A DNA stretch of 36,431 nt from an uncultured Opitutia bacterium (GTDB lineage: Bacteria; Verrucomicrobiota; Verrucomicrobiia; Opitutales; Opitutaceae), in contig CAIJFT010000068.1 of NCBI GenBank assembly GCA_903820035.1, positions 1-36,431 of the forward strand, given 5' to 3'. A program made the translations under genes and the position numbers. Of this stretch, positions 1-36,431 are shown piece after piece. Every line of letters starts with the position of its first letter. The stretch's first letter is position 1. A model generated the notes under the pieces. That model worked only from the letters and a program-made list of their open reading frames with translations. It had not been told where the DNA came from and did not search any database.

Positions 1-1425
1 GGCCGCATCTACTCGCGCCTCGGTGGAGTTCATGCGGACTTCACTTTCCCCGGTAAGGCCTGTTCCGCTGGTGCGCAGGATGGCGAAGTGGGGTTCTTCC
101 GCGGCACGTATTACCTGTATAACTGGAGCACGAAATACCGGGGCTTTGTCTGCAAGGCCGCTGCGCCGGAAGGACCGTGGAGTGCGCCGGTGAGTCTATC
201 GGAAAGGATCGGGGGCGACTTCGAAGACCCTTGCCCGTTTTGGGATGATGATGGCAAAGGCTACTTGTTCCTGGTGGGCAATCCGGGGGCGCTGCGGATC
301 TATCGCTTGAACGACACCTTCGATGCCATCGTGGATCAGGGCACGGTCTTGATCGATGACATCCCCCCGAAGGGGCCGCAGGTTTTTAAGCGCAACGGCT
401 TCTACTACATCTCCGTGGCCTCCACCGGCAAAAACAAGGACAAGGCGCAATATGTCTATCGTTCCAAGTCGCTCTATGGTCCCTATGAGAGCCGGAAGCT
501 TTTCCACGCAGGCAAGGCCGACATCAATGCGGCGCAGGGCTCGCTCGTCGAAGTCAGCGGCGACCGCTGGGCCTTCCTGCATCACGACTACAACCTCTTT
601 GCCACTTATGGCCGGCGTCTCTACCTTGAGCCGGCGGGCTGGTCGACGGACGGATGGCCGTGGATTGGCGTGGACTCCGATGGCGATGGACTCGGCGAGC
701 CCGTGGGCCTCACCCAGTCCTATGCCAAGCCCGCGCTGCCGCTCCAACCCATCAATGCGGCGGACCCTTCCGATGAGTTTGATGCGATCACCCTCGGCGG
801 TCAGTGGGCCTGGAATCACGACCCCGACGACTCGCACTGGTCGCTGACGGCGCGGCCCGGATACCTGCGATTGACGGCGCGGCATCTGAACACCCAAGGG
901 GGTGTTTCCCAGTTTGGTCGAACGAAGGTCGCCTATCGCGAGGGTCATCTTCTCTTTGCCTACAATACGATCGTCCAGCGTCTTTACGGAGCCGAGTCCG
1001 ACACCATCACGAAGCTCGACACCGCGAACATGATCGATGGCCAATGTGCCGGACTCTGCACGATGATCGACGACTACACGTGGATCGGAGTCGCCCAAGA
1101 GGGCGGCACCAAGCGCATCCGCTTTGCCAAAGGCACCGCCACTGCCGGACCCGGCGCCTTCACCGATGGTCCCGAACTCAAACAAGACGCCATTTGGTTG
1201 AAGCTCGAACACCGTCACTACCAAGGCACCCTATGCTACAGCCTCGACGGCGAACACTTCGAGCCGCTGGGCGATCGCGGCTATCCCTATCGCACCGGGT
1301 GGTATGAGGGCACCAAGGTTGGCCTGTTTTCCTACAACCGGTCATCGGCTGCAGAAGGCGGCCGCGCGGACTTCGATTTCGTTCACCAGCGGCACGACGG
1401 GCCAAAAACCACCCGCAACGAATGA
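1..1425 (+). CDS. GH43-like glycosidase with C-terminal beta-sandwich domain (5' truncated by window)
   Basis: The reading frame is open from base 1 and the true start lies outside the window; 474 residues are visible. The first half reads as a five-bladed propeller of the GH43 (arabinofuranosidase/xylosidase) type: FFRGTYYLYNW, FEDPCPFWDDDGKGY and GPQVFKRNGFYYI are typical blade motifs. From about base 760 (DPSDEFDAITLGGQW) it continues into a concanavalin-A-like beta-sandwich of the kind found at the C-terminus of GH43 enzymes. The role is probably hydrolysis of arabinose- or xylose-containing glycans. One oddity: where the family usually has a Glu-Gly-Pro motif with the general acid, the sequence shows Lys-Gly-Pro (Lys codon at 370-372), so activity may be lost or altered. 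GH43 or a neighbouring GH-F propeller family is the likely assignment; the substrate is unknown. Confidence 0.8.
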   Translation, partial: GRIYSRLGGVHADFTFPGKACSAGAQDGEVGFFRGTYYLYNWSTKYRGFVCKAAAPEGPWSAPVSLSERIGGDFEDPCPFWDDDGKGYLFLVGNPGALRIYRLNDTFDAIVDQGTVLIDDIPPKGPQVFKRNGFYYISVASTGKNKDKAQYVYRSKSLYGPYESRKLFHAGKADINAAQGSLVEVSGDRWAFLHHDYNLFATYGRRLYLEPAGWSTDGWPWIGVDSDGDGLGEPVGLTQSYAKPALPLQPINAADPSDEFDAITLGGQWAWNHDPDDSHWSLTARPGYLRLTARHLNTQGGVSQFGRTKVAYREGHLLFAYNTIVQRLYGAESDTITKLDTANMIDGQCAGLCTMIDDYTWIGVAQEGGTKRIRFAKGTATAGPGAFTDGPELKQDAIWLKLEHRHYQGTLCYSLDGEHFEPLGDRGYPYRTGWYEGTKVGLFSYNRSSAAEGGRADFDFVHQRHDGPKTTRNE

Positions 1426-1683
1426 CGTGCAGCCGGCGCCGATCGTCTCAGCCGTTCACTTAACCCGTCTCCAAATAGTCGCTCGTCCTCTCACGGCTCC
1501 GGTTCGCCAGGATCGCCCGCCGTTACGAACCCGCAGCACCCGCGCCCAAAGTCGGTGGCCTGAAGGTGCTCATGTATCCCATTATCGGCTACTCTCCTCA
1601 GCGAACAAACGGGTGAAGGGGCGTTGAGCTTCGTCCGGAAAAGCAAGCTCGGTAGGATCAGCTTCGACCTCAACAACCGCGCG

Positions 1684-1869
1684 CTACCGCGGATCGCGGC
1701 GGACCGGCTTGCTCGTCAGATGCCACTGCCCGCAGAGCTCGCACCGGTAGGCGGAGCGTTGGCGCTCCACGCCGGCGAGCAACGCCGCGTCCAACGCGTC
1801 CCCCTGGGACCGGTAACGGCGTTTGCCGCCGCAGGCGCGGTGGCGTTCCTCGTGGGTGGGTTTTTTCAT
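1684..1869 (-). CDS. Small zinc-ribbon-like protein (61 aa)
   Basis: This short minus-strand frame starts at the ATG at 1869 (MKKPTHEERH) and ends at 1684. It carries a Cys at residue 13 (ACGGKRRY) and a Cys-x-x-Cys pair at 43/46 followed by Trp49-His50 (YRCELCGQWHLT). I recall similar small proteins with a C-G-K-R start and an R-C-x-x-C-G-x-W-H-L-T end in this bacterial group. The two Cys/His clusters suggest a single zinc-binding site. A longer in-frame version starting at 2304 would run through the repeat-rich divergent region and is unlikely. The function is unknown. No clear ribosome-binding site is visible, which is common for genes in this window. Confidence 0.6.
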   Translation of the reverse strand: MKKPTHEERHRACGGKRRYRSQGDALDAALLAGVERQRSAYRCELCGQWHLTSKPVRRDPR

Positions 1870-1945
1870 GGGGGTGGGCGAGGGGAGGCAACCGCTGATC
1901 GGAAAAGGACGAGGGAGCCGCAACCAAATCCCAGCGATCAAGACC

Positions 1946-2060
1946 GTGGCCGCAAAAAGGCGCAAGAAATCGGAGGGCGATGGAAGCGTTCGAGGCGCCT
2001 CGAGGCGCGCGGAAAATTGCCGTCTGCCGCACCGGCGATTTCGCGCCTTTTTGCGGCCAC
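1946..2060. repeat. Long inverted repeat in divergent intergenic region
   Basis: A perfect 18-bp arm (GTGGCCGCAAAAAGGCGC, 1946-1963) is repeated in inverted form at 2043-2060. After a 2-nt offset the pairing continues for 7 more bases (GAAATCG against CGATTTC). The interior contains a 12-bp perfect palindrome, CGAGGCGCCTCG, at 1991-2002. The 256-nt stretch 1870-2125, between the small minus-strand gene and the TonB receptor, holds no gene apart from this structure. It could be a cruciform-forming mobile element remnant, a REP-like unit or a regulatory structure in the leader of the receptor mRNA. Confidence 0.75.
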
Positions 2061-2125
2061 CTCGCTTGAAAGATCTATTCGACGCCGGCGCGGATCTACG
2101 GCGATGTCGATGGCCTCCACCCCTC

Positions 2126-5100
2126 ATGGCCTCTTCTTCGTTTGCCCGTTTCGGGTCCAGCCTCCCCGCGCTTTGCGCCCTTTTATTCCTGCTGGTGTCA
2201 CTCGGCAGAGCCCAGCCGGCGGCCACCGCCGCCCTCGAGGGTCGGGTGAAAAATGTCGCGACGGGTGAGTCGCTCGAAAATGCGCGGGTTTCGCTCAAGG
2301 GCACGACGGTTTACGCCCTGACCGACGCGAGCGGCGCCTACCAGTTGACGGGCCTGCCGGCCGGCGCGGTCACGTTGCGGGTGTTCTTCACGGGACTCGA
2401 TGAGCAGGAACTGACCGTCGCGCTCACCAGCGGGCGGACGACGCAGCGCGACGTGCAGCTCGGGAGCCAGGCCAAGTACGGGAAGGTCGACGACACGGTG
2501 AAGCTCGACCAGTTCGTGGTGCAAGCGGCGCGCGAGACCAATGCGGCCGCGATCGCGGTGAACGAGCAGCGCGTCGCGCTCGGGCAGAAGAGCGTCATTT
2601 CCGCGGACCAATTCGGCACCATCCCCGACTCGAATCCGGGCGAGCTCATGAAATGGCTGCCCGGTGTGAGCGTGGAATACTTTGCCAACAACATCGTCGG
2701 CGTGAGCGTGCGCGGCCTCGACGCGGTGAACACCGAGATCCGTTTCGACAATCTGCCGGTGGCCTCGGCCTCGACCTCCACGCTCGGCACGAGCAGCCGC
2801 GATCGGAATTTCGAGATGCTCGGCGCCTCGGCCGCGGACATCGCGCGCGTTGAAATCCGCAAGCTGCGTACGCCGGAGGACAGTTCCAACTCCATCGGCG
2901 GTTCGATCAACATGGTGCGGCGCTCCGCGTTCGAGGCCGACCGCCGCCGCTTTACCTACAACGCGCTCTTCACGACCGACCACGAAGCGCTCGGGCTCGG
3001 GTCGCGGGCGGGCATCCGCGACACGCTCGTGCCGGGCTGGCGGCCGAACTTGAAGCTCACGTGGACGGATCCCGTTTCGAAGACCTTCGGCTACGCCGTG
3101 ACGTTCAACCACAACGACGTCCTCGCCCGCGTGCACTGGTCGTTTCCCTCGGTCGCCTTCGGCACCGCCGACCAGGCCGCCGCGGCGCGGGCGCGGGTGG
3201 CGGCCGGCAAGCCGCTGTCGACGGTGAGCTATCTCAACCCGACCCTCACCACCGAGGGCCTGCACGACAACCCGAAGCAGGACATCACCGACTCGGCCTC
3301 GGTGAAGTTTGACTGGCGCCCCGTGCGGGCGTTGAAGCTCTCGTACTCGCTCAGCGGCGGCCAATATCAGGAGCGCGCGGGCGACGACATCCGGTTCACG
3401 TGGAACACCGGTTCGCAAAGCACGGCGGTGACGAACGCCGTCCTCGACGCCCCGTTGGGCGCCCCCGGCACCAACGATCTGCACAACGTCTACGGCAACC
3501 TCGGCGCCGGTTCGATCCGCTACGACCTGCGCGAGGCGTGGCGCAACGGCGTGAAGCGCACGCTCACCAACGCGTTCGAGTCGGAGTGGCGCCAGCGCGA
3601 CTGGATCGTGAACGCCTCGGGTTCGTATTCGATGTCGCAGCACATCTTCCGCGATACCGACGAGGGCTTTTTTGGCAGCAATACGCTCACCGGCAGCACG
3701 CTCCCGCTGACCGGCATCGGCACCGGCACGGCGTCGAAGCAATTGATCAGCGTCAACCTCCTCGACCGCGACTTTACCAACGCGCATACGATCAAGGCGT
3801 ATGCGTTCACCACCGGTACGACGGCGAACGGTCGTGAAATCGACTGGCAGGACCTGAACAACTCGACGATCGGCGGCGCGGTGTCGCGGCCGGGTAAAAC
3901 CGTGGAGAGCATCGCCGCGCTGCGCCTGCGCGTGAAGCGTGCCTTCGGGTTGGCCGGCAATCCGTTCGCGGTCCGGGTCGGCTACGACTACGACGAGCAA
4001 TTCCGCAACGTGCAGCAGTACGACACGAACCTCTGGACCTTTGTCGGCGCCGACCACGTGGCGGGCACGGCGGACGACAATGCGGCGCAGATCGCCGCGC
4101 TGAAGGTGGCGCCGGTGCGCGACAGCTATTACAATTTTCCCGCGGTGGCGCGCGTGAGCATGCGTCGCCTCTACGGCCTCTACAAGGATCACCCCGACTG
4201 GTTCCAGTCCCGCGACGCGGAGTCGTACCGCTTTTCGACCGTGGAGCCCTACCAGATCAACGAGCGCACCCATGCGCCCTGGCTCGAGTTCAGCGGTGGG
4301 TTGTTCCGGAACCGCCTGACGTATTCCGGCGGCGTGCGCTACGAGAAGGTCGATGCGGATGGCATCGGCAGCCTCGACCGCGGCTCGCGTTACGTGACCC
4401 GGCTCGGCCTCGTCGACCAGTCCATGGCGGGCAACCTCGTGCGGTACGTGCGCAAGGGTGCGACGGGGCACGGCGGGAACGACGGCTTGTTTCCGAGCCT
4501 GCAGCTCAACTATCACCTGCGGGAGAACTTCATTTTCCGCGCCGGCTATGCGGCGACGCAGGCGAAGAACCGCTTCGGCCGCTCGGTGATCCCGAGTTCG
4601 ACCTACGATTTCAATCCGGTGACGACCGGCACGTACTCCGGCATCGCGATTGGCAGCGTGAACCGGCCGAACCCGGCGCTGAAGCCCTGGACGGCGAACA
4701 ACTACGAGGCGCACTTCGAGTATTACACCGCGCAGGGCGGCGTGATCAGCGCGGGCGGATTTTTGAAGGACGTGAAGAACGTGCAGGTGCAGCAGACGCA
4801 GTTGCTCGACTCGGCGGCGAAGCTGGAGGCGCTCGATCTCGAGCCGACATTCCTTAATTTTCAGGCAACGACCTGGCTCAACCAGGGCATCGGCCAGATC
4901 AGCGGGCAGGAAGTGGAGATGCGCCAGCCGCTCGACGCCTGGCTGCCGGGCCTGGTGCGCGGGTTCACGCTGACGGGTAGCTTCAACCGCAACCACCTTG
5001 CGCGGTTCAACTATGCGAACGGCAACATCAGCGGTGATTTCCAGAATTTCTACGAGACGCAGTTCAAGTCGTCGCTCGCCTACCGGCGCGGCAAGCTCGC

Positions 5101-5398
5101 CACGAACGTCGGCGTGATCCGCAACGGCCGCGTTTACCGGCAGCGGGACGACATCGTGGCCTCGGCGACGAATCCGCTGGTGCGCGGCGACCGTTTCTAT
5201 CCGCCGTACACGACGGTCGATTGCAGCGTTGAGTACGGGGTGACGCGCTGGGGGAAGTTGTTTGTGTCGGGCCGCAACATCACCAACGCGCAGAAGACCC
5301 GTTACCGCGTGCTGGAAGGCGCGCCGGCCTCGAGCTACTTCCAGATTGCGAACAACCTGGGCATGACGTTCACGGCGGGTGTGACGGGGTCGTTCTGA
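2126..5398 (+). CDS. TonB-dependent receptor with carboxypeptidase-regulatory-like domain
   Basis: The protein is an outer-membrane active transporter of 1090 residues that would import a large ligand, probably a glycan fragment, using TonB energy. The start at ATG 2126 (MASSSFARFG) places a signal peptide at residues 1-29, with a hydrophobic core around 14-25 and a likely cut after GRAQ. Residues 36-112 form a carboxypeptidase-D regulatory-like beta domain (LEGRVKNVATGESLENARVSL). A linker with KLDQFVVQAARE follows, then the plug at about 146-260 (ISADQFGTIPDSNPGELMKWLPGVSVEY), then the beta-barrel ending in a C-terminal Phe (GVTGSF). The frame is open upstream to 1823, but that part crosses the inverted repeat and lacks a plausible signal. 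The ligand cannot be told from sequence. Confidence 0.9.
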   Translation: MASSSFARFGSSLPALCALLFLLVSLGRAQPAATAALEGRVKNVATGESLENARVSLKGTTVYALTDASGAYQLTGLPAGAVTLRVFFTGLDEQELTVALTSGRTTQRDVQLGSQAKYGKVDDTVKLDQFVVQAARETNAAAIAVNEQRVALGQKSVISADQFGTIPDSNPGELMKWLPGVSVEYFANNIVGVSVRGLDAVNTEIRFDNLPVASASTSTLGTSSRDRNFEMLGASAADIARVEIRKLRTPEDSSNSIGGSINMVRRSAFEADRRRFTYNALFTTDHEALGLGSRAGIRDTLVPGWRPNLKLTWTDPVSKTFGYAVTFNHNDVLARVHWSFPSVAFGTADQAAAARARVAAGKPLSTVSYLNPTLTTEGLHDNPKQDITDSASVKFDWRPVRALKLSYSLSGGQYQERAGDDIRFTWNTGSQSTAVTNAVLDAPLGAPGTNDLHNVYGNLGAGSIRYDLREAWRNGVKRTLTNAFESEWRQRDWIVNASGSYSMSQHIFRDTDEGFFGSNTLTGSTLPLTGIGTGTASKQLISVNLLDRDFTNAHTIKAYAFTTGTTANGREIDWQDLNNSTIGGAVSRPGKTVESIAALRLRVKRAFGLAGNPFAVRVGYDYDEQFRNVQQYDTNLWTFVGADHVAGTADDNAAQIAALKVAPVRDSYYNFPAVARVSMRRLYGLYKDHPDWFQSRDAESYRFSTVEPYQINERTHAPWLEFSGGLFRNRLTYSGGVRYEKVDADGIGSLDRGSRYVTRLGLVDQSMAGNLVRYVRKGATGHGGNDGLFPSLQLNYHLRENFIFRAGYAATQAKNRFGRSVIPSSTYDFNPVTTGTYSGIAIGSVNRPNPALKPWTANNYEAHFEYYTAQGGVISAGGFLKDVKNVQVQQTQLLDSAAKLEALDLEPTFLNFQATTWLNQGIGQISGQEVEMRQPLDAWLPGLVRGFTLTGSFNRNHLARFNYANGNISGDFQNFYETQFKSSLAYRRGKLATNVGVIRNGRVYRQRDDIVASATNPLVRGDRFYPPYTTVDCSVEYGVTRWGKLFVSGRNITNAQKTRYRVLEGAPASSYFQIANNLGMTFTAGVTGSF

Positions 5399-5423
5399 GC
5401 GGCGCGGAAAACGACCCTCTGTT

Positions 5424-5495
5424 GGGGCCTGATGTCCCCAGCGGGCCAAGGCGTGAGGGATCGCCGTAACGCAACGGCCCGATGCGGACATCGGG
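5424..5495. repeat. REP-like intergenic repeat, copy A
   Basis: This unit of about 72 bp lies in the 326-nt gap after the first TonB receptor (5399-5724), which holds no other gene that I can see. It begins GATGTCCCCAGCGGG (5431) and ends CCCGATGCGGACATCGGG (5478-5495). The last 18 bases form a 7-bp stem with a CGGA tetraloop, and the front GATGTCC is also complementary to the tail GGACATC. A second copy with the same ends and almost the same length is at 9444-9514. Confidence 0.7.
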
Positions 5496-5724
5496 TCTCA
5501 CCGGTCCCACTCGCGCGCCGGGGATCGGGGATGCGAAGAAATGTGCGGCCCAGACGCTGAAGGCATTTCACCTGAGCGGCCAACGTGTCGAGATGACCCT
5601 AGCACCGCTGGTCTCGGTGCGCCCACCGTGCCCTCGCTGCTCCGACTTCTTCCGCCTGTTACTGCCGTCGCCCCGGGGGTTGGGGCCCGCGTTTTTTCCG
5701 TTGGCTGAAAGGCCGCCCATCACT

Positions 5725-6096
5725 ATGCGCATCTTGTTGGTTGAGGATGATTTTGATATACGCGATACGACGACGCAGTTGTTGGAGTTCGCTGGCTTTG
5801 AGGTGCTGGGGGCGGACGGGGCCAATCGGGCGCGGGAGGTTTTGGCTGGCCCACCGGTTGACGTCATTGTGACCGATGCGGCGATGCCGGATGGCGACGG
5901 CTATAGCCTGATGACCTATGTGCGGAGTTCGGAAGCGCTGCGCGGGTTGCCGGTGATTATGGTATCGGCCAAGGCCGATAAGTCGGACCAGACCGAGGGC
6001 GTAAAGCGTGGGGCGGACGCCTACCTGCCGAAGCCCTATGCCTCGGCCGAGCTGGTCAAGCTGATCCACGAGTTGGCCGGACCGGGCGGGGTGTAA
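5725..6096 (+). CDS. Single-domain response regulator (receiver only)
   Basis: This 123-residue CheY-type receiver domain has no output domain. Key residues are visible: acidic Glu7/Asp8/Asp9 for magnesium, the phospho-acceptor Asp51 (VIVTDAAMPDGDGY), Ser81 (IMVSAK) and Lys103 (YLPKPY). ATG 5725 is chosen because it puts MRILLVEDD at the canonical domain start; the frame is open further upstream to 5482 without recognisable protein. No histidine kinase is adjacent. It stands alone between two TonB-dependent receptor genes, so its kinase partner is probably encoded elsewhere. Confidence 0.88.
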   Translation: MRILLVEDDFDIRDTTTQLLEFAGFEVLGADGANRAREVLAGPPVDVIVTDAAMPDGDGYSLMTYVRSSEALRGLPVIMVSAKADKSDQTEGVKRGADAYLPKPYASAELVKLIHELAGPGGV

Positions 6097-6273
6097 ACGG
6101 CTTCTCGCCTTGGTCGTGGCGGGTGCCGCACGTGGCCAGCGGGTAGATATTCGCGCTTGCTAAGCGCGGTCTCCTGCCGGTTCTCTCGACGGGTTAGAAC
6201 TACCTCCACCTGAGTCGCCTTTTGGCTCCGGTTTCACCCCCCTGACCGAAACCCTGCATTGTCGTCTTTCGCC

Positions 6274-9200
6274 ATGCGTATCCTCCAATCGGCTGCTGTC
6301 TGCCTGCGTTCCTCCCTCGCCCGTGTCCTCTCCGCCCCAATGTTGGCGGCGTGGTGCGGCTTGTTACTCCTTGCCCTGATTCCTGCACTGCGGGCGGCCG
6401 ATGCCGGCGTCGTCGCCGGTAGCGTGAGCAACGCCGCCACGGGCAACCTGCTCGAAGGCGCCCGCGTCGCCATTCCGCAGCTTGGGATCTCGGTGCTCAC
6501 CGACAATTCCGGGCGCTACGTCCTCAACGGCGTGCCGGCGGGTTCGCATGAGGTCGTCGTGACCTACATCGGCTTGGATGCTTCCAAGACCGCGGTGGTG
6601 GTCGGGGCCGGCCAGCGGGCCGAGCGCAACTTCGATTTGTCGACCGGCATCTACAAGCTCGAGGCCTACAAGGTCACGGGTGAGCGCGAGGGCAACGCGG
6701 CCATGATCACGGAAAAGCGCAACGCCGACAACGTGAAGGATGTGATCGCGATGGATTCCTTCGGCTACCTGCCCAACATGAGTGCCGGCGAAGTCGTGAT
6801 GCGTCTCCCCGGCGTGGCGGGCAGCCCGACGGACGAGGGCCTCAACTACAAGTTCAACATGCGCGGCATGGGACCCGAATTGAACAACGTGACCGTGGAC
6901 GGCGGTTCACTCACCACCCTCGGCACCAGCCGGGCCTTCGAATTTCAGTCCATCACGGGAGCAATGTTCGAGGGCGTCGAGTTGATCAAGGGCCAGACGC
7001 CCGACAAGGGCGCCGATTCCCTCGGCGGCACGATCAATTTCAAGTCGCGCTCAACCTTCAGCATGAAGGAAGACAGCCGCACGACCTACAATTTTAGCGT
7101 GCGCATGGCGCCTCCCTTCTTCGAACAGACGCCGATCCGCTCGCAGCATCGCTCGCATCCCGTCATGAACCTCACCCACCAGCAGGTGTTCAGTGTTTTC
7201 GGCGGCCAGCGCAACCTCGGCACCTCGGTGAATATTTTCTACTCGGAAAACGCCGTCGGCAGCTACGAGACGATCTTCGACCGCACCAACCTGCTCAACG
7301 GCCCGGCCCCGGTCTTCAACTACCAGACCTGGGACAACGCGAACAACCGCAAGCAGCAGAGCATCGCCTTCAAGACCGACTACAAGTGGTCGGCCAACAC
7401 CAAGTACTCCCTGTCGGTCACGGAAAACGATAACTTCGAGCGGCACCGCCGGCGCGTCCGCGTGAGCGCGTCAGCTTCCGGCAACAGCAACACCCAGGTT
7501 CCGAGCGCGACCACCGGTATTGTTCCCGGCGCCTTCACCAACCTGCTGACGGTGATAAAAGCCATCCCGAGCACGTCCGCCGCCGCTTCCAACACGAACA
7601 ACATCGATGTGCAGATGGACGGCCCGCTCAATTACTACGTGCGCATGGGCCGCGCCGATTTCACGGGCGAGCACACCTACGCCAACCTCAACATCGAGTA
7701 CACGGCAGGCATCGCCCGCACCACGCTGAACTCCGGTCAGGGTCGGGGCGGCCAGCTCAACATGCGCCTCTTTGACCCGGCCGCGCAGGTCCCCGGCCGC
7801 GCGGTGTACTTCGGCGGCGCCGGCTGGATTCTCGACCAGACCCAGAACGAAGTGTACCCGAAATTCATCCAGAATGGCGGGCCTGATTTCACCAACCCCG
7901 CCAACTATCTGCCCCGCGCCACCGATGGCCTGACCCAGGCGCGCAACGAGTCGGATCAATTGCAGAAGCAGTTCCGCTTCGATATGCGCTACAAGACCTC
8001 CTTGGCGGCGCCCACGTTCCTCAAGACCGGATTTCACTGGCGTAATGTCCAGATGGATCAATGGGGCAAAGACCGCCACCGCTGGGTGCCGAAGGGGGTC
8101 TTGGCCTATGACCCGACCCTGCGGTTCGCGCCCGACTCCACTTACGTGAGCTACGACATGATCAAGACCGGCCGGAAGATTCCGTTCTGGCAGGCCGAGG
8201 GCCTTACCACGGATGGCCGTCCCTCCAATCCCGCGCTTTGGACCGAGGATATGTACTATAATGAGAGCCAGAAATACGTCGGCACCAACGGCGTCAGCGA
8301 GGCGATCGGCGCGGTCTACCTCATGGCCAACGGCCGCCTCGGCCGTGACGGCTGGTTGGCCCGCACCGGCTACCTCGGTGGTATCCGTATGGAAGACGTG
8401 AAGACCAAGAGTTGGGGTTGGGTGCGCGCCCGGGTGGCCAGCACCGCCGCGCAACAGCTGGCCGATCCCATCGGCGCCGCCACGCGGGATTACGCCAACA
8501 CCGACCGCACCCTTTACGGTGGCTTCCAGCAGCGGTTTCCGAGCATCCACGTGTTTCACGACATCACCCCGAACCTGAAGGCGCGCGTCAGCTACTCCAC
8601 CAGCTACGGCCGGGCGGGGCTCGCCAATCTTCTGCCGGGCGAGTCGATCGATGAGGTCAATCGCCGCCTGACCGTGAACAATCCCGCCCTGAAGCCGCAG
8701 CAGGCGAAGAACTGGGACACCACCCTCGAATATTATTTTGAGCCGGTCGGCAGCCTCACCTTCGGTTGGTTCCACAAGGACATTAAGGACTTCATCATCT
8801 CCGGGCAGGACGTGCGCATCATCCCCGCCGGCCCGAACAATGGATACGACGGCGACTATGAAGGCTTCACGGAGCGGACCTCGCTCAACGCCGGCAAGGT
8901 CGTCGTGCAGGGTTGGGAGTTTGCCTACAACCAGCAGTTCACCTTCCTGCCCGGCCTGCTCAAGGGGCTCAGTGCGTCGTTCAACTACAGTTGGCTCGAC
9001 CAGCACGGTATGCAGTCCGGCACGCAATACCTCACGCACCGCGACATCGCCGGCTTCATCCCCGCGGCGGCCAACGCCTCGCTCAACTGGCGCTACCGCC
9101 GGATCAGCGCCCGGGCGCTCTATAACTTCACCGGCGAGAACATCACGTCGTTCAACGCCGCCAACCCGGCGCTGAGCCAGTTCCGCTACTCCATGAAGAC

Positions 9201-9369
9201 ACTGAATCTGGGCATGGGCTATCAGCACCGGCCGAACCTGGGCTTCACGCTCGATGCTTCGAACGTCCTGAACGAGCCGCAGCGCTGGTACGTCGGCTAC
9301 AAGGATCGCATGCGCCGCACGACGATCAACTTCGTCACGATCACCCTTGGCGTGAACGGCCGCTTCTAA
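6274..9369 (+). CDS. TonB-dependent receptor with carboxypeptidase-regulatory-like domain
   Basis: This outer-membrane TonB-dependent transporter has 1031 residues. ATG 6274 (MRILQSAAVC) is preferred over the TTG at 6259. The signal sequence is long, with a hydrophobic core at about 23-39 and likely cleavage near ALRAAD. Residues 45-122 form a carboxypeptidase-regulatory-like domain (VVAGSVSNAATGNLLEGARV). The plug follows from about 145 (MITEKRNADNVKDVIAMDSFG, then LPGVAGSPTDEG and FNMRGMGPELNNVTVDG). The barrel fills the rest and ends in NGRF with a terminal Phe. The domain plan matches the receptor at 2126, but the sequences are clearly different, so this is not a recent duplication. The strong terminator at 9396 closes the unit. 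The substrate is unknown, probably a carbohydrate. Confidence 0.9.
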   Translation: MRILQSAAVCLRSSLARVLSAPMLAAWCGLLLLALIPALRAADAGVVAGSVSNAATGNLLEGARVAIPQLGISVLTDNSGRYVLNGVPAGSHEVVVTYIGLDASKTAVVVGAGQRAERNFDLSTGIYKLEAYKVTGEREGNAAMITEKRNADNVKDVIAMDSFGYLPNMSAGEVVMRLPGVAGSPTDEGLNYKFNMRGMGPELNNVTVDGGSLTTLGTSRAFEFQSITGAMFEGVELIKGQTPDKGADSLGGTINFKSRSTFSMKEDSRTTYNFSVRMAPPFFEQTPIRSQHRSHPVMNLTHQQVFSVFGGQRNLGTSVNIFYSENAVGSYETIFDRTNLLNGPAPVFNYQTWDNANNRKQQSIAFKTDYKWSANTKYSLSVTENDNFERHRRRVRVSASASGNSNTQVPSATTGIVPGAFTNLLTVIKAIPSTSAAASNTNNIDVQMDGPLNYYVRMGRADFTGEHTYANLNIEYTAGIARTTLNSGQGRGGQLNMRLFDPAAQVPGRAVYFGGAGWILDQTQNEVYPKFIQNGGPDFTNPANYLPRATDGLTQARNESDQLQKQFRFDMRYKTSLAAPTFLKTGFHWRNVQMDQWGKDRHRWVPKGVLAYDPTLRFAPDSTYVSYDMIKTGRKIPFWQAEGLTTDGRPSNPALWTEDMYYNESQKYVGTNGVSEAIGAVYLMANGRLGRDGWLARTGYLGGIRMEDVKTKSWGWVRARVASTAAQQLADPIGAATRDYANTDRTLYGGFQQRFPSIHVFHDITPNLKARVSYSTSYGRAGLANLLPGESIDEVNRRLTVNNPALKPQQAKNWDTTLEYYFEPVGSLTFGWFHKDIKDFIISGQDVRIIPAGPNNGYDGDYEGFTERTSLNAGKVVVQGWEFAYNQQFTFLPGLLKGLSASFNYSWLDQHGMQSGTQYLTHRDIAGFIPAAANASLNWRYRRISARALYNFTGENITSFNAANPALSQFRYSMKTLNLGMGYQHRPNLGFTLDASNVLNEPQRWYVGYKDRMRRTTINFVTITLGVNGRF

Positions 9370-9395
9370 GCCGGGTTTCGCGTTCCTCTCCTCCG

Positions 9396-9428
9396 GCCGG
9401 TGCACCCCGCGGTGCACCGGCTTTTTTT
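9396..9428 (+). terminator. Rho-independent terminator after TonB receptor
   Basis: An 11-bp perfect GC-rich stem (GCCGGTGCACC at 9396-9406 pairing with GGTGCACCGGC at 9411-9421) encloses the loop CCGC and is followed by seven T residues (9422-9428). It begins 27 nt after the receptor stop codon. Confidence 0.92.
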
Positions 9429-9443
9429 GGACCCAATTCCGGT

Positions 9444-9514
9444 GGGCCCCGATGTCCCCGGCGGGGCGGATCGGACGGGATGTCTTAACGAACTACCCCG
9501 ATGCAGACATCGGC
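9444..9514. repeat. REP-like intergenic repeat, copy B
   Basis: This is the second copy of the unit at 5424-5495. The front GATGTCCCCGGCGGG (9451) differs by one base over 15, and the tail CCCGATGCAGACATCGG (9497-9513) differs by one base over 17; the middle is more divergent. From GATGTCC to the final CATCGG it spans 63 bp, against 64 bp in copy A. It lies just after the terminator, in the gap 9429-9577 before the epimerase gene. Confidence 0.7.
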
Positions 9515-9577
9515 GCCGACCGGCGTCACCGCGGGCTCGCCCGCGGCAATTTTCCGTGCTGTCCTGCGCGCCTCGCC

Positions 9578-10624
9578 ATGCCGCTGCGCTCCTATCCGCA
9601 CACCCTCGAACTGCGCCACGCGTTCACCATCGCCAATTTTTCCCGCACGACCACGCCGGCGGTGATGGTCGAGTTCGAACACGAGGGCGTCACCGGCTAC
9701 GGCGAGGCTGCCATGCCGCCCTACCTCGGCGAGAGCCAGGCCTCCGTCGCCGCTTTTCTGGCCCGCATCGATCCCGCGCTGTTGGCGAACCCGTTTCTGC
9801 TCGAAGACCTGTTGCCGGCGATCGACGCCCTTGCGCCGGGCAACACCGCCGCCAAGGCCGCGGTCGACATCGCGCTCCACGACTGGGTGGGCAAGCAGCT
9901 CGGCGCGCCGTGGCACCGCATTTGGGGCCTCGATCCGGCGAAGGCGCCGGTGACTTCGTTCACCATCGGCATCGATACGCCGGAGATGATCCGGCAAAAG
10001 ACGCGCGAGGCCGCGCCGTACAAGATCATCAAGGTGAAACTCGGCCGCGGCTACGACGAGGACCGCGCCATCATCAACGCGATCCGCGACGTCACTGACA
10101 AGCCGATCACCGTCGACGCCAACCAGGGCTGGAAGCAGCGCGACGAGGCGCTCGCCATGATCGAGTGGGTCGCCGGCCGCGGCGTGGTGTTCATCGAGCA
10201 ACCGATGCCGAAGGAATGTCCCGACGACACCGCGTGGTTGCGCGAACGCAGCCCGCTGCCGTTGATCGCCGACGAAAACGTCCAGCGCCTCGCCGATGTG
10301 GTGAAATGTCGCGGCGTTTTCGACGGTATCAACATCAAGCTCATGAAGTGCACGGGCCTCCGCGAGGCGCACCAGATGATCCTCCTCGCCCGCGCCCTCG
10401 GCCTGAAGGTGATGCTTGGCTGCATGACGGAAACCTCCTGCGCCATCACCGCCGCCGCGCAACTCGCGCCGCTCGTGGACTGGGCCGACCTCGACGGCGC
10501 CCTCCTGATTACGAACGACCTCTTCGACGGCATGACGCTCGCCGACGGCAAGATTGTGCTGCCGGACGAACCGGGGATTGGAGTACGGAAGCGCGGCGCG
10601 GCGCAGTTGAAAGTTCATAGATGA
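9578..10624 (+). CDS. Dipeptide epimerase (L-Ala-D/L-Glu epimerase type), enolase superfamily
   Basis: This 348-residue cytoplasmic enzyme would epimerise dipeptides such as L-Ala-D-Glu released from peptidoglycan, allowing their reuse. The enolase-superfamily (muconate-lactonising subgroup) signature is complete: catalytic Lys152 and Lys154 in KVK (IIKVKLG), metal ligands Asp180 (TVDANQGW), Glu207 (FIEQPMP) and Asp232 (IADENV), catalytic Lys254 (INIKLMK), and the Asp304-x-Asp306 motif (ADLDGALL) that dipeptide epimerases use to bind the substrate amino group. ATG 9578 gives the normal N-terminus (MPLRSYPHTLELRHAFTIA). The open frame upstream to 9452 covers the REP-like repeat and is not expected to be coding. 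Exact dipeptide specificity cannot be read from sequence. Confidence 0.88.
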   Translation: MPLRSYPHTLELRHAFTIANFSRTTTPAVMVEFEHEGVTGYGEAAMPPYLGESQASVAAFLARIDPALLANPFLLEDLLPAIDALAPGNTAAKAAVDIALHDWVGKQLGAPWHRIWGLDPAKAPVTSFTIGIDTPEMIRQKTREAAPYKIIKVKLGRGYDEDRAIINAIRDVTDKPITVDANQGWKQRDEALAMIEWVAGRGVVFIEQPMPKECPDDTAWLRERSPLPLIADENVQRLADVVKCRGVFDGINIKLMKCTGLREAHQMILLARALGLKVMLGCMTETSCAITAAAQLAPLVDWADLDGALLITNDLFDGMTLADGKIVLPDEPGIGVRKRGAAQLKVHR

Positions 10625-10737
10625 GAGGTGCGAGTTGAGCGCCGGAAACGGAACTTCTTCGCCGGGCGATTCCGCCCGGACCAACCGCTCCGCGCCCGAA
10701 ACCGCCGAGTCCTCCGATCTCTCAACCCTCACCTCTC
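10623..10737. repeat. Inverted repeat of GAGAGGTGAG-type simple sequence
   Basis: The arm GAGAGGTGCGAGTTGAG (10623-10639) is matched in inverted form at 10721-10737 (CTCAACCCTCACCTCTC), 15 of 17 bases agreeing, and the right arm continues with further ACCTCTCAACTC units to about 10748. Similar GAGAGCTGAGAG sequence occurs at 36211-36230. The repeat overlaps the start of the next gene. Confidence 0.65.
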
Positions 10738-11420
10738 ACCTCTCAACTCGGCCGCCGCCCGCCGGCGGCCGCGTTATCGCCATCGGCGACATTCACGGGT
10801 GCGCCGATGAATTTGAGGCGCTTTTGGCGAAACTCGCGCCGACTCCGGCCGACCGGATCATCCTGTTGGGCGATCTCATCAACCGCGGGCCGGACAGCCG
10901 CCGCGTCATCACGCTCGCCCGGGCGCACGCCCACGTGTCGCTCCTCGGCAACCACGAACTGCGGCTGCTAAATTACCGGAGCACCGGCGACACTGCGCAC
11001 CTGAAGAAGTCAGACTTCGCGACCTTGGATCAACTCGGTGAGACGGAATGGGCCTACCTCAAGGCGATGCCGCTCACGTATCGCTGCGACGAGCACGCAA
11101 CCGTCATGGTGCACGGCGGTTTTGTTCCGGGTCGGGCCTGGGACCGGCAGCCGGCGCGGGTCGTCACGCGGGTGCAGGTGGTCGACGAGCACGGCGAGCC
11201 GCGCAAACGCGCCGACTGCCCCGGCGCCCCGCATTGGTCGGAATTGTGGAGCGGTCCGCCGTTTGTGATCTATGGGCACACGCCGCGCGAGGAACCGCGG
11301 TGGTCGCCGTGGGCCCTCGGCATCGACACGTCGTGTGTGTTTGGCGGCGCGCTCACCGCGTGCATTTTGCCCGGCCGCAGTCTCGTGCAGGTGCGGGCGC
11401 GGAAAGCGTACTATGCCTGA
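10635..11420 (+). CDS. PPP-type metallophosphatase (calcineurin-like), paralog 1
   Basis: This soluble metallophosphoesterase of the bacterial serine/threonine phosphatase / diadenosine-tetraphosphatase group has 261 residues. All signature blocks are present: GDIHG, GDLINRGPDS, LGNHE, VHGG, YGHTP and GIDT. The catalytic domain begins at about residue 46 (RVIAIGDIHG). The first 45 residues are low-complexity and encoded between the arms of a simple inverted repeat; the only in-frame start is the TTG at 10635, 10 nt after the epimerase stop, preceded by GAGAGGTG that could serve as a ribosome-binding site. The second copy at 24675 begins directly at the domain, so the extension here is probably an acquired or non-native N-terminus. 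The substrate could be a phosphoprotein or a dinucleoside polyphosphate. Confidence 0.8.
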   Translation: MSAGNGTSSPGDSARTNRSAPETAESSDLSTLTSHLSTRPPPAGGRVIAIGDIHGCADEFEALLAKLAPTPADRIILLGDLINRGPDSRRVITLARAHAHVSLLGNHELRLLNYRSTGDTAHLKKSDFATLDQLGETEWAYLKAMPLTYRCDEHATVMVHGGFVPGRAWDRQPARVVTRVQVVDEHGEPRKRADCPGAPHWSELWSGPPFVIYGHTPREEPRWSPWALGIDTSCVFGGALTACILPGRSLVQVRARKAYYA

Positions 11421-11432
11421 TTCGACCCTGGT

Positions 11433-11536
11433 GTAGCCGCGTTGCAGGTAGCCGCGTTGGAGCGCAGCGACAAGGTGGTCCCGGAACGTTCGACCGGCCG
11501 GTCCCCGCGTTTTCACCTGGGCTCAAACGCGGCTAC
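11433..11536. repeat. GTAG-starting REP-like palindrome with duplicated left arm
   Basis: GTAGCCGCGTTGGAGC (11448-11463) pairs with GCTCAAACGCGGCTAC (11521-11536) with a single mismatch, forming the ends of an 89-bp imperfect palindrome. A partial second left arm, GTAGCCGCGTTGCAG, precedes it at 11433-11447. The GTAG start and terminal hairpin resemble REP sequences mobilised by REP-associated tyrosine transposases. It sits between the phosphatase gene and the porin promoter. Confidence 0.75.
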
Positions 11537-11559
11537 GGGCCTGGCCTCATTTGCCCTGA

Positions 11560-11604
11560 TTGTCACACAGCCGCCACGTGTTTGTAACAATCGACGGCCA
11601 TGAT
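11560..11604 (+). promoter_or_regulatory. Predicted Pho box and -10 upstream of porin-pstS
   Basis: Three 7-bp units are spaced exactly 11 bp apart: TTGTCAC (11560), CCGCCAC (11571) and TTGTAAC (11582). This is the 7+4 arrangement of PhoB binding sites. Ten bases after the last unit lies CATGAT (11599-11604), four of six matches to a -10 hexamer. That matches the known geometry in which the Pho box replaces the -35 element. The middle unit is the weakest. Expected transcription would start near 11611, giving a leader of about 29 nt. Confidence 0.68.
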
Positions 11605-11639
11605 GGGCGTGCCCGGTGGACTCCCCGCCGACCCATTCC

Positions 11640-12911
11640 ATGAAAGTGACCCAAATCAAAACCTTCACCGCCCTCTGCGGGGCGCTGCTTTTTACCGCCG
11701 GTGCCTTCGCTCAGGACAGCGGGGCCCTCATCGAAGCCCTGATTCGCAAGGGCGTCCTGACCAATCAGGAGGCCGAGGATATCCGCGCCGATCTGGTGCG
11801 GGAGAATAACACGATCCCGGCCCACGCGATGGCGGGCGGCAAGACGACCGACCGGCTGAGCGTCGGCATGCGCATGCAGATCCAGTACGCGAGTCTCGAT
11901 ACCAATGTCACGGGCGCCGCGTTCGGTCCGGTCGCAACCGACCACTTTTTCACCCGCCGGATGTACATCACGATGAAGGCCGGCGTGGGTGCCGATTGGG
12001 GTGCGACGATGACCTACGATCTCGCCGGTGGTAGCTACGACGACGCGATCCTCGAGTGGAAGCCGACGCCCGACCTCTCCTTTAACTTCGGTCTCCGCAA
12101 GGTGAACGTCGTTAACGAAGAGCGCGGCTCCAGCGGCAACCTCAAGTCCATCGAGCGTTCCGGCGTCACGCGTTTCTTCGTCGAAACCAACAACGGCCGC
12201 CGCCTTGGCGCCGGCAGCTATCGCATCGGCGCTTTCCTGGACGGCAAGAAGGAGATCAATAACTCCGTGGGTATTGTCTACAGTGCCGCCATCACCAATC
12301 CCGAGCGCGACGAGACCTTCGCCGGTGCCTCCGCAGTCGGCACCAACGCCACGAATCGCAAGGCGTTCTGGGGTAATGTCGGGCTCAACGGCAAGTTCGC
12401 CGAAAACGCCGGCACGTGGATCGCCGGTTTCGGCATGGGCGTGCTGCCCGACCAGGGCGGCGCCAGCAACACGAACCTCGGCCGCGGCTTCGACCTGAAC
12501 GTCTATTCCTACTACACGGATATCACCTACGGCCGCTTCAACCTCCTCGCGGAGTACCTGTCCGCCAATATCGAGAAAGGCTTTTCCGCCACGCGCGATT
12601 CGAAGCCTTCCGGTTACTACATTCAGCCCAGCTTCATGCTGACGGAATCCCTCGAAGCGGTGGCCCGGTATCAGCAGTTGGATAGCGACGGTCGCGGCGT
12701 CCAGCTGGGCGATGTCATTCGTTCCGCCCCCGCGGGTCCGACGATGAACAAGTTCAGTGAGTGGTACGTGGGCGGCAACTGGTACATTCGTGGTCAGGAC
12801 CTGAAGTTCCAGCTCGGCGCCATCTCCGGCAAAACCAAGGACACCGTCACGGGTGGCCCGGCGGATGCCAAGACGGTGGGCCTGCGCTCCCAGATGCAGC
12901 TTCAGTTTTAA
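11640..12911 (+). CDS. Outer-membrane porin, probable phosphate-starvation porin (OprO/P-like)
   Basis: This 423-residue secreted beta-barrel begins at ATG 11640 (MKVTQIKTF) with a signal peptide cut after AFA (about residue 24). A short helical segment follows (ALIEALIRKGVLTNQEAEDIRADLVRE), a common front element of porins in this group that may trimerise or contact the cell wall. The remainder is rich in alternating aromatic/polar strands and ends in QLQF with a C-terminal Phe for outer-membrane assembly. The barrel resembles the phosphate-selective porin O/P family. It directly precedes pstS (36-nt gap) behind a predicted Pho box, so it most likely supplies phosphate to the periplasm under starvation. 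Ion selectivity is inferred from context only. Confidence 0.82.
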   Translation: MKVTQIKTFTALCGALLFTAGAFAQDSGALIEALIRKGVLTNQEAEDIRADLVRENNTIPAHAMAGGKTTDRLSVGMRMQIQYASLDTNVTGAAFGPVATDHFFTRRMYITMKAGVGADWGATMTYDLAGGSYDDAILEWKPTPDLSFNFGLRKVNVVNEERGSSGNLKSIERSGVTRFFVETNNGRRLGAGSYRIGAFLDGKKEINNSVGIVYSAAITNPERDETFAGASAVGTNATNRKAFWGNVGLNGKFAENAGTWIAGFGMGVLPDQGGASNTNLGRGFDLNVYSYYTDITYGRFNLLAEYLSANIEKGFSATRDSKPSGYYIQPSFMLTESLEAVARYQQLDSDGRGVQLGDVIRSAPAGPTMNKFSEWYVGGNWYIRGQDLKFQLGAISGKTKDTVTGGPADAKTVGLRSQMQLQF

Positions 12912-12947
12912 CCGCCAGGTCACATCATCAATTTGCACTTCACCGCC

Positions 12948-13754
12948 ATGAACAAAGCACTGTTCCTCTTTGCCGCGCTTTCCCTCGCGACTGTCGCTTC
13001 TGCCCAGAAGCTTGTCATCAAGGGCTCCGATACGTTGGGCGCCAAGTTGGTGCCGACGCTCGCCGAGGAGTACAAGGCGACTCACCCGGGGGTTTCCTTT
13101 GAAATCGCCGCCGAAGGTTCGACCACCGGCATTGCCGCCATCATCGACGGCACCGCGCAAATCGGCATGAGCTCCCGCCGCGCGAAGCCGACAGAAATCT
13201 CCGCCGCGACCGCCAAGGGCGTGACCCTCAAGCCCATCATTGTCGCCTACGACGGCATGGCTGTCATCGTGAACGCCAATAGCCCGCTCGCGAAGCTGAC
13301 CCTGCGCCAGGTTGAGCAAATCTTCACCGGCGATGTTACCGACTGGTCGGCCGTCGGCGGCAAGCCGGGCAAGATTTCGGTCTACACCCGCAACACCTCC
13401 TCGGGCACCTATTCCGACTGGAAGGATCTCGCGATGAAGAAGCGCGATTACGCCAAGTCGTCCCAGAAAATGGCCGGCAACGAACAGATTGCTTCTGAGG
13501 TGGCCAAGAATCCTAACGGCATCGGTTACGTGGGCCTCGCCTACATCCAGGCCGAAGGCATCAAAGTGGTGTCGATCGATGGCGTGACGCCCTCCAAAGA
13601 GACGGTTTTGAATAAGACGTACGCCTATGCCCGCCCGACGTTCTACTACACCAACGGCGAGCCTGCAGGAGAGGCGGCCAAGTTCGTCGAGTTTGCACTA
13701 AGTGACGCGGGCCAGAAAGTAACCGCGAAGATCGGCTTCGTGCCGGTGAAGTGA
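12948..13754 (+). CDS. pstS: Periplasmic phosphate-binding protein PstS
   Basis: This 268-residue substrate-binding protein of the high-affinity phosphate ABC transporter starts at ATG 12948, giving a signal peptide MNKALFLFAALSLATVASA that is cut before QKLVIKGSDT. Phosphate-contact segments typical of PstS are visible: GSDTLGAKLV near the N-terminus, AEGSTTGIAAIIDGTAQIGMSSR, and the RNTSSGTYSDW block that binds phosphate through backbone and side-chain groups. The length is usual for the short PstS type. It follows the porin by 36 nt and probably shares its Pho-controlled promoter. A 193-nt gap with hairpins separates it from pstC. Confidence 0.95.
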   Translation: MNKALFLFAALSLATVASAQKLVIKGSDTLGAKLVPTLAEEYKATHPGVSFEIAAEGSTTGIAAIIDGTAQIGMSSRRAKPTEISAATAKGVTLKPIIVAYDGMAVIVNANSPLAKLTLRQVEQIFTGDVTDWSAVGGKPGKISVYTRNTSSGTYSDWKDLAMKKRDYAKSSQKMAGNEQIASEVAKNPNGIGYVGLAYIQAEGIKVVSIDGVTPSKETVLNKTYAYARPTFYYTNGEPAGEAAKFVEFALSDAGQKVTAKIGFVPVK

Positions 13755-13759
13755 CTCAG

Positions 13760-13777
13760 TGTCACCGGATCGTGACA
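13760..13777. promoter_or_regulatory. Perfect palindrome after pstS
   Basis: TGTCAC and GTGACA form a perfect 6-bp inverted repeat around the spacer CGGATC, five bases after the pstS stop codon. The half-sites resemble Pho-box cores (TGTCAC), but they are inverted rather than direct, so the role is open: mRNA 3' stabiliser, weak terminator or operator. Another TGTCAC occurs at 13824-13829. Confidence 0.45.
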
Positions 13778-13864
13778 ATGACCCGCTTGACCCTAGGTCG
13801 GCGGGTCACCCTTTTTCAACGGGTGTCACCTTGCGTTCAGCGCCTGGGTTTGGGCCAAACCGTC

Positions 13865-13885
13865 GCCGGCAGTAAAACTGCCGGC
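13865..13885 (+). other. Stem-loop between pstS and pstC
   Basis: The perfect 8-bp stem GCCGGCAG/CTGCCGGC has the loop TAAAA and no T-run after it. It lies in the 193-nt gap between pstS and pstC. Such structures often protect the pstS message or reduce read-through so that the binding protein is made in excess over the permease. That role is inferred. Confidence 0.6.
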
Positions 13886-13947
13886 CGCCGGGTCGGTTTA
13901 CCCGCGGTAGCAACGCTAGATCAAGCCCGCGAACAGGAGTCTTGCGC

Positions 13948-15552
13948 ATGAGCCAGTCGATTCCGACGACGAAGCCGGATCATTTCGTCATCCAGAAGAA
14001 AAAGGTGCAATTCCTCGGCCTGACGGTCGACGATTGCATTAAGGTCTTCTTTGGCGGCAACGCGGTCGTCTCGATCGTCGTGCTCGCGCTGATCACCTAT
14101 TTTCTTTTCCGCGAAGGCGCCGGGTTCTTCGGGCAAAACCGCCAGAATCTGATGGTGTACCGTCAGGCGGGGCTCGAGTACGTCGATTTTATCCGCGAGG
14201 AAACCGATAATCACACCGCGCTGACGCGGTACTTGTCCGACCTGCGGCTGCGGTCGCTGAATCATCTGGTGCAGCAAAAGGGCCTCTCGCCGGAAGCAGC
14301 CGGCGCGTCGCTCGCCAAGTTCGACGAGTTTGCGGGACAGTTCGGTGAGGCCGTCGATCCTGTGCGGGTCATTTTGTCGGACCTCACCGAGACCGCTACG
14401 GCCATCAAGACGAAGTTCATCGTCAATGAGGATAAGAAGGAGGAGCGCCGACAATTGCTGGCGGAGGGTAAGACCGTGGAAGCGGCGGCGGTCCGGATCG
14501 TGCCGGTCGACTTCAACGCGGAACTGCAACCCCTGCGCGGGACGCTGCCGGTCTTCAAGGCGGCCAACCACGCATTTGCCAACACGCTCACCGCGCTGCT
14601 GAACCAGGTGCCGGTGCTGCCGGCCCCCGAGCTGGAGCAACGGGCCCAGCGATTCCAGGCCCTGACGCGCGACTTTCTCGCCACACTTCCGTTGGTGGAA
14701 CGAAATCTCGAGACGTGGGATCACCACCGCCCAGTCCCGGTTTCGCAGACGATCACGGCCTTTGTTTTTGGTCGTCAGTGGCTGACCGCCAGTTTTTGGC
14801 AGGATTGGTATGGCATTGTTCCCCTGCTCGTCGGCTCGCTCATGGTCTCGATCGTCGCTTTGGCCCTGGCGGTGCCGCTCGGGGTGGGCGCGGCGGTCTA
14901 CGTCAACCAGATCGCCTCGCTACGGGAGCAGAAGATCATCAAGCCCTGCATCGAATTCATCTCGGCGATTCCGTCCGTCGTGCTCGGCTTCTTTGGTATC
15001 GCCGTCCTGGGTGAAGCCCTCCGGCTGCTGTCGCAGCAGTCGTGGCTCTCCTGGGTGCCCGGTTTTCCGTTCAGCGAGCGGCTGAACATCCTGACGGCCG
15101 GGTGCCTGCTCGCCCTGATCGCAGTGCCGACGATTTTCACGCTGGCCGAAGACGCCCTGAATAATGTCCCGCGTTCGTTCCGGGAAGCCTCGTTCGCGCT
15201 GGGTGCTTCGCGTTTGCAGACGATCATCAAGATCATCGTCCCGGCCTCGCTCTCGGGCATTATCTCCGCCGTACTGCTCGGCCTCGGCCGCGTGATCGGC
15301 GAGACGATGGTGGTCCTGTTGTGCGCCGGCAATCGCATCGCGATTCCGGACTTTACCAACGGCCTCGCAGTCGTCGTCGAGCCGGTGCACACGATGACCG
15401 GCATCATCGCGCAGGAAATGGGCGAGGTCGTGCGGGGCAGCATCCATTACCGGGCGCTGTTTGTGGTCGGCTTGGTGCTCTTCCTCGTTTCGCTGGGGAT
15501 CAACTTCATGGCCCAGAAAATCGTGCGGCGGTACCGCATCTCCATCGGATGA
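13948..15552 (+). CDS. pstC: Phosphate ABC transporter permease PstC with large extracytoplasmic insert
   Basis: One of two inner-membrane permease subunits, 534 residues long, clearly longer than the usual PstC of about 300. ATG 13948 is supported by the well placed ribosome-binding site AGGAG at 13935-13939. The order is: first membrane helix around 38-56, a largely hydrophilic segment of about 230 residues (58-285) with helical, partly charged composition, then the standard membrane domain from about 288. That domain carries the permease coupling loop ([14 protein letters not shown] followed by a conserved hydrophobic run) that contacts PstB. The insert would face the periplasm and may interact with PstS or the porin. 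The stop overlaps the pstA start (ATGA). Confidence 0.93.
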
Positions 15553-16595
15553 ATCTGGAAAACAGCGCTCACCTGTTCCGGGCGAAACCGAATGCCGCTC
15601 GTCGGGCCGAGCGGGGCATATTCTGGCTCTTCCGCCTCGCCACGTACGTCGTTCTGCTCAGCGGGGCCGCGGTTTTCGCCAACATCATCTTCAAAGGTGC
15701 CGGTACCGTGTTCAAAACCGAGGCGCCATTCATCAACACCACGTTTCTCACCGCCGCCCCCGAGTCCCTCTATGTGTTTGAGTGGCAGGGTCAAAAGCGC
15801 GAGATGGGCGACCACGCGTTCCGGGCGTTCAAGCAGCAGCATCCGGAGGCCGCGAACGTCAAGGCGGAGAGCTTCGTCTATTCCGCGGGCGGCATCTTTC
15901 CCTGCATCGTCGGCACGGTGCTGCTGGTGTTGGGCTCGATGGCAATCGCGCTTTCGTTGGGCGTTTGTGCGGCCATCTATCTCAACGAGTACGCCCGCGA
16001 CGGTGCGTTCATCCGGTTTGTGCGGCTGGCGATTCTCAATCTGGCCGGCGTGCCTTCGATCGTTTTCGGCCTCTTCGGCTTCGGCATGTTCGTGATTTTC
16101 TTCGGCTGGAACGTCTCGCTCCTGGCCGGCTGGTTCACGCTGGCATTCATGGTCCTGCCCGTGGTCATCACCGCGAGCGAGGAGTCGCTCAAGGCGGTGC
16201 CGAAGGGCTTCCGCGAGGGCTCGCTCGCCCTCGGCGCCACCAAGTGGCAGACCATCCGCAAGAACGTCCTCCCGTACGCGCTGCCGGGCATCCTGACCTC
16301 GTCGATCCTCGGCATTGCGCGCGTGGCCGGCGAGACCGCGCCGATCATGTTCACCGCCGCCTACGTCGTGCGTGACAAAATGCCGTGGGAGGTTGAGAAG
16401 TTCAGCGATTTCTTTCTCCAGGGTGTGATGGCGCTGCCGTACCACATCTACGTCGTCAGTTCAAAGATCCCGCAGAACGAGTACACCGAACGCGTCCAGT
16501 ATGGCACGGCTTTTGTGTTTCTCGTCATTGTCGCCGTCATCGCGATGGCTTCGATCCTCCTTCGCAATCGTCTCCGGAACCGCTACAAATGGTAA
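15549..16595 (+). CDS. pstA: Phosphate ABC transporter permease PstA
   Basis: This is the second membrane subunit of the Pst transporter, 348 residues. ATG 15549 overlaps the pstC stop by the ATGA arrangement, indicating translational coupling. A cytoplasmic N-terminus precedes the first helix at about 24-48; a loop of roughly 65 residues (51-118) follows and carries [17 protein letters not shown]. The core membrane domain starts near [16 protein letters not shown] and has the PstB-contact loop [16 protein letters not shown]. The early loop is longer than in the Escherichia coli protein, paralleling the insert in PstC. The gene overlaps pstB by 7 nt. Confidence 0.93.
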
Positions 16596-17473
16596 CCGCC
16601 GTCCACGCTGTCATGGAACCACTTTCTCCTTCATCTGCCGCGGAAAAGCCGACCCCGCGGTTGGCGGCTGCCCAACCGGCCGCGGCCGCTCCGGCGAAAC
16701 CCGGGGCACCCGCCGCCACGCACCTGATCGACATCGACAACCTCGACTTCTTCTACGGGGCGTCGCAGGCGCTCCACGGGATCAACCTCAAGATCGAACA
16801 TCAGAAGGTGACCGCCTTCATCGGGCCCTCCGGCTGCGGCAAGTCGACCCTGCTCCGGTGCTTCAACCGCATGAATGATTTGATCGAGGGCACGCGGGTC
16901 GCCCGCGGGACGATCAAGATCCACGGCGTCGACATCTACCAACCCGACGTCGACGTGATCGAACTGCGCAAGCGCGTGGGCATGGTGTTCCAGAAATCCA
17001 ATCCCTTCCCGAAGTCGATCTACGAAAATATCACCTACGGTTTGCGGCTGCAGGGGCGCAACAAGAAGTCCGAACTGGATGAAATCGTGGAGCGTTCGTT
17101 GCGCGGTGCCGCGTTGTGGGACGAAGTAAAGGACCGCCTCGACCAGAGCGGGCTCGGCCTCTCCGGCGGCCAACAGCAGCGCCTCTGCATTGCCCGGGCC
17201 ATCGCCGTCGAGCCGGAGGTGATCCTCATGGACGAACCGTGCTCCGCCCTCGATCCGGTTGCGACCGCCAAGGTTGAGGAGCTGATCCAGGAGCTGCGCA
17301 CGCGTTACTCCATCGTGATCGTGACCCACAACATGCAGCAGGCCGCCCGCGTCTCGGACCGCACGGCTTTTTTCTACCTCGGCAAGCTCATTGAGTACGC
17401 CGATACCCGCGATATCTTCACCAATCCGGCCAATCCCCAAACCGAAGCGTATGTTTCGGGCCGGTTCGGTTGA
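16589..17473 (+). CDS. pstB: Phosphate ABC transporter ATPase PstB
   Basis: This cytoplasmic ATPase energises PstCA. All ABC motifs are intact in its 294 residues: Walker [10 protein letters not shown] starting at 79, Q-loop [11 protein letters not shown] at about 133-143, signature LSGGQQQ at 191-197, Walker B VILMDEP at 211-217 and H-loop His247. The first 45 residues form an Ala/Pro-rich extension not usual for PstB. A second in-frame ATG at 16613 would shorten this by only 8 residues, so most of the extension is retained either way. The gene overlaps pstA by 7 nt. PstB proteins also take part in PhoU/PhoR signalling. Confidence 0.96.
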
Positions 17474-17601
17474 GGGGTTGAGAGACCAAACGACAACGAG
17501 GCCAAGGGACCGGGCGAACGAAGTACCAGGTGACAAGAGACTCAGGCCCGCCGCCCGCCGACCACCGATTAATTATTCCCGATTACCGCCGCTTTCGCAC
17601 C

Positions 17602-18267
17602 ATGACCCACTACAACGAGGAACTCACCAAGCTGAAGGAGAGCCTGATCTCCATGGCCAGCCATGCGGAATCCGCCGTCACCCGGGCCATGCGGGCATTG
17701 GTGGAACGCGACGAGGCGCTCGCGCGGCAGGTGCAGGATGATGACAATATTCTCGACCAATTTGAGATCGAGGTCGACGACACGGCCGTCCACCTCCTCG
17801 CCAAGGCCCCGCTCGCGACCGAACTGCGGCTCATCACGGTCGCGATGAAGATCTCCCAGAATCTGGAGCGGGTGGGCGATGAAGCGGTGACGATGTCCCG
17901 CCGGGCCGTTGACCTCAACGCCGAGCCGCAGCTCAAGCCGTACATTGATCTCCCGCGCATGACCAAGATGTCGCTGGAGATGCTGCGCGACGCGATCAGC
18001 GCCTTCGTCAATCGCCAGCCGGAGTTGGCCCGCAGTGTGATCCCCCGGGACCAGGACGTCGACGACCTGAACCGGCAGCTGCACCGCGAACTTTCCAGTT
18101 ACATGGTCGAGCGGCCGACGACGATCACGCGCTGCCTGCACCTCATGGACATTTCGAAGGCCATCGAGCGCATCGCCGACCACGCCACCAACATCGCCGA
18201 GGAGGTCGTGTACCTTTACGAGGCGAAGGATATCCGCCACGCCGACCAACGCCGCCATGAAGCCTAA
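17602..18267 (+). CDS. phoU: Phosphate signalling regulator PhoU
   Basis: This 221-residue all-helical cytoplasmic protein is built of two PhoU three-helix repeats. Metal-binding E/D-x-x-x-D type motifs appear in both halves: ISQNLERVGDEAVTMSRR in the first and ISKAIERIADHATNIAEE in the second. It links the Pst transporter state to the PhoR kinase. ATG 17602 (MTHYNEEL) is chosen as the normal family start; the frame is open to 17530 without homologous-looking sequence. A 128-nt gap follows pstB. The gene overlaps phoB by 11 nt, so uptake signalling and the response regulator are translationally coupled. Confidence 0.95.
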   Translation: MTHYNEELTKLKESLISMASHAESAVTRAMRALVERDEALARQVQDDDNILDQFEIEVDDTAVHLLAKAPLATELRLITVAMKISQNLERVGDEAVTMSRRAVDLNAEPQLKPYIDLPRMTKMSLEMLRDAISAFVNRQPELARSVIPRDQDVDDLNRQLHRELSSYMVERPTTITRCLHLMDISKAIERIADHATNIAEEVVYLYEAKDIRHADQRRHEA

Positions 18268-18943
18268 GATCCTTGTCGTCGACGACGAGCCGGACGCGTT
18301 GGAAATCCTCGGTTTCAAACTGAAGGAGGCCGGCTACGCGCCGATCTTCGCCAAGGACGGTGCCCGCGCGATCAGCATGGCGCGCGATGAGCGTCCCGCC
18401 CTGATCGTGCTTGATCTCATGTTGCCCGAAGTGGACGGGTTGGAGGTCTGTAAGATTCTCCGCCGCGATCCCGCGACGGCGGCGATTCCCATCCTGATGC
18501 TGACGGCGCGGGCGGCCGAAATGGATCGCGTGATCGGCCTCGAACTGGGCGCCGATGACTACGTCACGAAACCCTTCAGCCCGCGTGAGCTCGTCCTGCG
18601 CATCAAGAAACTGCTGGCCCGCGTCAAGATGGCGGAGGAGCCGATTTCGGTGCTGCAATTCGGGACTTTGGCCATCGATGTGCCGCGCCACCGGGTGACC
18701 GTCGCCGGCACCGCGATTGAGCTCACCGCCACGGAATTCAAGCTCTTGGAAATCCTCGCCCGGCGGCGCGGCCGCGTGCAGACGCGCGAGCGGTTATTGC
18801 AGGACGTCTGGGGCTACGACAACCCGATCGACAGCCGGACGGTGGACACCCACATGCGCCGGTTGCGGGAGAAAATCGGCGCGGCCGCCGATTATCTGGA
18901 GACGATCCGCGGCGTGGGTTACCGCTTCAAGGCGGGCGAGTGA
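18257..18943 (+). CDS. phoB: Phosphate regulon response regulator PhoB/PhoP (OmpR family)
   Basis: This DNA-binding response regulator has 228 residues. The receiver domain (1-120) shows Asp9/Asp10, phospho-acceptor Asp53 (VLDLMLP), Thr83 and Lys105 (VTKPFSP). The C-terminal winged helix (about 130-226) has the OmpR-type ELTATEFKLLEIL, a recognition-helix region SRTVDTHMRRLREKIG, and the end ETIRGVGYRF. In the Pho system it would bind 11-bp-spaced repeats such as those predicted at 11560 and 20441. The start lies 11 nt inside phoU. Confidence 0.93.
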   Translation: MKPKILVVDDEPDALEILGFKLKEAGYAPIFAKDGARAISMARDERPALIVLDLMLPEVDGLEVCKILRRDPATAAIPILMLTARAAEMDRVIGLELGADDYVTKPFSPRELVLRIKKLLARVKMAEEPISVLQFGTLAIDVPRHRVTVAGTAIELTATEFKLLEILARRRGRVQTRERLLQDVWGYDNPIDSRTVDTHMRRLREKIGAAADYLETIRGVGYRFKAGE

Positions 18944-19070
18944 GCGGGGTCGATCCAACGATCTTACGCTCAGTTCCGGTGCCGGGTTACTCCGGCGGGA
19001 GCATTAAATCCGCCCGCCCGGTTGAATTTCTTTGGCGTTTGCTTCACGGGGATTTGGACTTTCGTCCGCA

Positions 19071-20252
19071 ATGACCCTTCTCGTCATCCTCCTTCTGCTC
19101 CTCGCGGTGGGCCTCGGTATCGGGGTCTGGTGGTACCGCGACCAGTTGCGGCAGGAGCAGCAGCGGCAGGCGCGGGATTTCGCCTCGCTCAGCGAACGGC
19201 GGCGGGAGGAATTGCATGCGCAGGCGGAGCGGACCTCGGCTCTTTTCGACCGGATGGTCGAAGGCCTCATCGTCCTCGGGGCCGATGGCCGTATCCGGCT
19301 GGCCAACCGGGCCGCGGGCGCTCTCTTTGATTTTGTTCCGCCCGCCGAGGGGCGCACGGTGCTCGAGGCCACCCGGCACCACGAGGTCGCGGCCCTGGTC
19401 GCGCGGCTTGAGCATGAACCGGAGGTGCTAAACCACGAACTCCGGCTCGAGAGTGTGGCGGAAACCCGCTACCTGCAGGTCAACGCCCTCGCCCTGCGCA
19501 CCGCGGCCGGAACGCGCGACGGGGCGATCTTGGTTTTTCACGACCTCACCCGCCTCCGTCAGCTTGAAGCGGTGCGCCAGGAATTTGTCGCCAACGTGAG
19601 CCACGAGCTGCGCACGCCGCTCTCGCTGATCAAGAGCGCCGCGGAGACGCTCGTTGACGGGGGCCGGCACGATCCCGCGATCACGGTGCGGTTCTTGGCG
19701 ATCATCGAGAAACAGGCGAACCGCCTCACGCTCCTCATCGACGATCTCCTGCTCCTGGCGCGGCTCGATTCCGGTCGGATCGAACTCAACCTGACCGACC
19801 TGCCGCTGCAACAGGCCGCGCAGGAGGCGTTGGATGACTCCGCGGTCGTCGCCGGCGCGCGTGGCGTGCGCCTCGAAAACCGCGTGGCCGCCGACGTGAG
19901 CGCCCACGCTGATCCCGAGCGCCTGCGGCAGGTCCTCATCAATCTCATCGACAACGCGATCAAGTACGGGCGCGAGGGTGGCACGGTTGTCGTGGGCGGG
20001 CGCGTCCTCGAACGGGGGCGGGTGGAGTTGACGGTGCGCGACGATGGCCCCGGGATCCCGGCCGAATCGCGCGAACGAATTTTTGAGCGGTTCTATCGGG
20101 CCGACAAGGCGCGGACGCGTGAACAGGGCGGCACCGGGCTCGGCCTCGCGATCGTGAAGAACGTGGTGCACGCCCACGGCGGGGAAGTCCGCGTCGAGAG
20201 CGCGCCGGGCGAGGGTACGGAATTCTTTATCACACTGCCCGCGGCGGGTTGA
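19071..20252 (+). CDS. phoR: Phosphate regulon sensor histidine kinase PhoR
   Basis: This membrane-bound histidine kinase has 393 residues. One N-terminal hydrophobic helix (2-21) is followed by a charged coiled segment (22-57), a PAS domain (about 58-160, FDRMVEGLIVLGADGRIRLAN), a HisKA dimerisation helix with His178 (FVANVSHELRTPLS), and the ATPase domain with N-box NLIDNAIKYG, G1 DDGPGIP and G2 GGTGLGLAIV. It lacks an extracytoplasmic sensor loop, as expected if it senses phosphate indirectly through PhoU and Pst. ATG 19071 is favoured over an upstream TTG at 19032 because it begins at the membrane helix. A 127-nt gap separates it from phoB. Confidence 0.92.
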   Translation: MTLLVILLLLLAVGLGIGVWWYRDQLRQEQQRQARDFASLSERRREELHAQAERTSALFDRMVEGLIVLGADGRIRLANRAAGALFDFVPPAEGRTVLEATRHHEVAALVARLEHEPEVLNHELRLESVAETRYLQVNALALRTAAGTRDGAILVFHDLTRLRQLEAVRQEFVANVSHELRTPLSLIKSAAETLVDGGRHDPAITVRFLAIIEKQANRLTLLIDDLLLLARLDSGRIELNLTDLPLQQAAQEALDDSAVVAGARGVRLENRVAADVSAHADPERLRQVLINLIDNAIKYGREGGTVVVGGRVLERGRVELTVRDDGPGIPAESRERIFERFYRADKARTREQGGTGLGLAIVKNVVHAHGGEVRVESAPGEGTEFFITLPAAG

Positions 20253-20429
20253 GGAAGCCTGGCGCCTGGTGTAACCGTCCAAGCGAACGTTCGATCGACC
20301 ACGTCGGCGCTGCGCGGCGACGCGGCGACGAGGAAACGCGTCGTCGTCAGGCCACGGGTCTAAGGCCGGAACGTTGGCGGGGCGAATGCGCCGGGGCGTT
20401 GACCGGGCGGCCCGGTCTGCGACGACGGA

Positions 20430-20485
20430 TTGTTGCCCAAGCGTAACCGGGCCGACGCGGTATTGCGACACGGGCGGGTTCTAAT
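20430..20485 (+). promoter_or_regulatory. Predicted Pho box and -10 upstream of glycolipid operon
   Basis: Four 7-bp units occur with an 11-bp period: TTGTTGC (20430), GCGTAAC (20441), CCGACGC (20452) and TTGCGAC (20463). Exactly 10 bp after the last unit is TCTAAT (20480-20485), five of six matches to the -10 consensus. The same spacing is seen before the porin gene. The units are individually weaker than those at 11560, so this is a moderate prediction. The rest of the 262-nt gap 20253-20514 holds no gene that I can see. Confidence 0.5.
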
Positions 20486-20514
20486 GAGCGAAAGGAATCC
20501 ACCTCATCGCCCCC

Positions 20515-21699
20515 GTGAAACTCGCCCTCGTCACCGAAACGTTCCCGCCGGAGGTCAACGGCGTGGCGATGACGTTCGGGGTCATCGCGCGTGAACTCGG
20601 CCGCCGGGGGCATGCCGTCACGGTGTATCGGCCGCGGCGGGACGACCTGCCGGCGGGTGAGATCCGGCCGGAGTTTTCCGAGGTCCCGCTGCCGGGCTTC
20701 CCCATTCCCGGTTATCCCCAGATCCGGCTCGGGCTGCCCGCGGGGCGCCGCCTAAGGGCGCGGTGGCGCGACGAGCGTCCGGATTTGGTCCATGTTGTCA
20801 CCGAAGGACCGCTCGGCGCTTCGGCCATCACCGCGGCGCGGGATCTGGGCATTCCGGTGACCTCGAGCTTTCACACCAACTTCCACACCTACACGCGGGA
20901 CTACGGCTTCGCCCCGCTCGGCCGGCTGGTGCTTGCGTGGTTGCGCCGGGTCCACAACCGGACGGCCTGCACGTTTGCGCCGACTCCGGAACTGGCCGCG
21001 GAGTTGCGCGACGGCGGATTCCGGTCGGTCGGCCAGCTCTCCCGCGGCGTGGACACCTGGCAGTTTCACCCGATCCGGCGGCAACCCGAACTGCGGCAAC
21101 GTTGGGGCGCGGCGCCCGACACACCCGTGGTGCTCCACGTCGGCCGCATGGCCGCGGAAAAAAACTACGGCCTGCTGTTCCGGGCCTACGCGGCCATGCG
21201 GGTGGCGAATCCGCGTCTCAAGTTTGTGCTCGCCGGGGAAGGACCGCTGCGCGCCCGGCTGCAGCGCGAACACCCCGAGTGCATTTTCGCGGGCTTCTTT
21301 TCGCGGGAGGAAATCGGTCGCTACTACGCCTCCGCCGACATTTACCTGCACGCGAGCGTCACCGAAACGTTCGGCAACGTGCTGACCGAAGCGATGGCGA
21401 GCGGGCTGGCCGTGGCCGGTTTTGATTACGCGGCCGCGCGCCGGTTTGTGCGACACGGCCACAACGGCCTGGCGGTACCGCTGGGCGACGAGGCCGCGCT
21501 GATCGACGCCGCGGTGCTGCTCGCGACCGACGACCTCCTGCGGGCCCAGTTGCAGGCGTCCGCCCGCGCCGCGGTGGAGGGGCAGTCGTGGTCCGCGGTC
21601 ATCGCCCGCTTCGAATCCGATCTGGCGGCCTATGCCCGTGGCCAGAGTCCGGATACACCCAACGACCCCGTGACCCTTTCGCTGCCGCTGCGCTCATGA
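20515..21699 (+). CDS. GT4-family glycosyltransferase (diacylglycerol glycosyltransferase candidate)
   Basis: This 394-residue GT-B glycosyltransferase would transfer a sugar from a nucleotide donor, probably to a lipid at the inner membrane. The N-terminal acceptor domain begins MKLALVTETFPPEVNGV. The linker has SRGVDTWQFHP, typical of alpha-mannosyl/glucosyl transferases. The donor domain shows LHVGRMAAEKN, LAGEGP and the E-x7-E motif with Glu284 and Glu292 (ETFGNVLTE). GTG 20515 is the only plausible start, as an in-frame stop lies at 20485. The stop overlaps the next start (ATGA). Known GT4 enzymes such as Agrobacterium Agt make glucosyl- and glucuronosyl-diacylglycerol under phosphate limitation; a role of that kind is inferred from context. 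Mannosyl transfer to phosphatidylinositol-like lipids is an alternative. Confidence 0.85.
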   Translation: MKLALVTETFPPEVNGVAMTFGVIARELGRRGHAVTVYRPRRDDLPAGEIRPEFSEVPLPGFPIPGYPQIRLGLPAGRRLRARWRDERPDLVHVVTEGPLGASAITAARDLGIPVTSSFHTNFHTYTRDYGFAPLGRLVLAWLRRVHNRTACTFAPTPELAAELRDGGFRSVGQLSRGVDTWQFHPIRRQPELRQRWGAAPDTPVVLHVGRMAAEKNYGLLFRAYAAMRVANPRLKFVLAGEGPLRARLQREHPECIFAGFFSREEIGRYYASADIYLHASVTETFGNVLTEAMASGLAVAGFDYAAARRFVRHGHNGLAVPLGDEAALIDAAVLLATDDLLRAQLQASARAAVEGQSWSAVIARFESDLAAYARGQSPDTPNDPVTLSLPLRS

Positions 21700-22862
21700 A
21701 CCTCCGCCTGCTTATTCTCACCGCCGGATACGGCGAAGGTCACAACGCGGCCGCCCGGGCCTTGGCCACGGCGTGGGAGGCACGCAACGGCCGGGGGCAG
21801 GCGGTCGTCGTCGATGTTTTCGCCTTGGCCGCGCCGCGGCTGAACGAACTCACGCGGCGGGCCTATCTCGGTTTGATCAACCATGCGCCCAACCTCTGGC
21901 GGGCCGCGTATGGTTGGCTCGACCGGTCCGCGGCCGTGCCCCAACTGCTGCGCGGGCTGCAGGCCGAACGCAAAGTCCTCTCTGCGGTCATTGCCCGGGA
22001 GGACCCCGTCGCCATCTGCTGCACCTACCCGGTGTACGCCTTCCTCCTGCGGGTGTTGGCGGAGGAGGAGGGGATGGCGGTTCCTTTTTTCAACGTCGTC
22101 ACCGACTCGATCAGCATCAATTCGCTCTGGTGGCGGGCCGGGGCGGCGGGGTGGTTTCTCCCGAACGAGGATTCGCGGCCCGCGCTGCTGCAGGCGGGCG
22201 TCGACCCGGAGCTGATCGCCGTATCCGGTTTTCCCGTGCCGCCGTTTTTCGCGGACAACGAGGGTCGACTGACGCCGCCGGACCTGGCCGCCGGCGCCGT
22301 GCCGCGGGTGCTCTACATCATCAACTCCGGCACGCGGGGTTCGGCGGAGACGGCCCGGCGCCTCCTGCAGGAAACGAACTGGGAAGTCACCTGCACCGTG
22401 GGCCGGAACGCCGGGCTGCAGACCGAACTCAGCCGGCTGGCGGCGGGCCGCCGGGCGCCCGCGACTATCCTCGGTTGGACCTCCGAGATTCCGCGTTTGT
22501 TGATGACGCATCATGTGGTCGTCAGCAAAGCCGGCGGCGCCACGACGCAGGAGGCGCTCGCGGCCGGCTGTCCAATGATTGTGAATCAGATCGTGCCCGG
22601 CCAGGAGGAGGGCAACTACGAGCTGCTCCGTCGGCACGGGGTCGGTGCCTTGGCCGAGACCCCCGACGCGGTTCTGGCCGCACTGCAGCGGGCCTTTGCC
22701 GACGAGGGTCGGGAGTGGCGGCGGTGGCGGCTTGCGTTGCGCCGGATCGCCCATCCGACGGCGGGCCCGGAGGTGGTGTCCGCCATCCTCGGAGCGATGG
22801 CCCGGCCGGCGGGTGAAACCGATGCCCCCTTCGCTTGGCCGCCGGCGGCTGCGACCGCATGA
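21696..22862 (+). CDS. MGDG-synthase-like GT28 glycosyltransferase (processive diacylglycerol glycosyltransferase family)
   Basis: This GT-B enzyme of 388 residues resembles MGDG synthases and bacterial UgtP. The N-terminal MGDG-synthase domain has the diagnostic glycine loop TAGYGEGHNAAARAL (residues 9-23). The C-terminal GT28 domain has LYIINSGTRGSAE, then SEIPRLLMTHHVVVSKAGGATTQEALAAGCPMIV, with the conserved GGATTxE donor-binding stretch and the PGQEEGN motif. It would add galactose or glucose to diacylglycerol. ATG 21696 overlaps the previous stop, and its own stop overlaps the next start, so four genes are coupled. Sugar specificity and processivity cannot be predicted here. Confidence 0.87.
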   Translation: MNLRLLILTAGYGEGHNAAARALATAWEARNGRGQAVVVDVFALAAPRLNELTRRAYLGLINHAPNLWRAAYGWLDRSAAVPQLLRGLQAERKVLSAVIAREDPVAICCTYPVYAFLLRVLAEEEGMAVPFFNVVTDSISINSLWWRAGAAGWFLPNEDSRPALLQAGVDPELIAVSGFPVPPFFADNEGRLTPPDLAAGAVPRVLYIINSGTRGSAETARRLLQETNWEVTCTVGRNAGLQTELSRLAAGRRAPATILGWTSEIPRLLMTHHVVVSKAGGATTQEALAAGCPMIVNQIVPGQEEGNYELLRRHGVGALAETPDAVLAALQRAFADEGREWRRWRLALRRIAHPTAGPEVVSAILGAMARPAGETDAPFAWPPAAATA

Positions 22863-23803
22863 AATCCTGTTTCATCTTCAACCCCCACTCGGGGGCCAAC
22901 CGCCGCCGGCCGGAGTTTGCGGGCTACATCCGTGATTTCATCCGGACGCGCGGAGTGGATGCGGACTTTGCGATCACCGACGGACCTGGACATGCGACGC
23001 AGATGGCCGCCCTGGCGGCGCGGGCCGGCTGCGCGGTCGTCGTGGCCGTCGGCGGCGATGGCACGGTCAATGAAGTCGCGCAGGGCCTCATCGGCACGCC
23101 GACGGCGCTGGCGCTGGTGCCGTGCGGCTCCGGCAACGGACTGGCGCTGCACCTCGGCCTGCCGCGCTCGCCCTTGGACGCCTTGCGGCTCGCCACCGGC
23201 GTGGGGGCCAGCGTCGCCACGATCGATACCGGCACGGCCAACGGCCGGCCCTTCGTCAACGCCATGGGTCTCGGCCTCGACGCGGTGGTGGGCGAGCGTT
23301 TCAACCGCCTGACCCGCCGCGGACTGCCGGGCTATACGCGGGCCGCGTGGGCGGCGTTCCGCAGCTTTCAGCCGACCCGGGTACGGATAACCGGCGGTGG
23401 TGGAGACGAAACGCTGGACGTGCTGCTCGTGGCCGTGGCCAACTCGGATCAGTACGGCAATCACGCCCGCATCGCCCCCGGGGCGCGCGTGGACGACGGC
23501 CAACTCGATCTCGTCGCCATCCGCGCGGTGGGCATCGCCGCCGCGGCCCTGTTGGTCCCGCGGCTCTTCCTCGGCAATCTGGACCGGAGCCGGCATGTGG
23601 TGCGCCTGACCGGCCCGCAGTTTGTCATCGAGCGGCCGGCGCCGGCGGTCCTGCACACCGATGGTGAAACGCACTTTGCCGCCGGCCGGGTCCAGGTGGC
23701 GGTCAAGCCGCGCAGCCTGCGCCTGCTCGTGCCGGCGGCGTCGCGGGTCGGCGCGGTCAAGCCCTTGCCGGACTCCGCCCGGTTTGCCCTTCAACTGCCA
23801 TGA
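22859..23803 (+). CDS. Diacylglycerol kinase family lipid kinase
   Basis: The 314-residue protein has the DAGK catalytic fold: FIFNPHSGANRR at the N-terminus, the nucleotide-binding GGDGTVNEVAQGL (GGDGT at 65-69) and PCGSGNGLALHLGL (about 88-101). A C-terminal beta domain ends with HTDGE. This family phosphorylates diacylglycerol, sphingosine or related lipids (YegS/DgkB type). It is coupled by ATGA overlaps to genes on both sides. In a phosphate-starvation module it might return excess diacylglycerol to phosphatidate, or act on a different lipid; this is unresolved. Confidence 0.87.
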   Translation: MKSCFIFNPHSGANRRRPEFAGYIRDFIRTRGVDADFAITDGPGHATQMAALAARAGCAVVVAVGGDGTVNEVAQGLIGTPTALALVPCGSGNGLALHLGLPRSPLDALRLATGVGASVATIDTGTANGRPFVNAMGLGLDAVVGERFNRLTRRGLPGYTRAAWAAFRSFQPTRVRITGGGGDETLDVLLVAVANSDQYGNHARIAPGARVDDGQLDLVAIRAVGIAAAALLVPRLFLGNLDRSRHVVRLTGPQFVIERPAPAVLHTDGETHFAAGRVQVAVKPRSLRLLVPAASRVGAVKPLPDSARFALQLP

Positions 23804-24609
23804 AACTGCACGTTCGCACGGTCATCCTCTCCGACGTCCACCTCGGCACTTCCGATTCGAAGGCGGAGGAGGTGAACCATTTTCTCCGCTCCGTGCGTTG
23901 CGAGAAGCTGATCCTCAACGGCGACATCATCGACGGGTGGCAGTTGCGGCGCGGCGGCCAGTGGACGAAGGCGCATACGCGTTTCATCCGGATCGTCCTG
24001 AAGAAACTCGAGAAGCGCGACACCGAGGTGATCTACCTCCGCGGCAACCACGACGACATCCTCGCCAGTTTCCTCCCGCTGCAATTCGAGAATCTGCACA
24101 TTGTCGAGGACCACGTGCACGAAGGGCCGCGCGGTCGCTATCTCGTGCTGCATGGCGACATCTTCGATACGGTGACGAAGAACTTTGTGTTCCTCGCGCA
24201 CCTCGGCGACTGGGGCTACCGGGCGCTGCTGACCCTGAACCGCCTCTACAACCGCTGGCGGGTCTGGCGGGGCAAGGAGTACTGGTCGTTGAGCCGCGCC
24301 ATCAAGGCCCGCGTCAAGGAGGCGGTCAGCCATGTCTCCAACTTCGAGGGGCACATCGCCGATCTCGCACGGGCCCGCGGCTGCACCGGCGTGATGTGCG
24401 GCCACATCCACACCTCGGCCGACAAGATGATCGGTGATATCCATTATCTGAATTCAGGCGACTGGGTCGAATCGCTGACGGCGATCGTCGAGCACTGGGA
24501 CGGCCGCTTTGAGTTGATCGACTTCAACGGCTTCCTGCGGGACTACCCGATGGACGTGCCGGCCTCGCCGGTCGAATTGCCGGAGGAGAGCGAGAGCGTG
24601 GTGGTTTGA
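23800..24609 (+). CDS. PlcP/LpxH-type metallophosphoesterase (candidate phospholipase C)
   Basis: This 269-residue calcineurin-like phosphoesterase has metal ligands in order: Asp12/His14 (SDVHLGT), Asp42 (NGDIIDGW), Asn83/His84 (RGNHDD), His118 (VLHGDIFD) and His202/His204 (CGHIHT). The blocks LGDWGYRALL, YWSLSRAIKARVKEAV and LNSGDWVESLTAI match what I recall of the PlcP group. PlcP of Sinorhizobium meliloti was first annotated as UDP-2,3-diacylglucosamine hydrolase and later shown to cleave phospholipids to diacylglycerol during phosphate limitation. Automatic annotation will probably say LpxH-like. Position after two glycosyltransferases and beside phoBR favours the PlcP role. There is no signal peptide, so it would act from the cytoplasmic face. 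Confidence 0.82.
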   Translation: MKLHVRTVILSDVHLGTSDSKAEEVNHFLRSVRCEKLILNGDIIDGWQLRRGGQWTKAHTRFIRIVLKKLEKRDTEVIYLRGNHDDILASFLPLQFENLHIVEDHVHEGPRGRYLVLHGDIFDTVTKNFVFLAHLGDWGYRALLTLNRLYNRWRVWRGKEYWSLSRAIKARVKEAVSHVSNFEGHIADLARARGCTGVMCGHIHTSADKMIGDIHYLNSGDWVESLTAIVEHWDGRFELIDFNGFLRDYPMDVPASPVELPEESESVVV

Positions 24610-24674
24610 GTGCGTTGACCGGCGTTGCGTGCGGCTAACCGGGCATTGCCATCCGTGCGCCGCACCACCGAGAC

Positions 24675-25334
24675 ATGAAGGGCCGCGTCATCGCCATCGG
24701 CGACATCCACGGCTGCGCCGATGAATTCGAAGCACTCCTGGGCAAGGTGGCTCCGGCGCGCCACGACCGCATCGTGCTGCTCGGCGATCTCGTCAATCGG
24801 GGACCGGAAAGTGCCCGGGTCATCGCGCTGGCCCGGCAGCACGCGCAATCATCCCTGCTCGGCAACCACGAGTTGCGGCTCCTCAACTACCGGCGCACCG
24901 GGGATCCCACCCACCTCAAGCGATCCGACTACGACACGTTGAAGCAACTCGGGCCGAAAGAGTGGGCGTACCTGGAGGCCATGCCGCTGACCGCGCGCGT
25001 CGAGGGACTGGCGACGGTGCTGGTCCACGGGGGATTTTTGCCGCGCCGGCCGTGGCGGGGGCAACCGGCCCGGGTGGTGACCCGCATCCAGGTTGTCGGC
25101 CCCGACGGTGAGCCCCACAAGCGCTCCGAATATCCCGCCGCGCCGCACTGGTCGGAACTTTGGCAGGGCCCGCCCTTCGTCGTGTACGGCCATACGCCGG
25201 GCCCCGAGCCGGTGCGGTCGCCTTGGGCGCTGGGCATCGACACCGCGTGCGTGCAGGGCGGGGCATTGACCGCGTGCATTCTACCGGGCCGCGAACTGGT
25301 GCAGGTGCCGGCGCGGCAGCGCTACGCGGGTTGA
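24675..25334 (+). CDS. PPP-type metallophosphatase (calcineurin-like), paralog 2
   Basis: This 219-residue soluble phosphatase is the close paralog of the gene at 10635. The two align without gaps over about 217 residues at roughly 70% identity by eye. Signature blocks are GDIHGCADEFEALL, GDLVNRGPES, LGNHELRLLNY, VHGG, YGHTP and GIDT. The start MKGRVIAIGDIHG is clean and directly at the domain. It follows the PlcP-like gene by 65 nt on the same strand and may be the last gene of that transcript, which ends at the terminator at 25489. The substrate is unknown; phosphoprotein or diadenosine tetraphosphate are the family options. Confidence 0.86.
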   Translation: MKGRVIAIGDIHGCADEFEALLGKVAPARHDRIVLLGDLVNRGPESARVIALARQHAQSSLLGNHELRLLNYRRTGDPTHLKRSDYDTLKQLGPKEWAYLEAMPLTARVEGLATVLVHGGFLPRRPWRGQPARVVTRIQVVGPDGEPHKRSEYPAAPHWSELWQGPPFVVYGHTPGPEPVRSPWALGIDTACVQGGALTACILPGRELVQVPARQRYAG

Positions 25335-25351
25335 AGCCGGATTCAACCCGC
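25326..25351 (+). other. Stem-loop overlapping the phosphatase stop codon
   Basis: A 10-bp perfect stem (GCGGGTTGAA / TTCAACCCGC) with the loop GCCGGA includes the TGA stop of the phosphatase gene. No T-run follows, so it is more likely a 3' stabiliser or part of a two-hairpin end with the terminator at 25489. Confidence 0.6.
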
Positions 25352-25488
25352 CGAAGCGTGACGGATCGGTGGCGCAGGTTACGGCCGGGTCAATTCGAGG
25401 CCGGGCGGTGATCCGCGGCTTGAACGTTCCCCGCACCTCGTGCGTCTCTCTCCGCGTAGTTCATACACGTAGGTTCGACAGGTTGTGT

Positions 25489-25524
25489 GGGCCGCCCGCG
25501 GGTTTCGGGCGGCCCCTTTTTTTT
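25489..25524 (+). terminator. Rho-independent terminator of the lipid/phosphatase operon
   Basis: A 10-bp perfect stem GGGCCGCCCG/CGGGCGGCCC with the loop CGGGTTT is followed by C and eight T residues (25517-25524). It lies between the plus-strand phosphatase gene and the convergent minus-strand YdcF-like gene. The T-run orientation indicates plus-strand termination. Confidence 0.92.
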
Positions 25525-25534
25525 GGCCGCCGGG

Positions 25535-26191
25535 CTATGGCTTGTTAACGCCGTCGCGAATCTCCCTGTAAGCCGCCGCAATCAGGGCGGGTAGGGGCTC
25601 ACGCGCCGTCCAGCCACGCTCGGCGTAGTCGATGATCCGTTCGATCTCGCCCGCGAGGTGCGCGTCGTAGTCAAAGCCTTTCGCGGTGTAGAGTGCTTGC
25701 TCGGTGGCATAGGTGGCCGCGGGCGGCCGCATGCGCAGCAGCGGCACGGTCGGCTGCAGTTTTCTCCAAGTGAGAGCCACCCGCCGCAGCCGGGAGGGTG
25801 AGGCGACGCCGATCACGCGCCGGATGCCGGCGCCGAAGGCGCGGGCGGGATGATCACGCTGGAGCAACTCCGCCGTGAAACGGATGTTCTCCGCCGTGTT
25901 CGTGGATCGATTCTCCAGGATCAGGCACTCGGCCGGAATGTGGGGATGGCTCCGTTTTAGTTCAGTCCTCCAAGCATCGGCTTCCGGTTGGCCGAGATCC
26001 GCGGTGCCGGCCCCGATTCCGCCCGTGAAGATCAGCCACGGGGCGCAGCCGCGCTGGTAAAGGTCCCCGCAGAGTCGCGGCAGGCCGAGATCGAATGTGC
26101 CGAAACCGACAATCGCGTCCACCGGAGTATCCGGCAGCGGATCGGTGGCGGCGAGGTAGTCGAAGATCTCTTCGGCGGCGGGGCGTTTCAT
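25535..26191 (-). CDS. YdcF-like (DUF218) family protein
   Basis: This 218-residue protein begins at the ATG at 26191 ([13 protein letters not shown]). It shows the YdcF/SanA Rossmann-like pattern: [28 protein letters not shown], and [19 protein letters not shown] with the conserved Glu-x-x-Ser-x-x-Thr-x-x-Asn signature. No membrane helix or signal peptide is evident, so it is probably cytoplasmic. The start overlaps the stop of the AraC-type regulator by ATGA, making a two-gene unit. A much longer frame to 27340 crosses the regulator gene and is not real. The biochemical role of this family is poorly defined. Confidence 0.82.
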
Positions 26192-27048
26192 CGCGGGGTG
26201 GGCGGGCGAAGGGAGGGAGCGTGGCCGAAGTGCCGGCGGAAGACGCGGGAGAAGTGAAACGGATTCACGAAGCCGAGCGTCTCGCTGACTTCGCTGACGC
26301 GCAGCGAACTGTGGGTCAGCAACTCGGCGGCGCGCCGCAGTTTCAACTGGAGGAGCAGGCGCGCCGGAGATTGCCCGAAGAGGGTGCGGCAACGGTTGGT
26401 GAGGTGGCGCGGGCTCATGTGCAGGGCGGCGGCGAGTTCCCGCACGCCGGGGTTGCCGGCCATGAAGCCGGCGAGGGCGGTCGCAATTTCCTCCCGCTGG
26501 CGCTCGCGAGCCGGCAGCCGGCGCAGCTCGTGGCTGAGCGCGGCCGGGTTCAGGCCCCGGAGCAGCCGCCAAAACAACACTTCGAGCAGGCTGTCCTGCA
26601 CCGCGCCGGCGAAGCGCTCCCCCGCCAGCGTTTCCCGGCGGAGTTCGCGCAGGACCCAGGCTTCGGAGGAGAAGTCGCCGGTACAAATTTGCTCGTCGGC
26701 CGTTACGCCGGGGCGGAACAGTTCCGGATCCCGCTTGCCGGCCTCGCCGGCGAGAATGCGAAAGTGGATCACGTAGTGCCGCTGGCCGTGCCGCAGATGA
26801 TCCTGGTGCCAGTCCCCGGGTTTGATCACGAGCGCCTGGCCGCGTTTGAGCGAGAGCTCCACGCCGTTCACCTCGCAGCGGTACGGACCCCGTTCGACCA
26901 GAATCACCTCGTAGTTCGTATGCTGATGCCGGGGGTACTCGTACGTGCCCTCCATCCGGAGCAGGTGGAAGTCGTCGAAGACGGGCCGCAGCCGCACGGC
27001 GGCGTCGGCCTGTTGCGGGCGACGAAAACGATCCTTGTGAACCTTCAT
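26188..27048 (-). CDS. AraC-family transcriptional regulator with cupin sensor domain
   Basis: This 286-residue regulator starts at the ATG at 27048 ([10 protein letters not shown]). The N-terminal half is an AraC-type cupin: the sugar-binding [14 protein letters not shown] and the [13 protein letters not shown] strands. The C-terminal HTH pair spans about 190-283: [24 protein letters not shown] and [25 protein letters not shown]. It is transcribed away from the sugar-catabolism operon across a 146-nt gap (27049-27194) and is probably its activator, responding to a sugar or intermediate. It is followed by the overlapping YdcF-like gene. Confidence 0.9.
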
Positions 27049-27194
27049 GGGCGTCGGAGGCGGGGCCAGGGCAGGGGACACCGTGTCGCGCGCAATCCCT
27101 GCGGTCAACCCCAGTGCCCGAAACGACAGGTCTTTGCGGGCGCGGATATGGCCAACGGCCCGACGCCCGCGTATGCTGAGGCCGTTTCCCCGCC

Positions 27195-28370
27195 TTGAAC
27201 CCCTTCGCCCGTATTTCTGCCGCCGTGGTCGGCACCGGTTTTATCGGACCGGTGCACGTCGAGGGGCTGCGCCGCCTCGGGGTCACCGTGCGGGGTGTGC
27301 TGGGTTCGTCGCCGGAGAAATCGCAAGCGGCGGCGGCCACGCTGGGCCTGGCGCACGGCTATCCCGATTTCTCCGCGGTGCTCGCCGATCCCGCCGTGGC
27401 CGCCGTCCATCTCGCCACGCCGAACCGGCTGCACCGGGAGCAGGTCCTGGCGGCGCTGGCCGCGGGCAAGCACGTCATTTGCGAAAAGCCGCTCGCCCTT
27501 GATCCGGCCGAAACCGCCGAGCTCGCGGCGGCCGCGGCGGCGCATCCGCGGCAGGTCTGCGCGGTGTGTTACAACGTCCGTTTCTATCCGCTGGCCCTGC
27601 ATGCCCGCGCGCTCGTCCGGCGCGGGGAGCTGGGCGACATTTTTCACGTCCACGGCAGCTACCAACAGGACTGGCTGCTTTACCCGACGGATTTCAACTG
27701 GCGGGTGGACGCCCAGGCCGGCGGAGAACTGCGCGCCGTCGGAGACGTGGGAACCCATTGGCTCGATTTGGTGACCTTCATCACCGGCCTCGAAACGGAA
27801 AGCGTGGTGGCCGATCTGCGCACGGTGCACCCGGTGCGGCGCAGCCCGTCGGTAGGCTCAAGCGAGACCTTTGCCGGAGCCGGCGCCGAAGCGCGCGGCG
27901 AGGGTCGCCCGGTGCCCGTGGCAACGGATGACGTCGGCTCGGTGCTGCTGCGGTTCCGCGGTGGCGTCCGCGGCGCGTGTACGTTTTCGCAGGTTTCCGC
28001 CGGCAGAAAGAACTGCATCCGGTTGGAGATTTCCGGCTCCCGCCGGTCGCTCGCGTGGAACAGCGAGAACCCCGACGAACTCTGGATCGGCGAACGCGAC
28101 GAACCCAGCCGCCTGCTCCGGCGCGATCCCGCGCTCATGGATGCTTCGGCGGCCCGGTATTCCAATTACCCCGGCGGCCATGCCGAGGGTTACCCGGACA
28201 CCTTCAAGCAAATGTTCCGCGCCATCTACACGGACATCGCCGCCGGCCGGCCGTCACCGGATTCCCCCTACGCCACCTTCGCCGACGGTCACCGGGAGGT
28301 TCTGCTGGGAGCCGCGATCGCCGAAAGTCACCGTCGCGGCGCCTGGATGCCGGTGACTGCATCCGCCTGA
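27195..28370 (+). CDS. Gfo/Idh/MocA family NAD(P)-dependent oxidoreductase
   Basis: This 391-residue sugar or inositol dehydrogenase-like enzyme binds NAD(P) through GTGFIG (13-18) and has the family EKP motif at 97-99 ([11 protein letters not shown]). The second domain shows [17 protein letters not shown], which supplies the Asp and His pair near the substrate. The start is the TTG at 27195 ([15 protein letters not shown]); no in-frame ATG is available nearby. It is the first gene of a sugar operon divergent from the AraC gene. The next gene follows at once (TGATG overlap or a 20-nt gap depending on its start). The substrate is not predictable. Confidence 0.9.
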
Positions 28371-28390
28371 TGGTTTCGCGCCCCGTCCCC

Positions 28391-29311
28391 ATGCAACTCG
28401 GTTTCGTTTCCGCCCTCTTTCCCGACCTCCCGCTGGATGCGGTGCTGGCGCTGGCCCGCGCGCAGGGACTATCCACCGTCGAGCTGATGTGTTGGCCCGT
28501 CGGCAAGGCGGAGCGCAAGTATGCCGGCGTGACGCATGTCGACGTCACGGGCTTCACGGCGGCGCAGGCCGACGACATCCGGGCCCGCTGCACGCATCAC
28601 GGCGTGACGATCAGCGCCCTGGGTTATTATCCGAATCCATTGGACCCCGACCGCGCGGCGGCGAAGCGGGCGACGGATCACCTCAAGCGCGTCATCCGGG
28701 CGGCCGCCCGGCTCGGGCTGAAGAACGTCAACACCTTTGCCGGCCGCGACTGGACGAAGACGGTCGACGAGAACTGGCCGCGCTTCCTCAAGACCTGGCG
28801 GCCGCTCGTCGCGTTTGCCGCCGACCACGGGATTCTGCTCGGTATCGAGAATTGCCCGATGCTGTTCACCCGCGACGAGTGGCCGGGCGGCAAGAATCTG
28901 CTGACGACGCCGGCGCTGTGGCGGCGTGCCTTCAGCGATATCTCCGCGGCGAATTTCGGCCTGAACTACGACCCGTCGCACTTCGTCCTGCAGGACATGG
29001 ATGCGATCGCGCCGCTGCGGGAGTTTCGCGACCGGCTGTTTCATGTGCACGCGAAGGACGTCGCGATCCTGACCGACCGCCTGGATCAGGTCGGCCGGTT
29101 TGCGTATCCGCTGGAGTGGCACGAGCCCCGCATTCCCGGCCGCGGCGCCCTCGACTGGCCGCGGTTTGTCGCCGCGCTCCGGCGGGTGGGTTACGCGGGG
29201 GCGGTTTGCATCGAAGTCGAGGACCCGACCTTCGGTCCGACGCTGGCCGGCCGACGCCGGGCGCTGCAGTCGGCCGCCCGTTTCCTCCGCCCGCATTTTT
29301 CCCGCCGATGA
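28391..29311 (+). CDS. Sugar phosphate isomerase/epimerase (TIM barrel, AP endonuclease 2 family)
   Basis: This 306-residue xylose-isomerase-like TIM barrel has metal ligands recognisable as Glu in GIENCPM, Asp and His in NYDPSHF, His in FHVHAKDV and Glu in CIEVEDP. The ATG at 28391 gives MQLGFVSALFP, the usual start of this subgroup; an ATG at 28370 overlapping the upstream stop would add MVSRPVP and cannot be excluded. The stop overlaps the deoC start (ATGA). Together with the upstream oxidoreductase it forms a common pair that oxidises and isomerises unusual sugars or inositols. Confidence 0.88.
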   Translation: MQLGFVSALFPDLPLDAVLALARAQGLSTVELMCWPVGKAERKYAGVTHVDVTGFTAAQADDIRARCTHHGVTISALGYYPNPLDPDRAAAKRATDHLKRVIRAAARLGLKNVNTFAGRDWTKTVDENWPRFLKTWRPLVAFAADHGILLGIENCPMLFTRDEWPGGKNLLTTPALWRRAFSDISAANFGLNYDPSHFVLQDMDAIAPLREFRDRLFHVHAKDVAILTDRLDQVGRFAYPLEWHEPRIPGRGALDWPRFVAALRRVGYAGAVCIEVEDPTFGPTLAGRRRALQSAARFLRPHFSRR

Positions 29312-30102
29312 AATATTCCTACGCCGAGCTCGCCAAGATGATCGACCACTCGCTCCTGCATCCGACCATGACGGACCGGGACCTCGACGAGGGCTGCGAC
29401 CTCGCGGCGCGCTACGATGTCGCGTCGGTCTGCATCAAGCCCTACGCGGTCGCGCGGGCCGCGGCGCGGTTGCGCGGCACCGACGTGAAGGTCGGATGTG
29501 TGATTGGCTTTCCGCACGGCAACGCGACCACCGAGTCGAAACGCTACGAGACCGAATTGGCATGCCGCGACGGCGCCGTTGAAATCGACATGGTCATCAA
29601 CCACGGCAAGGCGCTCGGCGGCGATTGGGATTATGTTGGGCGCGACGTCCGGGCGGTTTGCGACGAGGCGCACCGCCACGGCGCCAAGGTGAAAGTCATT
29701 TTCGAAAACGACTATTTGGCGAAAGGCGGCGCCGGCCTGGATGGCGACGATTTTAAACGGAAGTTGTGTCAGCTCTGCGAAAAGGCCGGGGCCGACTGGG
29801 TGAAGACGTCGACCGGCTACGGCTTCGTGAAGCAGGCCGATGGCAGCTACAACTACAAGGGCGCGACCGAGCACGATCTCGCGCTGATGCGCGCCAGTTG
29901 CTCACCCCGGGTGCAGGTCAAGGCGGCCGGCGGCGTGCGTGATCTCGACGGCCTGATCAAAGTCCGCGATCTCGGGGGCAGCCGTTGTGGCGCCACGGCG
30001 ACGGCGGCGATGCTGGACGAGTTTCGCCGACGCGAAGCCGCCGAAATCGCCGGCCGGCCGGTTGCGGCCGATAATTCCGCCCTCGGGCGGGGCGGATACT
30101 GA
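29308..30102 (+). CDS. deoC: Deoxyribose-phosphate aldolase DeoC
   Basis: This class I aldolase of 264 residues cleaves 2-deoxyribose 5-phosphate to glyceraldehyde 3-phosphate and acetaldehyde. The catalytic set is visible: Schiff-base Lys166 (DWVKTSTGY), relay Lys205 (VQVKAAGGVRD) and Asp94 (EIDMVIN). The start overlaps the stop of the isomerase gene, so it is translationally coupled with a sugar oxidoreductase and isomerase rather than with nucleoside phosphorylase genes. That context hints that the aldolase may act on a sugar other than free deoxyribose phosphate. The C-terminal 20 residues are extra and unstructured-looking. Confidence 0.92.
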   Translation: MKYSYAELAKMIDHSLLHPTMTDRDLDEGCDLAARYDVASVCIKPYAVARAAARLRGTDVKVGCVIGFPHGNATTESKRYETELACRDGAVEIDMVINHGKALGGDWDYVGRDVRAVCDEAHRHGAKVKVIFENDYLAKGGAGLDGDDFKRKLCQLCEKAGADWVKTSTGYGFVKQADGSYNYKGATEHDLALMRASCSPRVQVKAAGGVRDLDGLIKVRDLGGSRCGATATAAMLDEFRRREAAEIAGRPVAADNSALGRGGY

Positions 30103-30176
30103 GCTCCGCGAACGCGAAGCCTCCGCGCCCAGACTCCTCCCTTTTTTCACTGCAAACCCGCACCCGACTTAATCCC

Positions 30177-32978
30177 ATGCAAAATCCCACCCCCTCCCGC
30201 CGCCTTTTGAAGGCCTTTGGGTTTACCCTTCCGCTTCTCCTGGCGTTTCCCCACGGCCAGGCCCAGACCGCGCCGTCGTCCACTGGTGTCGCTGCCCGTC
30301 CCGCGGCGGAATCTCCGGTGGAGCTTTCGCCGTTCACGGTATCGACCACAAAAGATACCGGATATCTCGCGTCGGGTACGTTGGCGGGCTCACGGCTGAA
30401 CACGTCGCTGCTCGATACCCCGGCCTCGATATCCGTCATGACCAAGGATTTTCTGGGGGATATTGGCGCGACCAACGTGGCCGAGGCGTTGACCTATTCC
30501 TTGAATGCCGAGCCGGATCGCACCGATTCAACCGGCAATGCGAGCGGTTCGGGTGATTTGCCGGTCTCGATCCGCGGATTCGGAGGATCGAGTCTCGGGC
30601 GAAACTACTTCCAGTGGGGGCTGGAGAGCGACACCTACAACACCGAGCGGATCGACTTCTCCCGTGGACCCAACTCGATTCTCTTCGGCACCGGCGGTCC
30701 CGGCGGCATCATCAACACGACCACCAAACGGGCCGTCTTCGGTCGCGACATCCGCCAATTGGCCGTGCGTCTCGGGGCGGGGGACGAAAAACGGGCGACC
30801 TTCGACTATGGCCGGCAGGTGACGAAGGACTTCGCGGTCCGGCTCAACGGCGTGCTGCAATCACAGGAAAGCTGGCGCGACTTCGTGGCGGCGAAACGCA
30901 AGGGCGCGGCCCTGGCGATGACCTACCGGCCATTCAAGAATACGGAAATCCGCTTCGACGGGGAATACGGCGAGTATGATCGGGTCCTCAGCAATTCGTT
31001 CCTCCCCGGCGATTCGGTTACTCCGTGGCTCAACGCCGGCCGGACCGTCTCCGCCGCCTATGGTACCGTCGTCGCGGGTACCGCGCGCAGTACGTCCCGG
31101 GTTTATGTCCATGACGCGATGTCCGGTGCGGTCGCCAGCTGGTTCGGATCCGTCAACACGTCATCCGCCGGGACCGCCCTCTCCACCGGGATTCCGCGGG
31201 CTTTGACGAACTTCTCCGTCCTGCCCCTGAAGGCGAACGTCAGTGGCGACGGCAACCTCTCCAACAGCCGGTTTCTCGCGACCGGGGTTTTCCTGGAGCA
31301 GAAGGTCGGCCCGTTCTGGTTCGAAGGCGCCGTCAATCGCCAGGATTCGGGCCGAATCTGGCTCACCAGTTCCAATTGGGGCGATGCGGTGGTCCGCGCC
31401 GACCCCAACGCCCAGTTGCCGGGCGGCCAGCCCAACCCCAACGTCGGGAAACTGTATATCGAATCCAACGCGCAGCAGCAGACCTTCGATACGACCACCG
31501 ACGATTTTCGCGCGACCGGCGCCTACACGCTCGATCTGACCGGAAAAAATCCCTGGCTCGGAAAGTACTCGGTCACCGGGTTGCTCAGCCGCCGCATCAA
31601 CCGGTCCCGGAACGACAATCTGTTCGAGGTCAACACCACGCCGGCGGGCGACGCCAACTACCCGCGCGATCTCACGAACGCCAACAACCGGCTCTACCGC
31701 CGCGCTTATCTCGATCCGTTCGGCTCCGGGGCGAAGGGTGGCGTGGATGCGCGGCACTTTCAGTTCAGCCAAGGTGGCGTGACGTCCGGATTCCGCCGGA
31801 TCCAGAACCAGGGGCTCGCCACGCGCGACGAACTGGATTCCCGCATGGTCGCCGGTCAGGCGAACCTGCTGAAGGACCGGCTGGTCGTCACCGGCGGGAT
31901 TCGGCATGACGAACAGAAGAATTTCGGCGGCACCGCGACCCAGGATGCGGTGACGCGGGAATTTTCGTTCCAGACGCTCAATGCGGCGTCGACGGACTTC
32001 GGCGGTGACACCCGCACGTTCGGCGCGGTGCTCCACCTGACGCCGTGGGTGTCGGCGTTCTACAACAAGTCGAATAATTTTGTGCCGCAGAGCACGCCGA
32101 CGATCAACGGCAGCCAACTCGGCCCCAAGGGCGGCAAGGGCAAGGATTACGGCCTCAAGTTCCGGCTGATGGGCGGCCGGCTCTACGCCAGCCTGACGCG
32201 CTACAACACCAGCGAGGTCAATCGCCAGGTGTTTGCGGACGGTGGCCTCGTCAACGCGATCAACGAAGTTTACGAAGCGATCGGCGACCCCACGCGGGTC
32301 GCGGGCCCGACGTCGCGCGACGGTATCGATACCGAGGGTAAAGGTTATGAGTTGGAGGTGACGGCGAATCCCACGAGCCAATGGCGCTTCACCTTGAATT
32401 TTGCCCAGACGCAGGGGACCCAGGCCAACAATCAACCGCGCAACCGCGCCTATATTGCCGAGCGCCGGGCGGGCTGGCTCGCGCAGGGATCGCGTCCGCT
32501 CATCGCACCCATCAGCGGCGTGCCCGCCACGGACCCGAAGACCGGCCAGCCTTCGACGGTGGCGACGGCGGTGGATACGATCGACAATTTCGTCACCACG
32601 ATCCTCGGCGCCAATGGCGTCACCCGCCGCCAGCTGCGCGAGTACACCGGCAGTGCTTTTTCCGCCTATACCCTGAAGTCCGACACCTCGTTGCTCAATC
32701 AACTGACCATCGGAGCCGGACTACGGTACCGGAGCCAGCCGGTGGTCGGTTATATCGGAGGCATCACTCCGATATTTGCGCGGGGTGACACCTTCGTGAA
32801 CGTGCTCCTGCGCAAGCCGGTGACGGTTCTCGGACGACGGGTCCAGCTGCAGGCGAACTTCGACAATATTCTCAACGTCAACGATCCGGTGGTCGCTGAT
32901 GCCGATGCAATCGGCCAGTACCGCTTCCTCTACCCCACGCCGTTCCGCTGGTCGCTATCGGCGACCGTCGGATTCTGA
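30177..32978 (+). CDS. TonB-dependent receptor (short type without carboxypeptidase-like domain)
   Basis: This 933-residue outer-membrane transporter has a signal peptide MQNPTPSRRLLKAFGFTLPL up to about residue 30 (cut after GQAQ). A short linker carries VELSPFTVSTTKDTGYLA (48-65), a segment typical of receptors in Opitutaceae-like bacteria that may be the TonB box. The plug runs from about 68 (LAGSRLNTSLLDTPASISVMTKDFL; later FSRGPNSILFGTGGPGGIIN) and the barrel ends with SLSATVGF. It lacks the N-terminal domain seen in the receptors at 2126 and 6274. It lies 74 nt after deoC and before a sulfatase, consistent with uptake of a glycan product. Confidence 0.9.
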   Translation: MQNPTPSRRLLKAFGFTLPLLLAFPHGQAQTAPSSTGVAARPAAESPVELSPFTVSTTKDTGYLASGTLAGSRLNTSLLDTPASISVMTKDFLGDIGATNVAEALTYSLNAEPDRTDSTGNASGSGDLPVSIRGFGGSSLGRNYFQWGLESDTYNTERIDFSRGPNSILFGTGGPGGIINTTTKRAVFGRDIRQLAVRLGAGDEKRATFDYGRQVTKDFAVRLNGVLQSQESWRDFVAAKRKGAALAMTYRPFKNTEIRFDGEYGEYDRVLSNSFLPGDSVTPWLNAGRTVSAAYGTVVAGTARSTSRVYVHDAMSGAVASWFGSVNTSSAGTALSTGIPRALTNFSVLPLKANVSGDGNLSNSRFLATGVFLEQKVGPFWFEGAVNRQDSGRIWLTSSNWGDAVVRADPNAQLPGGQPNPNVGKLYIESNAQQQTFDTTTDDFRATGAYTLDLTGKNPWLGKYSVTGLLSRRINRSRNDNLFEVNTTPAGDANYPRDLTNANNRLYRRAYLDPFGSGAKGGVDARHFQFSQGGVTSGFRRIQNQGLATRDELDSRMVAGQANLLKDRLVVTGGIRHDEQKNFGGTATQDAVTREFSFQTLNAASTDFGGDTRTFGAVLHLTPWVSAFYNKSNNFVPQSTPTINGSQLGPKGGKGKDYGLKFRLMGGRLYASLTRYNTSEVNRQVFADGGLVNAINEVYEAIGDPTRVAGPTSRDGIDTEGKGYELEVTANPTSQWRFTLNFAQTQGTQANNQPRNRAYIAERRAGWLAQGSRPLIAPISGVPATDPKTGQPSTVATAVDTIDNFVTTILGANGVTRRQLREYTGSAFSAYTLKSDTSLLNQLTIGAGLRYRSQPVVGYIGGITPIFARGDTFVNVLLRKPVTVLGRRVQLQANFDNILNVNDPVVADADAIGQYRFLYPTPFRWSLSATVGF

Positions 32979-33050
32979 TCATTCGCTCCGGTGAGGTGCG
33001 CCGTCCAGCGTCTGAAGCAGACGGCCACCTTCATCAACTCCGGCTCCGCC

Positions 33051-34475
33051 ATGCATCCATTTTTTCTGGTCGCCGTCGGTTTGCTACCGTTGCTCGCGGT
33101 CCGGATCCATGGGGCCGGGGTGCCGTCCCGGCCCAACGTCCTCTTCATCGTCGCCGACGATCTGTGCAACCACCTCGGCACGTACGGCGACCGCGTGGTG
33201 CAAACTCCGCACCTCGATGCGCTCGCGGCCCGGAGCGTGCGTTTCGATCGCGCGTATGTGCAGTACCCGGTGTGCAATCCGTCCCGGAACTCGTTTCTGT
33301 CCGGACTTCGTCCCGATACGACGCGGATCTACGGCAACGATACGGCGCTGCGGACGACGCTGCCGGACGTCGTGACGTTGCCGCAACGGTTGCGCGAGAG
33401 CGGCTACTTCACCGCGTCGATCGCGAAGATTTTCCACGTCAGCCAGTGGGACCCGCGCCGGCCGGAGGAGAAGCCCGGCACTTGGAAGTTGGACGACGCG
33501 CGGGCGTGGGACTTCCGCATCAACACGAAGCCCACCGAGCGCGGGCTGAAGGGGGACTATCTGCACCTCGAAGGGGCTCCTGCCCCCAACGACAAACTCA
33601 ACCACCGCATCATGGCGGAAGGGGATGACGACGATCAGGAGGACGGCCAGGCGGTGCGCGACGCGATCGGGTTGTTCGAGACAAAGCGCGACAAGCCGTT
33701 CTTCATCGCGGTGGGCTTTCGCCGGCCCCACGCGGCGTGGATCGCCCCGAAGAAATACTTCGATCTGTACCCCGTCGAATCCCTGCGCTTACCCGACCCC
33801 GGTTCGCGTCAGGGCGTGCCTCCCCTGGCGTACACCAACCCGGAACCGAATTACGGGGTGCCCCGGGAGATGTTGAAGCTGCTCCAAGGTTATTACGCCA
33901 CGACGACCTTCATGGACGCACAGCTCGGCCGGCTCCTCGCCGCGCTGGGCCGCCTCGGCCTCGCGGAGACGACGATCATCGTCTTCCTCGGCGACAATGG
34001 CTGGCATCTTGGCGAGCACGGGGTTTGGCACAAAGGAACGATCTTCGAGGAGAGTGCCCGCGTGCCGTTGATCGTTCATGTGCCCGGCGGTCAGGGCAAC
34101 GGCCGCGCGTCGCCGCGGGTGGTGGAGCTGGTCGACTTGTTTCCCACCCTCGCCGATCTCTGCGGCGTGGCGGCACCGCTCGGCCTGGCCGGGGTCAGCC
34201 TCCGGCCTCTGCTCGATAATCCGAGCGCGGTGCACGACCGGCCCGCCTACACCCAGGTCTTGCGAGCCGGCAACGTCATGGGCCGGTCGGTCCGGACCGA
34301 GCGTTGGCGGTACACGGAATGGGACGACGGGCGCGCGGGCGTTGAGCTGTATGACCACGACGCGGATCCGCGGGAGTATCAGAATGTCGCGCACAACACC
34401 GGTCACGCCACCACGGTGGACACCCTTCGTCGTCTGCTCCGGTCGGGCGGGACGGCGGCGAAGCATTCGGAGTAA
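33051..34475 (+). CDS. Secreted sulfatase (family S1, iduronate-2-sulfatase-like)
   Basis: This 474-residue formylglycine-dependent sulfatase starts at ATG 33051 (MHPFFLVAVG), giving a signal peptide to about residue 22 (HGAG). Metal-binding Asp36/Asp37 are in FIVADDLCNHLG. The Cys75-x-Pro-Ser-Arg79 motif (VCNPSRNSFLSG) is the site converted to formylglycine. GDNGWHLGEHGVWHKGTIFEES completes the active site. Sequence style matches iduronate-2-sulfatase-like enzymes that remove sulfate from polysaccharides. The GTG at 32991 in the same frame would hide the signal peptide and is rejected. It ends 3 nt before the glycosidase gene, so the two are probably made together. A separate formylglycine-generating enzyme is needed and is not in this window. 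Confidence 0.92.
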   Translation: MHPFFLVAVGLLPLLAVRIHGAGVPSRPNVLFIVADDLCNHLGTYGDRVVQTPHLDALAARSVRFDRAYVQYPVCNPSRNSFLSGLRPDTTRIYGNDTALRTTLPDVVTLPQRLRESGYFTASIAKIFHVSQWDPRRPEEKPGTWKLDDARAWDFRINTKPTERGLKGDYLHLEGAPAPNDKLNHRIMAEGDDDDQEDGQAVRDAIGLFETKRDKPFFIAVGFRRPHAAWIAPKKYFDLYPVESLRLPDPGSRQGVPPLAYTNPEPNYGVPREMLKLLQGYYATTTFMDAQLGRLLAALGRLGLAETTIIVFLGDNGWHLGEHGVWHKGTIFEESARVPLIVHVPGGQGNGRASPRVVELVDLFPTLADLCGVAAPLGLAGVSLRPLLDNPSAVHDRPAYTQVLRAGNVMGRSVRTERWRYTEWDDGRAGVELYDHDADPREYQNVAHNTGHATTVDTLRRLLRSGGTAAKHSE

Positions 34476-34478
34476 CCA

Positions 34479-36188
34479 ATGAGAATACTTGTCCTGGGAT
34501 TTGTTCTTGGCGTTCTGCTCTGCGCACGACCGCTGCCGGTTGCGGCGGCGGACCTCCCGGTGCGCACGACGGTCAATCGCGTCGGGGAATGGAGCCTTTC
34601 GTCGAACCGCGACCGCGCTGATCCGTTTGCAGAGATTACGTTGGATGCGGTGATCCGTGATGCGGCGGGCCGGGAACTGCGGCTGCCCGCCTACTGGGCC
34701 GGTGGCCGCACCTGGCGCTTTCGTTTCGCCGCGCCGACGCCGGGCACCTACCGATTTGAGACGGCGTGCTCCGATGTCACCGACGCCGGCTTACACGCGC
34801 AGCGCGGCACCATCGACGTCGTCGTCGCGGCGGAGAAGGGCAATGAATTGATGCAGCACGGCCCGCTGCAGCTTGGCGGGGACCGCCGGCATTTTGCCCA
34901 TGCGGACGGCACGCCGTTCTTCTGGCTCGCGGATCAGTGGTGGTTCGGGATGTCGAGCCGCCTGCGCTTTCCCGAAGAGTTCGGGCTGTTGGTGCGCGAT
35001 CGGGTGGAGAAGGGATTCTCGGTGGTCGGCTTTGCGATCGCTTTTCCCTGCGACATTGCGCCGTTCGATCCCCGGGGCGCCAACGAGGCGGGGCATGCCT
35101 GGACGAAAGATTTCGGTGCGATCAATCCGGCCTATTTCGACGCGGTGGACCTGCGCGTGCGCGCCCTGGTCGAAGCGGGGTTGGTGCCCAACATCGTCGG
35201 GGCGTGGGGCTATTACCTGCCGTTCATGGGCATCGAGAAAATGCAGCGGCACTGGCGGTATTTGATCGCCCGTTACGCGGCCTATCCCGTTGTGTGGACC
35301 GTCGCCGGGGAATCCACGCTCGTCTACTATGACCACCGCGCGGGGACGCCGGCGCACGCCGCGGCCCGGGCGGCGCAGGTCCAGGGGTGGTCGGACGTGG
35401 CGCGCCGGGTGCGGGAGACCGATCCGTTTCACCGCCTCCTCACGGTGCATCCCGGTCCGGAGTCCGGACGCTTCCAGCCCATCGCCGACATGGGCCTGCT
35501 CGACTTCATTTTCCTCCAGCCGGGCCACTCCGATTGGGAAACGCTGCCGCTGGCGCTCGCGCATCTGGCGACGGCACGCGAGCGGTTTCCCCGGCAGCCG
35601 GCGTTGATGGGTGAAGTGTGTTTTGAAGGCATGCACGGTGGTGGCAGCGGTCCGAAGATCCAGCGTTACCTCTTTTGGAGCACGGTGCTGTCCGGTGCCC
35701 CCGGCTTTTCGTACGGCACTGACACCACCTGGCAGTTTAACCGCCGCGGTGATCCCTTTGGCCCTTCGCCCCACGGGATGGCGTGGGGCAACCTGCCGTG
35801 GGAGGAGGGCTATCGCTGGGCGGGTTCGACCCACGTCGGACTCGGCCGGAAGATCCTCTCCGGGGTCGAGTGGTGGCGCCTCGCTCCGCATCCGGAATGG
35901 ATTTCGTCCGCGGCCACGCCGTCCGATGTGATGAAACCGTTCTGCGCCGGCATCCCGCGGGAGCTGCGGGTCATCTACCTGCCCAAGGGGCAGCCGCGTT
36001 GGGCGAAGGCGTTCAAACTTCGCGGCTTGGAGCCCGGCGTGCGCTACACGGCGCACTACGTCGATCCGATCACCGGCACCGCCGAAGCGCCACTGGCGGT
36101 GGTGGCGGATGAAAGTGGCGAGTGGCCGCTCGCCTACCCGCCGATTCTGCAGGACTGGGTGTTAATCGTCCGGGCGGTACACCCCTGA
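34479..36188 (+). CDS. Secreted DUF5060-DUF4038 glycoside hydrolase (GH140-like)
   Basis: This 569-residue secreted enzyme has a signal peptide MRILVLGFVLGVLLCARPLP up to about residue 24. Residues 30-115 form a DUF5060 beta domain (EWSLSSNRDRADPFAEITLDAVIRD). The catalytic TIM barrel of the DUF4038 type follows from about 125 (LQLGGDRRHFAHADGTPFFWLAD). Likely catalytic acids are Glu278 (VVWTVAGEST) and Glu379 (ALMGEVCFEG), placed at the ends of strands 4 and 7 as expected for clan GH-A. The C-terminal part (about 495-569) is a putative collagen-binding-like beta domain. Related GH140 enzymes are apiosidases, but DUF4038 proteins are diverse, so the substrate is open. It pairs with the upstream sulfatase and receptor. 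Confidence 0.85.
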   Translation: MRILVLGFVLGVLLCARPLPVAAADLPVRTTVNRVGEWSLSSNRDRADPFAEITLDAVIRDAAGRELRLPAYWAGGRTWRFRFAAPTPGTYRFETACSDVTDAGLHAQRGTIDVVVAAEKGNELMQHGPLQLGGDRRHFAHADGTPFFWLADQWWFGMSSRLRFPEEFGLLVRDRVEKGFSVVGFAIAFPCDIAPFDPRGANEAGHAWTKDFGAINPAYFDAVDLRVRALVEAGLVPNIVGAWGYYLPFMGIEKMQRHWRYLIARYAAYPVVWTVAGESTLVYYDHRAGTPAHAAARAAQVQGWSDVARRVRETDPFHRLLTVHPGPESGRFQPIADMGLLDFIFLQPGHSDWETLPLALAHLATARERFPRQPALMGEVCFEGMHGGGSGPKIQRYLFWSTVLSGAPGFSYGTDTTWQFNRRGDPFGPSPHGMAWGNLPWEEGYRWAGSTHVGLGRKILSGVEWWRLAPHPEWISSAATPSDVMKPFCAGIPRELRVIYLPKGQPRWAKAFKLRGLEPGVRYTAHYVDPITGTAEAPLAVVADESGEWPLAYPPILQDWVLIVRAVHP

Positions 36189-36242
36189 GCCGGATCGTTT
36201 GGTTCAGGGGTGAGAGCTGAGAGCTGAGAGAAAAGCCAAAGA

Positions 36243-36291
36243 GTTCGCGTTGCCGGGCCGCCTGCAGATTGCAGGCGGCGCCACCGCGAAC
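36243..36291. other. Nested palindrome between convergent genes
   Basis: An outer 7-bp repeat GTTCGCG (36243)/CGCGAAC (36285) encloses an inner perfect 10-bp stem GCCGCCTGCA/TGCAGGCGGC with the 3-nt loop GAT (36257-36279). It lies between the convergent glycosidase gene and the gene fragment at the window end. No T-run is present on the plus strand, so it may be a bidirectional RNA end structure or a repeat element. Confidence 0.6.
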
Positions 36292-36294
36292 GGA

Positions 36295-36431
36295 TCAGTT
36301 CCCGCGCAGACTGGCCGGCACGTCCGGAATGCGGGCCACCACCACTTCCGCCGTCCGCCGGATAATGCCATAGATGATACGCGGCGCGGTGGGATCCCAG
36401 GCCCAGGACTGGCCTTCAAACGGCACGTCGA
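36295..36431 (-). CDS. C-terminal fragment of an unidentified protein (5' end outside window)
   Basis: Reading the minus strand from the window edge gives a 44-residue open frame ending in TGA at 36295: it starts DVPFEGQSWAWDPTAPRII, continues through YGIIRRTAEVVVARIP and ends in PASLRGN. Its composition and strand pattern look like the last blade of a beta-propeller or similar beta protein, and it stops just before the palindrome at 36243-36291. I do not recognise the family. The overlapping minus-strand frame 36204-36419 in another phase reads as arginine/proline-rich nonsense. Confidence 0.55.
   Translation of the reverse strand, partial: DVPFEGQSWAWDPTAPRIIYGIIRRTAEVVVARIPDVPASLRGN

Follow-up and report, generated by a model that had tools for sequence, protein, structure and literature searches.

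A probable PhoB-controlled cassette for PlcP-type remodelling of membrane lipids in a relative of Opitutaceae

The window, i.e. the whole stretch of 36,431 nucleotides analysed here, carries a series of phosphate uptake and regulation genes on the forward strand. These comprise genes for a phosphate-selective porin O/P-like protein (11616..12911; PF07396, 66 bits) and a PstS-like phosphate-binding protein (12933..13754; PF12849, 135 bits), pstC, pstA and pstB (13942..17473; BPD_transp_1 twice and ABC_tran, named from gene order) and phoU (17530..18267; TIGR02135, 198.6 bits against a cut-off of 130). Since the match to the phoU model begins at residue 27, the true start of this gene probably lies downstream of position 17530. 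They are followed by a phoB-like response regulator gene (18257..18943; best match TIGR02154, 249 bits, cut-off 296) and a phoR-like sensor kinase gene (19071..20252) with HisKA, HATPase_c and PAS domains. The three top-scoring models for the kinase include PnpS, at 345 bits against a cut-off of 400, and PhoR, at 275 bits against 334, and both the PhoB and the PhoR scores are under the curated NCBIfam cut-offs.

Beyond phoR, on the same strand, lies a four-gene unit encoding a GT4 glycosyltransferase (20515..21699, with a GTG start codon; Glyco_transf_4/Glycos_transf_1), a GT28 glycosyltransferase resembling MGDG synthase and UgtP (21696..22862), a lipid kinase of the diacylglycerol kinase family (22859..23803; DAGK_cat and YegS_C) and a metallophosphoesterase (23800..24609; Metallophos). 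The three internal junctions, GT4/GT28, GT28/kinase and kinase/phosphoesterase, are all ATGA overlaps. These gene types and overlaps had been proposed in an earlier sequence-only reading and were verified by coordinates and junctions. The order it gave, directly downstream of pst-phoU-phoB-phoR, is also correct, but 262 bp separate the cassette from phoR. The span that it treated as one unit (19071-25334) proved too wide, including phoR and also a second phosphoesterase gene (24675-25334, PrpE/ApaH-like), which is outside the conserved unit. This second phosphoesterase was rejected as a member of the cassette; in two sister loci, L128 and L130, a match to it was located 0.9-1.5 kb from PlcP and on the opposite strand.

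Judged by its sequence, the cassette phosphoesterase is of the PlcP/LpxH2 type at the family level, and phospholipase C activity is predicted. In a 57-row tree it clusters with PlcP/LpxH2 of Pseudomonas and Sinorhizobium, split from LpxH with support of 100/99; the tree outcome that would have spoken against the lipid remodelling proposed by the sequence-only reading, placement with true LpxH, was thus not obtained. The motif rule for PlcP/LpxH2, five metal-binding blocks with GNH(D/E), is set out in a passage of PMC3087551, and all five blocks are present (SDVHLG, NGDIIDGW, RGNHDD, LHGDIFD and CGHIHT). Block 3 reads GNHDD, whereas four LpxH rows have GNRDF; GNH is found in two bacteroidal rows resembling LpxH too, so that sequences of the LpxH side do not all carry GNR. 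The genome contains a single PlcP match at E up to 0.001 and, elsewhere, an LpxI for lipid A that scores 143 bits over its cut-off. Based on GNHDD, the position outside the LpxH clade and the presence of LpxI, an identity as LpxH was rejected. Fold does not separate PlcP from LpxH, as the 25 solved folds in the pdb library nearest to the AlphaFold model (pLDDT 85.6) were all LpxH, and the sole match in a PDB sequence search was a haemoglobin chain (E 0.72).

The GT4 falls into a 26-row clade with P. aeruginosa Agt2 (100/99), with which it shares 46-50% identity; Agt2 was recognised from its plcR and phospholipase C neighbours. In a passage of PMC8528852, Agt2 is described as a glucuronosyl-diacylglycerol (DAG) synthase with GADG as its product. 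The cassette GT4 (motif ETFGNV) and Agt2 share a Glu at a column of the GT4 catalytic dyad (described in PMC8231724); the same residue occurs in two actinobacterial GT4s that are not members of this clade. A canonical Agt (SAR11, Agrobacterium, Agt1 type) was considered and rejected, as the protein is outside the 100/100 Agt clade and has Glu, not Asp, at the signature column; that clade consists of GT4s adjoining PlcP in Proteobacteria, the Agrobacterium and SAR11 proteins themselves being absent from the tree. The pairing of PlcP with a GT4 envisaged by the sequence-only reading is thus present, but the partner belongs to the Agt2 clade, whereas proteobacterial PlcP is paired with a GT4 of the Agt clade. 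The sugar transferred would most likely be glucuronic acid or glucose. A nucleotide-sugar dehydrogenase gene is present and is a possible source of UDP-GlcA.

Sequence matches of the GT28 are DAG glycosyltransferases. Its MGDG_synth domain (PF06925) scores 60.3 bits against a Pfam cut-off of 25, and the diglucosyl-DAG synthase model PRK13609 matches over nearly its full length with 149 bits, below the equivalog cut-off of 500. The kinase matches PF00781 (DAGK_cat, 95.9 bits) and PF19279 (90 bits), reaches 109.9 bits with the NCBIfam subfamily TIGR00147 (cut-off 118.65) and conserves GGDGTvNE, with its GGDGT motif, and PCGSGNGL, the latter presumably resembling sphingoid kinases. DAG would be a plausible substrate for both enzymes. 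As a DAG kinase puts phosphate back on DAG, such an enzyme runs counter to a simple phosphate-saving pathway.

The order GT4-GT28-kinase-PlcP is kept in 31 of the 60 family genomes examined, representing 11 genera, and in-frame xTGA start/stop overlaps recur at 33/42 GT4/GT28, 27/31 GT28/kinase and 26/38 kinase/PlcP pairs; this gene order is therefore beyond chance. In 9/60 family genomes, none of the three partner genes lies close to PlcP, which in some of them adjoins a mechanosensitive channel gene. Further out, GT4 and PlcP are adjacent in 8/15 order-level and 3/17 class-level genomes, as well as in 3/8 phylum-level genomes where the GT4 is of a different clade, and they form a single fused protein in 9/17 class-level genomes (five genera of one family). 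PlcP matches were absent from 33 of 200 family genomes and from 187 of 288 phylum genomes.

Linkage to pst recurs: the sequence retrieved around 21/101 loci, from 15/64 genera, includes PstB or PstC, in several arrangements. In three loci with a divergent pst, an SNF2 helicase gene (3/3) and a chloride channel gene (1/3) lie between pst and the cassette; 5 of the 10 frames in these intervals matched no family. Direct linkage to phoBR was seen at 3/11 same-genus loci, and the remaining loci of the 101 gave no PhoR match above 115 bits. Survey of gene order in other Verrucomicrobiota, as suggested by the sequence-only reading, thus bears out the cassette, while the direct link to the Pho sensor genes that it stressed is local, not general.

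A Pho-box model was learned from 19 pst upstream regions, including the window's own. On the forward strand of the window, Pho-box-like sites were found upstream of the porin/pst operon (11572..11589; 22.3 bits, in a region that was part of the training set), before pstC (13760..13777; 13.2 bits) and 67-84 bp before GT4 (20431..20448; 8.4 bits, where 8 bits are reached by 7.4% of control windows). Across relatives, 66% of 68 loci score at least 10 bits upstream of GT4, compared to 3.6% of 1546 controls, with medians of 11.8 and 1.5 bits, respectively; 13/68 fall short of p 0.05. The predicted Pho box is clear in most of these 68 GT4-led operons but weak at the window's own GT4. The E. coli consensus showed no excess in the 68 GT4 upstreams (5.25 mismatches vs 5.24 when shuffled). 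A motif learned from GT4 upstreams including 30 coding bases captured only the conserved beginning of the gene and was discarded in favour of the pst-derived model.

Family-level gene identities, conserved order, GT4-PlcP fusion, Pho-box enrichment and recurrent pst linkage were all observed, and we consider it quite probable that these genes, controlled by PhoB, serve to remodel membrane lipids by a PlcP-type route; what each enzyme uses and makes, what the kinase does and that the genes are induced in this bacterium are inferences. Under phosphate shortage, PhoR/PhoB would turn on the cassette together with pst. PlcP would take the phospho-head group off phospholipids to yield DAG, to which the Agt2-clade GT4 would add a sugar, most likely either glucuronic acid, giving an acidic lipid that could substitute for PG, or glucose. 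The GT28 may make a further glycolipid, neutral and probably beta-linked, with DAG or the product of the GT4 as its acceptor, and the lipid kinase may return surplus DAG to phosphatidic acid.

A constitutive glycolipid operon that does not respond to starvation and lies near pst by chance would fit the window's weak GT4 Pho box and the solitary PlcP in 9/60 family genomes, but is very unlikely given the Pho-box scores of GT4 upstreams relative to controls and a pst linkage that recurs across genera in different arrangements. Somewhat less improbable, though still unlikely, is a phosphate-controlled cassette acting on another lipid, such as ceramide or polyprenol, with a ceramide- or sphingoid-type kinase; GT4 acceptors are not readable from sequence and PCGSGNGL is reminiscent of sphingoid kinases, but the GT28 matches are DAG glycosyltransferases. 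In addition, PlcP and Agt2 relatives use glycerophospholipids and DAG, according to passages in PMC8528852.

We also regard as highly improbable that the phosphoesterase functions as LpxH in lipid A synthesis, with glycosyltransferases for LPS or envelope glycans and an accidental proximity to pho. Annotated relatives on plasmids carry the name UDP-2,3-diacylglucosamine diphosphatase, the nearest solved folds and the GNH of the bacteroidal rows are compatible with such a role, and Opiyo et al. speculated, in a passage of PMC3087551, that LpxH and LpxH2 are perhaps interchangeable. However, P. aeruginosa lpxH2 was unable to compensate for loss of lpxH in E. coli (same source), and the tree, GNHDD, LpxI and the recurrent Pho boxes all argue against it.

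The cassette is best read as the verrucomicrobial form of an already known type of PlcP lipid-remodelling system, and the proposal of phosphate-controlled lipid remodelling is supported by Pho-box enrichment, recurrent pst linkage and GT4-PlcP adjacency and fusion. A wider idea, to which we give roughly even chances, is that Verrucomicrobiota possess a DAG module of their own, in which an Agt2-type GT4 is tied to PlcP, adjacent in many relatives at order and class level or fused in one family, and to which the Opitutaceae-type family adds a second glycosyltransferase and a DAG-metering kinase. In the family with the fusion, the single protein would be bifunctional and DAG would go straight from release to glycosylation, two activities that could be assayed together. 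The kinase poses the testable question of how free DAG is controlled during remodelling, and the Pho-box model can be used for searches.

In the source passages considered, experiments on PlcP-based remodelling concern Proteobacteria, and the cassette ties the pathway to specific genes in many Verrucomicrobiota. PlcP in marine Verrucomicrobia has been reported by Sebastian et al., whose passages considered here (PMC4796936) name no GT4/GT28/kinase cassette or fusion for this phylum; among the open-access literature matches listed, none showed a PlcP cassette or glucuronosyl-DAG in Verrucomicrobiota, or a fusion involving PlcP. Like MGDG synthase/UgtP, the GT28 has an MGDG_synth domain and aligns with almost the whole diglucosyl-DAG synthase model, but it is under the equivalog cut-off and sits inside a Pho cassette. 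P. aeruginosa Agt2 (PA0842, GADG synthase), with a Pho box reported in part of PMC8528852, is of the same GT4 clade, but lies beside plcR, not plcP, in the P. aeruginosa record examined. The plcP-agt operons of Proteobacteria (Methylosinus, SAR11, P. aeruginosa plcP-agt1), some with Pho boxes reported in passages of PMC8528852 and PMC4796936, share a PlcP-type phosphoesterase adjoining a GT4 DAG glycosyltransferase. In the cassette, by contrast, the GT4 is of another clade with Glu for Asp at the catalytic dyad position, precedes rather than follows PlcP and is joined by a GT28 and a lipid kinase, and in another verrucomicrobial family the GT4 is fused to PlcP.

Comparative genomics gives good support to a PlcP-type phosphate-starvation lipid remodelling cassette in the window (65% G+C; contig C68 of a 6.05 Mb source genome in 469 contigs). 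Its four + strand genes encode a GT4 glycosyltransferase (20515-21699, profile match), a GT28 protein with an MGDG_synth domain (21696-22862), a kinase of the DAGK/YegS family (22859-23803) and a calcineurin-like phosphoesterase (23800-24609), and the ATGA overlaps claimed in a sequence-only reading are present at all three junctions. Upstream lie, in order, genes for a porin, pstS, pstC, pstA, pstB, phoU, phoB and phoR.

A second, PrpE/ApaH-like phosphoesterase gene (24675-25334) starts 65 bp after the cassette; it was dropped as a member since sister loci do not keep it with the unit. Another metallophosphoesterase gene, located 5' of the porin gene (10635-11420), scores 397 bits against a model from the 24675-25334 protein. 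The flanks (88-10624 and 27195-36188) carry carbohydrate genes, encoding GH43, TonB receptors, a mandelate-racemase-like enzyme, a sulfatase and an apiosidase.

The cassette phosphoesterase, whose nearest named relatives come from metagenome genomes labelled Opitutae or Opitutaceae, can be assigned by its sequence to the PlcP type. In tblastn it shares 49% identity with a P. aeruginosa protein and 42% with a Sinorhizobium meliloti protein. The S. meliloti match adjoins genes for an acyl-homoserine-lactone synthase and a LuxR regulator and is presumably SMc00171, beside sinI/sinR. The P. aeruginosa match overlaps a GT4 gene 3' of itself, the arrangement published for plcP-agt1 of this species (PMC8528852), and the lengths of the two matches, 270 and 281 residues, are those stated for LpxH2 of P. 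aeruginosa and S. meliloti, respectively (PMC3087551). In a 57-row tree with long branches for LpxH_Tered, Thioclava and L101 (a locus in a relative), the window protein groups with these two proteins and not with true LpxH, so that the firm LpxH placement named by the sequence-only reading as counting against its proposal did not occur; the split from the LpxH side (E. coli, Klebsiella, Aeromonas, Teredinibacter and two bacteroidal LpxH-like rows) has 100/99 support. Block 3 is GNHDD in the window protein and GNRDF in 4/4 LpxH rows; the GNH-to-GNR substitution is described as an LpxH mark (PMC3087551), although it is not universal on the LpxH side because both bacteroidal rows have GNHDI. The genome encodes LpxI (PF06230, 143 bits, over the cut-off), and lipid A synthesis therefore need not rest on the window phosphoesterase; no second PlcP match was found in the genome at E up to 0.001. 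All 25 solved folds nearest to the AlphaFold model (mean pLDDT 85.6) are LpxH at 16-21% identity, which shows the superfamily and not the substrate.

Two Bacteroidota PlcP-like rows (loci L067:5995-7916 and L187) nest within the verrucomicrobial clade, which suggests gene transfer. The Parabacteroides gene of this pair adjoins a different glycosyltransferase, PF13528.

Sequence comparison identifies the cassette GT4 as Agt2-like. Its top match listed among 250 matching plasmid records is a P. aeruginosa gene (50% over 82%) flanked by plcR and a phospholipase C gene, which we take from this neighbourhood on the PAO1 map to be PA0842/Agt2; the window GT4 and Agt2 are 46% identical over 373 aligned residues. 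In a 37-row tree, five rows of which have unusual composition, 24 cassette GT4s from family, order and class-level relatives form a 26-row clade (100/99) with Agt2 and an Acinetobacter protein, these two being fixed neither inside nor outside the verrucomicrobial rows. A second clade (100/100) holds five Proteobacterial GT4s, all checked to adjoin PlcP, and one Rhizobium GT4, and a third holds three deeper verrucomicrobial GT4s adjoining PlcP (L117, L123, L125). At the column of Asp256 in the SAR11 enzyme, where the signature has Glu (PMC8231724), Glu is found in 26/26 Agt2-clade rows and both actinobacterial rows, and Asp in 6/6 Agt-clade rows and 3/3 deeper verrucomicrobial rows. Canonical Agt identity was rejected for the cassette GT4, which lies outside the 100/100 Agt clade and has Glu instead of Asp. 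A nucleotide-sugar dehydrogenase, a candidate UDP-GlcA source, is also encoded in the genome.

The motifs GEGHN and SKAGGATTQE...PGQEEGN are kept across 44 aligned GT28 rows, and GGDGTvNE, PCGSGNGL and DDG across 39 aligned kinase rows, the window being counted twice in each alignment. Both proteins score under NCBIfam cut-offs, so any product or substrate named for them is putative. The GT28 sequence matches solved DAG glycosyltransferases (processive DAG beta-glucosyltransferase and chloroplast MGDG synthase), and the kinase, by turning DAG back into phosphatidic acid, would be a plausible brake on free DAG. Elsewhere in the genome are one more weak MGDG_synth match, a kinase paralogue (44%; G000:C350:13882-14793) with one in-frame TAA, which may reflect a pseudogene or an assembly error, and a second, more distant kinase paralogue.

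With regard to phosphate control, a motif from 19 pst upstream regions, CGtCACGnAATtGTAACA, has two half-sites 11 bp apart and a log-likelihood of 126 vs 52 for shuffled sequence, some training sites being poor (2.5 bits at locus L028). When the 250 bp 5' of GT4 were scored at 68 loci, the motif outscored mononucleotide shuffles at p <=0.05 in 55 of them and at p <=0.01 in 40. The controls were 1546 regions from these loci that lie 5' of mechanical ORFs other than GT4; the median score was 11.8 bits for GT4 vs 1.5 bits for controls, and 10 bits was reached by 66% vs 3.6% (rank-test P = 7e-35, overstated because the loci are related). The plain E. coli Pho-box showed no enrichment 5' of GT4. 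The window's pst site (11572-11589) scores 22.3 bits and its GT4 site (20431-20448) only 8.4 bits; read-through from the phoBR operon may therefore matter here. Direct phoBR linkage, as initially proposed, holds for the window, where phoR and GT4 are 262 bp apart, and for L128 and L130, but not as a general feature: phoR is immediately 5' of GT4 (764-780 bits) in 3/11 same-genus loci, the other eight including L132 and L133 with upstream reaches of just 988 bp and 5.4 kb, and no PhoR match >115 bits was found in the remainder of the 101 loci read. PstB or PstC occurs within the fetched stretch in 21/101 loci (15/64 genera), 19 kb being an estimated ~0.4% of such a genome, in window-like, divergent or downstream layouts.

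PlcP matches were found in 167/200 family genomes (133/156 of good quality) and 101/288 phylum genomes (95/253), part of the latter being weak and possibly other phosphoesterases. The loci read, the window plus 100 fetched, represent 100 genomes (G033 was taken twice). They were picked in three rounds: about one per family genus, further loci belonging to the window's genus or to genomes that scored high, and 40 lying outside the family; the layout counts are accordingly those of a selected set and not of a random sample. The survey bore out recurrence of the gene order in other Verrucomicrobiota: GT4-GT28-DAGK-PlcP is present in 31/60 family genomes (11 genera), and GT4-PlcP pairs extend beyond the family. 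The other family genomes have GT4-GT28-PlcP (8), GT4-DAGK-PlcP (4), GT4-PlcP-GT28 (3), GT4-PlcP (2), DAGK-PlcP (2), PlcP-GT28 (1) or PlcP alone (9), a category that throughout takes in loci truncated by contig ends. GT4-PlcP, PlcP alone and PlcP-GT28 number 8, 6 and 1 among 15 order genomes and 3, 3 and 2 among eight phylum genomes; the 17 class genomes comprise nine fused GT4-PlcP, three GT4-PlcP and five PlcP alone. In-frame xTGA overlaps join GT4/GT28 in 33/42, GT28/kinase in 27/31 and kinase/PlcP in 26/38 cases. The nine fusions (L102, L103, L107-L113; five genera of one other family of the class) are continuous proteins, each encoded by one open frame 649-762 codons long, and their linkers are short; in the one tested, L112, Pfam found both GT4 and Metallophos domains.

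Ten frames adjoining PlcP genes without GT4 encode three mechanosensitive channels, one GT28 and three other enzymes, and three had no family match. An MscS-type channel gene lies 3' of a lone PlcP gene in L035, L040 and L058 (three family genera).

PlcP has previously been reported in Verrucomicrobia (PMC4796936) and reported absent from verrucomicrobial methanotrophs (PMC9239053). Among the matches listed in the open-access literature on PlcP cassettes and glucuronosyl-DAG in Verrucomicrobiota and on PlcP fusions, none described an Agt2-type partner, the four-gene unit or the GT4-PlcP fusion. In P. aeruginosa plcP-agt1, GT4 overlaps and follows PlcP, whereas in the window GT4 leads and PlcP is last. 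P. aeruginosa Agt2 belongs to the same GT4 clade as the window protein but is found beside plcR and phospholipase C, while the window GT4 is part of a PlcP cassette.
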